Source: Thalassospira lucentensis
GTDB lineage: Bacteria > Pseudomonadota > Alphaproteobacteria > Rhodospirillales > Thalassospiraceae
Assembly (NCBI RefSeq): GCF_011806425.1
Contig: NZ_JAATOV010000003.1
Location: forward strand, 558,001 to 622,000
Reading direction: 5' to 3'
Length of the DNA: 64,000 bases
Shown: positions 1 through 64,000 of the stretch, in pieces
How the letters are laid out: every line of letters begins with the position of its first letter
Position numbering within the stretch: the stretch's first letter is position 1
Made by a program: the position numbers and the translations under genes
Notes under the pieces: model-generated
The model's database searches: none
Seen by the model: only the letters and a program-made list of their open reading frames with translations
What the model was told of the DNA's origin: nothing

Positions 1-1
1 T

Positions 2-628
2 ATTTCCGGGACCGAGCGCCGCGCGGCCATGGCAGAACGAGACGCCGTTGATCGCTATGTCGCCGCCTATATGGCCGATAAGGTTGGCGCGGAATTCCCT
101 GGCAAGATTTCAAGCGTTACGCATTTTGGCCTGTTCATCGCGTTGCAGGAAACCGGCGCGGATGGTTTGGTGCCAATTTCCACCCTGCCCGACGATTATT
201 ACGTGCATGATGCCGCCAATCATATGTTGGTTGGCCAAAATCGTGGCAAGACGTTCCGTCTGGGCGATCAGGTTGTGGTGCGCATTGCCGATGCGGACGC
301 GGCCACAGGGTCGCTGGCGCTGCGTTTGGCTGAACATGCGGACATCACCCCACGCGATTTGGAAGAACGCCCACGCGGTCGTCGCGGTCAGCAAAAGCGT
401 CGTGGCAGCCCGGGTGATCGCAGCCATCGTCATGGCAGCAAACCGGGTTTCCGGTCCGGGCCACGTGATGCCAATGGACCCGGCGGAAAATCCGCCACCA
501 AATCCAAGGGTACTGGCGCGGCAAAAGCCGGCGGCAAAAAGAAAACAACCCCGAAAAAGCAGCGTAAAATGGTTGCATCGAACCGGGTTGCAAGAAGTTC
601 GGCCAAACGCGGCGATAAACCGCAATAA
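2..628 (+). CDS. rnr: Ribonuclease R, C-terminal part (5' end outside window)
   Basis: RNase R is a 3'-5' exoribonuclease that degrades structured RNA in the cytoplasm. The reading frame is open from base 2, so the gene starts upstream of the window and only about 208 C-terminal residues are seen. The visible part begins with the end of the catalytic RNB domain (ISGTERRAA followed by AERD). It continues with an S1 RNA-binding domain (GKISSVTHFGLFIAL, then GADGLVPIS) and ends in a long basic, Gly/Ser/Lys/Arg-rich tail. Such tails are usual in RNase R and bind RNA. A hairpin terminator follows the stop codon. An RNase II reading is less likely because of the long basic tail. Confidence 0.9.
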   Translation: MSGTERRAAMAERDAVDRYVAAYMADKVGAEFPGKISSVTHFGLFIALQETGADGLVPISTLPDDYYVHDAANHMLVGQNRGKTFRLGDQVVVRIADADAATGSLALRLAEHADITPRDLEERPRGRRGQQKRRGSPGDRSHRHGSKPGFRSGPRDANGPGGKSATKSKGTGAAKAGGKKKTTPKKQRKMVASNRVARSSAKRGDKPQ

Positions 629-660
629 CGCGTTACTGCTCAGATCAGATCAAACGATAA

Positions 661-685
661 AGGGCGGCCAAATGGCCGCCCTTTT
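661..685 (+). terminator. Rho-independent terminator after rnr
   Basis: A perfect 9-bp stem (AGGGCGGCC / GGCCGCCCT) with a 4-base loop is followed by TTTT. It lies 33 bases after the rnr stop and faces the convergent gene ending at 717, so it may also help insulate the two transcripts. Confidence 0.85.
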
Positions 686-716
686 GCGTGGGAATTCCAA
701 TTTTCGAAATCGTATC

Positions 717-1505
717 TTACATCATGGTTTCGATAAATTTCGCCAGATGTTCAGAGGTTTGCTTGCCGCGATTGTTGATGATCGCAACATTGCTTGGCAA
801 GCCTTCCATATCGGGATGGTTGGCATCAAAGCTGGTCAACAGGCCCAATTTTTTATCAGCCAACGTTTTCATCGCAGCAAGGGCGCGGATCAGTTCGATC
901 CCGCTTAACCCGTCAAGAACGGCGGCGGTGATGATGGCATCTGGATGGGATTGAACCACGGTTTCAAACGCCTCGACCGCGTTGCGTGCGGTGATGGTGC
1001 GGAACCCTTTTTCGCGCAATTCACGTTGCAGGAAATGCGCCTGTACCGCCGTCGCCGTAACCAGCAAGATTTCCTTGTCATTGGCGGTTGCGGCCGCATC
1101 GTTATCTTTGGTGCCTTCGTCGTCTGCTTTAACGCTTCGGGTCGGCAAGGAACGCAAAATACGCGTTTCTTCATCAGCAGCCGGATTTGCCCCACTTTCG
1201 ATGATTTCGCGGATCCAGCTGGTGAAATCCACCAGCGATGCGGCCTCAAGATCGTTAATTTCGCTCAGATCGGCGATATAATCTTCTAGGCGGTGTGCAA
1301 TCGCCCCAACCAGCGGAAAGCCAAACGATCCAGCCAACCCTTTGACCGTGTGTGCCTCGCGGCGCAGCTCTGCGATGCCTGGCCCGGCCTCATCCATGCC
1401 GCCAGCAACCCGATCGATTGTGGTTTCGATCCGATCGATACGGTCCATGGTGTCCTCAATGAAGTCCTGTTTCAGACTGGCGACGACATCGTCAGCGGTT
1501 CCCAT
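717..1505 (-). CDS. Hpt domain protein with a degenerate receiver domain
   Basis: A 262-residue cytoplasmic signalling protein. Residues about 8-105 form a histidine phosphotransfer (Hpt) domain with the typical motif AHTVKGLAGSFGF, and H52 is the expected phosphorylated residue. An acidic linker (about 110-143) leads to a receiver-like domain (about 145-262). There the acidic pair after the first strand is replaced (ILLVTATA), and the phospho-acceptor Asp position reads Ala (ITAAVLDGLSG, about residue 194). The receiver is therefore unlikely to be phosphorylated. I chose the ATG at 1505 because AAGGAGT sits 6 bases before it; a start 13 codons upstream has no comparable site. No kinase or response-regulator gene is adjacent, so partners are unknown. 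Confidence 0.8.
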   Translation of the reverse strand: MGTADDVVASLKQDFIEDTMDRIDRIETTIDRVAGGMDEAGPGIAELRREAHTVKGLAGSFGFPLVGAIAHRLEDYIADLSEINDLEAASLVDFTSWIREIIESGANPAADEETRILRSLPTRSVKADDEGTKDNDAAATANDKEILLVTATAVQAHFLQRELREKGFRTITARNAVEAFETVVQSHPDAIITAAVLDGLSGIELIRALAAMKTLADKKLGLLTSFDANHPDMEGLPSNVAIINNRGKQTSEHLAKFIETMM

Positions 1506-1689
1506 GGGGTACTCCTTTGGCAGGTATTTGATAAGGCTCAACAATCCCGATCACGCGCGGCAGGTGAATTACATTCAATGAATTCTCTTGCTTTGGCGAT
1601 GGAACATCATGATGATGACCACTTGTCTGAATGCCCCTTTTTCGTGCGCGGATCAAGAGCCACGAAAAAGAATTAGGAGTGATCGCCCC

Positions 1690-2067
1690 ATGCATGACGC
1701 CCCAGCCCCCGAAACAAGTGCCAATCGTTTATGGACCGGTTTACGGCGTGGCTTACGCCGCAAATGCCCCAATTGCGGGCATGGCTTCGCCTTTAACGGT
1801 TATCTGGCCCTGCGTTCCCAATGCGAAGTCTGCGAACACCCGATTGGTGAATATCGCTGCGACGATGCCCCACCCTATTTCACCATTTTTCTGGTTGGGC
1901 ACATTGTGGTGGGCGGTGCACTGACGATGGAGCAATCCATGAGTCCGTCACTGGCGCTTCAATTGTCGGTCTGGCTGCCGACCACGGTTATTCTGTGCCT
2001 TGCGATCCTGCCTTTTATCAAAGGCGCGATTCTTGGAACGCAATGGGCGATGAAGATCAAAGGATAA
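1690..2067 (+). CDS. DUF983 family zinc-ribbon membrane protein
   Basis: A 125-residue protein of the DUF983 family. The N-terminal part has two Cys pairs, CPNCG (C26, C29) and CEVC (C45, C48), that look like a zinc ribbon. Two hydrophobic segments follow (about 58-75 and 88-110), so the protein is probably in the inner membrane. The start at 1690 is preferred over an in-frame ATG at 1588 because TAGGAGTG lies at the right distance upstream and the family begins here. The molecular function of DUF983 proteins is not established, and neighbours give no clear clue. Confidence 0.85.
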   Translation: MHDAPAPETSANRLWTGLRRGLRRKCPNCGHGFAFNGYLALRSQCEVCEHPIGEYRCDDAPPYFTIFLVGHIVVGGALTMEQSMSPSLALQLSVWLPTTVILCLAILPFIKGAILGTQWAMKIKG

Positions 2068-2090
2068 CCGTTGGCGTAACGGCTTTTTTT
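2068..2090 (+). terminator. Short hairpin terminator after the DUF983 gene
   Basis: CCGTT, a 5-base loop and AACGG form a short stem directly after the stop codon, followed by C and seven T residues. The stem is short but the T-tract is good. Confidence 0.6.
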
Positions 2091-2137
2091 ATTTAGAATT
2101 AGACGCATTGCCGCATTATTTGAACCGGAACATCTAA

Positions 2138-3766
2138 TTGGTTACAGCTGCCCTGCCAATCAAAGACGTCTGCACGTCGCCAAATCGTTTGCGAACGCAT
2201 TTGCGCATGGCTGCTATTGTTGGTGCCTGTCTTTGGCAGGTGGCCTGTGCGTCCTCGAACCAGCCCGCCATCACATCGGTCGACGATCCGCAAACGCGGG
2301 AGCTGCTTAACCAAACGATTGAGTTGGTCGCAACACGCTATATCGATCCGATCAGCCGCGAACAGATATTGGTCAGCGCGCTTGATGGCCTGTCTGAACT
2401 CGATGATGAAATCCGGGTCAACATCACGCCAGACGATCTTGTGCTGAATTACGGCGCACAAACGGTTCAAACCATCAAGCTTCCCAAAACACTTGATAGC
2501 GTTGATAGCCCGCTTTTGCTGTCGGAAATCACCCTAAAGGGGTTAAGCACCTATCGGGCGTATTCGGCCCCGCTTCGGGCCAGCACAACACGTGACATTC
2601 AATCGGCATTGATCAGTGGTGCGATCCGCAATCTGGATCGTTACAGCCGGTATGAAGGCCCGCAAAAGTCCGAAAAGGCACGCTATCGCCGCGACGGATA
2701 CGTTGGCATTGGGGTGCGTTTGATTGGTGGGCCAGGATATCCGGTGGTCAAGCTTGTTCATCCTGATAGCCCGGCGGATTTGGCCGGCTTGCTTCCGGGT
2801 GATGAAATTGTTTCGGTCAATGGCGATGACATGTATGGCCGGACCAGCCAGTACACCGCCGACCTTCTGCATGGTGAAGAAGGAAGTGGTGTCCGGATTG
2901 AGGTCAATACCGTTAATTCCGCACAAATCATTCCGATGGAAATTGTTCGCCAACGGGTAATTGATCCGACGGTCTTTACCGAGTTCCGCGATAATATCCT
3001 GATTGCCCGCATCAGCAGCTTTAACAGCGCAACTGCACGGTCGTTAAACGACAGCATCCTGACAGCGCAGCTTCATCCCGGCGGCCTAAAGGGCGTTGTT
3101 CTGGACCTTCGGGGCAATCGCGGCGGGTTGTTGCAGCAAGGTGTGGCTGTTGCCGATCTGTTTTTGGAAAACGGGCCGATTGGTAATACGTTTTCACGCG
3201 TCACAGCCGCCCGCCATACGTTTAAGGCCGAAACAGGTGACCTAAGTGCGGGTGCACCGCTTGTCGTCCTGATTGACGGGCGTACGGCCTCCTCGGCGGA
3301 ATTGGTTGCTGCTGCCCTTCAGGACCGCAATCGGGCGGTCTTGATCGGCTCAACCAGCTTTGGCAAGGGATCGGTGCAGGCGATCAACGATCTGCCCAAC
3401 AAAGGCACGCTGACCTTTACCTGGTCGCGGATGACGGCCCCATCGGGCTATACATTCGATCGCATTGGGCTTTTCCCTGCGATCTGTACCGGCAGTCCAA
3501 CCGCGAAGACGACCCACGCATATGAGCCGGTGACAAACGCGATTGCCCATCGTGATCAGATTACAAAAGTCATGACGAAATGGCGTCATATTGATTATCA
3601 GGATGAAGCAACACGCCAAGAGCTTCGCAGTGTTTGCCCGGCGGAAACACACGGGACTGCATTTGACGTTGACGTGGCGCTGGAATTGATTAAAAACCAT
3701 CCTGATTACAGAACACTTGCCTTTGCTGGACAGCAGGAAATCGCAGACATTTTTAATGCTGAGTGA
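2138..3766 (+). CDS. S41 family C-terminal processing peptidase, PDZ-containing
   Basis: A serine protease of the CtpA/Tsp family, acting in the periplasm. From the TTG start it has 542 residues. A hydrophobic segment near residues 24-38 is a signal peptide or membrane anchor, and a Cys at 37 might be a weak lipobox. A PDZ domain begins near residue 188 (YVGIGVRLIGG). The catalytic pair is visible: Ser385 in TASSAEL and Lys410 in SFGKGSVQ, exactly 25 residues apart as in Tsp. The start is uncertain. TTG at 2138 has a weak upstream site, and the first ATG is at 2207, directly before the hydrophobic segment, also without a clear ribosome-binding site. The substrate cannot be inferred. Confidence 0.85.
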   Translation: MVTAALPIKDVCTSPNRLRTHLRMAAIVGACLWQVACASSNQPAITSVDDPQTRELLNQTIELVATRYIDPISREQILVSALDGLSELDDEIRVNITPDDLVLNYGAQTVQTIKLPKTLDSVDSPLLLSEITLKGLSTYRAYSAPLRASTTRDIQSALISGAIRNLDRYSRYEGPQKSEKARYRRDGYVGIGVRLIGGPGYPVVKLVHPDSPADLAGLLPGDEIVSVNGDDMYGRTSQYTADLLHGEEGSGVRIEVNTVNSAQIIPMEIVRQRVIDPTVFTEFRDNILIARISSFNSATARSLNDSILTAQLHPGGLKGVVLDLRGNRGGLLQQGVAVADLFLENGPIGNTFSRVTAARHTFKAETGDLSAGAPLVVLIDGRTASSAELVAAALQDRNRAVLIGSTSFGKGSVQAINDLPNKGTLTFTWSRMTAPSGYTFDRIGLFPAICTGSPTAKTTHAYEPVTNAIAHRDQITKVMTKWRHIDYQDEATRQELRSVCPAETHGTAFDVDVALELIKNHPDYRTLAFAGQQEIADIFNAE

Positions 3767-3793
3767 TTTTGCATTCTTTTTTGCCAAAATCGC

Positions 3794-3821
3794 TTGACAG
3801 TCTGACGATAACCTTTATGTT
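3794..3821 (+). promoter_or_regulatory. Putative sigma-70 promoter of rpmG
   Basis: TTGACA at 3794-3799 and TATGTT at 3816-3821 are separated by 16 bases and end 39 bases before the rpmG start. The -35 is a perfect consensus and the -10 matches at four of six positions. Confidence 0.6.
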
Positions 3822-3860
3822 CCGGCGCCTGAGATACACCTGAAGACAGGATGCAGAGAC

Positions 3861-4028
3861 ATGGCGAAGCCCGCTTCGATCCTCGTAAAGTTGGTAAGCA
3901 CCGCAGATACCGGTTACTTCTATGTTGTTAAGAAGAACCCGCGGAATACCACCGAGAAATTCCAGTTTCGCAAGTACGACCCCGTCGTGCGTAAGCACGT
4001 CGTGTTCAAAGAAGCGAAAATGAAGTAA
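3861..4028 (+). CDS. rpmG: 50S ribosomal protein L33
   Basis: A 55-residue protein of the large ribosomal subunit. It begins [18 protein letters not shown] and has the conserved core [23 protein letters not shown] ending in EAKMK (quoted in part). The Cys residues found in zinc-binding L33 variants are absent, so this is the zinc-independent type common in Proteobacteria. It stands as a single gene between its own promoter (3794) and a strong terminator (4065). Confidence 0.95.
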
Positions 4029-4064
4029 TCTGGTTCTTCGGAACTTGGTTACACCAAGACTTTA

Positions 4065-4097
4065 AAAAGACGTGCCCTTTGGGCGCGTCTTTTTTTG
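4065..4097 (+). terminator. Rho-independent terminator of rpmG
   Basis: AAAGACG-T-GCCC and GGGC-G-CGTCTTT form a long stem with a three-base loop and a run of seven T residues, 37 bases after the rpmG stop. Confidence 0.85.
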
Positions 4098-4212
4098 TTT
4101 GGTCTGAAATTTGGGAATGGCATGAGGGCTTCGCTGGCCAAGCACTGCCTTATCGCCCTGCCCTTGGCACTCGGACAGACACACGCGAAATAGAAGGCCA
4201 GCATTTTACCGC

Positions 4213-4590
4213 TTAGGCAGAACAGTGCTTGTATCCCGCCACAGCAAGCAACAGCCAACCTGCAATAAACGACAGGCCACCAATGGGCGCCACGGCACCA
4301 AATACCGATAGTCCGGTAAAGGCAATCACGTAAAGCGCACCGCAGAAGAACAAAATTCCAACCAGCATGGCATATCCAGCAATGCGCAAAATCTTGCCAT
4401 TGGGCACCTGACGTACAAGGGCAGCAATGGCGACAAGTGCGACGGCGTGGATCAATTGGTAATGCGCGCCCTTCTCTACCAGACTGCGCGCATAGTCCAT
4501 ATCAGCACCGGCCATGCCATGTGCGGCAAATGCGCCAAGCGCCACAGCCATCGCACCATTAATCCCGGCCATCGCAACTGACATTCGCAT
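4213..4590 (-). CDS. DUF423 family small membrane protein
   Basis: A 125-residue integral membrane protein with about four hydrophobic segments. It matches the DUF423 (YgdD-like) family, including the hallmark LGAFAAHGM near the N-terminus and HYQLIHAVALVAIA in the middle. The start at 4590 has CAGGAG 10 bases upstream; a Met two codons later is also possible. A longer open frame to 4797 lacks family similarity. The function of this family is not established. Confidence 0.85.
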   Translation of the reverse strand: MRMSVAMAGINGAMAVALGAFAAHGMAGADMDYARSLVEKGAHYQLIHAVALVAIAALVRQVPNGKILRIAGYAMLVGILFFCGALYVIAFTGLSVFGAVAPIGGLSFIAGWLLLAVAGYKHCSA

Positions 4591-4894
4591 GACGGATATT
4601 CTCCTGCTTGGGGAAACGTAAAAACAGGAGGCAACATTACATCTGTGTTGGGGAAACAACCATGCGATAACGCAAAAAAAATGGCCGTACATAAAAATGC
4701 ACGGCCAGTAAACTCTCTTGGGGGAGATGTGCCGAACATTTAAAATGCCCGTCACACCACGATCACTACTGCAACAGACAACATCTGCATGTGACAACCG
4801 TCACAATTGGTGAATTATTTTAAGCTTTGGCAAGCGCGCCAAGAACAAACGTCTCTCGCGCCCATGGTCACTCGGTAATTGACGCTCTGCCTGA
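4591..4894. other. Intergenic stretch between the DUF423 gene and the Crp/Fnr gene
   Basis: I see no convincing gene in these 304 bases. The stretch holds the minus-strand hairpin terminator at 4674-4707 and presumably the promoter of the DUF423 gene; the latter could not be placed with confidence. Confidence 0.5.
4674..4707 (-). terminator. Minus-strand terminator downstream of the Crp/Fnr gene
   Basis: Read on the minus strand, TGGCCGT and ACGGCCA form a 7-bp stem with a 12-base A/T-rich loop, followed by eight T residues. It lies about 190 bases after the Crp/Fnr stop and 84 bases before the DUF423 start, so it probably separates those two minus-strand genes. Confidence 0.65.
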
Positions 4895-5575
4895 CTAACC
4901 GATGGCCTGACTTAAAAATTCTTCAAGGCGGCGGACATCTTGAACAATCAATCCGTCGTCATCCTTGGTCACCAGTCCGCGACGCGCAAGGTTGCCCATC
5001 ACGCGCGCGACAGTTTCCCGTGACGTGCTCACACGTCCGGCAATTTCGGAATGCACCGGCACCGGCGACAGTTTCGCAAAGCCGTTGGCATCAGCAACCT
5101 GTTGCGCACGACGCATGATTTCAGCAATCACGCGTTCATTGGCACCCAGCGTGCTGACATCAACAATCCGCCGGGTCGAAGTCCGGACAATACGGGCAAG
5201 TTCCCGAATGACGTTCCATCCGACCGATGGGTGGCTTTTAACAACGGTTTCGAAATTAGCCGGGCTTAACGTCCCAACCACAGTATCCGTCACAGCAAAC
5301 ACGCAAGCCGACCTTGGCTGCCCATCGATGGCGGATAATTGCCCGACACAGCCCCCAGCGCCAATTTCTTCGAGCGTAATTTCACGCCCGGACAGGGAAT
5401 AATTCACAATACGCACCCGGCCAGACAGGATCAGATAAACGTCTGAGCTGTCTGATTCTGGCTCGATGATTTGTGCGCCCGCACAAAAACTTCTGCGATT
5501 GATGTGCCGTTCAACATCGGCAAGAGCATCCTCGTCCAACCCCGCGAGGATCCCCACGACAGATAAGTCAACCAT
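4895..5575 (-). CDS. Crp/Fnr family transcriptional regulator
   Basis: A 226-residue regulator. Residues about 10-125 form a cyclic-nucleotide-binding-like jelly roll (SSDVYLILSGRVRIVN, then GGCVGQLSAIDGQPRSACVFA). Residues about 165-210 form the winged HTH (HSEIAGRVSTSRETVARVMG). No N-terminal cluster of Cys residues of the kind that holds an iron-sulphur centre in FNR is visible (one Cys near residue 31 and one at the GGCVG turn). An oxygen-sensing FNR role is therefore unlikely, and the effector is unknown. It is transcribed divergently from the alpha/beta hydrolase gene. No palindromic target was identified in the 246-base intergenic region. Confidence 0.88.
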   Translation of the reverse strand: MVDLSVVGILAGLDEDALADVERHINRRSFCAGAQIIEPESDSSDVYLILSGRVRIVNYSLSGREITLEEIGAGGCVGQLSAIDGQPRSACVFAVTDTVVGTLSPANFETVVKSHPSVGWNVIRELARIVRTSTRRIVDVSTLGANERVIAEIMRRAQQVADANGFAKLSPVPVHSEIAGRVSTSRETVARVMGNLARRGLVTKDDDGLIVQDVRRLEEFLSQAIG

Positions 5576-5821
5576 GTACCCGCGCTTTTCACTTTTGTAT
5601 TATTTTCATTGGACCGCCCCACATTGTAGACAGGTCGATCCGGTTTAGTTCCACTCTTGGTTCAATCATATTAAATCAAAACCGTACTGACAATCATTGC
5701 ACTTACGATTGTTCAAAACCACATGAAGATAGACTCATCTATGCTGCATGTGCGAACATACAGATAATGTTTTCACACAAGGCTTCATCTTTCGTCCGTC
5801 CCACTACCAAGGAGACCGGCC

Positions 5822-6658
5822 ATGAGTCCCGAGTTGGAAATTTTTCGCCGCAGCCCAACCGGCAAAGCCAAAAGTAAAACCCCCATCGTATTCGTACATG
5901 GTGCCTTTACCGGTGCGTGGTGCTGGAACGAGCATTTCCTGACATGGTTTGCCGATCAGGGGTTTGAAACAATCTCGTTCTCTTTGCGCGGACATGGTGG
6001 CAGTGGCGGCCGAGAATTACGCAACCTTGCATCCATTGATGATTATGTCGAAGACCTTGAAGAAGTCGTCGACACGCTGGGCCAAAAGCCGGTCCTGATC
6101 GGTCATTCGATGGGCGGCTATATCATTCAAAAATATCTCGAAAACCATAAGGTTGAGGCCGCTGTTCTTTTGGCCTCCGTCCCGCCTGAGGGACTTTTGG
6201 CAAGTAACGCTATGATGGCAATGGCGCAGCCTGATTTGTATTTGCAGATGTTCTGGTTACAGGCCATCGGCCCGCACACATTACTGCGCAATCGCCTGGG
6301 TCGCGCGATGCTATCGCCTGATATCGCCGAAGACGAAGGCATGATTTATTTTGGTCGGCTTGAAACCGAAAGCCACCGCGCGTTGATGGATATGATGGGC
6401 GCCAATCCCATTTTCTTGTCCCCGACGGATGCGCCGGCGATGCTTGTGCTTGGCGCACGGAACGATGAAATTATCCAAAGCGAACTGATCCATCGAACCG
6501 CGCGGCGCTATAACGCCGACTACGCGCTGATTGATAATATCGCGCACGCCATGATGCTGGACCAAAACTGGGAAAAGGTCGCGGACACCATCCTGCAATG
6601 GCTTGAGATTACGCTGGTTACCCAAGAACGTCGCAAAGGCAACAAAAGCGCCGCCTGA
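5822..6658 (+). CDS. Alpha/beta hydrolase
   Basis: A 278-residue alpha/beta-fold hydrolase with no signal peptide. The oxyanion-hole motif is FVHGAFTGAW (about 24-33). The nucleophile is Ser96 in GHSMGG, the acid is probably Asp215 in GARNDEII, and the base His242 is in NIAHAMMLD. AAGGAGACCGGCC precedes the ATG. The substrate cannot be told from sequence; close relatives include esterases, lipases and C-C hydrolases. The gene sits alone between the Crp/Fnr regulator and gamma-glutamyltranspeptidase. Confidence 0.88.
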   Translation: MSPELEIFRRSPTGKAKSKTPIVFVHGAFTGAWCWNEHFLTWFADQGFETISFSLRGHGGSGGRELRNLASIDDYVEDLEEVVDTLGQKPVLIGHSMGGYIIQKYLENHKVEAAVLLASVPPEGLLASNAMMAMAQPDLYLQMFWLQAIGPHTLLRNRLGRAMLSPDIAEDEGMIYFGRLETESHRALMDMMGANPIFLSPTDAPAMLVLGARNDEIIQSELIHRTARRYNADYALIDNIAHAMMLDQNWEKVADTILQWLEITLVTQERRKGNKSAA

Positions 6659-6677
6659 CAAATATACAAAACAAGAG

Positions 6678-6696
6678 CTTTCTATTTCATAGAAAG
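6678..6696 (+). other. Small hairpin between the hydrolase and ggt genes
   Basis: CTTTCTA and TAGAAAG form a 7-bp perfect stem with a 5-base loop 19 bases after the hydrolase stop. There is no T-tract, so a terminator call is not justified; it may be an mRNA 3'-end stabiliser. Confidence 0.4.
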
Positions 6697-6751
6697 TCTG
6701 GAAGCATAAACAACCTCTGGATTTACCCGTCACCAGAAAAAGGTTGTGGAT

Positions 6752-8542
6752 ATGCCCCAAAAGAAAATGTCTTTGTACGTGGCGCTTAGCTTGGGTCTTG
6801 TTGGATTGGCGACGCTGCAGATCGCACGCGCAAATGCCCAGCAGGCCACCGATGCTGTTGTACCAGAAAAGGGCAACATACAGCGCACCGCGTCCGAAAC
6901 AGCGCCAAGAACATCGGTCAAATCTGATCACTGGATGATTACGGCGGCCAATCCGTTGGCCGTTAAGGCCGGTGCCGATGTGTTGCGCCGTGGTGGCAAC
7001 GCGATTGATGCCATGGTCACGGTTCAGACAATGCTGGGCCTTGTGGAACCGCAATCGTCGGGCATCGGCGGCGGTGCATTTCTGATTTACTATGACGCCC
7101 AAAATGGCAAGCTAACCACGCTTGATGGCCGTGAGACCGCACCCGAAAATGCCACACCAACGCTTTTTCAGGATGAAAATGGCGAACCGCTTAAATTCTA
7201 TGACGCGGTTGTTGGCGGACGCTCAGTCGGAACGCCCGGCACACCGGCATTGATCAAATCCGCCCATGAAAAATGGGGTCAACTTGAATGGCCAAGCTTG
7301 CTTCGCCCTGCAATCCGCACGGCCACCAATGGCTTTGCCGTGTCGCCAAGGTTGGCCGAACTGATTGCCAGCGACCAGGAAAAACTGTCGCGCGATCCGG
7401 TGGCAAAAAGCCACTTCTTTGACAAAGACGGAGCGCCTTTAACCGCGGGCACAACGCTTAAAAATCCAGACTATGCCGCAACGTTGCAGGATTTGGCTCA
7501 AAACGGCATCCAAAATTTCTACAACGGTCAAATTGCCCAAGACATCGTCGATAAGGTCAAAGGTGCCAACTGGAACCCCGGCGTTTTATCGCTTCGCGAC
7601 CTTGCCCGTTATCACGTTAAGGAACGCGCGCCGGTATGCGCGACCTATCGCACCTATGATGTTTGTGGCATGGGCCCGCCGTCGTCCGGGGCGCTGACAG
7701 TTGGTCAAATTCTTGGTCTTGTGGAACCTTATGACATGGCATCCCTTGGCCCGAATGCCCCGGAAAGCTGGCGGCTGATTGGCGATGCTTCGCGCTTGGC
7801 CTTTGCCGACCGCGGCCGATACATGGCCGATGTTGATTTCGTTCCCATGCCCGTTCGTGGATTGCTTGACCCGTCGTACCTGAAAGGCCGGTCAGAACTG
7901 CTGCGTCGTGACAGCGCCCTTGAATCCGTCGAACCAGGATCGCCTGCCTTTAGCCACGCAATGAACCTTGCCGACGATGAAGCAATTGAATTGCCCAGCA
8001 CCAGTCATTTTTCGATTGTCGATGCCTATGGCAATGTCGCCTCAATGACAACCACCATTGAAAATGGCTTTGGGTCACGGCTTATGGTGCGGGGCTTTAT
8101 GCTTAATAACGAATTGACCGACTTTTCATTTCGCACGCACAAAGATGGCCTTCCAATCGCCAACCGGCTTGAACCGGGCAAACGTCCACGATCCTCGATG
8201 GCACCAACCATTGTAATGAAGGACAATAAACCTTTCATCGCAACCGGGTCACCGGGCGGATCACGGATTATTGGCTATGTCGCGCAATCGATTATTGCGA
8301 TGATTGACTGGCAACTGCCGCCACAGGACGCAGTCAGCATGCCCCATTTGGTCAATCGGTTTGGCACCTTTGATCTGGAAGAAGGAACATGGGCCGAAAA
8401 CCTTGAACCGGACCTTCAGAAAATGGGTTTCAAGACCAATATCCGCGATCTTAATTCCGGCATTCACGCCATCATGATCACGGAAAATGGCCTAATTGGC
8501 GGCGCCGATCCGCGTCGCGAGGGCATCGTGATTGGCGAGTGA
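6752..8542 (+). CDS. ggt: Gamma-glutamyltranspeptidase precursor
   Basis: A 596-residue periplasmic threonine hydrolase that cleaves and transfers the gamma-glutamyl group of glutathione and related compounds. An N-terminal signal peptide (about 1-28) ends near ANAQQA. The autoprocessing site, which creates the catalytic N-terminal Thr of the small subunit, is Thr417 in STSHFSIVD. The family core follows (GFGSRLMVRGFMLNNELTDF and the glycine-rich GSPGGSRIIGYV, quoted in part). Length is normal. The ATG at 6752 has AAAGG 8 bases upstream; a GTG two codons earlier is the alternative. A strong bidirectional terminator follows. Confidence 0.95.
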   Translation: MPQKKMSLYVALSLGLVGLATLQIARANAQQATDAVVPEKGNIQRTASETAPRTSVKSDHWMITAANPLAVKAGADVLRRGGNAIDAMVTVQTMLGLVEPQSSGIGGGAFLIYYDAQNGKLTTLDGRETAPENATPTLFQDENGEPLKFYDAVVGGRSVGTPGTPALIKSAHEKWGQLEWPSLLRPAIRTATNGFAVSPRLAELIASDQEKLSRDPVAKSHFFDKDGAPLTAGTTLKNPDYAATLQDLAQNGIQNFYNGQIAQDIVDKVKGANWNPGVLSLRDLARYHVKERAPVCATYRTYDVCGMGPPSSGALTVGQILGLVEPYDMASLGPNAPESWRLIGDASRLAFADRGRYMADVDFVPMPVRGLLDPSYLKGRSELLRRDSALESVEPGSPAFSHAMNLADDEAIELPSTSHFSIVDAYGNVASMTTTIENGFGSRLMVRGFMLNNELTDFSFRTHKDGLPIANRLEPGKRPRSSMAPTIVMKDNKPFIATGSPGGSRIIGYVAQSIIAMIDWQLPPQDAVSMPHLVNRFGTFDLEEGTWAENLEPDLQKMGFKTNIRDLNSGIHAIMITENGLIGGADPRREGIVIGE

Positions 8543-8570
8543 CCGTTATCCCAGAACAAGACCGTTAAAC

Positions 8571-8600
8571 AAAAAGTCCGGTGCATTTACCGGACTTTTT
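8571..8600. terminator. Bidirectional terminator between ggt and the rbs regulator gene
   Basis: AAAAAGTCCGGT and ACCGGACTTTTT form a 12-bp perfect stem with a 6-base loop. The A-run and T-run on either side let it work for both converging transcripts. Confidence 0.9.
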
Positions 8601-8613
8601 GCATTTTAAAAGG

Positions 8614-9615
8614 TCACACCGATTTTCGCGGACCACCAGACGATCCACGGACAATCAGCTCACCCGGCAAAAGCAGTGACGATGTATTGCGAAGCTCTGT
8701 TGGATCAAGAACGAGTTCCAACGCACGTCGGGCCAATTCCGATGACGGTTGGCGGATGGTCGTTAAACGCGGTACAACAAGGGATGCCAACGCAATGTCG
8801 TCAAATCCCGTGATGAGGACATCGTCCGGCACACGCAGCTTAAGATCAAGGGCCGCCCGCAAAGCACCAATCGCCTGCTGATCGCTGGCCGCGACGATGG
8901 CATGGGGCCGTTGATCCATCGGCAGACTAAGCAATCGCCGCGCAATATTTTCGCCAGATGCGTAATCAAACAGGGCTTCTTCGATCTGTAATTCAACCCG
9001 ACTGCCTGCGTTATTACGTTCCGAAATCCGGTTCACAAAGCCGGCCTTGCGCACCCGCGCAACCTGAGTGCTTTGTGGCCCGGCAATATAGGCCACCCGT
9101 TCAACACCAAGATCACAGATATGATCGGCAATCAAGGCGGCGGCAGCCTCGTGATCGGTGGAAACAAACGCGAAATCGCCAAAGGGCCGATCCAGTGCGA
9201 CAATGGGAATATCCGTTTCGGGCGCAAAGTTCCCGTTATCAGTGGCCGCAATCACAATGATCCCACGCGGCGCACGATCGAGAAGTGCCGAGATTTGCTT
9301 GGCTTCGTGCTGCTGATCATCATGGGTATTGGCCAACATGACCGAATGGCCCATATCGGCGGCCTGAATTTCAATTTCCTTGGCAATCTGGGCAAAGAAC
9401 GGGTTGGTAATATCCGGGACAATCACCCCGATCACGTCAATGCGGTTGGTGCGCAACGCCCGCGCGGCCAAATTGGGCTTATAACCCAGCTCAGCAACCG
9501 CATCTGATACCTTTTCGCGAAGCGGTTGCTTAACGGTTTGGTTGTTTGCCAACACGCGGGACACTGTTCCAACAGACACCCCTGCCCGCGCAGCGACGTC
9601 TTTTATTGTTGCCAT
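8614..9615 (-). CDS. rbsR: LacI family repressor of the ribose operon
   Basis: A 333-residue LacI/GalR-type regulator. The N-terminal HTH is plain (MATIKDVAARAGVSVGTVSR). The hinge helix and a periplasmic-binding-protein-like sugar domain follow (VIGVIVPDITNPFFAQIAK, GFDDIALASLVVPRLTT, quoted in part). It is the last gene in the ribose operon, 93 bases after rbsK, and so is probably the RbsR regulator acting on the paired palindromes at 14717-14746. That assignment comes from context. The sugar specificity is not visible in the protein itself. Confidence 0.88.
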   Translation of the reverse strand: MATIKDVAARAGVSVGTVSRVLANNQTVKQPLREKVSDAVAELGYKPNLAARALRTNRIDVIGVIVPDITNPFFAQIAKEIEIQAADMGHSVMLANTHDDQQHEAKQISALLDRAPRGIIVIAATDNGNFAPETDIPIVALDRPFGDFAFVSTDHEAAAALIADHICDLGVERVAYIAGPQSTQVARVRKAGFVNRISERNNAGSRVELQIEEALFDYASGENIARRLLSLPMDQRPHAIVAASDQQAIGALRAALDLKLRVPDDVLITGFDDIALASLVVPRLTTIRQPSSELARRALELVLDPTELRNTSSLLLPGELIVRGSSGGPRKSV

Positions 9616-9708
9616 CGTGTTTACCGCGCTCCTGATTGCTGTTGCTTATTCCTATAACAAAAGGCCCCGTTATCCAAGAATTAGACGATGGTTTCAGCGC
9701 CGATAAAA

Positions 9709-10632
9709 TCAACCAAAACCCGCCAAAAACGCGTCGACCTCGCCCCGTTCGGGAACAGATACCGACGCACCTTTTCGCGTTGTCGCAAGGGCTGCGGCGC
9801 AAACGGCAAACTGAATGGCGTCGTCAATTGGCCGCCCTTCAGACAGCACGACACCAAGGGCACCGTTAAAACAATCACCCGCGGCAACCGTATCAATTGT
9901 ATCGACTTTTGGTGCTGCCATATCGCCCGTAACACCGTTCGATGACCACGCCACACCATCGCCGCCCATTGTAACAATGGCCGTACCAACGCCCGTTTCA
10001 CAGATGGCCTTGGCGGCATCGCGTGCCTCGGCCAGTGTGGTTGGCTCTGATCCCAGGATCAGTTTGGCCTCGTGCGCATTGGGGGTAATGATATCAAACG
10101 CCGATAAAATATCGCGGCCCCACATCGGAACGGGTGCCGGGGCCGGATCCATAATCACAATCGCCCCCGCATCACGCGCCAAACGCGCCGCGGCAAGTGA
10201 TGCGGCAACCGGGACTTCGTTTTGAAGCAACACTACCTTTGAACCGACAATCTCATCGCGGTGCGCATTGACCATATCGATGTCAAGCACACCATTGGCC
10301 CCCGCTGACAACCGAATAATGTTTTCACCAGTACGCACAACATCGATAAAGGCCATGCCTGTGGCGGTATTGGCAACCCGGTCGACCTTGCACTGTAAGC
10401 CCGGCATTTCAAGGCGGCTTAGAACGTCATCGCCAAACCCATCTTGACCAACCGCACCGACCATCACGGCATCACCGCCCAGTCGCGCAGCGGCCACACA
10501 TTGATTGGCCCCCTTGCCCCCCAATGAAATGCGGGTTTCAAGGGCGGTGACGGTCTGACCCACCGAGGGCCAGTCATCAAAGTAATTGGTCAAATCAATA
10601 TTGATGCTGCCGACAACCGTGATCCGCGTCAA
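9709..10632 (-). CDS. rbsK: Ribokinase
   Basis: A 307-residue PfkB-family kinase that phosphorylates D-ribose to ribose 5-phosphate. It shows the N-terminal signature (VVGSINIDLT, then SLGGKGANQCVAAARLG) and the C-terminal PfkB signature with catalytic base Asp253 in VAAGDCFNGAL. The start overlaps the rbsD stop by 4 bases (ATGA), which indicates translational coupling. Length fits RbsK. A fructokinase or adenosine kinase is less likely, given the rbs operon context. Confidence 0.93.
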   Translation of the reverse strand: MTRITVVGSINIDLTNYFDDWPSVGQTVTALETRISLGGKGANQCVAAARLGGDAVMVGAVGQDGFGDDVLSRLEMPGLQCKVDRVANTATGMAFIDVVRTGENIIRLSAGANGVLDIDMVNAHRDEIVGSKVVLLQNEVPVAASLAAARLARDAGAIVIMDPAPAPVPMWGRDILSAFDIITPNAHEAKLILGSEPTTLAEARDAAKAICETGVGTAIVTMGGDGVAWSSNGVTGDMAAPKVDTIDTVAAGDCFNGALGVVLSEGRPIDDAIQFAVCAAALATTRKGASVSVPERGEVDAFLAGFG

Positions 10633-11039
10633 AACACCACCCCACTGATCAGGATGACATTGGCATAAGGCGTTGTTTCCCCGGTTCGGATGACGGCCTT
10701 TGCCGTGGCACTACGTTTTTTAAAGTCGTCGTGGGATATGCGCGTGATATCGACATTTTTCCCAATCTCGTCACCCCATGCGGTTAACGTCGCGGTCAAG
10801 GTTCCCGCCAGTTCTTGGGACGCCTCTTTGGCGAAAATGGCGGCCTCGATGGCAAGTTCGCTTTTAAGCGCGCTTAGCACATCAAAAAACGATGGCAGAC
10901 CGGGACAAACGGCAAGATCGATAACCTCAACACCGCTGGGCACCGGCAAACCGGCATCGGCGACGATGATTTCATCCATATGGCCCAGTTCCGCGACAAG
11001 GCGGCTGATATGACGATTTAGAAGCTGTGTTCGTTTCAT
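10629..11039 (-). CDS. rbsD: D-ribose pyranase
   Basis: A 136-residue RbsD/FucU-family mutarotase that interconverts the pyranose and furanose forms of ribose so that ribokinase can use it. The family motifs are present: NRHISRLVAELGHMDEI with the catalytic His, then VADAGLPVP. It overlaps both neighbours, rbsK by 4 bases and rbsC by 4 bases. The C-terminus (RTGETTPYANVILISGV) carries the conserved Tyr-Ala-Asn. Confidence 0.93.
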   Translation of the reverse strand: MKRTQLLNRHISRLVAELGHMDEIIVADAGLPVPSGVEVIDLAVCPGLPSFFDVLSALKSELAIEAAIFAKEASQELAGTLTATLTAWGDEIGKNVDITRISHDDFKKRSATAKAVIRTGETTPYANVILISGVVF

Positions 11040-12034
11040 TTTGCAGCGTACTTTGCACGATAATAATCAAGAATAACGGCGATAATGATAACCACCCCGG
11101 TAATCATCTGGCGCATAAAATCATTCAGGCCAAGCAGGATCAAACCATTGGCAAGAACCCCGATGATAAAGGCACCAAGCAATGTGCCGATCACCGACCC
11201 ACGCCCACCACTTAGGCTGGTGCCGCCAATGATCACGGCCGCAATCGCATTAAGCTCAAACCCAATGCCGGCAATCGGACTGGCGATATTAAGACGCGCC
11301 ATATAGACGATGGCCGCAACCCCGGCCGTCAGGCCACAAATGGTAAAGGCCGCAACCTTGTACCAAAACACTGGATGCCCGGCGAGGCGCACGGCCTCTT
11401 CGTTATTGCCAATGCCGTATAACAGTCGGCCAAACACCGTCTTGGTCAAGACAAACCACGCCAGAAACACCAAACACAGGGCGACAACAAACACCAACGG
11501 CACACCGAACACCATGGCCGAGCCAAAGGCATTAAACGCCGCAGGGAAGGAATAGATTGTCTGAGCATTTGAGACATGCAAAGCCGCCCCACGCGCGATA
11601 TTGAGCATGCCCAGCGTGATAATAAAGGACGGCAATCCCCAATAAGCACTGACAACGCCATTCATGAAACCGCAAATCGTTCCGGCAATCACGGCGGCAA
11701 AGGCCGCAATGGCGATGGCCTCGAACGTGCCGATATCGGGCAACGTCATTGCCTTGCCTGCGACAACGGCGGCAAAGGCCATAACAGACCCAACCGAAAG
11801 ATCAATTCCGCCAATCAGGATGACAAAGGTAACACCAACCGCCAACACCAGATTGATCGTAATCTGGGTCAGGATATTGGTGATGTTATTTGGTGTCAGA
11901 AAATGTTCTGTGAACACCGAAAAGAAGATGATCAAGCCAAGCAAGGCAACGCTGATACCGGCTTTGTGGATCACATTGCGCATTGAAAGGCCGCTTTCAG
12001 GCCCCACGTCCTGTTTGGTTACATTCGTGGTCAT
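11036..12034 (-). CDS. rbsC: Ribose ABC transporter permease
   Basis: A 332-residue inner-membrane permease of the ribose/xylose family, with about eight to ten hydrophobic segments. It has the characteristic VILIGGIDLSVGSVMAF and GGTSLSGGRGSVIGTLLGA regions (quoted in part). The ATG at 12034 is one base after the rbsA stop and follows an AAGGTGGG site. A start 11 codons upstream, inside rbsA, is less likely. It works with RbsA and the binding protein RbsB. Confidence 0.93.
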   Translation of the reverse strand: MTTNVTKQDVGPESGLSMRNVIHKAGISVALLGLIIFFSVFTEHFLTPNNITNILTQITINLVLAVGVTFVILIGGIDLSVGSVMAFAAVVAGKAMTLPDIGTFEAIAIAAFAAVIAGTICGFMNGVVSAYWGLPSFIITLGMLNIARGAALHVSNAQTIYSFPAAFNAFGSAMVFGVPLVFVVALCLVFLAWFVLTKTVFGRLLYGIGNNEEAVRLAGHPVFWYKVAAFTICGLTAGVAAIVYMARLNIASPIAGIGFELNAIAAVIIGGTSLSGGRGSVIGTLLGAFIIGVLANGLILLGLNDFMRQMITGVVIIIAVILDYYRAKYAAK

Positions 12035-12035
12035 T

Positions 12036-13601
12036 TTAACGTTTCCCACCTTGATTTTCCTGGCCATACGCCAGTTTCAGGATTTTTTCCTGTGAGAATT
12101 CAGCGCGCGGCAATTCGCCGCGAATTTGATGATTGGCAAGGACCACGACCCGATCCGCCAGCGTCATCAATTCAGGCATTTCCGACGACACCACAAGCAA
12201 GGCAACACCATCCTGTGCCAGACGTTTTAGTATGGCGTAAATTTCGGCCTTGGCCCCAACGTCAACACCGCGTGTCGGTTCGTCCAAAATAAGAACCTTG
12301 GGATTGCGGATAAGCCATTTGGCAAGAACCACCTTTTGCTGATTACCGCCTGATAAGCTCGCAACCGGGTCTGTGATCTTGCCGTATTTCAGCCGAAGAT
12401 TTGCACCCGCTTCCTCGGCCAATTTGCGTTCATTGGCCGGTCGCAAAAAGCCGTTCGTCGATACGCGCTTCATGCTGGCCAATGATACGTTTGCCGCGAT
12501 TGGCATATCCAAAATCAGGCCTTCATCCTTACGGTCCTCGGTGACGAAACTGATGCCCGATGCAATGGCGTCGCGTGGTCCGCTAAATTGGACGGCGACA
12601 CCGTCACGTTCGATCGTTCCTGAAACAATCGGTTCTGCGCCGAAAATCCCGCGCAGCAATTCCGTGCGCCCCGCCCCGACAAGCCCCGCGATCCCGACGA
12701 TTTCGCCATACCGGATATCAAGCGACACCCCCTCGGCATGGGGGGATTGCGCAACGCGGAAATTACGTAAGGACAAGGCAACATCCCCGACCTTGTGATT
12801 TTCCGCCTGTTCCATTTCAGCGGCCAATTCGCGCCCCACCATATGGCGCACCACGTCTTGTGGTTTGGTGTCGGCAATGTTTTCAGTGGCAATTGTTTCA
12901 CCGCTTCGAAACACCGTCACCCGGTCACAAATGCCAAACACTTCTTCAAGGTGATGGGAAACGAAAACAACTGTGACGCCCTTTGATTTGATTTTACCAA
13001 CAATATCAAACAGGCGTTCTGTTTCACGTTCTGTCAGGGTTGCGGTTGGTTCGTCCAAAATCAGAATACGGCTTTCTGATTGCAGGGCGCGGGCAATTTC
13101 CACCAACTGACGATACGCAATGCCCAGTTTTTGAACGCTGCTGCGGACATCAACATCGCGCAAGCCAATCGCATCAAGTGCGGCACGCGCACGGCGGTTC
13201 ATTTCCGCACTGTCAAGCAACCCAAAACGAGTTTTGGGCATTGCTTCGATGCTGATATTTTCAGCAACGCTAAGATGATTTAACAGATTGAATTCTTGAT
13301 GAACGACCTGCACCCCATGTGCCTTGGCATCGCGGGGACTGGCCGGTCGATACGGAGCCCCATCCAGGGTGACCGTACCACTGTCATAGGGGAAAACGCC
13401 CGACAGGATTTTGATCAAGGTCGACTTGCCAGCGCCATTTTCACCGACAAGCGCATGGACTTCACCCCGGCGCAGTGAAAAGCTGACGCCGTCAAGCGCC
13501 TTAACACCACCGAAATGCTTACGAAGATTATCGACATGTAGAATTTCGTCAGCGGCCAAATTCGAATTTGCCGCTTGCTCAAATGACTGCGTGGCGGCCA
13601 T
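12036..13601 (-). CDS. rbsA: Ribose ABC transporter, duplicated ATP-binding protein
   Basis: A 521-residue ATPase with two fused ABC domains. The first has Walker A GENGAGKST and Walker B ILILDEPTA. The second has a divergent Walker A (GLVGAGRTELLRG), the signature LSGGNQQK and Walker B ILDEPTRGVD. This pattern, with one degenerate site, is typical of RbsA/MglA-type monosaccharide importers. The first Met (13601) has only a weak upstream site. It lies 88 bases after rbsB, across an intercistronic hairpin. Confidence 0.94.
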   Translation of the reverse strand: MAATQSFEQAANSNLAADEILHVDNLRKHFGGVKALDGVSFSLRRGEVHALVGENGAGKSTLIKILSGVFPYDSGTVTLDGAPYRPASPRDAKAHGVQVVHQEFNLLNHLSVAENISIEAMPKTRFGLLDSAEMNRRARAALDAIGLRDVDVRSSVQKLGIAYRQLVEIARALQSESRILILDEPTATLTERETERLFDIVGKIKSKGVTVVFVSHHLEEVFGICDRVTVFRSGETIATENIADTKPQDVVRHMVGRELAAEMEQAENHKVGDVALSLRNFRVAQSPHAEGVSLDIRYGEIVGIAGLVGAGRTELLRGIFGAEPIVSGTIERDGVAVQFSGPRDAIASGISFVTEDRKDEGLILDMPIAANVSLASMKRVSTNGFLRPANERKLAEEAGANLRLKYGKITDPVASLSGGNQQKVVLAKWLIRNPKVLILDEPTRGVDVGAKAEIYAILKRLAQDGVALLVVSSEMPELMTLADRVVVLANHQIRGELPRAEFSQEKILKLAYGQENQGGKR

Positions 13602-13640
13602 TGATTTATCCAGTTTGTTGGCAATTCAGGTGCACGCGAA

Positions 13641-13677
13641 ATGGTGCATGTCGCCCGGAACGAGCCCCATGCACCAT
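13641..13677 (-). other. Intercistronic hairpin between rbsB and rbsA
   Basis: ATGGTGCATG and CATGCACCAT form a 10-bp perfect stem with a 17-base loop in the rbsB-rbsA gap. There is no T-tract. Such hairpins behind binding-protein genes commonly protect the upstream mRNA, giving more binding protein than ATPase. That role is inferred here. Confidence 0.65.
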
Positions 13678-13689
13678 ATGCTGCGAGGT

Positions 13690-14613
13690 TTACTCAGCCG
13701 TCACGAGTTTGATCGGCGTTTTGACCCAACCTTCAAGTTCCGGTCCACCGCGAACAACTTCAAGCGCCATATCAATTGCGTTTGCCGCCATTTCCTGACC
13801 GAACTGATCGACGGTTGCCAACAAACGACCATCCTTGATCATCGGACCAACGGCAGGAACGTTGTCAAAACCAACAACCTGGATGTCGGTACGACCCGCG
13901 GATTCAAGCGCCTTCACAACGCCAATTGCCATTGAATCATTTGCGGCCATAACCCCTTCAATGTCGGGATGGGCGGTCAACATGTTGCTAAAGACCGTGT
14001 TGGCTTCTTCGGTTTCCCAATGGGCGGTGCGGCTATCAAGAAGTTCAAGCTCACCGGCCTCAACCGCGTCGTCAAAGCCAAGTTTGCGTTGCTGCGCGTT
14101 ATCTGCGCCCGGGTTACCTTCAACAATAACGACTTTGCCGCCCTTGCCGATTTTTTTGGCCAATGCGTCACCAGCCATCTTTGCGCCTTCCCGGTTATCA
14201 GGACCGACAAAGGCCAGTTCGACATCGTTTTCTTCTTTGGCCTTGGTATCAAGGGCCACGTCGAAGTTCACCACAACAATGCCGGCTTCTTTGGCACGTT
14301 TAAGCGGCGGAACCATTGCACGTGAATCCGCCGGGGCAACGACAATCGCGTCCACGCCCTGGGTAATGAAGTTTTCGACCGCGTTGATCTGCGTTTCAAT
14401 GTCGGTCTCGTTTTGCATGCCAACAGCACGCAATTCATAATCGCCGCGTTTGGCTTCGTGGGCCTTCGCCCCTTCCAGCATGTTTTGGAAAAATTCGTTT
14501 GCCAGTGACTTCATAACCAAACCGACAACCGGTTTGTCATCGGCCGCGTGCGCCGCACTGCCAAGCAAGGTAAGACTTGTGGCTGCGATGGCAGCCATCT
14601 TTAGAAATTTCAT
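13690..14613 (-). CDS. rbsB: Ribose ABC transporter substrate-binding protein
   Basis: A 307-residue periplasmic binding protein of the sugar-binding family. A signal peptide (about 1-24) ends at AHA. The mature protein has the usual two-lobe motifs (VVGLVMKSLANEFFQNML, VGFDNVPAVGPMIKDGRL, quoted in part). A strong site, GGGAGGAAACG, precedes the ATG. It is the first gene of the rbs operon. It could bind a related pentose or hexose, but the company of rbsD and rbsK makes ribose the best call. Confidence 0.93.
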   Translation of the reverse strand: MKFLKMAAIAATSLTLLGSAAHAADDKPVVGLVMKSLANEFFQNMLEGAKAHEAKRGDYELRAVGMQNETDIETQINAVENFITQGVDAIVVAPADSRAMVPPLKRAKEAGIVVVNFDVALDTKAKEENDVELAFVGPDNREGAKMAGDALAKKIGKGGKVVIVEGNPGADNAQQRKLGFDDAVEAGELELLDSRTAHWETEEANTVFSNMLTAHPDIEGVMAANDSMAIGVVKALESAGRTDIQVVGFDNVPAVGPMIKDGRLLATVDQFGQEMAANAIDMALEVVRGGPELEGWVKTPIKLVTAE

Positions 14614-14684
14614 CGTTTCCTCCCGATGTTATGAAACCGAACGACGCATTTGTTTTGTTCTCATTGCGTTACATTCGGTTACAT

Positions 14685-14714
14685 ATTCAAAACCTATTGG
14701 CGAAAACCTGTCAA
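14685..14714 (-). promoter_or_regulatory. Putative promoter of the rbs operon
   Basis: On the minus strand, a perfect TTGACA (14709-14714) and TTGAAT (14685-14690) are separated by 18 bases, about 70 bases before the rbsB start. The -35 box starts two bases after the nearer operator palindrome. Confidence 0.6.
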
Positions 14715-14716
14715 TA

Positions 14717-14746
14717 TGAAACGTTTCATATTTTTGAAACGTTTCA
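14717..14746. promoter_or_regulatory. Tandem LacI-type operators of the rbs operon
   Basis: TGAAACGTTTCA occurs twice (14717-14728 and 14735-14746). Both are perfect 12-bp palindromes with a central CG, as expected for LacI-family operators, and their centres are 18 bases apart. They lie directly upstream of the putative -35 box of rbsB. The adjacent LacI-type regulator is the likely binder. Confidence 0.85.
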
Positions 14747-14884
14747 TATTTGGCGGAAAACTGCGCAAAATAAGCTGTTAATTTTCAGGACGATGAAACC
14801 TATTACGCGAGGTTATGTTGGATACACACGGTAGAAACGCATGCGACTGCGTTTCCAGATATGCTTAATGGATCGGAAAACACA

Positions 14885-14922
14885 AAAAAACTGGACGATG
14901 ATCATCATCGCCCAGTTTTTAA
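14885..14922 (-). terminator. Terminator of the ArsC-like/HAD gene pair
   Basis: AAAAACTGG and CCAGTTTTT enclose an inner palindrome (CGATGAT / ATCATCG), making a long hairpin with A- and T-runs on both sides. It lies about 35 bases after the HAD gene stop on the minus strand. Confidence 0.8.
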
Positions 14923-14956
14923 ATTCCACGACGTTATAGCGCGTGCTTAGATGCCG

Positions 14957-15625
14957 TTAAGACAGCCAATCTGAAAGCATGTCTCGCAATGCGCGATGAT
15001 CCGTTGCGATATAGTCCGCCCCGGCGTCGCGCAACAAATTGGCTGGCGTGATATCAACCAGACCAACCGTCGTCGCCCCAGATGCCGCTCCGGCACGTAC
15101 GCCATTTTGGCTGTCATCGACCACAACACATTCAGAAATCGGCACGCCGATTTTTTCCGCCGCCAGTAAATAAACATCCGGGTGTGGTTTGGCATTGGCG
15201 ACGTCATGCGCCGAACAGATATTGCCGTTAAAGCGTTCTTTCAGGCCGACCTTGCCCAATGACACATCCATTTTGTCATGCGGGCCGTTGCTGCCAATCG
15301 CCATCGGAATGCCCTTGGCATCCAAAAAATCAAGGATCGGCATTAAATCGGGATAGGGTTCCAGATCACGTTTAAAGGCATCAAACGTGCGTGAATAGCA
15401 GCTTGAAAGCCAATCGTCTGGCAATGTAATGCCAAACAATTCCTTCATTCTGGGCGGCACCATGGCAAGCGTACCGCCGATAAACAGATCGTGGGTCTTT
15501 TCGACCGTCATGTCACAGCCATACTCACATAGCTGATCGGTCAACACACGATTGGCCAAGGTTTCGGTATCAACAAGCACGCCATCGCAATCAAAGATCA
15601 CGCCACGCACGATGGGTTTCGTCAT
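14957..15625 (-). CDS. HAD superfamily phosphatase/phosphoglucomutase-like protein
   Basis: A 222-residue haloacid-dehalogenase-fold hydrolase with all four motifs. Motif I is FDCDGVLVDT, with the nucleophile Asp. Motif II is the Ser of IGSNG, motif III is the Lys of AKPHPD, and motif IV is VVVDDSQNG. The helical cap after motif I places it with subfamily IA enzymes (phosphoglycolate phosphatase, beta-phosphoglucomutase, sugar phosphatases). The substrate is not predictable. AAGGATAC precedes the start. It lies 12 bases after the ArsC-like gene and is probably co-transcribed with it. Confidence 0.88.
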   Translation of the reverse strand: MTKPIVRGVIFDCDGVLVDTETLANRVLTDQLCEYGCDMTVEKTHDLFIGGTLAMVPPRMKELFGITLPDDWLSSCYSRTFDAFKRDLEPYPDLMPILDFLDAKGIPMAIGSNGPHDKMDVSLGKVGLKERFNGNICSAHDVANAKPHPDVYLLAAEKIGVPISECVVVDDSQNGVRAGAASGATTVGLVDITPANLLRDAGADYIATDHRALRDMLSDWLS

Positions 15626-15637
15626 TTTTTTGTATCC

Positions 15638-15997
15638 TTACAACCCGGCCAATTCGGTCCAGCGCGCTTCGTCATAGGCAACCGTCCGGACATTGCCAAA
15701 ATCAACAACCGGACGTTTGATCACAGTCGGATTGGCGGCAAGAATACTGGCGGCGTCGGCCCCACCCTGTTCAAGCGTCGCCTTATCGTCGTCAGACAGG
15801 TTGCGATAGCTTGGTCCGCGTTTATTGATCAGGGTTTTGCCACCCACTTCATCAAGCCAGTCCTGGATGGTTTTGGCATCAATACCATCGGCACGAAAAT
15901 CATGAAGTTTGTTTTCAACACCTTTGGCGTCGAACCATTTCAGGGACTTGCGAACTGTATCGCAGTTTTTGATGCCGTAAATCGTAACCATATTCAT
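15638..15997 (-). CDS. ArsC/Spx-like thioredoxin-fold protein (YffB type)
   Basis: A 119-residue protein of the arsenate-reductase-like ArsC/Spx family. One Cys sits at the start of helix 1 (IYGIKNCDTVRKSLKW), and the conserved NKRGPSYRNL and NPTVIKRPVVD motifs follow. The spacing fits the YffB branch, whose role is not well defined; genuine arsenate reductase activity is not implied. The next gene downstream is the HAD phosphatase. The start may be the Met two codons later. Confidence 0.85.
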   Translation of the reverse strand: MNMVTIYGIKNCDTVRKSLKWFDAKGVENKLHDFRADGIDAKTIQDWLDEVGGKTLINKRGPSYRNLSDDDKATLEQGGADAASILAANPTVIKRPVVDFGNVRTVAYDEARWTELAGL

Positions 15998-16133
15998 ATC
16001 CGTAATTTGTGTTTTGCGATCCAGCTATGCGTAATGCAAACGCTTTTGACCCTAAATCATTGAACCTATATAAAGACCAGACTTTGACGACGGCAACCCC
16101 ATTGACCCCGATTTGATAACGAGCAGCAAGCAT

Positions 16134-17129
16134 ATGAGTGTTAATCGACGTATTTCCGTCGCCCCGATGATGGATTGGACGGACCGGCATGATCGCTATT
16201 TTTTGCGGCAGATCAGTCGGCATACGTTGCTTTATACCGAAATGGTCACAACGGGGGCGATCATTCATGGCGGGGTGGATCGGCATTTGCGTTATCACGA
16301 TGCGGAACATCCGATTGCGCTTCAGCTTGGCGGCAGTGATCCGGATGATCTGGCGCGTGCATGTGACATCGCCAATGAATATGCCTATGACGAGATTAAC
16401 CTTAATTGCGGCTGTCCGTCTGATCGTGTGCAAAATGGGGCGTTTGGCGCCTGCTTGATGGCAACACCGGACGTGGTTGCCAATTGCGTGAAATCGATGA
16501 TTGCCGCCAGTGATGCGCCAATCACGGTAAAAAACCGCATTGGCATCGACGATCAAGAAGACTACCCGTCTCTGAAACGTTTTACCGAAACGGTTGCCAA
16601 TGCCGGGTGCAAGACATTCATTGTCCATGCCCGTAAGGCGTGGCTTAAAGGCCTATCGCCCAAGGAAAACCGCGAAGTACCGCCGCTTCGCTATGAGCTG
16701 GTCTATCAGCTTAAGCAAGAATTCCCGGAACTTGAAATCCTGATCAATGGCGGCATCAAAACCCTTGATGAAACGGAAGAGCATCTTGAACATGTTGATG
16801 GGGTGATGATCGGGCGCGAAGCCTATCAGAACCCTTATGTCCTGTCGGATGTCGATCGCCGGTTTTACGGGGATGATGCCCCCGCCCTGACCCGCCATCA
16901 GGTGGTTGAGGCGATGCTCCCCTATATCGAGCAGCACCTTAACGAAGAAAACGCAACCATCGGCCATGTCACCCGCCATATGCTGGGTATTTTCCAACAA
17001 ATGCGCGGTGCGAAACAATGGCGTCGGTATTTAAGTGAAAATGCCCACCGCAAAGGGGCTGGAACCGATGTGGTGCGCGAAGCATTGGCCCTTGTTCCCG
17101 AACAGCAAGACGCGGCGCTGTCAGCATGA
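16134..17129 (+). CDS. dusA: tRNA-dihydrouridine(20/20a) synthase DusA
   Basis: A 331-residue FMN-dependent enzyme that reduces uridine 20/20a in the tRNA D-loop. The TIM-barrel motifs are [34 protein letters not shown] with catalytic Cys107, the VKNRIGID region, [15 protein letters not shown], and NGGI plus IGREAYQNP for flavin phosphate binding. AWLKGLSP and length favour DusA over DusB or DusC. Its stop overlaps the start of mnmC by 4 bases, so two tRNA-modification genes are coupled. Confidence 0.94.
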
Positions 17130-19237
17130 CTGGCGACACGTCGTCCCCATCAGTTGATAACGCCCAGATCGATGACACGATTGATGATGGGAAAAAAGTG
17201 AACAGCACAATCAACGATCAGCCCGTTGCTGGTGACATCACCTGGCGCGATGGCGACGTGCCGTTTTCACCGCATTTTGACGACGTGTATTACAATCCCA
17301 AGGATGGACTGGCCGAAACGCGATATGTGTTTCTTGAGGGGAATAACCTGCCCGCGGCATGGGACGGGCTTGAAAATTTCACCATCGGTGAAACCGGCTT
17401 TGGCACCGGGTTGAACTTTCTGGCCGCTTGGCAATGTTGGGCGCAAGATCCGAACAGATCAACGCGCCTTCATTTTGTATCGGTCGAAAAATACCCGCTG
17501 TCGCGCCATGATATGATCCGCGCACATCAAAGCTGGCCGGAACTTAGCACTTTTTCAAAACAGCTTACCGATATCTGGCCCACCGAAACCATGCTGCCCG
17601 GCATTCATCGCTTTGTTCTGGGCGATGGTGCGATCAGCCTGACGGTTTTAATCGGCGATGCGATCACATGTTTTGGCGATTATGACGGCAACATTGATTG
17701 CTGGTTTCTGGATGGCTTTGCGCCATCGCGCAATGCCGACATGTGGCACGCCGACCTGTTTTCCGCCTTGGCATCGGCATCCAACACTTCCGGCGCGACA
17801 TTGGCGACATTTACATCGGCGCGTATTGCGCGGGATGGCCTTCAAGGTGCTGGCTTTGCCGTCACAAAGCGCAAGGGTTTTGGTCATAAGCGCGACATGA
17901 TCACCGCCACCCTGCCCGCCACACCGCCAAATGACGCCGGGCTTAAACCGATTGATACGCCGTGGTTTGTTCTGCCCCAATCGGCCAACGCGCGACCGAA
18001 CGCGAAAACCACCCGGCGAACCATTGCGGTTATTGGCGGGGGCATGGCCGGGGCGGCCTGCGCGCAAGCGTTAAAACAGCGCGGCTGTGACGTTCATTTG
18101 TTTGAAAAGGCCCCTCAAATAGCTGGGGCCGCATCCGGCAACGCGATTGGCATGTTGGAACCGTATCTAACGGCCGATAACGCCATTATGGGCCGTTTCT
18201 ACGAGGCCGGGTTCCGATACAGCCATCGTATGATCAAACGCCTGCACACGGCAGGTCTGGTCGAGGCCGCATTTTGTGGCGTTCTTGATATGGCTACGAC
18301 AAAACGCGAACAGGAACGCCACGCTGGCCTTTTGGAACGCCTGCCGGGTAAACCCGATTTGGTGAAGCCCCTTGACCAGGACGACGCCAGCACGGCATTC
18401 GGCATGCCCTTGCCCGCCGGTGGATTGTTTTACCCAAATGCCGGATGGGTTAATCCGCCGTCCTTTGTTAAAGCCCTGTCAGATGGGATTAACCTTCATC
18501 TATTGACTGAAATCACAGATATTTCCGACGATGCATCGGGCAAGGTGCTGACCGATCATAACGGTGTGGCACATGGTCCGTTTGATGCGGTGATTATTGC
18601 CAGCGCGACAGACTCAACAAACCTTTCGCAGACGGCATGGCTGCGCGATTACCTGCAACCTGTGCGCGGCCAAATCAGCACATTCCCCGAAAGTATTGTG
18701 AACCAAAGCAACGATACGGATCAAATTCGTTGCGTGCTCAGTCACAAGGGGTATCTGACACCGGCGCGTAACGGCATTCATGTTTTGGGGGCGACATTTT
18801 CGCGCGATGACACGAAAACCGATCTGCGCGACGAAGATCACGCCTTTAACATCGCCCAACTGGCCACTGTGTTGCCCGACCTTGCCAGCCGGCTTTCGCC
18901 CGGTGATCTGGATGGGCGTGCGGCCATTCGGCCCATCACAATTGATCATTTGCCGATGATTGGACCGGCACCGGATTATGATGCGTTTCTGGCGGCCTAT
19001 CCGGACTTGGATAAAGGCAAGAATTACGCGCGATATTTAAATGCGCCCTACCACAAGGACGTGTATATCTGTACAGGATTTGGGGCACGCGGGTTGATTG
19101 CGGCCCCGCTTGCCGCCGAAATTCTTGCCAGCGAGATTTGCGCCATGCCCCTGCCCTTGGAAAAACCGCTTATGCATGCTGTTCATCCCGCACGGTTCAT
19201 TATCCGCGGGCTTAAACGGCGCCAGATCGCGGTATGA
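17126..19237 (+). CDS. mnmC: Bifunctional tRNA mnm5s2U34 biosynthesis protein MnmC
   Basis: A 703-residue fusion. The N-terminal half (about 30-280) is a SAM-dependent methyltransferase ([33 protein letters not shown], with the FAP motif). The C-terminal half (about 298-703) is an FAD-dependent oxidase with dinucleotide motif [14 protein letters not shown] and end motif [14 protein letters not shown]. Together they turn carboxymethylaminomethyl-uridine at tRNA position 34 into the methylaminomethyl form. The start lies inside dusA and the stop overlaps the MFS gene, making a three-gene coupled operon. The first 30 or so residues are poorly conserved and may be a wrong start, but no better one is seen. 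Confidence 0.93.
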
Positions 19238-20430
19238 ACATGCCCAAAATGCCGTTGCCAACCCTTGATGACCGGATGAAAACAGCCACCATTCTGGCGC
19301 TGTTTTTTGTTGGGTTATTTGCGATCCAGGGCGTTTTCATGCCCTATTGGCCGGTATGGTTAAAGGCGCAAGGATTATCGGCCGGTGAAATTGGCATATT
19401 GCTGTCGCTGCCAAACTGGGTGCGGGTATTTGCTGATCCATTGATCGCACAGCGGGCCGATCATACCGGCAACCGCAAAACGCCAATGTTATGGCTTGCG
19501 GGTATTTATGTCGTCACCGTGCTGGCCTTTCCGGTTTCGAGTAACTTCTGGTGGTTGGCGGCCCTATCCATGGTGATTGGGTTTACCTATGCCCCGCTTT
19601 TGCCCCTGGGTACCACCATTACGGTGCATGAATGCAAAACCCGCGACCTTGATTATGGGCGGGTAAGGCTTTGGGGATCGCTTGCGTTTATTGTCGCATC
19701 TTACGGCGTTGGCTGGATCCTTGATGGCACGTCGACCACCTGGATTGTCTGGATGCTGTTTGCGGCTGGTGTGATCAATTTTGCGATTGTCACCGGCATG
19801 CCCGATCCCCAGACGGAACGATCCTTGCGGTCGGGATCATCGCTGATTTACCTGCTGCGCAAGCCGGTATTTCTGATTTACCTTGGATGCATCGGCTTTG
19901 CCCAGGGCGCGCACGGCACCTATTACAGCTTTGCCTCTGTCCACTGGGAATCGGTTGGTTATTCGCATGAAATGATCGGTGCATTCTGGTCGACCGGAGT
20001 CATGGCCGAAGTCGCCCTATTTGCCTTTGCCGGTAAATTTGTCCGTGGCCGTCATCCCGGCATTTTGTTTGCCATCGGGGCGATTGCGGGCATCGTACGC
20101 TGGATCGTGCTTGGCAGTAGCGATGATGTCTGGCTGATCATGCTGGTCCAACCGTTACATGCCCTGACATTTGGGATCACCCACTTAGCTGCGGTCAGTT
20201 TCATCGCGCGCGCCATCCCGCAACAATTGGCGACCTCAGCCCAAAGCTTGATGGCGACCTTATCGATGGGGGTCTTTTTGGGCAGCAGCATCTGGGCATC
20301 CGGGCCGCTTTATCAGCATTTTGGATCACATGCCTATTATGCGATGGCCGGTTCTTCGGCAATTGCACTGGTATTCTCCCTCTGGCTTATGCGAAGCTGG
20401 CGGGGCGAAGACAAGACGTTCTGCGACTGA
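19234..20430 (+). CDS. MFS transporter (3-phenylpropionate permease HcaT-like)
   Basis: A 398-residue transporter with about 12 hydrophobic segments. It resembles the MFS_1_like/HcaT branch: an early FFVGLFAIQGVFMPYWPVWL, the loop motif ADPLIAQRADHTGNRK between helices 2 and 3, and the RLWGSLAFIV stretch in the middle. The start overlaps the mnmC stop by 4 bases. The substrate is unknown and the tRNA-modification neighbours do not suggest one; coupling may be incidental. Confidence 0.85.
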   Translation: MNMPKMPLPTLDDRMKTATILALFFVGLFAIQGVFMPYWPVWLKAQGLSAGEIGILLSLPNWVRVFADPLIAQRADHTGNRKTPMLWLAGIYVVTVLAFPVSSNFWWLAALSMVIGFTYAPLLPLGTTITVHECKTRDLDYGRVRLWGSLAFIVASYGVGWILDGTSTTWIVWMLFAAGVINFAIVTGMPDPQTERSLRSGSSLIYLLRKPVFLIYLGCIGFAQGAHGTYYSFASVHWESVGYSHEMIGAFWSTGVMAEVALFAFAGKFVRGRHPGILFAIGAIAGIVRWIVLGSSDDVWLIMLVQPLHALTFGITHLAAVSFIARAIPQQLATSAQSLMATLSMGVFLGSSIWASGPLYQHFGSHAYYAMAGSSAIALVFSLWLMRSWRGEDKTFCD

Positions 20431-20481
20431 CAGAATGACACATCAATCACACGTAAATTTATCCGCCAAACGGGAGCCTTC

Positions 20482-21339
20482 ATGACGTTAATGCCGTTAT
20501 CACGCCGAATGCGTCGCTGGAAATTCGGTCTGAAAACCCTGTTTGGTCGATCACCTGCGGGCTATTTCATCCCGTATCGTTATGCCGATGAAACCGCCAA
20601 GGCCGTCGGGAAGCCAACCTATCCTGCGATTGAACGCATGATGGAACAGGCAGCCCCAACCATGAAGGCGTGGCTGACCAAGGCGGAAAAATATCAGGAT
20701 GTCTTTGAAACCTTAAACGATGCCGAGCCGCCCGAACCGCGCTGGCAACAAGCATGGTTTCCGCGTCTTGACGGCATGATGGCCTATGTCATGACCCGCG
20801 AATTTCGCCCCAAACGGATTGTTGAAATCGGGTCAGGTCATTCCACCCGGTTTTATCACCGCGCCATTCGCGATGGGGAACTTGAAACCGCATTTCACGC
20901 GATTGATCCGGCCCCGCGTGCCGATATTGCCAAACTGCCGATTACGGTTGATCGCACCATCGTTCAAAAAGCCGACCCGACCATTTTCGACACCCTTGGC
21001 GGTGCGGATATCCTGTCGATTGATTCCAGCCACATCCTGATGCCCGGCACCGATGTTGACCTGCTGTTTTCATCGATCATTCCGACCCTGCCAAGTGGGA
21101 TCATCATTCACATCCACGACATCACCCTGCCCGACGATTATCCGGCGGAATGGCATTGGCGCGGATATAATGAGCAACAAGGTGTGGCATCACTTTTGGC
21201 CGGGAATGGTTTTGAAATCCTGTGGTCGAGTGCATACGCCACCACCCGCCTAAACGACTTGGTTGCCGCGTCGCCTGCCAACAGCATTCACTTGCCGGAC
21301 GGCGCGATTGAAACCAGTTTGTGGCTGCATAAGAAATAA
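20482..21339 (+). CDS. Putative class I SAM-dependent methyltransferase
   Basis: A 285-residue protein with a Rossmann-like methyltransferase core. Motif I is IVEIGSGHSTRFYHRAI (about 114-130). An acidic strand end, FHAIDPAPR, follows, and the later segment ADILSIDSSHILMPGTD resembles the Methyltransf_24 family. No signal peptide is seen; the first 30 residues are basic. CGGGAG precedes the ATG. It lies 51 bases after the MFS gene in the same direction. The substrate is unknown. Confidence 0.75.
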   Translation: MTLMPLSRRMRRWKFGLKTLFGRSPAGYFIPYRYADETAKAVGKPTYPAIERMMEQAAPTMKAWLTKAEKYQDVFETLNDAEPPEPRWQQAWFPRLDGMMAYVMTREFRPKRIVEIGSGHSTRFYHRAIRDGELETAFHAIDPAPRADIAKLPITVDRTIVQKADPTIFDTLGGADILSIDSSHILMPGTDVDLLFSSIIPTLPSGIIIHIHDITLPDDYPAEWHWRGYNEQQGVASLLAGNGFEILWSSAYATTRLNDLVAASPANSIHLPDGAIETSLWLHKK

Positions 21340-21370
21340 GTCACTGAAAACGAATAATGACACGCATTAT

Positions 21371-21889
21371 TCAATTTTCATGAAAACCAGCGCTGTGGCG
21401 ATAAACCAAGTCTGATGGATCAGGACGGGCGGCATTAACATCCAATGTCGCCCCAAGTCTGTTCGCAAGTTTGATTGACCGTGTATTGCCATTCGCGATG
21501 TAGCTTACCAGTGTTTTTAGCCCGCGAACCTCAAATGCCCATCTGCGCATCGCAACAGCAGCTTCATAGGCAATCCCGCGTCCTTCGGCCTCTGGGAACA
21601 GCAACCATCCAAGTTCATGCTCGGGAAATAGAGGTCCGCGATTGATACCGACCTGACCGACGCATGTGCCGGTCAGTTTTTCATCAATCATCAGGGCACC
21701 GTTGCCCAACATGCCCCACTGGGCCACGTCACTGCAAAACATCCCCCATGCGCCCGCAAGATCATAGGGACCGCCCATGTGCACCGAACGTTCTGACAGC
21801 ATCAGTTCCTGATATGCGGGCCAATCGCCCATCGTCATGGCCCGCAAAACAAGGCGGTCCGTTTCAAGATGTGGAATATCGTTCGTCAT
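21371..21889 (-). CDS. GNAT family N-acetyltransferase (RimJ/RimL-like)
   Basis: A 172-residue acetyltransferase of the Acetyltransf_3 branch: HLETDRLVLRAMTMGDWPAY at the N-terminus, ELGWLLFPEAEGRGIAYEAA as the acetyl-CoA motif A, and YIANGNTRSIKLANRLGA in motif B (quoted in part). It starts 8 bases after the stop of the last permease gene, so it is probably the final gene of the long minus-strand operon. Substrates may be proteins, small amines or sugars. Its position is compatible with modification of the operon's product, but nothing in the protein proves it. Confidence 0.85.
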   Translation of the reverse strand: MTNDIPHLETDRLVLRAMTMGDWPAYQELMLSERSVHMGGPYDLAGAWGMFCSDVAQWGMLGNGALMIDEKLTGTCVGQVGINRGPLFPEHELGWLLFPEAEGRGIAYEAAVAMRRWAFEVRGLKTLVSYIANGNTRSIKLANRLGATLDVNAARPDPSDLVYRHSAGFHEN

Positions 21890-21897
21890 CGCCGCAT

Positions 21898-23067
21898 TTA
21901 GTTTTTGTATGGGTCGGCAGCATCGCGCAGACCATCCCCCAAGAAGTTAAACGCCAGCACAACAATCACCACCGGCACCACCGGCAACATTAGCCACGGA
22001 TAGACTGCGACAGCGTTGATGTTTTGCGCATCATTAAGCAACACACCCCAGCTTGTCACCGGCGCACGCAGACCAAGCCCGAGGAAACTGAGCGCGGTTT
22101 CGCCCAAGATCATATTGGGGATCGAAAGCGTGACCGACGCGATCAAGTGGCTGGCAAAGTTTGGCAGCAAATGACGGGCAACAATCCGTTTGGGCGACGC
22201 CCCCATCAAGCGTGCTGCAAGCGCATAGTCTTCTTCACGCAACGCCAACAGTTTGGAACGCACTGCACGCGCAAGACCGGTCCAGTCGATCAGACCAAGA
22301 ATGATCGTAATCCCGAAATAAATCAGGATGGGGCTCCAGGTTACAGGCAAGGCGGCCGAAAGCGCCATCCATAGCGGGATTTCAGGCAAGGAGCGGATTA
22401 CCTCGATCACGCGCTGGACGGTAGCATCGACCCAGCCACCATAATAGCCCGCTGCCCCGCCAATGACGATGCCAAGGAAGAAACTGACCGTAATGCCGAC
22501 AAGGCCAATGGTCAGCGAGACGCGAGCGCCATAAACGATCCGCGAAAACATGTCGCGGCCAAGGCGATCCGTCCCCAACAGAAACAGGGTTCCGTCTTTG
22601 GCCGGGCAGACAAAATGAAAATCAGCTTCAATCAGGCCCCAGAATTCATATTCATCGCCCGAGCAAAAGAACCGCAACGGATTAACCCGGTCCGGATTTG
22701 GCACGTAAACCGGTTTAAGCGTTTCCATATCGACCGAAAAATCGGTGCCATAGGTAAACGGCCCGACAAATTCACCATCATCAAACAAATGAATGGATTG
22801 CGGCGGATGATGGATAAAGTTCGAATTACGCGTTTCCTGCGCATAGGGCGCGATGAATTCAACAATAAAGACCGAGGCATACATCACTGCCAAAATGATC
22901 AGCGACACATAGGCCAAGCGATGGCGTTTCAAACGCCACCACGTCAAACGCCATTGCGATGCCAGATAGTATTTTTCCTGCTCTGGCGTTAGGGCTTCGC
23001 GGTCATAGGGATCAAAGGGAGCTTGATCGACAAAATGCGCGTTGCGCTTTTCTTCTTCGCGGCTCAT
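21898..23067 (-). CDS. ABC transporter permease, OppC/YejE-type
   Basis: A 389-residue inner-membrane permease of the peptide/opine/nickel family. An N-terminal hydrophobic helix follows a 45-residue cytoplasmic region, and a periplasmic domain of more than 90 residues comes next. The BPD_transp core includes the EAA-like loop ARLMGASPKRIVARHLLPN and FLGLGLRAPVTSWGVLL. It partners the OppB-type permease, whose stop overlaps its start by 4 bases. The C-terminus ends LGDGLRDAADPYKN, typical of the family. The solute is unknown. Confidence 0.88.
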   Translation of the reverse strand: MSREEEKRNAHFVDQAPFDPYDREALTPEQEKYYLASQWRLTWWRLKRHRLAYVSLIILAVMYASVFIVEFIAPYAQETRNSNFIHHPPQSIHLFDDGEFVGPFTYGTDFSVDMETLKPVYVPNPDRVNPLRFFCSGDEYEFWGLIEADFHFVCPAKDGTLFLLGTDRLGRDMFSRIVYGARVSLTIGLVGITVSFFLGIVIGGAAGYYGGWVDATVQRVIEVIRSLPEIPLWMALSAALPVTWSPILIYFGITIILGLIDWTGLARAVRSKLLALREEDYALAARLMGASPKRIVARHLLPNFASHLIASVTLSIPNMILGETALSFLGLGLRAPVTSWGVLLNDAQNINAVAVYPWLMLPVVPVVIVVLAFNFLGDGLRDAADPYKN

Positions 23068-24062
23068 TGGCTGATCCCCCCTTGCAATCGAATGCGCGGA
23101 TCAAGCCAAGCCAGCAACACATCAGACACAAACATGCCGACAACTGTCAAAAGTGCCAAGAACATCAGGAACGACCCCGCAAGGTACATGTCCTGACTTT
23201 GCAGCGCGCTTAGCAGCATCGGCCCGGTTGTTGGCAAAGACATCACAACGGATACCAAAACAGACCCGGACACCACTTGCGGCAGGATATTGCCGATATC
23301 GGAAATAAACGGGTTCAGCGCCATACGCAGCGGATATTTAAACAACACCTTAAGCGGGGCTAGTCCCTTGGCGTGGGCGGTCACGACATATTGCTTGCCA
23401 AGTTCATCGAGAAGGTTGGCGCGCAAACGCCGGATCATTGCCGCGGTTCCAGATGTGCCAATGACCAAAACCGGTGCCCAGAGATGTTCGATGATGGAGG
23501 TGATTTTGTCGAACGACCAACCCTGATTGATGAATTCCGGGTCCATCAGACCGCCGATCGAGGTGCCAAACACAACATTGGCGTAATAGAGCAAAATCAG
23601 GGCGAACAGGAAGTTCGGCATCGCAAGGCCCAGGAAGCCAAGCAGTGTAAAGCCGTAATCGCCCCAGCTATATTGCCGTGTGGCGGAATAAATCCCGATG
23701 GGGAAACTGACGATATAGATGAACAAAATGGTGCTGAAATTCAGAACCAGCGACAGCCATAACCGGTCGCCGACAACTTCTGACACCGGCAGGTTATATT
23801 CAAACGAGAAGCCAAGATCGCCGTGCAAGAGGCCCCAAGCCCATTCGAAATATTGCACATATAACGGCTGATCAAGGCCGTATTGATGCTTTAAAAATTC
23901 GATTTTTGCCGGATCAACCGCCTCGCCCTGAGCTTGAAGTTCGTTCAAATAGGTGCTCAGAAAATCCCCAGGGGGAAGCTGAATAATCACGAATACCAGC
24001 ACACTGATCATAAACAGTGTTGGTATCATTACAAAAAGCCGTCTAGCCAAATAGGTCAGCAT
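23064..24062 (-). CDS. ABC transporter permease, OppB/YejB-type
   Basis: A 332-residue permease with the N-terminal MLTYLARRLFVMIPTLF helix and about six transmembrane segments. The EAA-like loop reads YVVTAHAKGLAPLKVLFKYP. It follows the binding-protein gene after 78 bases, the largest gap in this operon, and overlaps the OppC-type gene. It belongs to the same importer as the flanking genes. Confidence 0.88.
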   Translation of the reverse strand: MLTYLARRLFVMIPTLFMISVLVFVIIQLPPGDFLSTYLNELQAQGEAVDPAKIEFLKHQYGLDQPLYVQYFEWAWGLLHGDLGFSFEYNLPVSEVVGDRLWLSLVLNFSTILFIYIVSFPIGIYSATRQYSWGDYGFTLLGFLGLAMPNFLFALILLYYANVVFGTSIGGLMDPEFINQGWSFDKITSIIEHLWAPVLVIGTSGTAAMIRRLRANLLDELGKQYVVTAHAKGLAPLKVLFKYPLRMALNPFISDIGNILPQVVSGSVLVSVVMSLPTTGPMLLSALQSQDMYLAGSFLMFLALLTVVGMFVSDVLLAWLDPRIRLQGGISQ

Positions 24063-24140
24063 CGGCGCTTACGCTCCCCCCAAACGTTTTCGTCCCAATC
24101 CCACATTAGGCTTAAACGCAGAATAATCAAATTGGTCTGC

Positions 24141-26072
24141 TTATCGATCCCACCAGAATGTATCCGGGCGATAAATGCCAAAGAATGCGCCCGGTTCCCA
24201 ACTATGGATCCCCTTTTCAGGCACGTTACGCATGTCTTTATCGACGACAACGGGTTGCGGCACATTGCCAATCAACCCAATCGAAAACATGTTTTCCGAA
24301 TTGATATCCAGAATTTTCTGCCACGCCTCAACACGTGCGGCATCGTTACCGGTTTGCCATTTCTGATACAAATCCATCAGTTCCTTGGCGGCGGGCATAT
24401 CGGGTGCTTCGCCTGCTTCGCCGTCGGTCTGATAGTATTGGCCCCATTTGGGCCATTGAAGCGTATCTTGCTGAACCGGGACAAATTCGGACGGCACCGA
24501 ATTTGGCGTTGCCAAACCGTTATCCACGCCATTGAAAATCGACATGATGGTTTCGCCGGTATAGGCACGATTGCGCAGAACTTCGCGCTGCAAGCCTTTG
24601 ACAAACATCTTTATCCCGACCTTGCGCCAGCTGTCGCGAACCAGTTCAAGCATGTCGTCATGTTCGGGATTTTCGCCGGTGGTTTCGACAATGATTTCCA
24701 TTGGGCGACCGTCTGGCAAAAGTCGGATGCCATCACTGTTGCGTTCGTTTAGCCCCATTTCGTCCAAAAGGGCATTGGCACGTTCAAGATCGAACTGGAT
24801 ATAGTTTTCGCGGTATTCCGGCTTAAACAAAGGGCTTTTGGGCAAAACGGTATTGTTGGTCGGCTGCGCCAAACCAAAGAACATTACGCGGTTAATTTCC
24901 GTGCGATTAATCGCCAACGACAAAGCCCGGCGGAAACGCACATCGCGCAAGACATCGCGCCATACCGGATCAGAACATGTCAGATTGGGATAAAGGGCGG
25001 CATAGGCCCCTGCCCCAACATCCCAAAGACGGACGTTATAGTTCTGTTGTGGTTCTGACTGTTTGAGGAAGGTGTAATCCTTTAACGACAGAATGCGACT
25101 TTGCAGGTCGACTTCGCCTGCCCCGACTTTTGCCGGCACCAATTTGGAATTGGCAATGTTAAAGATCATCTTGTCCATATACGGAAGCTGGTTTCCTTCC
25201 GGGTCGACGCGATGATAATAGGGATTGCGCACAAACACGAACCGATCAGATGGTTCTTCGGTCGTAATCAGCCACGGTTCCAATGACGGGCGTTCGATGT
25301 TTGACAGCTTATAAGGGCGATCCAAATCGGTATGTAAAACCGCCCAGCTGCGCAAACCGCGTTCCTTAACCATCGCATCAAGCTCAGCCGGATCGCGGTA
25401 TTTGGCGTGGAATTGTTTCAGATAATGCGCCGGGCGATAAATAAACGGTGGCCGGGTTGCGGCAAGCTCGGTCAGGAAGAATGGATTGGGCTTAGACCAG
25501 CTATAGCGAACGGTATATTCGTCGATAATTTCAAAAGTCGCCGGTTCATCGCCAACAAACAGAAAACGCGGCGGACCAACAGGAAACAGTTCATCATTAT
25601 TGACGATGTCTTCCCAATAATACCGGAAATCCTCGGCAGTAAATGGCGTTCCGTCGGACCATTTGTGGCCTTTGCGGATATGAAGGGTAAACTCGTTCCC
25701 CGCGTCATTGGCATCAAGGCTTTCGAGAATATCGGGCTTTAGATCGAGATTTTCGTCATAGCCAATCAAACGCGCATAGCCATAGACAACCGCCATACGG
25801 ATGTCTTTGGACCGGCCCATGATCGTAACAAACTGACCGCCATATTTGCCGATGGTTTTGTTTTCGCCCGCAAAATCGATCACCTTGGGGTGTTCGGGCA
25901 ACCGTTCAAGCATCGGAGGCAAAGTGCCATTGGCAATCGCATTTTCAAAATATGGTACTTCGGCCTGTGCAAAGCTTGGTAGCATTGCCACGCCGAGTAA
26001 ACCGCCAGCAAAAACACCCCCTGCGATCGCGTGACGTAAAACAGAACCTTTGTCATGTGACCAGCGGGTCAT
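24141..26072 (-). CDS. Solute-binding protein, family 5 (peptide/opine type), large
   Basis: A 643-residue periplasmic binding protein, longer than ordinary OppA (about 540). The signal peptide (about 1-37) ends at AQA. Family-5 motifs are present: FTLHIRKGHKWSDGTPFTAEDF and VRFRRALSLAINRTEINRVM (quoted in part). The ATG at 26072 overlaps the ATPase stop by 4 bases and has GGAG upstream; an in-frame extension to 26180 lies inside the ATPase gene and is rejected. Family-5 proteins bind peptides, opines, nickel complexes or oligosaccharides. Here the upstream glycan genes make a saccharide or glycosylated ligand worth considering. Confidence 0.88.
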   Translation of the reverse strand: MTRWSHDKGSVLRHAIAGGVFAGGLLGVAMLPSFAQAEVPYFENAIANGTLPPMLERLPEHPKVIDFAGENKTIGKYGGQFVTIMGRSKDIRMAVVYGYARLIGYDENLDLKPDILESLDANDAGNEFTLHIRKGHKWSDGTPFTAEDFRYYWEDIVNNDELFPVGPPRFLFVGDEPATFEIIDEYTVRYSWSKPNPFFLTELAATRPPFIYRPAHYLKQFHAKYRDPAELDAMVKERGLRSWAVLHTDLDRPYKLSNIERPSLEPWLITTEEPSDRFVFVRNPYYHRVDPEGNQLPYMDKMIFNIANSKLVPAKVGAGEVDLQSRILSLKDYTFLKQSEPQQNYNVRLWDVGAGAYAALYPNLTCSDPVWRDVLRDVRFRRALSLAINRTEINRVMFFGLAQPTNNTVLPKSPLFKPEYRENYIQFDLERANALLDEMGLNERNSDGIRLLPDGRPMEIIVETTGENPEHDDMLELVRDSWRKVGIKMFVKGLQREVLRNRAYTGETIMSIFNGVDNGLATPNSVPSEFVPVQQDTLQWPKWGQYYQTDGEAGEAPDMPAAKELMDLYQKWQTGNDAARVEAWQKILDINSENMFSIGLIGNVPQPVVVDKDMRNVPEKGIHSWEPGAFFGIYRPDTFWWDR

Positions 26073-27997
26073 ATTGCTATCTCCGTAAAATCGGCACGCT
26101 CGGCCCGGACGAAATGATCGTCGGCCAATTGCATCATTTTGGGGTCGCTGTCGCGGTTGATGGTAAAGGGCGCCGGCCATCGCGCCGGATCAGAAGCCTT
26201 GCCATCGACAATCTTGTTGAAATCAAGCGGATGGTCCAGATCGGCAAACGGCACTGCATTCAGTAACGCCTGCGTGTATGGATGCATCGGATTACGAAAC
26301 AGCTTTTCGCGCGGTGCGGTTTCAACAATGCGCCCCGCACACATCACCGCAATCCGATCCGCGATGTAATCAACCACCGCAAGGTTGTGCGAGATAAACA
26401 GATAAGTCAAATTAAGATCACGCTGTAAATCCTTTAAAAGATTAAGAATTTGCGCCTGAACCGATACATCAAGTGCCGATGTTGGTTCATCAAAGATCAG
26501 AAGATCGGGCTTAAGACTGAGCGCGCGGGCAATGCCGATACGTTGGCGTTGGCCACCGGAAAAACTGTGCGGATAACGGCTTAGGTAGCGCGGATCAAGC
26601 CCGACAACTTCCATGAGTTCCAGCACCATTTTTTTGCGATAGGCACTGTCACCCACCCCGTGAATAATCATGGGTTCGGCAACGATGTCCTGAACCGTCA
26701 TGCGCGGGTTAAGCGAGCCGAACGGGTCCTGAAATACAAACTGGATGCGTTTGCGATAAGGGTTGAGCTTATCTTCATCAAGCCCGACAAGTTCGGTCAT
26801 TTGACCGCTTTCACCGCGAAACAGAATTGATCCGTCATCAGGCGCCATAGCGCGCATGATCAGCTTTGACAGCGTTGTCTTGCCACAACCACTTTCGCCC
26901 ACCAGCCCCACGCATTCACCGCGGTTCACCGTTAGCGACACGTCCGCCACCGCCGGGATCAATTGCTTTTTGGCTTTTAACCAGTGGCCTTTGCGGGTGG
27001 TGAAACTTTTGCTGAGATGCCGAACAGAAAGGACTGGTTCGCTTGCCATGGTTGGATGCAAGGCCAAAGACGGCGGAACGTCATTTTGTTCGCGGGTATC
27101 TTCGCCATCTCCATCAAGCGCAAGAAGACTTCCGGTCTTTGGTTTGATTTCACGAAGCGGCTTTAACCGTTCATCCGGCCCCATATCAAAATGCGGCACA
27201 GCGGCCAACAAAGACCGAGTGTAGCCATGTCCGGGATTAATAAAGACGTCTTCGGTCTTGCCACTTTCAACAACACGGCCATCGTAAATCACCACCATCC
27301 GGTCGGCCATATTTGCCACCACCCCCAAATCATGGGTGATGAGCAGTACCGACATTTCAAGTTCGCTTTGCACTTCCTTGATCAGACGCAGTATTTGCGC
27401 CTGGATGGTGACATCAAGGGCAGTTGTTGGTTCATCGGCCACCAGCAATGCCGGACGGCACACCATGGCCATGGCAATCATGGCACGTTGGCGCAAGCCG
27501 CCAGACAGTTCGAAGGGATATGTTTTAAGCGCGTGCTTTGGGTCGCCAAAGCCAACAAGGGTCAGCATTTCCTTGGCAAGTTCGCGGGCTTCACGATGGT
27601 CGACATTGCGGTGAAGTCGGACGGCCTCGCATATCTGATCGCCAATGGTATGTAGCGGTGAGAGGGAGCTCATCGGCTCCTGAAAGATCATGGAGATACG
27701 GCCACCGCGGATGGCGCGCATCTGCGCCCCTGCCCGGTCAAGCATCGCGAGATCAACACGCGTTCCGGGCTTGTCCGGGTCGGCAAAGATGATGGATCCG
27801 TTGGTGATCTGCGCGACTTTGGGCAAAAGGCCCATAATCGCCTGCGAGATCGTACTTTTGCCCGATCCAGATTCCCCAACAAGCGCGACTGTTTCTTGCG
27901 CACCGATCCGAAAAGTCACATTTTCGACTGCCTTAACCCGCATATGGGGCAAAACAAATTCGACCTTCAGATCCTTAATGCGCAAAATGTCAGTCAT
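26069..27997 (-). CDS. ABC transporter ATP-binding protein, duplicated (YejF/GsiA-type)
   Basis: A 642-residue ATPase with two complete ABC modules. Module one has Walker A GESGSGKST (about residue 40), signature LSGGLRQR and Walker B LLVADEPTTALD. Module two has Walker A GESGCGKTT (about 365), signature FSGGQRQR and Walker B LLIFDEPTSALD. Each ends in the oligopeptide-transport C-terminal domain. Both sites look intact. The start overlaps the stop of the 217-residue membrane protein by 4 bases, which ties the importer to the glycan genes. Confidence 0.92.
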   Translation of the reverse strand: MTDILRIKDLKVEFVLPHMRVKAVENVTFRIGAQETVALVGESGSGKSTISQAIMGLLPKVAQITNGSIIFADPDKPGTRVDLAMLDRAGAQMRAIRGGRISMIFQEPMSSLSPLHTIGDQICEAVRLHRNVDHREARELAKEMLTLVGFGDPKHALKTYPFELSGGLRQRAMIAMAMVCRPALLVADEPTTALDVTIQAQILRLIKEVQSELEMSVLLITHDLGVVANMADRMVVIYDGRVVESGKTEDVFINPGHGYTRSLLAAVPHFDMGPDERLKPLREIKPKTGSLLALDGDGEDTREQNDVPPSLALHPTMASEPVLSVRHLSKSFTTRKGHWLKAKKQLIPAVADVSLTVNRGECVGLVGESGCGKTTLSKLIMRAMAPDDGSILFRGESGQMTELVGLDEDKLNPYRKRIQFVFQDPFGSLNPRMTVQDIVAEPMIIHGVGDSAYRKKMVLELMEVVGLDPRYLSRYPHSFSGGQRQRIGIARALSLKPDLLIFDEPTSALDVSVQAQILNLLKDLQRDLNLTYLFISHNLAVVDYIADRIAVMCAGRIVETAPREKLFRNPMHPYTQALLNAVPFADLDHPLDFNKIVDGKASDPARWPAPFTINRDSDPKMMQLADDHFVRAERADFTEIAI

Positions 27998-28647
27998 ATT
28001 TGTTCGGCACCACCATGTTTTCTTTCTGATGCTGCCGCTTTGACAAGGGTTTCGGCCTCATCGATGCGCATCAGATTTGTACGGGTCACGTCGTCTACAA
28101 GAATTTGGTTATCTTTGGCCCAATCACGAGAAATATCAAGAAGTTCGTCAAAACCAACCAATGAAGATTCTGCAACAATTTTGGCGCCGTGCGCCTGTAT
28201 TGTCAGCTCGAACCAACCTTTGTTGCCATCGCGCTTGGTACTAAAGTAACGCAAGCGGAACTTAGAAAGTTCCGGCCATGCAAATGCTGTCCCGCCATAA
28301 ATGCTTGAAAGCCGAATGCCATATTCGGAAATATAGATCTTTTGCTGAAAGCGCAGCATGGTGCGCGCAAAGTAGAAAATAAACAGCAACGCCAAACCAG
28401 CCGCCGTCCACTGAATGATCGAAAGCATGTCAGGGATCACAGCCATCACAATGCAAATCAGCAAGCCAACAATCGACTTTGCAAGATCGGGTGCCATTGC
28501 CTTTGTCGGATAGGCCAGCATTTGCACATCGCCCTCAGACACCCCTGCCGGTTTGACCGGATCAGTCGCGCCATCGGCGGCACCGTCTGTGCCATCGATC
28601 TCGTGCGTATCATTCATATCCGGATGTTTATTCGGACTTATTGCCAT
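27994..28647 (-). CDS. Membrane protein of unknown function between glycan and transporter genes
   Basis: A 217-residue protein I do not recognise. An N-terminal hydrophilic, acidic stretch (1-55) is followed by two close hydrophobic segments (about 59-92), then a soluble domain of about 125 residues. That domain (FQQKIYISEYGIRLSS, AFAWPELSKFRLRYFST) looks like a PH-like or bacterial PH/DUF2244-type fold, but that is only an impression. CGGAG precedes the ATG. It overlaps the deacetylase gene by 10 bases and the ATPase gene by 4 bases, so it is firmly embedded in the operon. Confidence 0.7.
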   Translation of the reverse strand: MAISPNKHPDMNDTHEIDGTDGAADGATDPVKPAGVSEGDVQMLAYPTKAMAPDLAKSIVGLLICIVMAVIPDMLSIIQWTAAGLALLFIFYFARTMLRFQQKIYISEYGIRLSSIYGGTAFAWPELSKFRLRYFSTKRDGNKGWFELTIQAHGAKIVAESSLVGFDELLDISRDWAKDNQILVDDVTRTNLMRIDEAETLVKAAASERKHGGAEQI

Positions 28648-29396
28648 GGAAATACTCCGGGAATTCTTAACCAGCTCAGTGCTGAATGTTCCATTGAAAA
28701 AAGATTATCAAGAAATTGCGTCGTCGGTGCGTCATGCACCAAATGATGGGTCAGGATGCCGGTTGGTTCTTGCGGGTCCACGTCACCTTGGCGACGTGCC
28801 GAAAGATGGGCGATCATGGCGCCAAGGGCGGCGTCTTCGCCAACAAAGCCACGTGTTCCGCGCCAATCAATTACATCGACATGGGTGTTGACTTGAAGCA
28901 CGCCTTTATAAGGCTCTGGCTTCTTGCGGGCGTTAAAGGTGCTTAAGCCGCAAATACCGATATTGTGAAGGGCCGCCGCGACGTCATCGGAAATTCGGTT
29001 CCACGGCGGGACAATGACGGGCAAGAAACGATTACCAAACCGCGATGACAAAACCGCAAAGCCCTGCTTTAAATCGGCAATGACCGCGTCAACATCGCGG
29101 ATATCATCAAGTTCCTGCTTTTTACGGCCTTCGGGCATGTTGTTTTGATGGGCCCAGCCATGTTGCAAGACACGGGTATCAATGGTTTCCACCAAGCGTT
29201 CGACAAGATCATCTTGCAATGAGGCCGGAATAACCGCCAAGGCCAACGGGACGTTATAATCCTGTTCAAACCCCAAAAGGGTTTCAAGTTCGGGTGTTAC
29301 CGTAACAGCATCATCATCGCGCCACCACGCCGTCGCAACCCGTCCCTCGGACTGCCACAGATCAAGTTCCGTGCGCAATTGGTCCCAACTGCTCAT
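28638..29396 (-). CDS. Polysaccharide deacetylase-like protein
   Basis: A 252-residue cytoplasmic-looking protein (no signal peptide) with the NodB-like metal-site pattern. An acidic motif WRDDDA (D27-D29) is followed by HGWAHQN (H79, H83), and the late motif TGILTHHLVHD matches the second His site. These enzymes remove acyl groups from amino sugars using a divalent metal. The absence of a secretion signal suggests action on a precursor inside the cell, for instance a lipid- or nucleotide-linked glycan. It overlaps the glycosyltransferase upstream by 4 bases. Confidence 0.8.
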   Translation of the reverse strand: MSSWDQLRTELDLWQSEGRVATAWWRDDDAVTVTPELETLLGFEQDYNVPLALAVIPASLQDDLVERLVETIDTRVLQHGWAHQNNMPEGRKKQELDDIRDVDAVIADLKQGFAVLSSRFGNRFLPVIVPPWNRISDDVAAALHNIGICGLSTFNARKKPEPYKGVLQVNTHVDVIDWRGTRGFVGEDAALGAMIAHLSARRQGDVDPQEPTGILTHHLVHDAPTTQFLDNLFSMEHSALSWLRIPGVFPWQ

Positions 29397-30538
29397 GCCG
29401 TTCCCTTTGCCAATGCTGCGATTAATGACGCTGTTTTCTGCGCGCCGTTAAGGGCAACATTTAACTGTTGCGGCGGTTTGGCGCGATCTATTTGTTTTGC
29501 CAATGATTGCGCAGTCAGCCCATCAAGATCAAGCAAGGAAATAACACCGGCATTTGCCAATATCTCACCACGTTCTTTTTGCTCGCTTTCGCCGCCCTCG
29601 GCGAATGGGACCATGACAGCGGGTGTTTGGGTCGAAAGCACATCCATCAATGTATTGTACCCCGCCTGGGATACAGAAACAGCCGCCTTGGCCATGCGGG
29701 CGCGAAAATCGGGCAAGAAGCGATGCAGCGTAATGCCGGGCGGCATTGTGTTGACCAACGCGTCAAACCGGTCTTGGGGGAAATGCGGGCCGGTGACGAT
29801 GTCCCACGGTACATCTTGGTATTTTTCGGAATGTCCATGCGCAGCAATCGCAAGATCAATCAGCCCTGCCCCAACGGCACCGCCACCGGCCGAAACCAAA
29901 ACGCCGTTTCGGGTCGCACCATGATCTGTGTTTGATGCGACCTTAGGATGCGATGGTGCGACATAACCGGTATAGACGATCAGGTCCTTGATATCATCGG
30001 CATATGGGAAACTGTGATCAAAGCCGAACAGGTTTTGATCCCCGTGAACCAGAACCCGATCAAAATATTCGCGGGCAATATCGCGCATCCATTTTGTTTT
30101 TGCCGGATCGGTTTTGCGCACCAAAAGATCGCGTACGGAACAAACAATTGGCACACTTGCCTGTTTGGCCGCTGTCATTAACGGGATCAGTTCAAACCGA
30201 AAGGCACGCCGACCAAACGGAAACATTTCAATCAGCAGCACCTTTGGCGCTGTTTCCTTGAACGCGGCCAAAAGATCATCTTTGCGACGTTCTTTCCAAT
30301 CGTCATCAACCGGCGTGTCATTGACATCCACAAGGCCGGAAAAATTGCTATCGGCGCTGCGGCAGGCAGGTAATTGCACGACACGGTCAGCGGCGAAATC
30401 AAGGGATGGATCAGGAATGCCGCCACTGGCAACGGTTACGGTCAGCCCCTGATCGCGCATTGCCTGATTAATCAGGGCCATGCGCCGCACATGCCCAATG
30501 CCAAGCAAGTGCTGAACATAGACCATAACGTCGCTCAT
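29393..30538 (-). CDS. MurG-like predicted glycosyltransferase (COG4671 type)
   Basis: A 381-residue protein of GT-B fold. The N-terminal motif MVYVQHLLGIGHVRRM is a glycine-containing loop as in MurG-type enzymes. The C-terminal part contains SQAGYNTLMDVLSTQTPAVMVPF, the usual nucleotide-sugar site. It resembles the protein encoded at 33640-34842, the first gene of the same operon, especially in the GHxRR motif. Donor and acceptor are unknown. Confidence 0.82.
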   Translation of the reverse strand: MSDVMVYVQHLLGIGHVRRMALINQAMRDQGLTVTVASGGIPDPSLDFAADRVVQLPACRSADSNFSGLVDVNDTPVDDDWKERRKDDLLAAFKETAPKVLLIEMFPFGRRAFRFELIPLMTAAKQASVPIVCSVRDLLVRKTDPAKTKWMRDIAREYFDRVLVHGDQNLFGFDHSFPYADDIKDLIVYTGYVAPSHPKVASNTDHGATRNGVLVSAGGGAVGAGLIDLAIAAHGHSEKYQDVPWDIVTGPHFPQDRFDALVNTMPPGITLHRFLPDFRARMAKAAVSVSQAGYNTLMDVLSTQTPAVMVPFAEGGESEQKERGEILANAGVISLLDLDGLTAQSLAKQIDRAKPPQQLNVALNGAQKTASLIAALAKGTA

Positions 30539-31170
30539 AGCCGGTCCTCATCATCAATAACAATCAATGGCACATTCAACGCGACCACCGAAAAACCATC
30601 TGTTTCCGACCAGTCAAAAACATGCAGACATTCCCAATCGAGTTTATCGGGGATTTTGCCCATCATGTCCCAGCCGCGCGCCGCCGCATACACGGCACGA
30701 ATAACGCCCTTATGCGTGATCGCACCGAATGTATCATTCGTGCCGGGGGCCTGATTGGCCGTGTGGCGGGTCAGGAAATCTTGCACGCGGACAAGAACAT
30801 CTTGTGGGCTTTCACCACCATCCGGGCGAAACGCCCAACCCCGGTCTTCGTTTCGCGCCATTTCTGCCCCAAGCTTTGCGCGAAGATCGGGCAGTCTTTC
30901 GCCTTCCCACGTGCCCCAATCCATTTCGATCAAATCAGGTTGGGCGGTGACGGGTGAAATAGACAGCGCATCGGCGGTTTCACGGGTCCGGGTCAGCGGC
31001 GTGCAATACCACGGCACGTCTTGCCAATCGTCGGGCAGCCGTAAGGTGCGATAATGCGCGATGGTATCGGTGCGAAGGGAAATATCAGATCGCCCCTGAA
31101 TACGCTTTTCCGCGTTCCAGTCCGTTACCCCATGGCGCAATAAGGCAAAGCGTATGGTGCTCATGCTCAT
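30535..31170 (-). CDS. Histidine phosphatase family protein
   Basis: A 211-residue phosphatase of the phosphoglycerate-mutase-like superfamily: FALLRHGVTDWNAEKRIQG with phospho-accepting His13, and ITHKGVIRAVYAA with the second catalytic His. GWAFRPDGGESPQD is typical of this branch. The start at 31170 overlaps the upstream glycosyltransferase stop by 4 bases; an extension to 31317 runs inside that gene and is rejected. In this setting it may dephosphorylate a sugar phosphate or phospholipid intermediate, an inference from context only. Confidence 0.85.
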   Translation of the reverse strand: MSMSTIRFALLRHGVTDWNAEKRIQGRSDISLRTDTIAHYRTLRLPDDWQDVPWYCTPLTRTRETADALSISPVTAQPDLIEMDWGTWEGERLPDLRAKLGAEMARNEDRGWAFRPDGGESPQDVLVRVQDFLTRHTANQAPGTNDTFGAITHKGVIRAVYAAARGWDMMGKIPDKLDWECLHVFDWSETDGFSVVALNVPLIVIDDEDRL

Positions 31171-32306
31171 GCTCGCCCTGCCTTTGACTTTGCAACAATC
31201 TGGCGAAGCTCTGCCCCCAGCAGTTCGGATGCAGATGCAATGGTGTGGTCGTGCGCGGCCTTGGTTGCAGCGGCCAGACCAAAGGGACGGAGCATCTGCA
31301 CTTGATCGGTCAGACATTTTGCCAACTGTGCGCCAAACGCGTCTGCATCGCCGACCGGGACAAGCCAGCCCGTTTTCTGATCGGCAACCACGCCGGGCAC
31401 GCCGCCAGTATTTCCGGCCAGCACCGGCAACCCTGCCGCCTGTGCTTCGAGCAATGCCATACCATAGGCTTCATTCACCGCCGGCCAAACAAACAGGTCG
31501 GACACGGCAAGATGATCGCGGGTTTGTTCGGGCCGACACAGACCGGCAAAGCGGAGATTGCGGTCGGTGATGCCTTGTTTTGCAAACAATTTCTCCACCT
31601 CGGCCCTTGCGGGGCCATCGCCAATAATGGTCAGGTGCCAGTTATCGATGTTGCGTTGCGTTAACTGGCCCAAGGCAAGTGCAAGAATTTCAAAGGATTT
31701 TAGCTTATCCCCACCGCGCATCATGGCGGTGGTAACGAGCCTAATACACGCAGGACCGATGTCCGCGCGCGACGTTACCTGCCAATTTTCAACCTCGGTA
31801 AAGGGGGCAAGGTAATGCAGCGCCTTGGCATCGCAGATCGGCCTTAGGCATTCCATATCGGCGCGATTAAGCGAAAAGACCGCATCCGCGTGACGCAGCG
31901 CAATTTCAACTGCCTGATGGCTTTGTTGCCACGGACCGTTTGCCCGCTTTGGCGCGAAGGATGCTTCGGCAACGACGTAAGGAATATCCAGTGTCTTGGC
32001 GACAATCGGCCCGATCCAATCGGGCGCCTTATAGTACAGATGATAGGTAAACCAGACATCTGGCCGGGGGCGCACACCGGATTGATAAAAACGCAGCAAG
32101 CGCGCGGCCAGTTTTGACCCCAACTCAGCAAGGCGGGCCTGTTGCAGGATATTGCCGTCTGCAACCCGACTGCGCAGGCGTGCGGCAATCTCGACATCCA
32201 TATCAGATGCCGCAAGCGCCTTAATCAGCATCCGCGCCATCAACCGATCGCCGGATGGCACCGGATGATCAGCGGGCTTTAACGGGGCATAGAAGGCAAC
32301 CTTCAC
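31167..32306 (-). CDS. Glycosyltransferase family 4 protein
   Basis: A 379-residue GT-B glycosyltransferase starting with GTG. The C-terminal GT1/GT4 domain is clear: LRFAGLCRPEQTRDHLAVS, then FVWPAVNEAYGMALLEAQAAGLPVLAGNTGGVPGVV with the E-x7-E motif (quoted in part). GGGGG lies before the start. It follows the next glycosyltransferase by 12 bases and overlaps the phosphatase gene. Confidence 0.88.
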   Translation of the reverse strand: MKVAFYAPLKPADHPVPSGDRLMARMLIKALAASDMDVEIAARLRSRVADGNILQQARLAELGSKLAARLLRFYQSGVRPRPDVWFTYHLYYKAPDWIGPIVAKTLDIPYVVAEASFAPKRANGPWQQSHQAVEIALRHADAVFSLNRADMECLRPICDAKALHYLAPFTEVENWQVTSRADIGPACIRLVTTAMMRGGDKLKSFEILALALGQLTQRNIDNWHLTIIGDGPARAEVEKLFAKQGITDRNLRFAGLCRPEQTRDHLAVSDLFVWPAVNEAYGMALLEAQAAGLPVLAGNTGGVPGVVADQKTGWLVPVGDADAFGAQLAKCLTDQVQMLRPFGLAAATKAAHDHTIASASELLGAELRQIVAKSKAGRA

Positions 32307-32318
32307 GGCAGTTGCCCC

Positions 32319-33617
32319 CTACTCTGCTGCTGAGGTTTCTGAGGGTGTTAAGCGCGAAGGTTTGTCGGCAATCGCGTTTTCGTATTCTTTGTCCGAAACG
32401 CCAAAGCGATGTGCCAAGTCCTTCATCCCGCGATAGAATGAGAAATCCCGACGCACAATTACATTGCCCTGACGGCCCATCTCGGCGCGACGTTTTGGAT
32501 CGGTGATCAGGCTTTGTAATGCTGTCGCCAGTGCATCCGGATCACGTTGTTCAACCAGAAGGCCATTCACGCCGTCATCGATAAGCTCCGGGATGGCTGA
32601 AATGGCGGTTGAAACCGCAGCCAAACCGCAAAGCTGTGCTTCCATCAGAACGTTGGGCAACCCGTCACGGTCACCGTCTTTTTGAATTCGGCTGGCCAAG
32701 ACAAACAAATCGGCGGTTTGACAGGCGGCGATGACTTCTTGTTGGTCGCGGGCACCTTGCCATTCACACCGGTCCGATACGCCCAAATCAACTGCGAGCT
32801 TGCGGTATTTATCCGCGCTTCCCCCACCAATATGAACAAATCGCCACGCAAGATCGTTTGGCAGTTTTGCCAAGGCACGCAGCAAATCGTCATAGCCCTT
32901 TTTGCCGACCAAACGGCCGACCGAAAGAATCGTGACAGGCTGGTCCGAGTTGCTGCCATCGCGCATTTCGCGTTCGGGCAATTGTTCGGGGAAGCGTGAA
33001 AAATCAAGCCCGTGATAAAGCAGATGAACCTTTGACGGGTCCTCGGCCAAATCGCGCAAATAGCTGACATTGGCCTGCGTACAGGTGACCAGCCAGTCCA
33101 TATCACGCAGCTTTTCGCGCATATCCCAATCCGCACTGGTATAGATGTCCTTGGCATGTGCAGAACAGGACCATGGCAACCCACGTATGATCGCGCAATA
33201 CCGTGCCACAGAGGCCGGAGTATGGAGGAAATGGGCGTAAATGCGGGTGACATCGTCGGTCAGCTCGGCGGCCATAACAATGGCCTGAACAAACCGTCGG
33301 GCACGGTTTGGTGTGCGATCACGCCGGTAATCCTGCCACCAGATATTTACCGCCCGACGATAGCCGCGCAATTTGCGGACTTTCCACCAACTGCGCAAGA
33401 CACGCATCGGTTCCTGATAGACATATTCTGGAAGATAATCGACATCGCCCGTGATCCGTTTGTGGATCGGATGGCGTTTTTTATCCGTCGGATGGCGCAG
33501 CGACACAATCCGATAGGGAATGTTCGCTTGCTGAATGCCAAGAATTTCCTGCGCAATAAAGGTTTCCGACAATCGCGGATATCCCTTAACCACGATTGCA
33601 AGATTGTCGCGTGTCAT
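32319..33617 (-). CDS. Glycosyltransferase family 4 protein
   Basis: A 432-residue GT-B glycosyltransferase. The N-terminal part begins AIVVKGYPRLSETFIAQEI, a motif common in GT4 enzymes of surface polysaccharide synthesis. The C-terminal domain contains ILSVGRLVGKKGYDDLL, CEWQGARDQQEV and DGLPNVLMEAQLCGLAAVS. The start at 33617 is chosen because the longer frame to 33698 overlaps the upstream gene. It is the second gene of the operon, 22 bases after the first. Confidence 0.88.
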   Translation of the reverse strand: MTRDNLAIVVKGYPRLSETFIAQEILGIQQANIPYRIVSLRHPTDKKRHPIHKRITGDVDYLPEYVYQEPMRVLRSWWKVRKLRGYRRAVNIWWQDYRRDRTPNRARRFVQAIVMAAELTDDVTRIYAHFLHTPASVARYCAIIRGLPWSCSAHAKDIYTSADWDMREKLRDMDWLVTCTQANVSYLRDLAEDPSKVHLLYHGLDFSRFPEQLPEREMRDGSNSDQPVTILSVGRLVGKKGYDDLLRALAKLPNDLAWRFVHIGGGSADKYRKLAVDLGVSDRCEWQGARDQQEVIAACQTADLFVLASRIQKDGDRDGLPNVLMEAQLCGLAAVSTAISAIPELIDDGVNGLLVEQRDPDALATALQSLITDPKRRAEMGRQGNVIVRRDFSFYRGMKDLAHRFGVSDKEYENAIADKPSRLTPSETSAAE

Positions 33618-33639
33618 AACTTTATGTCCCGGCGTTTTC

Positions 33640-34842
33640 TTATTCGGCGGCCATTTGTGGCGGAAGCCAGCGATCAACAAGATCGCCAATCCGATCAAGC
33701 CCGCCCATCAGGTTTGGAACGGTCACATGCGACGGCTTGGCTTGCGAAATTAACCCATGCAGCGCATCGGCCATCTGACGCGGATCACGTCCGTTCTCTT
33801 CGGTCAGCATTTTGACAAGGCCGAGCTTTTCAGCCGCCGACGCACGAACATATTGTTCAAGGCGTGGTACCGTACGCGGTATGATAACGGCCGGTTTATC
33901 AAATGACAGAATTTCACAGAACGTATTGTAGCCGCCCATTGCAATCACGCCGGCGGATTTATCCATCAGCATTTCGACATTGGCGTCAAACGTAATCACC
34001 GACAGCTTGTCGATCTTTTCAGCGCGATCCATAAAGGATTTCTGATCCGCAGGCGGCATAAACGGCCCCAGCACGACAAGCGACGGCACCGCAATGGTCG
34101 GGTCCGTTTCATAGGCGCTGATCACCCAATCAACCATATTGACCCCGTCCCCGCCGCCACCGGTGGTGACAAGGTAATACGGTTCTTCAAGGCCAAGCGC
34201 ACCGTGTTCTGGTGACGGGCGCCGGGTCGCGGTCCGTGGCAAATAGCCGGTATAGGCCATTTTTTCTTCGACACCGGGCGGCAAATCAATGCCAGCAAGC
34301 GGATTACAGATTTCCTGCAAGCCATAGACCCATATTTCGTCATACAGGTCCGCCAAGGCTGGCACGCATTGTTTGCGGTCCCATTCTTCGCGAAGATGAG
34401 CCGGATCATCCATCACATCGCGCAAGCCCATCACAAGACGGGTGCGGCGTTCGCTGAGCATGCGAAGAGTGGATTCAACTTCACCCCGAAGACCAAGTGG
34501 TTCTTTATCAACAATGAAAATGTCGGGATTAAACACATCTGCGGTGTGCTTAATGATCGATTCCCGCATTTCAAGAATCTGATCAACATCGATATTGAGG
34601 TTAAGTGACGTATATTCGCCGTTTGACAGCTTAATCACGCCAGGAATGCGGACAAAGTCGACTCGTGATCGAAATTCAAAACTGCCAATGATCGGTGACC
34701 CCGACAGGATCAGAACTGAAACATCATCACGACGAGACACAAGCGCATGCGCAATGGTTCGGCAACGGCGCAAGTGACCGAGCCCAAAGGTATCATGGCT
34801 ATAAATTAGAACCCGATAGCCGGAGTTCCCTACTACTGACAT
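33640..34842 (-). CDS. MurG-like predicted glycosyltransferase (COG4671 type), first gene of operon
   Basis: A 400-residue protein of GT-B type with N-terminal VLIYSHDTFGLGHLRRCRTIA, VDKEPLGLRGE in the middle, and MGGYNTFCEILSFDKPAVIIP near the C-terminus. It is a paralogue-like relative of the gene at 29393-30538. No signal peptide or clear membrane helix is seen, so it acts at the cytoplasmic face. The ATG is preceded only by a weak site. It opens a run of twelve genes on the minus strand; the promoter should lie within 34843-34990 but was not located. Confidence 0.83.
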   Translation of the reverse strand: MSVVGNSGYRVLIYSHDTFGLGHLRRCRTIAHALVSRRDDVSVLILSGSPIIGSFEFRSRVDFVRIPGVIKLSNGEYTSLNLNIDVDQILEMRESIIKHTADVFNPDIFIVDKEPLGLRGEVESTLRMLSERRTRLVMGLRDVMDDPAHLREEWDRKQCVPALADLYDEIWVYGLQEICNPLAGIDLPPGVEEKMAYTGYLPRTATRRPSPEHGALGLEEPYYLVTTGGGGDGVNMVDWVISAYETDPTIAVPSLVVLGPFMPPADQKSFMDRAEKIDKLSVITFDANVEMLMDKSAGVIAMGGYNTFCEILSFDKPAVIIPRTVPRLEQYVRASAAEKLGLVKMLTEENGRDPRQMADALHGLISQAKPSHVTVPNLMGGLDRIGDLVDRWLPPQMAAE

Positions 34843-34932
34843 ATATTCGTCCGCTAACGCAGTGGCCCACTACACCTATTCAACCATAAACGCATGGTGA
34901 CAGGGTATCTCTGAATTCAAGTATATTTAACC

Positions 34933-34955
34933 AGTACATCCAATTTGGACGTACT
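34933..34955 (-). other. Hairpin between the beta-CASP gene and the glycan operon
   Basis: AGTACATCC and GGACGTACT form a 9-bp stem with one mismatch and a 5-base loop. It lies 36 bases after the beta-CASP gene stop on the minus strand. The following bases (GGTTAAATATAC) are A/T-rich but hold no real T-run, so this is at best a weak terminator. Confidence 0.45.
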
Positions 34956-34990
34956 TTAAAACCCGTAAACTTATAATTGGCTTATTGCTC

Positions 34991-36562
34991 TCATACAGAC
35001 CCGATATCGCGCAAGACTTTTTCAAGCAACGTGCGCCGTTTGGCATCACTTTCAAGAGAGCGCAGCTTTTCCGAAAGTTCGGTAATCGTGCCAGCGTACA
35101 AATTGTGCCAATCATCACGCGACAAGTCTTCGCCTGACAATCTGGGCTGAATTTTCGCCGTTCGCAAGGCCCCGGCACGAAGCTTTACCGTTTCATCAAG
35201 CATGGGCAAGGCGATCTTGTTTTGATCAAGCCCCTCGTCCAACAGCGCTTGTTTAAAGGCAGTTCGCGCCCCTTCTTCTCCATGGGTTAAAAAGATGCGC
35301 TTTGCGACGGGCTGGCGATCACGGGCCCAGCGCAGCAACATTTCCTGATCGGCATGACCGGAATACACATCGAGCGTCCGGATGCGCGCACGGACTTCTA
35401 TTTCCTCGCCGTGAATACGCACACGCTTCGCACCCCGTTGCAAAACACGGCCAAATGACCCTGCGGCCTGAAACCCGACCAGCAACACGGTGCATTCGTC
35501 ACGCCAAAGGTTGTTTTTCAAATGATACCGAATGCGTCCTGCATCACACATCCCACTTGCCGACAGAATAATGGCCCCGCTTTTGACCAAGGCAAGTTGC
35601 TTGCTGGCTTCGACATCCGGGACCATGTGAAACTTCGGATGATCAAGGGCCCGTGCGTCGGCACCTGTTAAATGCTTTGCAAAAACCTCGGTCGCGCGCT
35701 TTGCCAACGGACTATCAATAAACACAGTCGCCTCTGGCAGGTCGCCGTGATTAAACAAATACGCAAGATCGACCATCAATTCCTGCGTTCGAGCAACGGC
35801 GAAACTTGGGATAATCAGGTTTCCACCTGCCTTCAATGCGTCACATACTTCGGCGCGCAACAATGCCCTGCGTTCATCGTCGCTTAAATCGGTGCGATTT
35901 CGGTCGCCATAGGTTGTTTCGACGAACAGATAATCAAGGTCTGCCGGGGCTTCTGGGGCATTGTTAAACACCGCCTCGCCGGTTCCGATATCACCAGAAA
36001 ATAGCATTCGCGTTGGGGTGTCATCATCATTTTGCGCGATTTCAATTTCAATCGATGCCGACCCAAGCAAATGCCCCGCATCCCAAAACCGGGCTTTGAC
36101 GCCGGGAATGATTTCTTTCCAGGCGTGGTAATCGACAACCTTAAACTGATCGAGGGTTCTTTCCGCGTCATGGCGGGTATAGATCGGTGTTACCTGCGGG
36201 CGACCGCGCCGGGCATTGCGACGATTAAGGCGTTCGACTTCTGATTCCTGAATATATCCGGAATCAGGCAACATATATGTCAGAAGGTCGCAGGTAGGCT
36301 CAGTTGCAATGATCGGCCCCTTGAACCCCGCCTTGACCAGTTTGGGCAGTAAACCAGAATGATCAATATGGGCATGGGTTAAAAGGACAGCCTTGATCGA
36401 ACCGACATCAAACGCAAACGGCCCGTAATTAAGTTCTCGGACTGTTTTACTACCCTGAAACATCCCGCAATCGACAAGGATATTGCCCTGATCTGTTTGC
36501 AGGAAATAGCACGATCCGGTCACGCCGCCAGCCGCACCGCAAAAAGTAACCGCTATTGTCAT
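34991..36562 (-). CDS. Beta-CASP family metallo-beta-lactamase-fold nuclease
   Basis: A 523-residue protein with an N-terminal metallo-beta-lactamase domain containing the zinc motif THAHIDHSG, plus DAGHLLGSA and FSGDIG. A beta-CASP insertion follows (PSFAVARTQELM and SASGMCDAGRIRYHL), and a C-terminal RMMBL segment has YSGHADQEMLLRW and FLTHGE. This architecture belongs to the mRNA 3'-end-processing exonuclease-like group of RNA nucleases. The ATG at 36562 has GAGGACGTC upstream. It is a single gene between moeA and the glycan operon; its RNA targets are unknown. Confidence 0.9.
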   Translation of the reverse strand: MTIAVTFCGAAGGVTGSCYFLQTDQGNILVDCGMFQGSKTVRELNYGPFAFDVGSIKAVLLTHAHIDHSGLLPKLVKAGFKGPIIATEPTCDLLTYMLPDSGYIQESEVERLNRRNARRGRPQVTPIYTRHDAERTLDQFKVVDYHAWKEIIPGVKARFWDAGHLLGSASIEIEIAQNDDDTPTRMLFSGDIGTGEAVFNNAPEAPADLDYLFVETTYGDRNRTDLSDDERRALLRAEVCDALKAGGNLIIPSFAVARTQELMVDLAYLFNHGDLPEATVFIDSPLAKRATEVFAKHLTGADARALDHPKFHMVPDVEASKQLALVKSGAIILSASGMCDAGRIRYHLKNNLWRDECTVLLVGFQAAGSFGRVLQRGAKRVRIHGEEIEVRARIRTLDVYSGHADQEMLLRWARDRQPVAKRIFLTHGEEGARTAFKQALLDEGLDQNKIALPMLDETVKLRAGALRTAKIQPRLSGEDLSRDDWHNLYAGTITELSEKLRSLESDAKRRTLLEKVLRDIGSV

Positions 36563-36648
36563 GACGTCCTCGTGCTGTTTGTGCCGATATCCCACCTTCG
36601 CGCAAACAGGACGACATTACAATGACATGGATCACCACAATTGTCGGA

Positions 36649-37902
36649 TTACTGAAGCCCGCGCAGTGGCAGATAAAGGACGTCATCCCCCACAGAAATC
36701 TGCCCGCAATCTTCTGGAACTTCGATCAAACCGTCGGCCCAGACCATTGATGACAGCATGCCCGAACTGGTTGAATTGAACGCCATGGCGACATGTTCAC
36801 CATCATCATTTTGAACCAGTTGGGCACGCAACCATTCACGCCGCCCCGTGCCGCGTTTAAAATCAAACCCAGCACGGACCGGCATGCGTGCGGGCTTGGA
36901 CTGTGCACGGTCCGCCCCCATCATATGACGCAAAAGCGGCACAGCGAACAAAAGCCCCGCCACCAAAACCGCAACCGGATTACCCGGAAGACCAAGAACA
37001 AGGCAATCGCCGATTTTACCACGCATCAATGGTTTTCCAGGTTTTATCGCCAATTTCCATGCGTGGATTTCGCCCAATTGATCGACAACCGGTTTCAGCA
37101 AATCTGCACGGCCGACCGACACCCCACCCGACGTCATAATCACATCATGGGATTTGGCTGCCTTGCCCAAGGCATCCTTTAGAACGTCGAAATCATCGGC
37201 CAAAAGCCCAAGATCGGTGACCGTACAGCCAATATTTTTCAACATGCCGATCATGGCAAACCGGTTGGAATCATAAATCCCCCCCGGCGGCAAAGGATCG
37301 CCCGGTTTTGCCAGCTCATCCCCGGTGGAAAACACCGCGACAGAGATGGGTTTTGAAACCGTTAGGGTCTGACACCCCTGCCCGGCGGCAATCGCCACAT
37401 CCTGGGGCCGCAGCACAGAACCGGCTGCCAAAACAACAGCGCCTTTTTTGATGTCTTCACCGGCACGGCGGATATTCTGATCGCGTTTCGTCCGCGCAAT
37501 CACATCCGGGTTGATTTCAATAATCGTTTCATCATCATTGGCGGTGACGTTTTCCTGAATGATTACGCAATCGGCACCCTTGGGGATGGCGGCACCCGTG
37601 GCAATGCGCACGGCCTTGCCAGTGGGAATTTCACCGTCAAACGGATGCCCTGCCATGGAACTACCGACCACATCCAGAGGCCCATCGACATCAGCAAGAT
37701 CAACAAAACGCAATGCGTAACCGTCCATGGCCGAATTATCGACCGAAGGCACATTTACTTTTGCGATCACATCGGCGCGCAGAACAGCGCCAAAACACTC
37801 AGATAATGGACGTTCTTCGACGTCGGTACGCTGGCCAACCTCTTTAAAGGCGATCTCAAGCGCGTCGGAAAGTGTGGTCAATCCGGGTTTAATGTTTTGC
37901 AT
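36649..37902 (-). CDS. moeA: Molybdopterin molybdenumtransferase MoeA
   Basis: A 417-residue enzyme that inserts molybdate into adenylylated molybdopterin. Key motifs are VDNSAMDGYALRF, PTGKAVRIATGAAIPKGADCVI, the MoCF domain signature VFSTGDEL and IMTSGGVSVG, and the LPGNPVAV loop. Length is normal. The gene lies downstream of the ferric-iron permease gene with a 66-base gap, so it may be read from the same transcript. No other molybdenum-cofactor gene is in the window. Confidence 0.94.
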   Translation of the reverse strand: MQNIKPGLTTLSDALEIAFKEVGQRTDVEERPLSECFGAVLRADVIAKVNVPSVDNSAMDGYALRFVDLADVDGPLDVVGSSMAGHPFDGEIPTGKAVRIATGAAIPKGADCVIIQENVTANDDETIIEINPDVIARTKRDQNIRRAGEDIKKGAVVLAAGSVLRPQDVAIAAGQGCQTLTVSKPISVAVFSTGDELAKPGDPLPPGGIYDSNRFAMIGMLKNIGCTVTDLGLLADDFDVLKDALGKAAKSHDVIMTSGGVSVGRADLLKPVVDQLGEIHAWKLAIKPGKPLMRGKIGDCLVLGLPGNPVAVLVAGLLFAVPLLRHMMGADRAQSKPARMPVRAGFDFKRGTGRREWLRAQLVQNDDGEHVAMAFNSTSSGMLSSMVWADGLIEVPEDCGQISVGDDVLYLPLRGLQ

Positions 37903-37968
37903 GTGATTGAATGCCCGTCTTGCTGTGTGGCGTATTTGGCGTTGCGTGCGGTTAGCAAATTGCGCGGA

Positions 37969-39735
37969 TCATTTCCCGTGTCCGGGACGTGAGCGTGAAA
38001 TCGCACGGCTCAGCATGATAACCGGAATGACCCCGACCACAACAATGGTCAGCGCGCCCAAGGCGGCCTGTTCGATCATTTCATCCTTGGCGTATTGATA
38101 CACATGGGTTGCCAGCGTATCAAAATTAAACGGCCGCAAGATCAACGTCGCGGGCAGTTCTTTCATCCCATCGACAAAGACAAGAACCGATGCGGCCAAA
38201 ATGCCACCGCGCACCATTGGAAAATGAATACGTTTGAGCGTACCCCACGGGCTTTCGCCCAATGTTCGGGCCGCATCATCCATACTGGGGCGGACTTTGC
38301 CCAAGGCGGCCTCGATCGAGCCATAAGACACCGCCATAAACCGAACAGCATAGGCAAACACCAGCGCAAACACCGTGCCGCTCAGCAACAAGCCGGTCGA
38401 GATACCGAAAGTATCGCGCATGACCGCATCAACCGCATTATCAAGCCGCGCAAACGGGATCAAAACCCCGATTGCCAAAACTGCGCCCGGCACCGCATAG
38501 CCAACAGATGAAAGCCGCACACAGAACTTCAACAATGGTTGTGGGAACAGGCGCAAGGCATAGCCCATAAAGACCGCACATCCGACCGCGACCAAGGTCG
38601 CAAGGCCCGATACCAGCAAACTGTTACCGGCAAATTCAAAGAAATTTGCGGTCCAGCTTTGATCGAAATAGCCAATGGAATAGTAAATCAAAACAAGCGA
38701 CGGCACGACGAAGCCAAGCACGATTGGCAAGATGCAAACCGCCAACGCGCCGATCTTGCCCATCAGGCTAAGATCATATCCCGGCAGTTCCTGAAACCGG
38801 TTGGTGGTATCGTGGAACCGCTGCCGACGGCGTGAATAACGTTCTATCACCAAAAGTGCGATGACCACGGCCAACATCGTCAAGGCGATCTGAGCCGCCC
38901 CACCGGCATTGCCCATGCCGAGCCAGACATTAAAGATGCCCGCAGTTAGGGTATGGACGGCAAAGAAATCAATCGTGCCAAAATCATTCAGCGTTTCCAT
39001 CAAGGCAATGACAACGCCAACAACAATGGCCGGACGCGCAAGCGGCAATGCCACGGTGATAAAGGAATTCCAGGCACTGCGCCCCAACACACGGGCGGCT
39101 TCGATCACGCAGATCGACTGCGCCAAAAAGGCCGCACGGGCAAGCATATACACATAAGGATACAGTGTTAGGCTGAGCACCAAAATCGCCCCGCCCTTGG
39201 TGCGAATGTCGGGGAACCAGTAATCACGTGCTGATTGCCAGCCAAACATATCGCGCAACAACCGTTGAAACGGCCCGGCATATTCCAAAAGGTCGGTATA
39301 AACATAGGCGACGATATAGGCCGGAACTGCCATCGGCAGCAGCATCGCCCATTCAAAGAACCGCTTACCGGGCAGTTTGCACATGGTGACAACCCATGCC
39401 GATGACACGCCGATCAGCGTCACGCCAATCCCAACGCCAAGCATCAAAATACCGGTGTTTTTAAGATACCGGGGCAGCATGGTTGATGCCAGATGCGGCC
39501 AAATGTTTTCGGTTGGGAACAGTGCAATGTAAACGACGGCCACAATCGGGGCCGCAACCAAAAGCGCAATCACAAACGCCCCAAACAACCAAATCGCCGA
39601 TTGGCGCCGCGGCAACCACCGCATGGCAGCTTTTCCCCTTGGCATCCGCATCGGATCAAAGGTTTCCGTGGCAACGGTTGGGCGAATGTCTTCGCCGCGT
39701 TTGGTATTTGGTGTCGATGGGCGGACGGTGTTCAC
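37969..39735 (-). CDS. Ferric-iron ABC transporter permease (FbpB-type, fused)
   Basis: A 588-residue inner-membrane protein with two tandem BPD_transp domains and about 12 hydrophobic segments. EAA-like loops lie in each half (EAARVLGRSAWNSFITVALP; DAARTLGESPWGTLKRIHFP). This fused form is typical of iron(III) or thiamine-type importers (FbpB/SfuB). The start is a GTG at 39735. The first 50 residues are hydrophilic, so a later Met is possible. Two iron-binding-protein genes lie upstream in the same direction, but no ATPase gene follows. Confidence 0.88.
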   Translation of the reverse strand: MNTVRPSTPNTKRGEDIRPTVATETFDPMRMPRGKAAMRWLPRRQSAIWLFGAFVIALLVAAPIVAVVYIALFPTENIWPHLASTMLPRYLKNTGILMLGVGIGVTLIGVSSAWVVTMCKLPGKRFFEWAMLLPMAVPAYIVAYVYTDLLEYAGPFQRLLRDMFGWQSARDYWFPDIRTKGGAILVLSLTLYPYVYMLARAAFLAQSICVIEAARVLGRSAWNSFITVALPLARPAIVVGVVIALMETLNDFGTIDFFAVHTLTAGIFNVWLGMGNAGGAAQIALTMLAVVIALLVIERYSRRRQRFHDTTNRFQELPGYDLSLMGKIGALAVCILPIVLGFVVPSLVLIYYSIGYFDQSWTANFFEFAGNSLLVSGLATLVAVGCAVFMGYALRLFPQPLLKFCVRLSSVGYAVPGAVLAIGVLIPFARLDNAVDAVMRDTFGISTGLLLSGTVFALVFAYAVRFMAVSYGSIEAALGKVRPSMDDAARTLGESPWGTLKRIHFPMVRGGILAASVLVFVDGMKELPATLILRPFNFDTLATHVYQYAKDEMIEQAALGALTIVVVGVIPVIMLSRAISRSRPGHGK

Positions 39736-39854
39736 TATGGTTCTCGTGTTATGCGTCGAAATGCAACATCATCGCAAAGACGTCGGGCGATATCCGATGG
39801 CCTGCAAGACGATTAAAGGCAAACCATCAGATATGCAATCACAGCGACACAGCC

Positions 39855-40880
39855 CTATTCGTTAAACCCGACTTCATCGATCAGACGGATTGCTTCACCG
39901 CGCTTTGCCGCAACGACATTAAGCGACAGATCGTCATGCTTGAACGTGCCCCATGACTGAACCATGTCAGACCACGCAACGCCCGGCTTGACCGGGTATT
40001 CAAAGTTTACTTCGGCATACATGTGCTGGGCTTCTTCCCCCGACAGGAATTCAACCAGTTTGATCGCATTTTCCTTGTTCGGAGCATGCTTCATCAGGGC
40101 CACACCGGAAATATTCACATGCGTGCCGCGGTCTGCCTGATTGGGGAAGACAATCCGGACGTCTTTGGCCGCCGGGGCCTTGTTCGGATCATCAAGCATC
40201 TTCCCATAGTAATAAGAATTGCCGATGGCGACATCGCATACGCCCTGTGACACCGCTTCGATCTGATCGATATCCGCCCCTTGGGGTTTGCGTGCCAGAT
40301 TGTCCTTCAACCCGGTCAGCCATTTTTTGGTATAGGCCTCGTCATGATGGGCCAGCATCGATGCGATCAGCGCAATGTTATAAACATGCATGCCCGAACG
40401 GATACAAATGCGACCTTTCCATTTCGGGTCGGCCAAATCTTCGTAAGACGTAATTTCATCAGGACCGACACGGTCAAGCGACGTGTAGATCACGCGCGCA
40501 CGGGTTGTCATCCCAACCCAAAGGCCATTTTCATCGCGGAACTGCTCTGGGATATTTGCACTGATCACGTCGCTTTTAAGCGGCTGGGCAATATCGGCAT
40601 CGACCGCATCCTGAATACGGCCGATATCAACTGTCAAAAGCAAGTCTGCCGGGCTATTGCGGCCTTCATGCTTGATCCGCTCGACCAGACCGCTTTGCGA
40701 AAACAGCGTATTGACGCGAATGCCGGTTTCCTCGGTAAAGCGCTTAAACATTGGCTCGATCAGGAACGGCTGACGCAAAGAGTAAACATTCACTTCTTCT
40801 GCGGCATGTGCGGGTTGGTGCAACGATATGCCCATCGCAACTGCAACAAGACCAAAGACCGTTTTGCGCAGGGAAATCAT
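39855..40880 (-). CDS. Ferric-iron-binding periplasmic protein, second copy
   Basis: A 341-residue substrate-binding protein of the FbpA/FutA class. The signal peptide (about 1-26) ends at AHA. The mature part begins EEVNVYSLRQPFLIEPMF and has the tyrosine-rich iron-ligand motif GNSYYYGKML near residue 220. GAGAGG precedes the ATG at 40880. It is very similar to the copy at 41117-42133 and ends with the same GFNE/GYNE tail. It lies 119 bases before the permease gene. Direct Fe(III) binding is inferred from the family and the Tyr motif. Confidence 0.9.
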   Translation of the reverse strand: MISLRKTVFGLVAVAMGISLHQPAHAAEEVNVYSLRQPFLIEPMFKRFTEETGIRVNTLFSQSGLVERIKHEGRNSPADLLLTVDIGRIQDAVDADIAQPLKSDVISANIPEQFRDENGLWVGMTTRARVIYTSLDRVGPDEITSYEDLADPKWKGRICIRSGMHVYNIALIASMLAHHDEAYTKKWLTGLKDNLARKPQGADIDQIEAVSQGVCDVAIGNSYYYGKMLDDPNKAPAAKDVRIVFPNQADRGTHVNISGVALMKHAPNKENAIKLVEFLSGEEAQHMYAEVNFEYPVKPGVAWSDMVQSWGTFKHDDLSLNVVAAKRGEAIRLIDEVGFNE

Positions 40881-41047
40881 GAATGCCTCTCTTGGGTATG
40901 CCTGATGAATTAGCAGCAATTAGGAATGAGTTGTATTTGCTTTTCCAGAAACTAAAGGCCCTGCCCCGTCGTTTGCAAGTCCCAAAACCACATATGAGCA
41001 ATGCCGAGATATAAAAATGATGACAAAAACGCGTAACCCGAAACGCA

Positions 41048-41078
41048 CAAAGGGGATGGTCCGTTACCATCCCCTTTG
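41048..41078 (-). other. Strong hairpin between the two iron-binding-protein genes
   Basis: CAAAGGGGATGG and CCATCCCCTTTG form a 12-bp perfect stem with a 7-base loop, 38 bases after the stop of the upstream copy. On the minus strand the following bases are GTGCGTTTC, so the T-tract is poor. It may be a partial terminator or an mRNA stabiliser that lowers expression of the downstream genes. Confidence 0.65.
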
Positions 41079-41116
41079 TCAAACAGCACTGTGATAGGCG
41101 TGTTTAAGCTTTGTCG

Positions 41117-42133
41117 TTATTCGTTATAGCCGACTTCATCGACCATCTTGATCGCTTCAGGTGTTAGGCGGGCAATTTCGGCCAGCGATACAGTATCAGC
41201 CTTAAATGTGCCCCATGACTTGACGTTGTCGGACCATTCAACCCCGGACTTGACCGGGTATTCGTAGTTCACGTCGGCATAGATTTCCTGTGCAGCGTCG
41301 CCGCTTAGGAATTCCATCAGCTTGATCGCATTGTCGTGGTTCGGCGCACCTTCGATCAGGCTCATGCCCGAAATATTCATCGACATGCCGCGATCATCCT
41401 GATTGGGGAAGACGATATTGACGGCTTCTGCCCATGGGCGCTGCTCTTCATTATCAAGCATCTTGCCATAGTAATAGGTATTACCAAGGGCGAGATCGCA
41501 TTCGCCTTCCTTGATCGCCTTGACCTGTGCGCGGTCATTGCCTTGCGGTTTGCGTGCAAGGTTTGATTTCAAACCTTCAAGCCATTCCTTGGCTTTTTCT
41601 TCGCCATGCACGGCAATCATCGATGCAAACAATGCAACGTTATAAACGTGCGTGCCTGAACGGGTGCAAATGCGCCCTTCCCATTTCGGATCAGCCAAAT
41701 CTTCGTAGGATGTGATTTCACCCTCATTCACGCGTTCTTTGGATGCGTAAATCGCGCGTCCACGCTGGGTCAGGGCGAACCAGTGACCCTCGGGGTCGCG
41801 CAGATGGGCCGGGATATTGTTCGACAAGACATCATTGTCGACTGCTTCGGTCACACCGGCATCCACTGCTTGCTGAATGCGGCTGATATCAACGGTCATC
41901 AAAACGTCTGCCGGGCTGTTGATGCCTTCTTGTTTGATGCGCTCAACCAGTCCTTCTTTGGCGAAGATCACATTGACCTTAACACCGGTCTGTTCGGTGA
42001 ACTTTTCAAATAGCGGTTCGACCAGAAATGCCTGACGCAAGGAATATACGTTGACTTCCTGCGCAGATGCGGCGGATGCGGCAAGTGCTGTCGTGCCAAA
42101 GACGGCACTCCAGATGACTTTTCTGAAATCCAT
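41117..42133 (-). CDS. Ferric-iron-binding periplasmic protein, first copy
   Basis: A 338-residue FbpA/FutA-class binding protein. The signal peptide ends near ASAQ (about residue 25), and the mature part starts EVNVYSLRQAFLVEPLF. The iron-site motif GNTYYYGKML is present. It is the first gene of the local iron-uptake run and stands 43 bases from a Fur-like palindrome (42176-42190). The second copy follows at 39855-40880. Confidence 0.92.
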   Translation of the reverse strand: MDFRKVIWSAVFGTTALAASAASAQEVNVYSLRQAFLVEPLFEKFTEQTGVKVNVIFAKEGLVERIKQEGINSPADVLMTVDISRIQQAVDAGVTEAVDNDVLSNNIPAHLRDPEGHWFALTQRGRAIYASKERVNEGEITSYEDLADPKWEGRICTRSGTHVYNVALFASMIAVHGEEKAKEWLEGLKSNLARKPQGNDRAQVKAIKEGECDLALGNTYYYGKMLDNEEQRPWAEAVNIVFPNQDDRGMSMNISGMSLIEGAPNHDNAIKLMEFLSGDAAQEIYADVNYEYPVKSGVEWSDNVKSWGTFKADTVSLAEIARLTPEAIKMVDEVGYNE

Positions 42134-42175
42134 TTGAACAGTTCCCGTAAGCTTGTGTGCGTTAATTTTTGAAGA

Positions 42176-42190
42176 TGCAAATCATTTGCA
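42176..42190. promoter_or_regulatory. Fur/Mur-like operator upstream of the iron-binding-protein gene
   Basis: TGCAAATCATTTGCA is a 15-base palindrome with perfect 7-base arms around a central base. The TGCAA...TTGCA form resembles alphaproteobacterial Fur/Mur sites as I remember them. It lies 43 bases upstream of the first iron-binding-protein start, where a promoter would be. Confidence 0.65.
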
Positions 42191-42310
42191 CCCGCAACAA
42201 GCAGGTAAACCGACCTCGCCGCTTTGTTCAACATTGTTTTGTTCAAATTAAACCGCAGGTGTGACGCAGTTCACTTTTAAGAACGCGCCAACCTGCTGTG
42301 ACCTGATCGC

Positions 42311-43144
42311 CTAAAGGACGTTAAAAGAGCCACCGCTTGACGTGCGCCACGCATCAAGGAATTCCTGATAGGCGGGAATTTCGCCCGCGCGTTCTTCAAG
42401 CCATGCAACGGTCAGATTGATCGCATGATTATAACCATCATGATCGGTGAGCCCGGTATGCAGGGCGTGGCGCAAATACAAAAGATAGGTATTAAGCACG
42501 TCGGTTTCGCAATACCGGCGAATGCCATCAATCTCGCCATTATCGAACATGTCCGAGACCTTGCTGCCATCGACCCCGGTTTTTCCAGGCAAATCAAGGG
42601 CCGCACAAACTTCGTTCATTTTGGTGCGCGCCGACGCCCCGTAATCAGAAAGGACTTCGGCCAAATCACAATGCCAGTTCGGCGCATAGCGCGACGTGTA
42701 ATTTTCCCACTTATTGGCCGATTGATGCAGCCAGCGTGCGCTGACACCGTGTTTCATGGCCCGGTATTTCAACACCGGAATATCAAACCCTCGGCCATTG
42801 AAACTGACCAAACGCGGGAACAGCTTGCCGCAATACGAAAAGAACCCGTTGACCAGATCTTTTTCCTCGGTCGTGAGGTCCCCACCCGATCGCAGTTCTT
42901 CGATTTCGTACATTTCACAATTGTCATCGCGCTGAATGGTCGCGCGCAGGAAACTGATGGCAACAATTTTGTGAAAGGGCTGCCGGGCAAAGCCATTGCG
43001 GCCGTTGGTGACCTCAAGATGATAGTCTTCGAGCATCTTGCGCCCGGTTTCCGGGTCCGGTGCGGTTTCCCCGGTTAATTGTGGCAAGACGTCAATATCG
43101 GGCACGGTTTCGATATCAAAAACGAACAGACTGTTATGCATCAT
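42311..43144 (-). CDS. Predicted 3'-5' exonuclease, DnaQ/PolB-like (DEDD fold)
   Basis: A 277-residue nuclease of the predicted 3'-5' exonuclease group related to the PolB proofreading domain. Exo I is LFVFDIETVPDID, Exo II is SFNGRGFDIPVLKYRAM, and Exo III is YCETDVLNTYLLYLR, which together give the DEDD metal ligands. A start four codons upstream (43156) or the Met one codon later is possible. It stands alone and its substrate, DNA or RNA, is unknown. Confidence 0.88.
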   Translation of the reverse strand: MMHNSLFVFDIETVPDIDVLPQLTGETAPDPETGRKMLEDYHLEVTNGRNGFARQPFHKIVAISFLRATIQRDDNCEMYEIEELRSGGDLTTEEKDLVNGFFSYCGKLFPRLVSFNGRGFDIPVLKYRAMKHGVSARWLHQSANKWENYTSRYAPNWHCDLAEVLSDYGASARTKMNEVCAALDLPGKTGVDGSKVSDMFDNGEIDGIRRYCETDVLNTYLLYLRHALHTGLTDHDGYNHAINLTVAWLEERAGEIPAYQEFLDAWRTSSGGSFNVL

Positions 43145-43492
43145 GGCTGGCCCCATCGGTGTGTTTTGCCCAACATAACGACAACGCCCGATAATTTCAC
43201 GGAATTATCGGCGCAAAAAATAACATCCAACTGACACCTCCTGCCGTACCTGTCAGGAGCATTCTGCGATAACCAACCAAGCAGCCTAAACACACCAAAA
43301 AATCTTCACCTTGATGGATTTTATGACTCAGGGTTGCATCACTTTTATACCCGCGGTTAAACTTAGCACACCTGTATCAGGGGTAAGGTCTGGCTTAAAT
43401 TTACATTTTAAAACACCAAGCCGCGCGGCACATCGCCGCAAGACATTGCATTTGATGCGATTCCGGACCGCAAACACGAAGGGACAAGAAAC
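43145..43492. other. Intergenic stretch between the exonuclease and the betaine-binding-protein gene
   Basis: These 348 bases lie between divergent genes and must hold both promoters. I see no gene. The one clear structure is a perfect 9-bp inverted repeat (CCGATAATT / AATTATCGG, 43188-43211). A short palindrome, CCTGTATCAGG, lies near 43372. No site like the MarR-adjacent palindrome at 45182 is present. Confidence 0.5.
43188..43211. repeat. Inverted repeat upstream of the exonuclease gene
   Basis: CCGATAATT and AATTATCGG are perfect complements with a 6-base spacer, about 45 bases before the exonuclease start. It could be an operator or an mRNA leader hairpin; no T-tract follows in either direction close enough to call a terminator. 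Confidence 0.5.
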
Positions 43493-44527
43493 ATGACCAC
43501 CCTGCCTACCGGAGCCGCAATGCTGATGGCCGCTGGCCTCGCATTTACGACATTCACATCAACAGCACAGGCCCAAGACGCATCTTGTGAAATCGACCGT
43601 CCGGTGATGTTCGCCGGGCTGAACTATGACAGTGCGCTGTTCCATAACGCTGTCGCACGCTTTATCATCGAAAACGGCTATGGCTGTAAAACCGACGCCC
43701 TGCCTGGCGAGGTTGTTCCGCTTTTGACCGGGACCGGCAAAGGCGACATTGACGTCGTCATGGAACTGTGGCGCGACAATATCGCCGAAGCGTGGACAAA
43801 GGCCGAAGAATCGGGGAATGTCAGTCAGATCGGCGTCAACTTTGACGATGCTGTTGAAGGCTGGTACGTGCCAAGCTATGTCATTAAAGGCGATGCAGAA
43901 CGCGGCATTGAGCCGATGGCACCTGACCTTAAATCTGTCGATGATCTGCCCAAATATGTCGAGCTATTCGAAGACGCCGAAGAACCTGGCAAAGGTCGTT
44001 TTTACAACTGCCCATCAGGCTGGGTCTGTGAAAAGGTCAATTCGGGTAAATTGGCGGCCTATGGCCTAAATGACAGTTACACCAATTTCCGCCCCGGAAC
44101 CGGGGCCGCACTTTCGGCCGCCATCGCATCGGCGCATAAACGCGGCAAACCGATCCTTTATTACTATTGGGGGCCGACATGGGTGATGGGTCTGTATGAC
44201 AGCACGCGCCTTGAAGAACCGGCCTATGACAAGGAAATCTTTGACGCGCTGAAAGCCGAAGACAACCCAACCAAGGCAACGGCTTCGCCGCAAAGCACGG
44301 TGACGATCGGGGTGAATAACGACTTCAAAAAAGCTGCACCAAACCTGATCAAGTTTCTGACCAAGTACGAAACCAGCAATGCGCTTGTTTCGGAAATGCT
44401 GGCCTATATGCAGGAAAATGAAGAAAAGCCGGAAGATGCGGCGCGCTATTTCCTGAAGCAGAAACCAGAAGTCTGGAAATCATGGGTGCCAGAAAACGTT
44501 GCGAAAAACGTTGAAAGCGCGCTTTAA
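43493..44527 (+). CDS. Glycine betaine/choline-type substrate-binding protein (OpuAC family), unlinked copy
   Basis: A 344-residue periplasmic binding protein. The signal peptide (about 1-27) ends at AQA. The OpuAC/ProX-like mature domain has VMFAGLNYDSALFHNAVARF, DVVMELWRDNIAEAW, and the aromatic-rich YYYWGPTWVMGLYD that would line a quaternary-amine pocket. Four Cys residues could form disulphides (CEIDRP, YGCKT, CPSGWVCEKV). AGGGACAAGAAAC precedes the ATG. It is only distantly like the ProX at 47830 and has no permease next to it; the proWV pair at 51842-53730 is a candidate partner. Confidence 0.87.
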   Translation: MTTLPTGAAMLMAAGLAFTTFTSTAQAQDASCEIDRPVMFAGLNYDSALFHNAVARFIIENGYGCKTDALPGEVVPLLTGTGKGDIDVVMELWRDNIAEAWTKAEESGNVSQIGVNFDDAVEGWYVPSYVIKGDAERGIEPMAPDLKSVDDLPKYVELFEDAEEPGKGRFYNCPSGWVCEKVNSGKLAAYGLNDSYTNFRPGTGAALSAAIASAHKRGKPILYYYWGPTWVMGLYDSTRLEEPAYDKEIFDALKAEDNPTKATASPQSTVTIGVNNDFKKAAPNLIKFLTKYETSNALVSEMLAYMQENEEKPEDAARYFLKQKPEVWKSWVPENVAKNVESAL

Positions 44528-44557
44528 ACGCATTGATAAAAAACAACTTTAAGACCA

Positions 44558-44587
44558 AAGGCGCAGTGAAATACCTGCGCCTTTTTT
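44558..44587 (+). terminator. Terminator after the unlinked betaine-binding-protein gene
   Basis: AAGGCGCAG and CTGCGCCTT form a 9-bp perfect stem with an 8-base loop followed by TTTT, 30 bases after the stop. Confidence 0.88.
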
Positions 44588-44635
44588 ATGACGACACCTG
44601 CTTAAACTTCGGCCCGCACAACCATTGAAACGAAC

Positions 44636-45133
44636 CTAAAGCAGCGGCGTCAATTCACCGTCATCTGTCGGTGGGATTGGGGTACCTTCTTCGGGGGCCA
44701 TCAGATTGGCGACCTCTTGAAGGGCTTCAAGGATTTCGGCGCGCTTTGCAGAATCAAGTTTTTCATAGCGCAACATAAAATGCCCATCCATCAAAGGCGG
44801 CGTATCAACAAGAACAGCGCGCCCCTTATCGGTCAGGCAACTGTTTACCACGCGCTTGTCGGTGGTGTTGCGGGTGCGTTTAACAAAATTGCGGTCTTCT
44901 AGGCGGTTCAGGATCGTGGTGACCGTCGCCTGACTTAGCGAAACATGCTTTGAAATCTGACGTACTGTTACGGCACCAAGTTCCTCAATCGCCAGCAGAA
45001 CAACAAGCTGGGGAACCGTAAGACCACAAACCTTCATAACATGTTTTGAATGAAGATCGGTTGCGCGAATGATTTGCCGCAAAGCCACTAAAATGTCCAG
45101 AAACTCGCGCTTTTTTTGTTTTTGCTCGCCCAT
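44636..45133 (-). CDS. MarR family transcriptional regulator
   Basis: A 165-residue winged-helix regulator: LTVPQLVVLLAIEELGAVTVRQIS leads into the recognition helix LSQATVTTILNRLEDRNFV and the wing KRTRNTTDKRVVNSCLTDKG (quoted in part). The start at 45133 is ATG; an in-frame GTG four codons upstream is the alternative. It is divergent from proV, and the shared region holds a perfect palindrome, so it probably controls the betaine transporter and itself. Family members often respond to small ligands; here that could be a compatible solute, unproven. Confidence 0.88.
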   Translation of the reverse strand: MGEQKQKKREFLDILVALRQIIRATDLHSKHVMKVCGLTVPQLVVLLAIEELGAVTVRQISKHVSLSQATVTTILNRLEDRNFVKRTRNTTDKRVVNSCLTDKGRAVLVDTPPLMDGHFMLRYEKLDSAKRAEILEALQEVANLMAPEEGTPIPPTDDGELTPLL

Positions 45134-45181
45134 GTAACCACCCACCTTTTTTCAGAGTTGGCCGGACCTTAGCGCAATCAT

Positions 45182-45197
45182 CATTTGACATCAAATG
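45182..45197. promoter_or_regulatory. Palindromic operator between marR and proV
   Basis: CATTTGACATCAAATG has perfect 7-base arms around a central CA. It lies 49 bases from the marR start and about 175 bases from the proV start. It includes a TTGACA (45185-45190) that could be a -35 box on the plus strand, with TGTAAT 15 bases further on. Size and form fit a MarR-family operator. Confidence 0.65.
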
Positions 45198-45371
45198 TTT
45201 TGACCTGTAATCATTCGCTCCGCAAATTAAAAAGTACTCAGGGAAACCTTCGGGGCATTCCGCCCCATCTCACCGGTATTGACATTAAAATAGATGAACG
45301 TTTTTTGCCGCGCGAAGGCAGCTTTGCTTGCGCGAAGTGAATCGTTTATCGCTAAGAATCGACAAGGGCTC

Positions 45372-46577
45372 ATGACCGAAAAAATCGTTGTAAAAGACCT
45401 ATACAAAGTCTTTGGCGACCGACCTGATCAAGCAATGCAAATGATCAACAATGGCGTCGACAAAGACGAAATCTTTGACAAAACGGGACAAACCGTTGGC
45501 GTCTGCGGTGCAAACTTTACCGTTAAAGAGGGCGAAATATTTGTCGTTATGGGGCTTTCGGGTTCTGGCAAATCGACCTTGGTGCGACTGTTGAACCGCC
45601 TTATCGAACCGACATCTGGTCAGGTTTTGTATGACGGCGTTGATATCGCCGCCATGTCAGACGAAGAACTGCGCGATCTGCGCCGCCGCGATATGGCGAT
45701 GGTCTTCCAGTCCTTTGCACTGATGCCCCATCTTTCTGTGATTGATAACGCATCCTTTGGCCTTGAATTGGCCGGCATGGACGAAGAAGAACGCCACAAG
45801 CGTGCCTTGGTCGCCCTCGAACAGGTCGGACTGCCTGCGCACGCACATTCCTACCCCGACGAATTGTCGGGCGGCATGCAGCAGCGTGTTGGTCTTGCCC
45901 GTGCATTGGCCAACGACCCGGCCGTGATGCTGATGGATGAAGCGTTTTCTGCACTTGATCCATTGATCCGCACCGAAATGCAGGATGAACTCCTGACACT
46001 TCAGCGCGAACATAAACGCACGATCATCTTTATCTCGCACGATTTGGATGAAGCCATGCGGATCGGCGATCGCATCGCGATCATGGAAGGCGGCATTGTC
46101 GTGCAGGTCGGCACCCCAGAAGAAATTCTGAACAACCCGGCCAATGATTATGTCAAATCGTTCTTCCGCGGGGTGGATGTTTCCACCATCCTGAGTGCGA
46201 AAGACATTGCGTCCAAACGCGAAGTCACCGTGATCGAACGCGAAGGTGTTGGCCTTAAAACCGCGCTGAACCGTTTGAACAAGGAAGACCGCGACTTTGC
46301 CTATATCGTTGGTGACAAGCTTGACTTCCACGGCGTGATTTCGGTTGAAACCGTTGACGCGGCGATCAAAGCCGGGGCGGAAAAACTTTCTGCCGCCTTT
46401 ATCCCTGATATTGAACCTGTTTCCCATGACACGCAGCTTTCCGATTTGATCGGAACTGTGGCGCATGCGCCGTGCGGCGTGCCGGTGATTGGTGAAAACG
46501 GCAAATATATGGGCGTGATCAAGAAAGCCAACCTGTTGGCAACACTCGACCGTGAAGGAGATGGCACCAATGGCTGA
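45372..46577 (+). CDS. proV: Glycine betaine/proline ABC transporter ATP-binding protein ProV
   Basis: A 401-residue ATPase. Walker A is [10 protein letters not shown] (about residues 60-68), the signature LSGGMQQR is near 165, Walker B is [12 protein letters not shown], and the switch His is in [12 protein letters not shown]-terminal CBS-domain region (about 280-400), which senses ionic strength in this family, ends [19 protein letters not shown] precedes the ATG at 45372. From memory the sequence is close to enterobacterial ProV throughout. The stop overlaps proW by 8 bases. Confidence 0.94.
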
Positions 46578-47730
46578 TAACAGTAACCCTTGGGGCCAGG
46601 CCAGCCAGGCCGGTGCCGAAGACGCAGCAAGCAGCGGATCAGACGCGGCTGCCAGCAATCCGTGGGGCGGCGGTTCCGCCACACCAAGTCCCGATGCCGC
46701 AACCAGTGCCCCAGCACCGGCACCGGCAGCGGGCCCCGGTGGCGCAGGTGGTGGCGATGCCGCGGCGACGCCAGATTGGCTTTCGAACACGGCCCCTGCC
46801 CCGGAACACCATTTTGATATCCTTCATCCGTTTCACGACGCCCTGATCCCGCTTGATATCTGGGTCAATAACGGCCTTGATTGGGTTGTTTCTAATTTCC
46901 GTAGCGTGTTTCAGGCCATCCGTTGGCCGATTGATGCGGTTCTGTCCGGGGTTGAATCCGGTTTGCAGGCCACACCAGCCATCCTGATCATCGTTATCAT
47001 GGCGCTTGTTGCGTGGCAGCTTGCCGGGCGTCGCTTGGCAATTGGTACGTTGATTTCCATGACGGTTGTCGGCCTGATCGGCGCATGGTCCGAGGCGATG
47101 GTGACCCTGTCGCTGGTTCTGACATCGGTATTCTTCTGCGTTGTCATTGGTCTTCCGACCGGTATTTGGCTTGCGCGGAACGAACGCACATCCAACGCGG
47201 TGCGTCCGATCCTTGATGCCATGCAGACGACCCCTGCCTTCGTTTACCTTGTCCCCATCGTGATGCTGTTTGGTATCGGGAACGTGCCGGGTGTGGTTGT
47301 GACCATCATCTTTGCCTTGCCGCCGCTGATCCGCTTGACGATCCTGGGCATCCGCCAGGTGCCGGGTGACTTGGTCGAAGCTGCACGATCATTTGGTGCA
47401 AGTCCGCACCAGCTTCTGTTCCGTGTACAGCTGCCGCTTGCCATGCCGACCATTATGGCCGGTGTGAACCAGACGCTGATGCTGGCCCTTTCCATGGTTG
47501 TGATCGCATCGATGATTGCGGTTGGTGGCCTTGGTCAGATGGTTCTGCGTGGTATCGGCCGTCTTGATATGGGCCTTGCGACCATTGGTGGCGTTGGCAT
47601 TGTCCTTCTGGCCATCGTGCTTGATCGCATGACCCAGGCTTTGGGCAAGGATCAACGTTCCAAAGGTACGCGCCATTGGTATGACGCTGGCCCTGTTGGC
47701 GTCATCCGGTCCGTACTCAAGAAAAAATAA
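46570..47730 (+). CDS. proW: Glycine betaine/proline ABC transporter permease ProW
   Basis: A 386-residue permease. The first 75 residues are a hydrophilic Ala/Gly/Pro-rich tail with two SNPWG motifs. [23 protein letters not shown] follows (quoted in part), matching the extended N-terminus known in E. coli ProW. The membrane part has about six or seven segments and the EAA-like loop [37 protein letters not shown] precedes the ATG at 46570. It forms the channel with ProV and receives betaine from ProX. Confidence 0.94.
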
Positions 47731-47748
47731 TTACAATCAATAAGATAG

Positions 47749-47776
47749 CCGGTGGAACATTTCATCGTTCCACCGG
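47749..47776 (+). other. Intercistronic hairpin between proW and proX
   Basis: CCGGTGGAAC and GTTCCACCGG form a 10-bp perfect stem with an 8-base loop, 18 bases after the proW stop and 53 bases before proX. No T-run follows, so it is not a full terminator. It may protect the proX message from 5'-end decay or set the proW:proX ratio. Confidence 0.65.
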
Positions 47777-47829
47777 TTCTAAGAACGGGTGCACTTGGTG
47801 CCCCATGTCTAATCAACGAGGAGAAGCTC

Positions 47830-48843
47830 ATGACGATCCTGAAAAAACTTTCGACTGGTGCAGCGATTGCCGTTACCGGCTCAATGCTGTTGACCGGTGC
47901 GGCTTATGCGAACGAAATGCCGGGTGAAGGCGTTGAAGTTCAGCCGCTGAAAAGCTCGATCGCCGAAGAAACCTTCCAGACCGTCGTGGTCATGAAGGCT
48001 CTTGAAGAGCTGGGATACGACGTTAAAGACATCCAGGAAATCGAATACGCTGCTGGCCACGTTGCCATTGGCAACGGCGATGCGACCTTTATGGCCGATC
48101 ACTGGGATCCGCTGCACGCTGATTTCTACAAAGCCGCTGGCGGCGATGAAAAAATCTATCGCAAAGGTGTTTATTCACCGGGCGCGCTTCAGGGTTACCT
48201 GATCGACAAAAAAACCGCCGATAAATACAACATCACCAACATCGAACAGCTTAAAGATCCAAAGATCGCAGCCCTGTTTGATACCAATGATGATGGCACC
48301 GCCGATATGGCCGGTTGTAACCCGGGTTGGGGTTGTGAAGGTGTGATTGAAAACCACCTTGATGCCTATGGTCTGCGTGATACCGTAACCCACAATCAGG
48401 GTACGTACTCGGCAATCATCGCCGACACCATCACCCGTTACAAAGCCGGTGAACCGATCCTGTATTACACTTGGACCCCGTATTGGGTTTCGGGCGTTTT
48501 GGTCCCGGGTAAAGACGTAACCTGGCTGCAGGTTCCGTTCTCATCGCTTCCGGGTGAAAACAAAGACGCTGACACCGCCCTTCCGGACGGCAGCAACTAT
48601 GGCTTCCAGGTGAATAACCAGCGCATCATTGCCAACAAGGCATGGACGGATGAAAACCCGGCAGCTGCGAAACTGTTTGAAGTTATGGAACTGTCGGCAA
48701 ACGACATTTCGGCTGAAAACCTTGCAATGCGTAACGGCGAAAAATCCGCCGAAGACATCGCACGTCACGCTGATGCCTGGATCAAAGGTCATCGCGCAAC
48801 GTTCGACAAATGGCTCGACGAAGCCCGCGCTGCGGCTGAGTAA
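47830..48843 (+). CDS. proX: Glycine betaine/proline-binding periplasmic protein ProX
   Basis: A 337-residue binding protein. The signal peptide (about 1-25) ends at AYA. The three Trp-containing stretches that form the betaine aromatic box in ProX are all visible: FMADHWDPLHADFY, GCNPGWGCEGV with a likely Cys-Cys bridge, and YYTWTPYWVSGVL. CGAGGAGAAGCTC precedes the ATG at 47830. The mature protein is close to E. coli ProX as I remember it. A terminator follows the stop. Confidence 0.94.
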   Translation: MTILKKLSTGAAIAVTGSMLLTGAAYANEMPGEGVEVQPLKSSIAEETFQTVVVMKALEELGYDVKDIQEIEYAAGHVAIGNGDATFMADHWDPLHADFYKAAGGDEKIYRKGVYSPGALQGYLIDKKTADKYNITNIEQLKDPKIAALFDTNDDGTADMAGCNPGWGCEGVIENHLDAYGLRDTVTHNQGTYSAIIADTITRYKAGEPILYYTWTPYWVSGVLVPGKDVTWLQVPFSSLPGENKDADTALPDGSNYGFQVNNQRIIANKAWTDENPAAAKLFEVMELSANDISAENLAMRNGEKSAEDIARHADAWIKGHRATFDKWLDEARAAAE

Positions 48844-48889
48844 TCCACACGGTTACCGCGATCAGGTTTCAACTTGATCAGACAAAATC

Positions 48890-48926
48890 AAACACCCCGC
48901 AGGAGAAATCTTGTGGGGTGTTTTCG
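48890..48926 (+). terminator. Terminator of proVWX
   Basis: AACACCCCGCA and TGTGGGGTGTT form a stem with one unpaired base, a loop of about 10 bases and a short T-run, 47 bases after the proX stop. Confidence 0.8.
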
Positions 48927-49025
48927 TTTGGGGACACGCCCGCCACAATTGCCGATTGCAAAGTAGAACCAAGGCATGTTTAGTCAGACAAATAGCATAG
49001 ACCGCCGATGGCATTGGGGAGCCAC

Positions 49026-50465
49026 ATGAATCAGGACGAAACACTCGCACTTTGGAAACAGGGCAAAGAGGTCTGGAATGATTGGGCCCAAAAGATGCTG
49101 GCGGAACGCAAGGCATTGGAGGACAAAGGCGAGTGGGATGTCAATGTTGCGCCTTGGGGCGAACACCCCCAAAACGAGATAACTCAGAAATGGTTCGAAG
49201 ACGCCCGCGCCGTCTTTTCCTCAAAAGAAACGCCACACCTTTTTCCGGATGCGACCTCTTTTCAAGGCTGGCTATTTCCATCCGTCTCTGAATGGAACGC
49301 TGCGACCTTTATGGGTAAGGCGCGTTTCGATAGCGCGACCTTTGAGGGCAACGCGGACTTCGATAGCGCGACCTTTAAGGGTGAGGGGCGTTTCGATAGC
49401 GCGACCTTTGAGGGCAACGCGGACTTCAATAGCGCGGAATTTAAAGGCGTCGCGGGATTCAATAGCGCGACCTTTGAGGGCGTCGCGAAGTTCGATAGTG
49501 CGACCTTTGAGCACGACGCGGATTTCGATAGCGCGACCTTTAACGGCCACGCGTGGTTCATTAGCGCGACCTTTAAAGACGTCGCTTGGTTCAACAGCGC
49601 GACCTTTGAGCACGACGCGGATTTCGATAGCACGACCTTTAACGGCCACGCGTGGTTCGTTAGCGCGACCTTTAAGGACGTCGCGTGGTTCAATGGCGCG
49701 ACCTTTGAGCGCGACGCGGAGTTCAATAGCGTCTGCTTTGAAAAGCCAACCCGTTTTTCAGATGCACGGTTTAACACGAACGCCTCCTTTAACTCGGCCC
49801 AAATCAAACAAGCCTTTGACCTGAGTGGAGCACGGTTCAAAGAAGTGCCCGACTTCCGGCAAACTCATTGCGAAGAAGCGCCGTTGCTTGATGATGTCCA
49901 CATTGACAGCACCGTCATCAAGCAACGGAAATCTTCGCATTATCCGGATTTCACAGTCATCGCAAATTATCGCGCGCTCAAACGCCTTGCCATTCAGGGG
50001 CATGACCACAAGCACGAGGTTGAGTTCTTTGCGGAGGAACTGCGATCAAAACGACTGCTGGTCGATAAAAGATGGCATTGGGATTGGATTCTGAGCGGGA
50101 TTTTCCAGATCACCTCGGATTATGGACGCTCCATCCTGCGCCCGCTCCTGTTCTGGCTTCTTATCGTGGGCCTAAGCGCGACATCATACCTTCTTACGGC
50201 CAAGCAGTCGATGGACAAGGTTGCGTTGCAATGCGTCAAAGGTGAAGGCTGGCAATGGGTTTCTGCCATTCAGTTGGCCATTGGCAAGGGACTTTTGTTT
50301 CCGGGGATAGCGGATCGCACGCTTATTATGCAGGCATATGATTGCCTGTATGGCGACACAATCCCGACATTGACGTCAGCAGCACTCGGCCTTCAGACGC
50401 TGCTGTCCTCTGCCCTGCTCTTTTTAATCCTGCTTGGCATCCGCAACCGTTTCAAGCTGAAGTAG
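49026..50465 (+). CDS. Pentapeptide-repeat protein with C-terminal membrane domain
   Basis: A 479-residue protein. Residues about 1-85 are a soluble, partly helical head. Residues about 90-275 form a repeat domain of 11-residue units (F-x-S-A-T-F-x-G-x-A-x) like the Pentapeptide_3 family, expected to fold as a right-handed beta-helix. A link (YRALKRLAIQGHDHKHEVEFF) leads to two hydrophobic segments (about 375-395 and 450-475) enclosing a loop with KGLLFPGI. This C-terminal arrangement occurs in pentapeptide proteins annotated as ion-channel-like. GGGGAGCCAC precedes the ATG at 49026. Function is unknown; the location between two betaine transporters hints at, but does not prove, an osmotic role. 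Confidence 0.82.
   Translation: MNQDETLALWKQGKEVWNDWAQKMLAERKALEDKGEWDVNVAPWGEHPQNEITQKWFEDARAVFSSKETPHLFPDATSFQGWLFPSVSEWNAATFMGKARFDSATFEGNADFDSATFKGEGRFDSATFEGNADFNSAEFKGVAGFNSATFEGVAKFDSATFEHDADFDSATFNGHAWFISATFKDVAWFNSATFEHDADFDSTTFNGHAWFVSATFKDVAWFNGATFERDAEFNSVCFEKPTRFSDARFNTNASFNSAQIKQAFDLSGARFKEVPDFRQTHCEEAPLLDDVHIDSTVIKQRKSSHYPDFTVIANYRALKRLAIQGHDHKHEVEFFAEELRSKRLLVDKRWHWDWILSGIFQITSDYGRSILRPLLFWLLIVGLSATSYLLTAKQSMDKVALQCVKGEGWQWVSAIQLAIGKGLLFPGIADRTLIMQAYDCLYGDTIPTLTSAALGLQTLLSSALLFLILLGIRNRFKLK
49302..49740 (+). repeat. 33-base tandem repeats inside the pentapeptide-repeat gene
   Basis: About 13 near-identical 33-base units (core GCGACCTTT...GCG...TTC.ATAGC) lie in phase with the codons, and more degenerate units extend to about 49850. 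A higher-order 99-base block (three units, encoding FEHDADF to KDVAWF) occurs twice in a row, at about 49506-49604 and 49605-49703, which points to recent unequal duplication. Confidence 0.85.
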
Positions 50466-50504
50466 ACACAGCAGAACTATGATTTTCAACGGCTTTCGGC
50501 TTGG

Positions 50505-51188
50505 TTAGTCCTGTATCTCCATCATGACCTCGTTGCGGCGCATCGACGGCAGTGTCCATGGTGGGTTATAGAAGGCATATTTGGGTGGGCCGAATACCGA
50601 CAAACTGTTGTCGGTGATATAGGTTTTTAGCTTTTCTTCGTGTTCTTGAACGTTTTCATCAGACGTCGTGCCAGCAAAGGTGATGACCACATACTTCTTG
50701 GCGGGCACCTGTTTTAGGCTGACGCGTTGATTGACCGGGTCTGGCAGCGTTTCCATGCTGTATTTTGATGGCATGACAAAGCTGACCGTCCATTCATCGC
50801 CAGAAGATTGTTGCTGCACGGGTGCGGTCATGGCGATTTCGGTGCTTTTTTGCTGTTGCACCGGTGCGGTCATCGCGATGTCTTGTTTGACTTTGTTATT
50901 GCCGAAAATGTAATCGGCAAGCAAACGGAACCCATCGCCAATGGCGTCTTTGCGCGATCCATCAAGGGTGACTTCTGCGATGATGATTGGCGGGTATTGC
51001 CGCACCTCAAACGCGCCGTCGGACGACACCACATCGTAGTCGGGCGTTTCCACATCACTCATGACCGGCCCCACGGCAACAGCACTGACACCGACAACAA
51101 CCAAAATACCCGCAATCGTCAAAATCCATTTTTTTCTCAATCGTCTTTTCCGTTTTAATGTCCGTATTTGGGTAACGCGCCGCATCAT
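50505..51188 (-). CDS. SOUL family heme-binding protein, membrane-anchored
   Basis: A 227-residue protein. The N-terminal 20 residues are strongly basic and are followed by one transmembrane helix (about 21-43). The SOUL domain follows: YDVVSSDGAFEVRQYPP, two copies of EIAMTAPVQQQ-like sequence (DIAMTAPVQQQ and EIAMTAPVQQQ), and YAFYNPPWTLPSMRRNEVM. SOUL proteins bind heme or related tetrapyrroles in some organisms; the bacterial role is unclear. It is followed after 8 bases by the DCC-family gene on the minus strand when read upstream, so the two are probably co-transcribed. Confidence 0.87.
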   Translation of the reverse strand: MMRRVTQIRTLKRKRRLRKKWILTIAGILVVVGVSAVAVGPVMSDVETPDYDVVSSDGAFEVRQYPPIIIAEVTLDGSRKDAIGDGFRLLADYIFGNNKVKQDIAMTAPVQQQKSTEIAMTAPVQQQSSGDEWTVSFVMPSKYSMETLPDPVNQRVSLKQVPAKKYVVITFAGTTSDENVQEHEEKLKTYITDNSLSVFGPPKYAFYNPPWTLPSMRRNEVMMEIQD

Positions 51189-51195
51189 AATATGT

Positions 51196-51570
51196 TCACG
51201 GTGTGTGATGATGGGCGGCGATTTGACAGTGAGTCAGGCGTTTAAAACGCCAATTGGCAAATTTTCGATAGGCGAAATTGGCGATCTGGCGAATGATCGG
51301 CAGACGGACGAATACCGCCAAAATGCGCCAGCGTTTTAACTGCGACCAGATCAGGATGAAGGCATCAACACCAATATGCATCTGCCCCTGTTGGTCTTTG
51401 GCATGAAGCAGTTTCAAGGCCTGGGAAACAGAAATGCCTTGTTGTTTAAGGGCTTCGTCGCTTTCGGTAACATCCTGCCAATCGAAAACACCGCTTGGTG
51501 CGATGGTCCGATAGTGATCAATTTCGCGGGCACATAAGCCACATTTGCCGTCGTAAAATACCGTAATCAT
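51196..51570 (-). CDS. DCC family thiol-disulfide oxidoreductase-like protein (DUF393)
   Basis: A 124-residue protein of the DUF393 family with the defining DGxCxLC motif at the N-terminus (FYDGKCGLCAREI, C10 and C13). The rest fits the thioredoxin-like fold of this family, including AFILIWSQLKRWRILA. It lies just upstream of the SOUL gene on the minus strand with a 7-base gap. A redox role is presumed from the Cys pair, without direct proof. Confidence 0.87.
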   Translation of the reverse strand: MITVFYDGKCGLCAREIDHYRTIAPSGVFDWQDVTESDEALKQQGISVSQALKLLHAKDQQGQMHIGVDAFILIWSQLKRWRILAVFVRLPIIRQIANFAYRKFANWRFKRLTHCQIAAHHHTP

Positions 51571-51841
51571 CTATAGCCCCAATTTGGTGGCAGCGTTTTT
51601 GGCAACGACGTTTGCCTTTGAAGCGCTTTGGCGCGCCACATCAGATCATTATACGTTGTTTGCGGTTGTGTGGATTATCTGCCACCTAAAACACCCCTGC
51701 CCTTTGACCAGCACCGCAGCGATGTCACCAACTTTGGCAGGACATCTTTGAGGCGGGTCGATTTACGGTCGCGCGGGCGGCATGATCTTGGTAGGCTTAT
51801 ACGCTCGTTGGTTTAATGAGCAGATCGGGCAAAGCGCCATT

Positions 51842-52705
51842 ATGTTTCCAGAACAATTGAATGTGCCATTGGGCAAGTGGGTCAATCAGTTTGTTGATTG
51901 GCTGGTGATCAATTATGGGGCTGGATTTGAGGCCTTTGCCGACAGTCTGCTGACCGTTTTGGTCGCCCTGGAGCAAGTATTGCGCGGCGCACCTTGGTGG
52001 GTGGTTTTGATCGTGATTGCCGCGATTACGTGGCACGCATCAAAAAACTGGAAACTGGCCACGGGGCTTGTGATTGCGATGTTTGCCATTGGCGTTCTTG
52101 GTCTTTGGGACAAGGCAATGCAGACCTTGGCCCTGATGATTGTTGCAACATCACTTGCGGTCATTATTGGCGTTCCGGTCGGCATTGCCATGGCCATATC
52201 CAACCGACTTCGCGCCGTGATGCTCCCGATCCTTGATACCATGCAAACCATGCCGAGCTTTGTTTACTTAATCCCTGCCCTGATGCTGTTTGGGTTGGGT
52301 AAGGTTCCCGCCATTTTGGCAACGGTAATTTATGCTGCACCACCTCTTATCCGTTTGACGGATTTGGGCATTCGTCTTGTTGATCAAGAAGTCCTTGAAG
52401 CATCGCGGTCCTTTGGCGCAAGCCGCAAACAAATCCTGTTTGGCGTACAACTGCCCCTGGCCCTTCCGAATATTATGGCGGGCATTAATCAAACGACGAT
52501 GATGTCCATTTCAATGGTGGTGATCGCATCCATGATTGGTGCGCGTGGCCTTGGCGAGCAGGTCTTGATGGGTATTCAGCGCTTGGATGTGGGGGCTGGT
52601 ATGGAAGCCGGGATTGCCATTGTGTTGCTGGCCGTGGTGTTTGACCGGATCGGACAGGCATATGGCAAACGATCCCAACGCAGCCATGCGGAGGATAAGT
52701 CATGA
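51842..52705 (+). CDS. Betaine/choline-type ABC transporter permease, second system
   Basis: A 287-residue ProW-type permease without the long N-terminal tail of the first copy. It begins MFPEQLNVPLGKWVNQFVDW and has about six transmembrane segments and the loop ASRSFGASRKQILFGVQLPLA. An in-frame start at 51782 adds 20 residues; neither start has a strong ribosome-binding site. The stop overlaps the next ATPase start by 4 bases. No binding-protein gene is adjacent; the copy at 43493 may serve it. Confidence 0.87.
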   Translation: MFPEQLNVPLGKWVNQFVDWLVINYGAGFEAFADSLLTVLVALEQVLRGAPWWVVLIVIAAITWHASKNWKLATGLVIAMFAIGVLGLWDKAMQTLALMIVATSLAVIIGVPVGIAMAISNRLRAVMLPILDTMQTMPSFVYLIPALMLFGLGKVPAILATVIYAAPPLIRLTDLGIRLVDQEVLEASRSFGASRKQILFGVQLPLALPNIMAGINQTTMMSISMVVIASMIGARGLGEQVLMGIQRLDVGAGMEAGIAIVLLAVVFDRIGQAYGKRSQRSHAEDKS

Positions 52706-53730
52706 GCTATATCGAAATCCGCAATATTTTCAAAATCTTTGGCCCCACCCCCGACACCGGCCTTTCGTTGGCAAGGGGCGGTGTGAACAAGGACGAAATC
52801 CTTGCCCGAACGGGAAATACCGTTGGGCTTCATGATGTTTCGCTGTCGATTGAACAGGGTGAAACCTTTGTCGTGATGGGGTTATCTGGATCGGGTAAAT
52901 CAACCTTGATCCGCCACCTTAATCGTTTGATTGATCCGACAGCGGGCCAAGTGACGTTTGGTGGCGAAGATATCCTGGCGATGGATATTCCAACCTTAAA
53001 TGCGTTTCGACGCAAACGTCTTGGCATGGTGTTTCAGCGTTTCGGACTGCTACCCCATCGCAATGTGATCGATAACGTTGCCTATGGCCTTGAAATTCAA
53101 GGTGTAGACCGATCAACACGGCAAGAAGCTGCGGCCAAGTGGATTTCGCGGGTTGGTTTGGCCGGGTATGAAAGCAAATTCCCCGACCAGCTGTCGGGCG
53201 GCATGCAGCAGCGCGTTGGTCTGGCCCGCGCCCTTGCCACCGACCCAGAAGTTTTGTTGATGGATGAAGCTTTTTCAGCACTTGATCCGCTTATTCGTAG
53301 TGACATGCAGGACGAGTTGATGAAGCTTCAGGAGGAGCTTCACAAAACCATTGTGTTTATTACCCACGATCTAGATGAGGCACTTAAAATTGGTGACCGG
53401 ATCGCGATCCTGAAAGATGGTAAACTGGTTCAGGTTGGTCGCCCCGAAGAAATCATCCTTCATCCAGCGGACGCCTATGTCGAGGCATTTACGCGCGATG
53501 TGAACCGCGGGCGGGTCATCCGTGCGCGCAGTATTATGCGCCCGATTGAGGACGGCCTACCGGCCCATGATCCGAATTATATCGTCGATGAGAACGAACG
53601 CCTTGAGGATATTATCGCTAAATCACTTTCAACCGAGAGTCCAATTGGCGTCAAAGATACTACCAACGGTATAGTCGGCCTTATCGAAAGGCATAGAATT
53701 GTAGAAATAATAACACCCACAAGCCCGTAA
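52702..53730 (+). CDS. Betaine/choline-type ABC transporter ATP-binding protein, second system
   Basis: A 342-residue ProV/OpuAA-type ATPase: Walker [11 protein letters not shown] (about residue 60), signature LSGGMQQR, Walker [13 protein letters not shown], and FITHDLDEAL. After the ATPase core only about 60 residues remain, so it lacks a full pair of CBS domains seen in the first copy (401 residues). Ionic-strength control through CBS domains may therefore be absent. It is coupled to the permease gene. Confidence 0.88.
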   Translation: MSYIEIRNIFKIFGPTPDTGLSLARGGVNKDEILARTGNTVGLHDVSLSIEQGETFVVMGLSGSGKSTLIRHLNRLIDPTAGQVTFGGEDILAMDIPTLNAFRRKRLGMVFQRFGLLPHRNVIDNVAYGLEIQGVDRSTRQEAAAKWISRVGLAGYESKFPDQLSGGMQQRVGLARALATDPEVLLMDEAFSALDPLIRSDMQDELMKLQEELHKTIVFITHDLDEALKIGDRIAILKDGKLVQVGRPEEIILHPADAYVEAFTRDVNRGRVIRARSIMRPIEDGLPAHDPNYIVDENERLEDIIAKSLSTESPIGVKDTTNGIVGLIERHRIVEIITPTSP

Positions 53731-53809
53731 GAGCCCCATAATCACTTGCCTTTCCACCTTTACGCGTATAGCAAACGGTGCTGTGGGGTACGGGAAATCA
53801 GGGTGCGAA

Positions 53810-54913
53810 ATGGAACCAAAGTTACGCACGACGTTGCATGTTCTCAGCGAGAGCAGTCAAATCGGGTATTTACCAACGTCTGTTATGGGCGTTGACGTTT
53901 GTTTTCTTGATCCAGGAAAGCCGGTGCCGGCGGATATTGACCTGCTGTTGGCCGATATTGATCTTAAAAACCCGCACTCGGTTGATAAAATTCGGGCGTT
54001 TCGTAACGTCGCCCAGCAACACACCCAAATTTTCATTGCGGTCAACAAAAACGACCGCCAGAACCAACGACAAGCAAGTGCGCTTGGCGCGAAGAAAACC
54101 ATCCTCAAACCGCTTAGCGAAATTGGCCTTGCCATCGTGATTGAGGAATTGCGCACCCCGCACCGCTTTGTCACCCCATCGACGACGACGATCATCGAAA
54201 CAGCTGCCCGGGCGATGCGCGAGATTTTTGAGCAAGCCGCCCAGCAAGAACCGATTGATATTGACCTGATTGGTGAAACCGGCCGACAGATCGCGGAATC
54301 CGTGGCCGATCTTGGTGTTCTGGAATGGCTTGATACGGTACGCGTGTACCATCATTCCACGTTCCAGCACGTCTTGCTGGTAACCGGGATTGCGTGCGCC
54401 TTTGCCCAAGGGGTCGGTATGAACATCGAAGATGTTGCCAAGCTAACCCAAGCTGGGCTGTTGCACGATATTGGCAAGGTCTGGACGCCCGCAAGCATTC
54501 TGGACAAGACCGGCAAACTGACCCGCGAAGAGTTTGACATCGTCAAACGCCACCCCAAAGACGGCTATTTGCAGCTTGTCCGGCAAGGCAACGTGCACCC
54601 CGATATCCTTGATGCCGTGTTGCATCATCACGAGTATCTCGACGGCAGCGGCTATCCCGACGCCCTTGCGGCACACGAAATCACCGACATCACGCGTATT
54701 TTGACGATTTGCGACATTATGGGTGCGCTTCTTGAACGCCGTGCCTATAAAAAGCCGTTTACCGTGCGCGAAGCAATCGCCGTGCTTTTCAAAATGGCTG
54801 ATCAGGGCAAGGTTGAAAGAGCCCTCGTCGTTGCGATGGCGAAGGTGTTTGATTGCGCGGTTACGTCACTCCGTCTTCCGGAAAATGATTTGCTGGATAG
54901 CGGACCGCGCTAA
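53810..54913 (+). CDS. HD-GYP domain protein, probable c-di-GMP phosphodiesterase
   Basis: A 367-residue cytoplasmic signalling protein. Residues about 1-125 look like the remains of a receiver domain (LLLADIDLK, then ALGAKKTILKPLSE with the terminal Lys-Pro), but no phosphorylation site stands out. The C-terminal HD-GYP domain has GLLHDIGKVW (H219, D220), HHEYLDGSGYPD with the GYP triplet at 281-283, and the usual spacing. HD-GYP enzymes hydrolyse cyclic di-GMP. CAGGGTGCGAA precedes the ATG at 53810; a GTG nine codons upstream is less likely. It stands alone. Confidence 0.88.
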   Translation: MEPKLRTTLHVLSESSQIGYLPTSVMGVDVCFLDPGKPVPADIDLLLADIDLKNPHSVDKIRAFRNVAQQHTQIFIAVNKNDRQNQRQASALGAKKTILKPLSEIGLAIVIEELRTPHRFVTPSTTTIIETAARAMREIFEQAAQQEPIDIDLIGETGRQIAESVADLGVLEWLDTVRVYHHSTFQHVLLVTGIACAFAQGVGMNIEDVAKLTQAGLLHDIGKVWTPASILDKTGKLTREEFDIVKRHPKDGYLQLVRQGNVHPDILDAVLHHHEYLDGSGYPDALAAHEITDITRILTICDIMGALLERRAYKKPFTVREAIAVLFKMADQGKVERALVVAMAKVFDCAVTSLRLPENDLLDSGPR

Positions 54914-54946
54914 GCCCCGCAGCACGTTTGCAAAGACGTCTTTCGC

Positions 54947-55432
54947 CTATTCGGTCAGTTTGCAGCGCTGAAAATAGCGGATGGTTGCGCCGTCATCTGG
55001 CACGTCCGACGTTTGATGCACGATGCGATACATGCCACTCGCCCCGGCCCCGGTATGCGTTGTGGCGATAATCAGCCATAAAAACCCGTCTTCGTCGGCG
55101 CGTTCGCGATCCGTGTTTGACGGCAAAACATTGCCATTCGGGTGGGAGTGGAAGCAGCCAACAATCGTCTCATTGCTGGTTCGAACTGCGCGGTGCGTAT
55201 CGAACAAGGTTTGTGGATCGATTTCAAAGGTCTTTTGCGGATCATCGGCAACATTGCGTGCCACAACGACCCGGCCAATGCGGTTGGGGCTGTCTTTGGA
55301 CGCGATCAGAAGGCCACAAACTTCTTCTGGCCAATGCAGTGCGGCAAGGTCACGCACTTCTTGATGCAGACGTGCAGAGAAAACGATCTGGTTTTGGTTT
55401 TGACCATTGTTTTCGCTGCCCCGATCTTTCAT
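54947..55432 (-). CDS. M67 family JAMM metallopeptidase
   Basis: A 161-residue Mov34/MPN/PAD-1-type zinc protease. It has the Glu of WPEEVCGLL (about residue 36) and the full metal motif HSHPNGNVLPSNTD (H95, H97, S105, D108). Bacterial relatives often trim ubiquitin-like sulphur carriers or cysteine-linked carrier proteins, but no sulphur-carrier gene is nearby. It lies on the minus strand, next to a membrane-anchored protein gene further downstream. Confidence 0.88.
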   Translation of the reverse strand: MKDRGSENNGQNQNQIVFSARLHQEVRDLAALHWPEEVCGLLIASKDSPNRIGRVVVARNVADDPQKTFEIDPQTLFDTHRAVRTSNETIVGCFHSHPNGNVLPSNTDRERADEDGFLWLIIATTHTGAGASGMYRIVHQTSDVPDDGATIRYFQRCKLTE

Positions 55433-55468
55433 GCGTGATTTCCCCGTTAAGCCGCCGCGTGTGCCAGC

Positions 55469-55846
55469 TTACTGCGCAGGCGCCCCCAAGATGACGCGTC
55501 CCAGCACTTTTTTCTGATCCATCGAGACGATGACAAGCCGTGATGTACTGTCGTCTGCCGCATTGATCTGCAACGTGATTTGATTACCCTGGCGGGAATA
55601 GCCAACAAGGCGTTCATCCGCGGCCATATCAACCGAAATATCGCCAAAGTCCGAAAGTGGCTCAGAAACGGTAACAGGCGCAGTTTGCGGCGACACATCC
55701 CCACCGGCCAACGGCACAGCAGGTTCAGAAACTGTTTCTTGCGGGGCGGTTTTATTTTTATCGAGCGACAAGCCATAGGCCACCAGACCAATGCCGATAA
55801 CAATCAGAAGCCCCATAAAAGCGACAAGAATCTTTACTGCACGCAT
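55469..55846 (-). CDS. Membrane-anchored protein of unknown function
   Basis: A 125-residue protein I do not recognise. Residues about 4-24 are one transmembrane helix or uncleaved signal (ILVAFMGLLIVIGIGLVAYG). A Pro/Thr/Glu-rich linker and a small beta-rich domain follow (RLVGYSRQGNQITLQI, SRLVIVSMDQKKVLGRVIL). The domain probably faces the periplasm. TTGGAAATACG precedes the ATG at 55846; an upstream extension to 55903 has no such site. It lies 36 bases upstream of the JAMM gene on the same strand. Confidence 0.7.
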   Translation of the reverse strand: MRAVKILVAFMGLLIVIGIGLVAYGLSLDKNKTAPQETVSEPAVPLAGGDVSPQTAPVTVSEPLSDFGDISVDMAADERLVGYSRQGNQITLQINAADDSTSRLVIVSMDQKKVLGRVILGAPAQ

Positions 55847-56137
55847 CGTATTTCCAACCGATAAAACTGTGGGATTGCTACATTTTCGGCCCGATGGTGC
55901 CAATCATGCAAAACATTATGTCAACGCCATAGCCCCAAGACCGCGCAATTGCAAGTTCACAAGATGATCTTGATCGGTGATTGTGATGACGATTAAGCGC
56001 GATTAAAAGCCATGATCCACATTTCATTTGATTGCATTACGGGTCAGACGCGCTAAAACCGGGAAACCAAAGGTATCCCGCCTGCCCTGACATCATTGCG
56101 ATGTCGCCTTGCATGGCACAGCAACATATATTGTTAA

Positions 56138-57130
56138 ATGACCGAAGAAACCGACAACCAGACCGAGATCCTTAGCCATACCGCAACTGCTGCGGACGAA
56201 GGTGCGCGCCTTGATAAGGTTCTTGCAGGCGCATGGCCGGATCAATCACGATCCCGGATCAAATCCCTGATCGAAGATGGGCACCTTGTCCAGAACGATC
56301 AAACGGTTCTGAAAATGTCGGCCAAGGTCAAACAAGGCGATCGTTTCGTGCTGACCATCCCGCCAGCGGAACCCGCCACCCCGGAAGCCGAAGATATCAA
56401 ACTTGATGTCCTGTATGAGGATGATGACCTTCTGGTGATCAACAAGCCTGCTGGCATGGTGGTTCATCCGGCAGCGGGCAATGAAAGCGGAACCTTGGTC
56501 AATGCGCTTCTGGGCCATTGCGGAGACAGCCTATCGGGTATTGGCGGGGTTAAACGACCCGGCATTGTCCATCGCCTTGATAAAGACACCAGCGGTGCGA
56601 TGGTTGTCGCCAAGAACGATGTGGCGCATCGCGGCCTGTCGACCCTATTTTCCGAAGATAAAGAGAATATTGACCGTGCCTATATCGCGCTTGTTTGGGG
56701 CGTTCCGCGCCAAAGCGAAGGCGAGATCGAAGGCAATATCGGACGTAGTCCGCGCAACCGAAAGAAGATGACGGTCCTTAAATCTGGCGGGAAATATGCC
56801 CTTACCCGGTATAAGGTGCTGGCAAAACGCGACGACTCGTTAGCTTCTCTTGTCGAATGCCGCCTTGCAACCGGAAGAACACATCAAATTCGCGTGCATA
56901 TGAGCCATATCGGCCACTCCCTTGTGTGTGATCCAGTTTACGGCAGGAATAAAGTTTCACAGAAGTTCAACTTTGAAACGCAACAGCTTCTGAACACCTT
57001 CAACAAACAGGCGCTACACGCCAGAACTCTGGGGTTTTTGCACCCTACCACTGGTCAATATATCTCCACCCAAGCACCCATCCCAGATGACCTTGCAGAC
57101 CTGATTCGAAGCCTAGAACTATACCTATAG
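56138..57130 (+). CDS. rluD: Pseudouridine synthase, RluD type
   Basis: A 330-residue enzyme of the RluA family. The N-terminal S4 RNA-binding domain (about 18-78) begins ARLDKVLAGAW. The catalytic domain has DDDLLVINKPAGMVVHPAAG and HRLDKDTSGAMVVAKN with catalytic Asp148, plus TGRTHQIRVHM. S4 domain and length favour RluD, which modifies 23S rRNA at 1911/1915/1917; RluC is the main alternative. It lies directly upstream of rpoH, the arrangement I recall from many alphaproteobacteria. Confidence 0.9.
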   Translation: MTEETDNQTEILSHTATAADEGARLDKVLAGAWPDQSRSRIKSLIEDGHLVQNDQTVLKMSAKVKQGDRFVLTIPPAEPATPEAEDIKLDVLYEDDDLLVINKPAGMVVHPAAGNESGTLVNALLGHCGDSLSGIGGVKRPGIVHRLDKDTSGAMVVAKNDVAHRGLSTLFSEDKENIDRAYIALVWGVPRQSEGEIEGNIGRSPRNRKKMTVLKSGGKYALTRYKVLAKRDDSLASLVECRLATGRTHQIRVHMSHIGHSLVCDPVYGRNKVSQKFNFETQQLLNTFNKQALHARTLGFLHPTTGQYISTQAPIPDDLADLIRSLELYL

Positions 57131-57164
57131 ATAGATCACACTAGACTTTATGGTCTAAATTTTG

Positions 57165-57192
57165 TTGACGCGATCTAATACCTCTGTATACC
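57165..57192 (+). promoter_or_regulatory. Putative promoter of rpoH
   Basis: TTGACG (57165-57170) and TATACC (57187-57192) are 16 bases apart and end 58 bases before the rpoH start, in the 119-base gap after rluD. A short hairpin (TAGAC / GTCTA, 57142-57157) lies just upstream and may end the rluD transcript. Confidence 0.6.
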
Positions 57193-57249
57193 CTGTTGGT
57201 GGTGGTAAGGAATACCCCACACCATTTCGGGGCGTAACGGGAGGCTTCA

Positions 57250-58116
57250 ATGAAACAGGGAAATGCAATTCCAACGGTTTCACAAGATGGTTTGACTGTA
57301 TATCTGCAACGTATTCGTCAGTATCCAATGCTGACACCGGAAGAGGAAACGCAATACGCGTGCGATTACCGTGACAACGATGATGAAATCGCTGCCGGTA
57401 AGATGATTACAAGCCATTTGCGGCTGGTTGCCAAAATCGCGATGAGCTACCGCGGATATGGCCTGCCGATCAATGAGCTAATCTCCGAGGGGAATGTCGG
57501 TCTTTTGCAATCGGTCAAACGTTTTGACCCTGACAAGGGCTTCCGACTTGCGACCTATGCAATGTGGTGGATCCGCGCGGCAATTCAGGAATATATCCTG
57601 CATTCCTGGTCGCTGGTGAAAATGGGCACCACGGCAGCTCAGAAAAAATTATTCTTCAATCTTCGTAAACTCAAAAGCCAGATGCAGGCAATTGATGAAG
57701 GCGATCTGCAACCTGAACAGGTCGAATTCATTGCCACCAAGCTGAGCGTTTCCGAAGACGAAGTCATCATGATGAACCGCCGCCTTTCGGGGCCGGATCA
57801 CTCGCTTAACGCGCCGGTCCGTGTTGAAGGCGAAGGCGAATGGCTTGATTGGATCGAAAGCAACGAGGACGATCAGGAAACCACGTATGGCAAGCGCGAA
57901 GAGTTCCTTCAGCGCATGGATATGCTTAAAAGTGCCATGTCCAACCTTAATGAACGCGAACGTGATATCCTGACCCAGCGCCGTCTGCTTGAAAGCCCGG
58001 TAACGCTTGAGAATCTTAGTGTTGCCTATGGCATCTCGCGCGAACGTATTCGTCAGATCGAAGTGCGCGCGTTTGAGAAAGTCAGAAAGTCGATCCACAC
58101 GGATATGCCGCACTAA
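57250..58116 (+). CDS. rpoH: RNA polymerase heat-shock sigma factor RpoH
   Basis: A 288-residue sigma-32 factor. Region 2 is SHLRLVAKIAMSYRGYGLP to YAMWWIRAAIQEYIL. The RpoH-box motif QKKLFFNLRKLK, diagnostic for sigma-32 against sigma-70, follows. Region 4 has ENLSVAYGISRERIRQIEVRA. It directs transcription of heat-shock and protein-quality genes. GGGAGGCTTCA precedes the ATG. The gene has its own promoter and terminator. Confidence 0.96.
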   Translation: MKQGNAIPTVSQDGLTVYLQRIRQYPMLTPEEETQYACDYRDNDDEIAAGKMITSHLRLVAKIAMSYRGYGLPINELISEGNVGLLQSVKRFDPDKGFRLATYAMWWIRAAIQEYILHSWSLVKMGTTAAQKKLFFNLRKLKSQMQAIDEGDLQPEQVEFIATKLSVSEDEVIMMNRRLSGPDHSLNAPVRVEGEGEWLDWIESNEDDQETTYGKREEFLQRMDMLKSAMSNLNERERDILTQRRLLESPVTLENLSVAYGISRERIRQIEVRAFEKVRKSIHTDMPH

Positions 58117-58164
58117 GCGGTCTGTATTTCCTGTTCATGATAACTCCCCATCAAGAACAAAACT

Positions 58165-58194
58165 ATGGCGGACACTGTGTCCGCCATTTTTTTT
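58165..58194 (+). terminator. Terminator of rpoH
   Basis: ATGGCGGACA and TGTCCGCCAT form a 10-bp perfect stem with a 3-base loop and eight following T residues, 49 bases after the stop. On the other side it also faces the end of the convergent membrane-protein gene. Confidence 0.92.
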
Positions 58195-58258
58195 GCACGT
58201 ATGGTGGGTAAATAACATCGCGGCAAGGCAGGCACCGATCGCAAACGGCTGAGCTGCC

Positions 58259-58732
58259 TTAACGGTCGACTTCCTTAATCAGGCTATCGCCCCAGGTCTT
58301 AATCAGATTGCGCTGGTTTTTGCGCAATTCGGAAATCCTGCGCTGCGCAGACAGGTTTAAGATATTTGCGATAATCGGCGGCATCGCAAGATACATCAAC
58401 CATCCCAAGCCCGCCGCCCCATACATAATGGAAAGTGCAAGCGGCTGAAAAACATGCTGGGTTGCACCACCAACCGATTGGGCGCCATGCTGCCAAAGCT
58501 CAAGAAGATAAGGTGCGACACCCGAAAAATTCAGACCGAACACACAGCGCGCCATCATGCGCCCCGGACTGCGATCAAAAATGAACGCTGCCATAGACGG
58601 CAAAAGGCCAACCGCCAGCGTCACGAACGTTGGCAATGCCACGACAAACAACAAAACCGCCGACGCAATTATCGATAAACCGGAAAATGCGCCCCGCCCT
58701 TTTGTTTTTTTCCCTTTTCCCCGTGGTGCCAT
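58259..58732 (-). CDS. Small membrane protein partnered with the pseudokinase
   Basis: A 157-residue protein I do not recognise. A basic N-terminus (MAPRGKGKKTKGRG) is followed by two close hydrophobic segments (about 20-52) and another around 98-122. The C-terminus is hydrophilic and basic (QRRISELRKNQRNLIK). The positive start and end suggest both termini face the cytoplasm. It begins 9 bases after the stop of the 710-residue gene, so the two are almost certainly co-transcribed and may form a complex in the membrane. Confidence 0.75.
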   Translation of the reverse strand: MAPRGKGKKTKGRGAFSGLSIIASAVLLFVVALPTFVTLAVGLLPSMAAFIFDRSPGRMMARCVFGLNFSGVAPYLLELWQHGAQSVGGATQHVFQPLALSIMYGAAGLGWLMYLAMPPIIANILNLSAQRRISELRKNQRNLIKTWGDSLIKEVDR

Positions 58733-58741
58733 GTCGATCCC

Positions 58742-60874
58742 TTAAAACATATGCATCAAAAACAGTGCGGAGACTGTCAGAAGCGCGATCATTGTTGACG
58801 CAAATGCCGCGGCTTGCTGGCCGACTGTTTCAGCCATTTCAAGACGGGCGGAGCCGGAAGATTCAAGATCAAAGACTTCGCTTTCCGCCTCGGAATATTC
58901 CGCGACCGCTTCGACAAATTCCGACTGGTCCTTGCGGCGTTCTTGCTCGTCATTGATCAGGTTGTAAAGCTCAACCAAATTGCCACGCTTTGCCAGCTTG
59001 GGAATTTCGGTTTCAATCCGTTCACGGCGCGCCTTGCTGTGGAAGACCTTTACGGCCGGCTCCATCAAACGTGCAACCCAGTGCGACAGATTTTGCAAAT
59101 TATCCGGACCGTGGCGCCATTGCACAATCGCCAGCATACTGATGATGGCACGACTGTATTCCACTTCATCAGATGGGTTTTGCATCGCCATCAGCTGGCC
59201 TTCAACATCATCTTCAAGACGTGAAGCGATAAAGGCCGCGATGTGACGGTCAACGGGCCAACTTTCATCGGCGGCGTTTTCGGCAAATTTTTCAAGCGCT
59301 GGCAGCAGCTGCCCGATATCGACAACATATTCTTTTTCGATCATCGGACTGAGACAGTGCTGATTGCGCACCATCGAATACAGGCACCGCTCATACCCGT
59401 ACCCGGCACTTTTTTGCTGAACGTAGTAGCGCAGGTTCTTATAAACCTGCTGAAGCTTGTGAATGTCGGGATTAAAGCCTTCTTGGCGACCAAACCAGAA
59501 GGACGGAATTTCGCGCGCAACAACATCGGAAAAACGCTGCGGACCGCGACCATGCTGCACATCATAAGACAGCATATTACCCAGCCCATCGATCATTGCG
59601 GAAAAGCCCTTAAATCGGATGGGCCCTTTGGGATCGAGAATAATAATCGAGCGGGCAATCAAGACATCCTCGGCGGCACGCTTATCCGATCCGCCCCATT
59701 GCAATTGCCGCATGGCATCCGACAATGCTTTTGCCCGATCATTGTCGCCAAGGCCTCGGCGCAACCAAATTTCCACCGAACCATCGCGCAACGGTGCCAG
59801 CGCATTGACCCAGTTTTTTGAAACCCCCTGTGCCAAGGAGCGCACGGTATAATAATCCTTGCCGGAAATGTTTTGCGAACGTGCCGCACGCTTTTCGGTA
59901 TTGCCTTGCTGGGGCTTGGTTCGGCGCCCATCAAGCCAAGCGTGAAGTTCGCTAAATCCCCAACGCTCGTCGGCATTGTCACTCAGCAAGCCACGAACCG
60001 GCTCAATCAAAACAAGCGGCAGCTTTTCCTGCGATGCGACGGCCTGAAATGATCCTTTGGACAGCTTGATGTCCATAATTTCCTGATCAGACATTTTCGC
60101 CAATGGTCGGCGCCCAATGCCCAGTTCGGCAAGGGTCATGCCAAGCGCATAAAGATCATCAGCCAAAGTGCCAACACCGCGCCCTGCTGGCTCGGACGCC
60201 ATGCGCGCGGCCGTTTCATATACCAATGGCTGATCAAAACCGGGGGGACCAGATGCGCAATCGCCCAAGATAACCGCACCCCCTTCAGCATCGGCGAAGA
60301 ACAGGTTGGTCGCACGGATGGAACGATGCGTCAGGCCCTTTTCCGAAAGCGCCTGCAATACATTCATCAGGGGTTCAACAACAACCGACGCGATGTCTTG
60401 TTCATCGATGGAGCGGTTTTTGCCCGACGCAATGATGACGCGTCCGCCTTTGGGCTTTTCATAGAAAAGCACCATGGTTTTACGGCCAAAGGGCGGCCAG
60501 TAAGCAACGTCGTGATCCAGAAGGTCAATCTGACCACCGATATGAACGCCCGCGAGAAACCGCAGCAAATCATATCGGGTCGGCAAGACAGGATCGGTCA
60601 CAAGCGCAAAGACACGCCCGTCGCTTCGGCTTAAGCTATCGGCGGCATAGGCCTTGCAGTGCCCCATATCGAATTCTGGCAAACGCAAATCGGTGAAGAC
60701 CCGAAAATTACCGATTTCAAGGCTTTTTCCACCGGTTCCGATATCCTCCGCAGGCTCTGTGAATGCAGCTGCAGGTTCTTGCGCAGGCGCACCGCCACCG
60801 GGCCTGTCCATTTCTGGTTCTTGCCCGGCATCACTTGAAGCGTCCTGCACCTGATCTTCCGCTTGCTCTGCCAT
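58742..60874 (-). CDS. Tail-anchored pseudokinase-like protein
   Basis: A 710-residue protein. Residues about 1-45 are acidic and disordered. Residues about 50-315 resemble a Ser/Thr protein kinase domain that has lost catalysis. The HRD motif reads HRS (H183-R184-S185) while N190 is kept, DFG reads DCA (205-207), and no Lys occupies the VAIK position (VFALVTD). The regulatory helix region LYALGMTLAELGIGRRPL and ERWGFSELHAWLDG resemble kinase subdomains IX-XI. A long helical region (about 345-680) follows, and one hydrophobic tail (about 690-710) would anchor it in the membrane with the rest in the cytoplasm. It is followed by a small membrane protein gene. The role is unknown. Confidence 0.75.
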   Translation of the reverse strand: MAEQAEDQVQDASSDAGQEPEMDRPGGGAPAQEPAAAFTEPAEDIGTGGKSLEIGNFRVFTDLRLPEFDMGHCKAYAADSLSRSDGRVFALVTDPVLPTRYDLLRFLAGVHIGGQIDLLDHDVAYWPPFGRKTMVLFYEKPKGGRVIIASGKNRSIDEQDIASVVVEPLMNVLQALSEKGLTHRSIRATNLFFADAEGGAVILGDCASGPPGFDQPLVYETAARMASEPAGRGVGTLADDLYALGMTLAELGIGRRPLAKMSDQEIMDIKLSKGSFQAVASQEKLPLVLIEPVRGLLSDNADERWGFSELHAWLDGRRTKPQQGNTEKRAARSQNISGKDYYTVRSLAQGVSKNWVNALAPLRDGSVEIWLRRGLGDNDRAKALSDAMRQLQWGGSDKRAAEDVLIARSIIILDPKGPIRFKGFSAMIDGLGNMLSYDVQHGRGPQRFSDVVAREIPSFWFGRQEGFNPDIHKLQQVYKNLRYYVQQKSAGYGYERCLYSMVRNQHCLSPMIEKEYVVDIGQLLPALEKFAENAADESWPVDRHIAAFIASRLEDDVEGQLMAMQNPSDEVEYSRAIISMLAIVQWRHGPDNLQNLSHWVARLMEPAVKVFHSKARRERIETEIPKLAKRGNLVELYNLINDEQERRKDQSEFVEAVAEYSEAESEVFDLESSGSARLEMAETVGQQAAAFASTMIALLTVSALFLMHMF

Positions 60875-61070
60875 AATCCCGATATTTCATTACCGAATTT
60901 TATCATTGCTTAAGTGGGGTGATCGCAACCACCTGCGCCTGTCATACAGGACGCAGTCTACTTTACCCTCAAAAGATTGATAAAACGATACTTATGATAT
61001 CATACCGTCGCAAGCGGTTACACCGCACGCATTTGGCAACATTTTCCGGCAAGCTATTCATTTAGAACGC

Positions 61071-61099
61071 AAAAAGCCACCAGAACACTGGTGGCTTTT
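61071..61099 (-). terminator. Terminator of hisZ-purA
   Basis: AAAAAGCCACCA and TGGTGGCTTTT form a long perfect stem with a 6-base loop. On the minus strand the T-run follows the stem, 25 bases after the purA stop. Confidence 0.9.
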
Positions 61100-61123
61100 A
61101 CGGTACAGAGCACAAATTGTTAT

Positions 61124-62419
61124 TTAGGCGCTGAACGGATCATGCACCAAAATGGTGTCATCACGTTCCGGGCTGGTCGACAGAAGTGCCACTGGCGCTT
61201 CGATCAGTTCTTCGATACGGCGAACATATTTGATCGCAGCGGCCGGAAGATCGGCCCAGCTGCGTGCACCCATGGTGGTATCGGACCAGCCTTCGATGGT
61301 TTCGTAAACCGGCTTGGCTTTGGCCTGCAGACGCTGGTTTGCCGGCAAGTGGTCATAGATTTTGCCGTCAATGTCATAGCCCGTGCAGATCTTGATTTCG
61401 TCAAACCCATCAAGAACGTCAAGCTTGGTCAATGCAATGCCGGTAATCCCGTTAACCTTGACCGACTGACGGACAAGTGCCGCATCAAACCAGCCACAAC
61501 GGCGTTTACGCCCGGTAACAACACCAAACTCATGCCCACGTTCACCAAGACGCACACCGTCTTCGTCAAACAGTTCGGACGGGAACGGACCTTCGCCAAC
61601 GCGGGTGGTGTATGCCTTGGTGATACCAAGAACGTAACCAACACCCGATGGACCCATGCCAGAACCGGCTGCTGCCTGCCCCGAAACCGTGTTTGAGGAG
61701 GTCACAAACGGATAAGTACCGTGGTCGATGTCAAGCATCGTCCCTTGCGCACCTTCAAACAGGATACGTTTGCCAGCTTCTTTGAACTGGTTGAGCGACT
61801 TCCAAACCGTGTCAGAGAACGGCAGGATTTTCGGTGCGATTTCTTTGAGCTGGTCAAGAAGCTCGGCACCATCGACTTCCGGCTGGCCCAAACCGCGCAG
61901 AAGCGCATTATGGTGGGTCAGAAGGTTTTCGACCTTGGCTTCGAGCAGGTCAACATCTGCCAAATCACCAACCCGGATAGCACGACGACCAACGCGGTCT
62001 TCGTATGCCGGGCCGATGCCACGACCGGTGGTACCGATCTTGTTGTCGCCAGATGCAGCAGCTTCGCGTGCGCGATCAAGATTGCCATGCAACGGCAAGA
62101 TCAGGCAGGCATTTTCAGCCACGCGCAGGTTTTCAGGCGAAATATCAACGCCCTGCTCTTTCAGGCGGTTGATTTCCGTAAGCAACGCCCACGGATCAAC
62201 AACAACACCGTTACCGATCACAGACAGCTTTTTCTCACGCACGATGCCTGACGGCAGAAGGCTGAGTTTGTAGGTCGTGCCGTCAATCACCAGAGTATGA
62301 CCGGCGTTGTGACCACCCTGGAAACGAACAACGACGTCGGCGCGTTCTGACAGCCAATCGACGATCTTGCCTTTTCCTTCGTCCCCCCACTGGGATCCGA
62401 TCACGGCAACATTGGTCAT
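61124..62419 (-). CDS. purA: Adenylosuccinate synthetase
   Basis: A 431-residue GTP-dependent enzyme that joins IMP and aspartate on the way to AMP. The diagnostic N-terminus is complete: [18 protein letters not shown] with the general base Asp, then [11 protein letters not shown] with the catalytic His. Later motifs are [17 protein letters not shown] and [33 protein letters not shown] precedes the ATG. It lies 35 bases after hisZ on the same strand. Confidence 0.97.
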
Positions 62420-62454
62420 CGCAAAACTCCTTGTGCGATAGAGATTTCGTTAAA

Positions 62455-63621
62455 TTACGCGCTTAGTGGCACGACTTTGCCACCAAGATAAATATAATCA
62501 CAGCCCATGCGCCGCGCTTCATCGCGTGCGCCATCTTCTGTTTTTGCTTCTGCCGCCCCTTCAAGGGCCGCAACCGTATAGTGACCATCCAAACGCAGCT
62601 GACGTGCTTCGCGCTGGGGAATGCCAAGCGGCACATAAACACGCGGCGTGGCTTCACGATCGGGCAAACCACGCAGGATGCTATCCATATAAAGCGACAT
62701 ACCTGTAGCCGCCTCGCCCGCCGTCCCACCGGCGCGATAACGACCACCTCGGCCGATCTCACCGCGAACGTTTTTGGCAAACAAGGTAAAGCTAACGCCG
62801 GTCTGATAACGGAAACCAGCCATTTCAACCGGATCAATCGTCAAGGCGGCATCAAGTCCGGATGCCAGAATGCGTTCCGCAACGTCAATCAGACGATAAA
62901 GCTCGTCGGATGCACCTAGTGGCAGTTCAAGCTTTTTAAGTTTCGGCAATGCGGTTTGCGCCGGACCAGCCGCCTCAAGCAAGGCGACCAAAACATCCGT
63001 GACCCGACCTTTGATCGACTTTAGGGCAGCAACGTCACGACGTTCAAGCGCCTCGATCAGTTCTTCGCGGTCATCTCCCTTAACGCCAAAGGCGTCAAAC
63101 AGACGCACCGGCAAGGTCGGCAAATTCAAATCGACGGAAACAAACGGCACATTGATGCTATCGAGTGCTTCGAGGGCCAAAAGAACAATTTCAGTATCGG
63201 CCGCGGCACTGGAAACACCAATCAATTCGGCACCCACTTGGGCGAATTGGCGTTCCGGACGCAGATGCGATCCCTTAATCCGCAAGACATCGCCGGAATA
63301 CGACAAACGTAATGGACGCGGTGCATCGACCAAACGGGTTGCGGCAATTCGGCCGACCTGCGGGGTCATATCCGATCGCACGCCCATCATGCGGCGCGAT
63401 TCTGGATCCATAAGGCGGAATGTCTGCGTGGAAAGTTCCGGTGCAGCACCTTCAAGAAGGCTTTCCTCGAACTCGACCAACGGGGTTTTGACCCGCTCGT
63501 AGCCCGCATGTGCCAGACTGGCCATCAGCTTTTCGCGGATTTCGGCTTCCCGGGCGGCGGTTCCTGGCAGGACATCCTGCAGGCCGGCGGGCAAAAGAGC
63601 TTTCCTGGCGAGTTCGGTCAT
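62455..63621 (-). CDS. hisZ: ATP phosphoribosyltransferase regulatory subunit HisZ
   Basis: A 388-residue protein related to histidyl-tRNA synthetase but lacking the anticodon domain. With a short HisG it starts histidine synthesis. Typical features are LLPAGLQDVLPGTAAREAEI near the N-terminus and MGVRSDMTPQVGRIAATRL in place of the aminoacylation core. The C-terminal part has VSFTLFAKNVRGEIGRGGRY (quoted in part). The spacing suits HisZ rather than HisS. No short hisG is in the window. The gene is upstream of purA in the same operon. Confidence 0.93.
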   Translation of the reverse strand: MTELARKALLPAGLQDVLPGTAAREAEIREKLMASLAHAGYERVKTPLVEFEESLLEGAAPELSTQTFRLMDPESRRMMGVRSDMTPQVGRIAATRLVDAPRPLRLSYSGDVLRIKGSHLRPERQFAQVGAELIGVSSAAADTEIVLLALEALDSINVPFVSVDLNLPTLPVRLFDAFGVKGDDREELIEALERRDVAALKSIKGRVTDVLVALLEAAGPAQTALPKLKKLELPLGASDELYRLIDVAERILASGLDAALTIDPVEMAGFRYQTGVSFTLFAKNVRGEIGRGGRYRAGGTAGEAATGMSLYMDSILRGLPDREATPRVYVPLGIPQREARQLRLDGHYTVAALEGAAEAKTEDGARDEARRMGCDYIYLGGKVVPLSA

Positions 63622-63697
63622 TGTGTGTGCTTTCCGGACTGGGCGCGCAAATTCAAATTGATGGCAGCCTGATCTCGATTTCGGTCAGGGCTCACTA

Positions 63698-63729
63698 TCC
63701 GGTAGCGGTTACTACCGCTTTGTGCCGGA
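63698..63729 (-). other. Two-part hairpin between serC and hisZ
   Basis: An inner stem AGCGGT / ACCGCT (63704-63719) sits inside an outer stem TCCGG / CCGGA (63698-63702 and 63725-63729). It lies 52 bases after the serC stop and before hisZ. There is no T-run on the minus strand, so it may be a leader or attenuation structure rather than a terminator. Confidence 0.5.
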
Positions 63730-63781
63730 CAGGGCAACGGGGAAAAGTCCCAAAACGCAAATAATACGTATGAAAGACGTC

Positions 63782-64000
63782 TTAGCCAGCCTGAATTTCG
63801 GCTTTGACAGTCGCATATGCCCAATCAAGCCACGGCAGCAACGCCTTAACATCATCGGGCTCAACGGTTGCCCCACCCCAGATGCGCAAACCGGCTGGCG
63901 CATCGCGGTAGCCATTGATATCCATCGCGATTTCTTCGGCTTCCAACATCTGCGAAATACGTTTTGGCAAAGCAGCCTGTTGATCGTCGGACAATGACAA
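63782..64000 (-). CDS. serC: Phosphoserine aminotransferase, C-terminal end (5' part outside window)
   Basis: Only the last 73 or fewer codons are in the window; the frame is open to its edge. The tail INGYRDAPAGLRIWGGATVE followed by DDVKALLPWLDWAY matches the C-terminus of alphaproteobacterial SerC, the PLP enzyme that makes phosphoserine. The Met at the window edge is internal, not the start. The stop is 160 bases before hisZ. Confidence 0.8.
   Translation of the reverse strand: MSLSDDQQAALPKRISQMLEAEEIAMDINGYRDAPAGLRIWGGATVEPDDVKALLPWLDWAYATVKAEIQAG

Follow-up and report, generated by a model that had tools for sequence, protein, structure and literature searches.

A 64,000-nucleotide window of the Thalassospira lucentensis genome (assembly GCF_011806425.1, contig NZ_JAATOV010000003.1), meaning the whole stretch of DNA analysed here, carries twelve open reading frames that run without exception on the minus strand from position 34842 down to 21371 (Table 1). 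This layout agrees with an earlier, sequence-only reading of the locus. A glycan-synthesis half is followed by a half that encodes an Opp/Dpp-type ABC importer, recognized by its SBP_bac_5 protein, two BPD_transp_1 permeases and oligo_HPY ATPase domains (Pfam). Most of the domain names given in the sequence-only reading stand after Pfam searches, except those of the deacetylase-like and the 217-residue proteins, neither of which has a Pfam match above cut-off. The two GT28-C-type glycosyltransferases, g01 and g05, share 25% identity, and the best NCBIfam match of g02 is EpsE (140 bits, against a cut-off of 400).

Table 1. Genes of the operon in the window, from g01 to g12
Gene	Product	Position	Strand	Remarks
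g01	GT28-C-type glycosyltransferase, 400 aa	33640..34842	-	PF04101; first gene of the operon
g02	GT4 glycosyltransferase	32319..33617	-	PF00534; start moved from TTG 33698 to ATG 33617
g03	GT4 glycosyltransferase	31167..32306	-	PF00534; GTG start; order conserved
g04	Histidine phosphatase	30535..31170	-	PF00300; start reset to ATG 31170, 4-base overlap with g03
g05	Second GT28-C-type glycosyltransferase	29393..30538	-	PF04101
g06	Polysaccharide-deacetylase-like protein	28638..29396	-	Invariant motifs; no Pfam match above cut-off
g07	217-residue protein	27994..28647	-	Predicted model: two-helix hairpin and PH-like domain
g08	Fused double ATPase of Opp/Dpp-type importer	26069..27997	-	Two ABC_tran domains, oligo_HPY
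g09	Family-5 solute-binding protein	24141..26072	-	Start moved from 26180 to ATG 26072, 4-base overlap with g08
g10	Importer permease	23064..24062	-	PF00528, PF19300
g11	Importer permease	21898..23067	-	PF00528, PF12911; final core gene
g12	GNAT acetyltransferase	21371..21889	-	PF13302

With the likeliest starts for g02, g04 and g09 (the ATG codons in Table 1), the junctions from g01 to g12 consist of gaps of 22 and 12 bases, overlaps of 4, 4, 4, 10, 4 and 4, a gap of 78, an overlap of 4 and a gap of 8, as had been proposed. The halves meet near 28 kb, where g06 overlaps g07 by 10 bases and g07 overlaps g08 by 4. A promoter and terminator at this point would have divided the locus. In a consensus scan of 21000-35200, 12 promoter-like sites were found against 12.3 in shuffled sequence (sd 3.4), one of them at 28206-28178, and 22 terminator-like sites against 18.3 (sd 4.5), so that both signals are at chance level. 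Because no signal rises above chance and the genes overlap near 28 kb, an arrangement of two adjacent operons was ruled out.

In g06 the motifs RDDDA, HGxxH, PWNR and HH are invariant across 29 aligned sequences. We read them against the CE4 (NodB-type) pattern, namely a D-H-H metal triad, a catalytic base D and the residues of motifs 3-5. No single convincing relative of g07 was found among the VIA rows. We suspect that this protein may act as a membrane scaffold.

Conserved gene order and co-inheritance

The genes g01-g11 are collinear in all 23 of the same-genus loci mapped, and the full set also occurs in loci L064, L069 and L071 from other genera. The loci listed by name are the best 80 of 581 confirmed. 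A chance neighbourhood was ruled out because this order is conserved. The acetyltransferase g12 fared differently from what the sequence-only reading implied when it counted this gene in the operon: it is present in 5 of the 23 same-genus loci (in two of the 23 the sequence ends about 1 kb or less past g11), and it therefore lies outside the core, although it is likely co-transcribed with the operon.

Across the class, 75 loci offer 13.5 kb of room or more. In 57 of them at least three importer genes accompany g01, which speaks against the possibility that the glycan genes usually stand without the importer, though in the other 18 it is absent near g01. Among 289 class genomes, scored at thresholds that differ between the markers (E 1e-30, 1e-120, 1e-70 and 1e-40), g01 was found in 92, always as a single match, g09 in 89, g05 in 93 and a co-inherited exporter in 95; all four markers are present in 83 genomes and at least one in 100. 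The view that the two halves are one unit is borne out by co-inheritance, with g09 present in 86 of the 92 g01-bearing genomes (a count that ignores kinship), and by a junction kept across genera, with g05 no more than 15 kb from g09 in 72 of 87 genomes. Where both g01 and g09 occur they are separated in 25 of 86 genomes, by more than 700 kb in four; in these 25, g05 lies at most 15 kb from the binding-protein gene in 13 and at most 15 kb from g01 in 11. A control paralogue of the binding protein, present in 9 of the 289 genomes, is accompanied by g01 in 9 of 9, and a lineage bias in co-occurrence therefore exists.

Exporter and cyclic-nucleotide module

The exporter and its cyclic-nucleotide module, which the sequence-only reading missed, lie elsewhere in the source genome, unlinked to the operon. 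The co-inherited exporter combines ABC_membrane and ABC_tran in a single chain, as in MsbA, and is not a two-gene ABC-2 exporter of the Wzm/Wzt type. A cNMP domain was detected at 105 of 115 exporter loci (fused to the exporter in 8, a separate ORF in 97) with a profile built from seven stretches of these same loci, and at 102 of the 105 it is no more than 500 bases away from the exporter match. According to a pattern of our own, 115 of 121 cNMP matches contain a phosphate-binding-cassette-like motif, with Glu in 112. This arrangement of domains suggests that a cyclic nucleotide may gate the exporter. Class III cyclases and MBL hydrolases recur in 22 and 20 of the 185 clustered loci, respectively, and upstream of the exporter the source genome encodes an MBL protein with a match to the Apyc1 family. 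A Pycsar-type defence system was considered and rejected: the cyclase and effector matches from PADLOC cover the cyclase and cNMP-binding domains, and two weaker ones fall on the ATPase part of the exporter.

The analysis establishes which genes and domains are present, the fold class, and how far the genes are conserved and inherited together. On this basis we tentatively suggest, at a little short of an even chance, that the operon and the unlinked exporter form one saccharide cycle, in which a compound is made, released and taken back. In this scenario the four glycosyltransferases (g01, g02, g03 and g05) would build a saccharide, possibly acidic (uronic), that the histidine phosphatase g04 and the deacetylase g06 could trim. 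The MsbA-type exporter, which carries the cNMP-binding domain or lies beside it, would release the product on a cyclic-nucleotide signal, and the Opp-type importer (g08-g11) would bring back the saccharide or its fragments. Synthesis, export and import would then act on the same compound. If so, these bacteria recover their own exported glycan under cyclic-nucleotide control, unlike the usual picture of surface polysaccharides.

The recurrence of cyclases and MBL hydrolases, together with a PH-like domain between the halves, would also fit an import half that senses or recycles fragments of wall or surface glycans and signals via the cyclic-nucleotide module, tuning export instead of recovering mass. 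However, the transporter has been retained in complete form, with a double ATPase and two permeases, more than sensing by itself would require, and no direct link between importer and cyclase was seen; we consider this role improbable.

Importer ligand and nature of the product

The solved folds nearest to g09 are SPH1118 of Sphingomonas sp. A1 and, tied with it, Thermotoga maritima OppA (5ipw); by sequence, 5ipw is the best solved match, ahead of SPH1118. According to PMC9314435, SPH1118 binds pectin and not tryptone peptides, and serves pectin chemotaxis and assimilation; the same paper describes 5ipw as an oligopeptide-binding protein whose cleft is negatively charged, solved without a peptide complex, in which the stacking Trp594 of SPH1118 is hardly conserved. 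In the g09 family, by contrast, sequence alignment places a Trp at this position in 38 of 40 members. Equivalents of Arg294 and Arg466 are kept in 40 and 37 of the 40 aligned sequences, respectively; both also align in 5ipw and therefore give no pointer to an acidic sugar specifically. Six other SPH1118 residues (Asn53, Arg57, Arg438, Asp483, Arg496 and Glu505) show no conservation in the same alignment, and whereas SPH1118 is a pectin assimilation protein, g09 is a member of a glycan-synthesis operon. We suspect that the importer takes up a saccharide, which may be acidic.

The match to an OppA described as an oligopeptide binder is what favours an importer of peptides or glycopeptides, with the operon decorating or recycling a compound that bears peptides, wall material for example. 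Fold comparison gives no ground for dismissing this reading, since the tied structure is an OppA and has two of the three ligand residues conserved here. With these tied folds, and with the matches of g08 to staphylopine-importer models given below, the peptide/opine-type label of the sequence-only reading can be no more than tentative. Taken as a whole, we regard the peptide reading as quite improbable.

Pectin assimilation by SPH1118 would suit an importer that scavenges foreign plant or algal oligosaccharides and is co-located with a surface-polysaccharide operon, both serving surface life, such that the imported sugar differs from the exported one. The 18 loci with g01 and no adjacent importer point the same way, and a polysaccharide lyase (PF14099) in the Sinorhizobium meliloti locus is compatible with either this or a saccharide cycle. 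However, Pfam detects no glycosidase or lyase in the twelve operon genes, and a nutrient importer would not be expected to be so consistently co-inherited with one glycosyltransferase, including in the four genomes where the two genes are far apart. Scavenging appears possible, if unlikely.

The enzyme types of mycothiol synthesis include a GT4 glycosyltransferase, a phosphatase and a deacetylase, types that also appear among the predicted products here, and the best NCBIfam match of g03 is BshA. The operon could accordingly make a soluble osmolyte or redox sugar of the mycothiol or bacillithiol kind, with the adjoining importer recovering leaked product. However, g03 scores 81.3 bits against BshA, far under the cut-off of 273.7, and 61.6 bits against MshA (cut-off 462.5), and was assigned to neither; four glycosyltransferases and a co-inherited exporter better suit a secreted saccharide. 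This reading is very improbable.

Related systems and rhizobial loci

The proposed saccharide cycle resembles in plan the staphylopine (Cnt) metallophore system, in which synthesis, export and Opp-type import serve one molecule. The ATPase g08 passes the cut-offs of the models for the staphylopine-importer ATPases CntF and CntD, its score there adding up the contributions of both ATPase domains, and g09 reaches 59 bits against a CntA cut-off of 800. Among the twelve operon genes, Pfam finds no nicotianamine-synthase-like, opine-dehydrogenase or racemase gene for staphylopine synthesis. Conceivably, if rather improbably, the locus is the saccharide equivalent of a metallophore system: the cell would make an oligosaccharide that is acidic and in part deacetylated, export it under cyclic-nucleotide gating and take it up again, alone or metal-loaded, via the dedicated Opp-type importer. 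Glycan synthesis, control by a second messenger and re-uptake would then belong to a single, ancient module of the Alphaproteobacteria. Parts of the module occur in about one third of the sampled class genomes and also in plant symbionts.

In the cyclic beta-glucan system (NdvB, NdvA/ChvA), an MsbA-type exporter likewise handles an oligosaccharide made in the cytoplasm. The present system differs in its four GT4/GT28-type enzymes, its cyclic-nucleotide domain and its dedicated importer. The msbA2 operon of S. meliloti (SMb21188-21191) has glycosyltransferase genes next to an exporter of the MsbA type for an unknown polysaccharide; the available portions of its descriptions do not mention a family-5 importer (PMC3687685, PMC12239276). 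That operon lies near 938 kb of pSymB (PMC3687685), whereas the S. meliloti copy of the present locus falls within 822-853 kb. CyaK (SMb20776), a cyclase published for the same organism (PMC5498481), is one candidate for the cyclase found at its copy of the locus. We found no paper describing a system of this gene content in a search of mainly openly accessible literature.

Genes for a nucleotide-sugar dehydrogenase are present in the loci of R. etli, S. meliloti, Sulfitobacter and R. johnstonii, and the source genome has two matches to this enzyme, both on contigs other than that of the operon. Glucuronan, a polyuronate known from S. meliloti M5N1CS and Peteryoungia, is turned over by lyases; as of 2023, the genes for its synthesis were described as unknown (PMC10180729). 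The S. meliloti locus, with both a dehydrogenase and a lyase, could fit such a polymer. The rhizobial copies are candidates for making a surface saccharide that has yet to be described, glucuronan being one possible product. If the proposed cycle is correct, these copies may also account for mutants published for attachment and metal tolerance; Ni/Co phenotypes have been published for Rhizobium locus tags (PMC6266702), which were placed on the locus by counting.

Operon organization and conservation

The twelve genes lie on the minus strand from position 34842 down to 21371, where the sequence-only reading had placed them, and the tight coupling that it described holds once three starts are moved, with 4- or 10-base overlaps at seven of the 11 junctions and gaps of 22, 12, 78 and 8 bases at the other four. 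Pfam domain searches also bore out its gene types: two GT28-C-type (g01 and g05) and two GT4 glycosyltransferases and a histidine phosphatase (g04) in the glycan half, and a double ATPase, a family-5 binding protein (g09) and two permeases in the importer half (g08–g11), followed by a GNAT acetyltransferase (g12). A promoter and terminator dividing the halves had been named as grounds for separating them; promoter- and terminator-like sites occur only at the level of shuffled sequence.

The deacetylase-like g06 has no Pfam match above the cut-off. Its motifs RDDDA, HGxxH, PWNR and HH are kept across 29 sequences, and we take this set to be what an active NodB-type deacetylase would show. The 217-residue g07 is predicted to form a two-helix hairpin and a PH-like domain; fold matches are weak, and 40 aligned homologues have 21–31% identity to the window's copy.

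The closest named relatives among the best 80 of 581 matches are Thalassospira. Within this genus, g06 was found in 29 of 29 genomes (own included); elsewhere in the order, 12 of 31 searched genomes have it. Genes g01 to g11 are collinear at all 23 genus loci mapped, and g12 is present at five, two of the 23 stretches stopping no more than ~1 kb from g11. In other genera, all eleven genes stand in the same order at three loci (L064, L069 and L071), and another locus (L067) has the importer placed first. In two distant genomes, a further deacetylase-like gene and a GNAT acetyltransferase form a pair next to the operon (L071:14417-16038 and L264:2407-4027).

Co-inheritance across the class

Matches to g01 occur in 92 of 289 alphaproteobacterial genomes, and the neighbourhoods from 91 (the window's own excepted) were mapped with 44 query proteins. 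Glycan genes usually standing without the importer would have counted against the pairing, and this was not the case: g01 is accompanied by at least three importer genes at 57 of the 75 class loci where the sequence runs 13.5 kb or more beyond it on the downstream side, and at 18 it is not; the other 16 class stretches are shorter, ended by contig edges. A phylum sample of 299 genomes yielded 22 with a match, 20 in the same class (own included) and two weaker ones (36% identity) outside it. Some of the best 80 of 581 matches are labelled Beta- or Gammaproteobacteria or other groups; these are mostly metagenome bins, for which the label may be mistaken, and neither Comamonadaceae G21597-S1 (L215) nor a match labelled Mycobacterium (L227) is marked as a bin.

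In the same 289 genomes, g09 is present in 89, g05 in 93 and an MsbA-type ABC exporter in 95; these three and g01 occur together in 83, and at least one of the four in 100. Genes g01 and g09 share 86 genomes, with g01 alone in six and g09 alone in three (Fisher's test p = 6e-62, phylogeny ignored). They lie within 25 kb in 61 of the 86, more than 700 kb apart on the same contig in four, and on different contigs in 21, part of these being contig breaks. Where the two are separated (25 genomes), g05 lies within 15 kb of g09 in 13 and of g01 in 11. A control, a paralogous binding protein of the window's genome, occurs in nine of 289 genomes; lineage bias is present, because all nine also have g01. 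The control is missing from 83 of the 92 g01 genomes.

The exporter and cyclic nucleotides

In relatives, an ABC exporter (ABC_membrane and ABC_tran) adjoins the operon; in the window's 4.5 Mb genome it is unlinked. Among 115 exporter loci (of 178 examined), a cyclic-nucleotide-binding domain is fused to the exporter in eight and encoded separately in 97; none was found within the available stretch at 10. At 102 of the 105 loci having both, no more than 500 bases separate the domain from the exporter match. By a pattern of our own, 115 of 121 such domains carry a phosphate-binding-cassette-like motif, and 112 the glutamate. In the three examples tested, the exporter is fused to both cyclic-nucleotide-binding and GGDEF domains, possibly placing one transporter under two second messengers.

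Exporter and associated proteins
Feature	Location	Remarks
Exporter, cyclic-nucleotide-binding and GGDEF domains	L065:6499-10023	single protein
Exporter, cyclic-nucleotide-binding and GGDEF domains	L068:5139-8753	single protein
Exporter, cyclic-nucleotide-binding and GGDEF domains	L074:11190-14819	single protein
Exporter of the window's genome	G000:C5:619940-623248	1103 residues, cyclic-nucleotide-binding domain; unlinked to operon
Apyc1-like (Anti-Pycsar) MBL protein	L178:9023-9850	directly upstream of exporter, window's own genome

When the window genome's exporter is the query, relatives' matches usually stop near residue 450 and restart near 540, and Pfam leaves the later part of the ATPase domain uncovered (e.g., L178:9941-13252); an insertion in this domain is therefore likely. 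The gene immediately upstream scores 100.6 bits (cut-off 50) with Apyc1, a family of MBL enzymes. Apyc1 breaks down cyclic nucleotides. Across 185 clustered loci, a small methyltransferase occurs in 77, mostly as the exporter's neighbour; 22 loci have class III cyclases and 20 have MBL-fold proteins, each cluster being identified by Pfam on one representative.

In the best-supported account, a tentative one that falls a little short of probable, g01–g06 would make a saccharide, which would leave through the exporter under the control of a cyclic nucleotide and return through g08–g11. The parts are of known kinds; no description of the whole assembly was found in the literature searched, which took in few subscription journals.

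Annotated relatives

Loci in R. etli (p42e), S. meliloti (pSymB), Sulfitobacter indolifex and R. johnstonii 3841 (pRL11) combine importer, glycosyltransferases, exporter and a nucleotide-sugar dehydrogenase, to which the rhizobial loci add cyclases and a separate cyclic-nucleotide-binding (or Crp-annotated) protein. The mapped pRL11 locus has no match for g04 or g07, and the S. meliloti locus includes a PF14099 polysaccharide lyase. DUF3095 proteins lie inside both rhizobial loci (L262:3314-4525 and L270:23257-24483). The genes for glucuronan were stated to be unknown in 2023 (PMC10180729, available portion), and the present locus is one candidate, no more.

Tags on pRL11 were counted by number from repA, taken to be pRL110001, and anchored on pRL110007, a sigma factor in the accessible text of PMC1557990, and pRL110043, an efflux permease in that of PMC11406972. 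The dehydrogenase, one cyclase and the MBL protein of the locus were assigned pRL110056, pRL110066 and pRL110071, the count beyond pRL110043 being perhaps one or two genes off. Excerpts of PMC11103875 report pRL110056 as important for root colonization, and Table 2 of PMC6266702, as excerpted, includes pRL110066 and pRL110071 (3841 tags) in its list of 14 transposon loci that bear on the Ni/Co tolerance of strain UPM1137.

A diverged cluster on an Escherichia plasmid (L266:11998-22176) encodes a GT28, two GT4, an ABC exporter, two kinase-like proteins, an alginate-export-family protein and a nucleotide-sugar dehydrogenase, and some parts of a Candidatus Manganitrophus plasmid (L265) resemble it.
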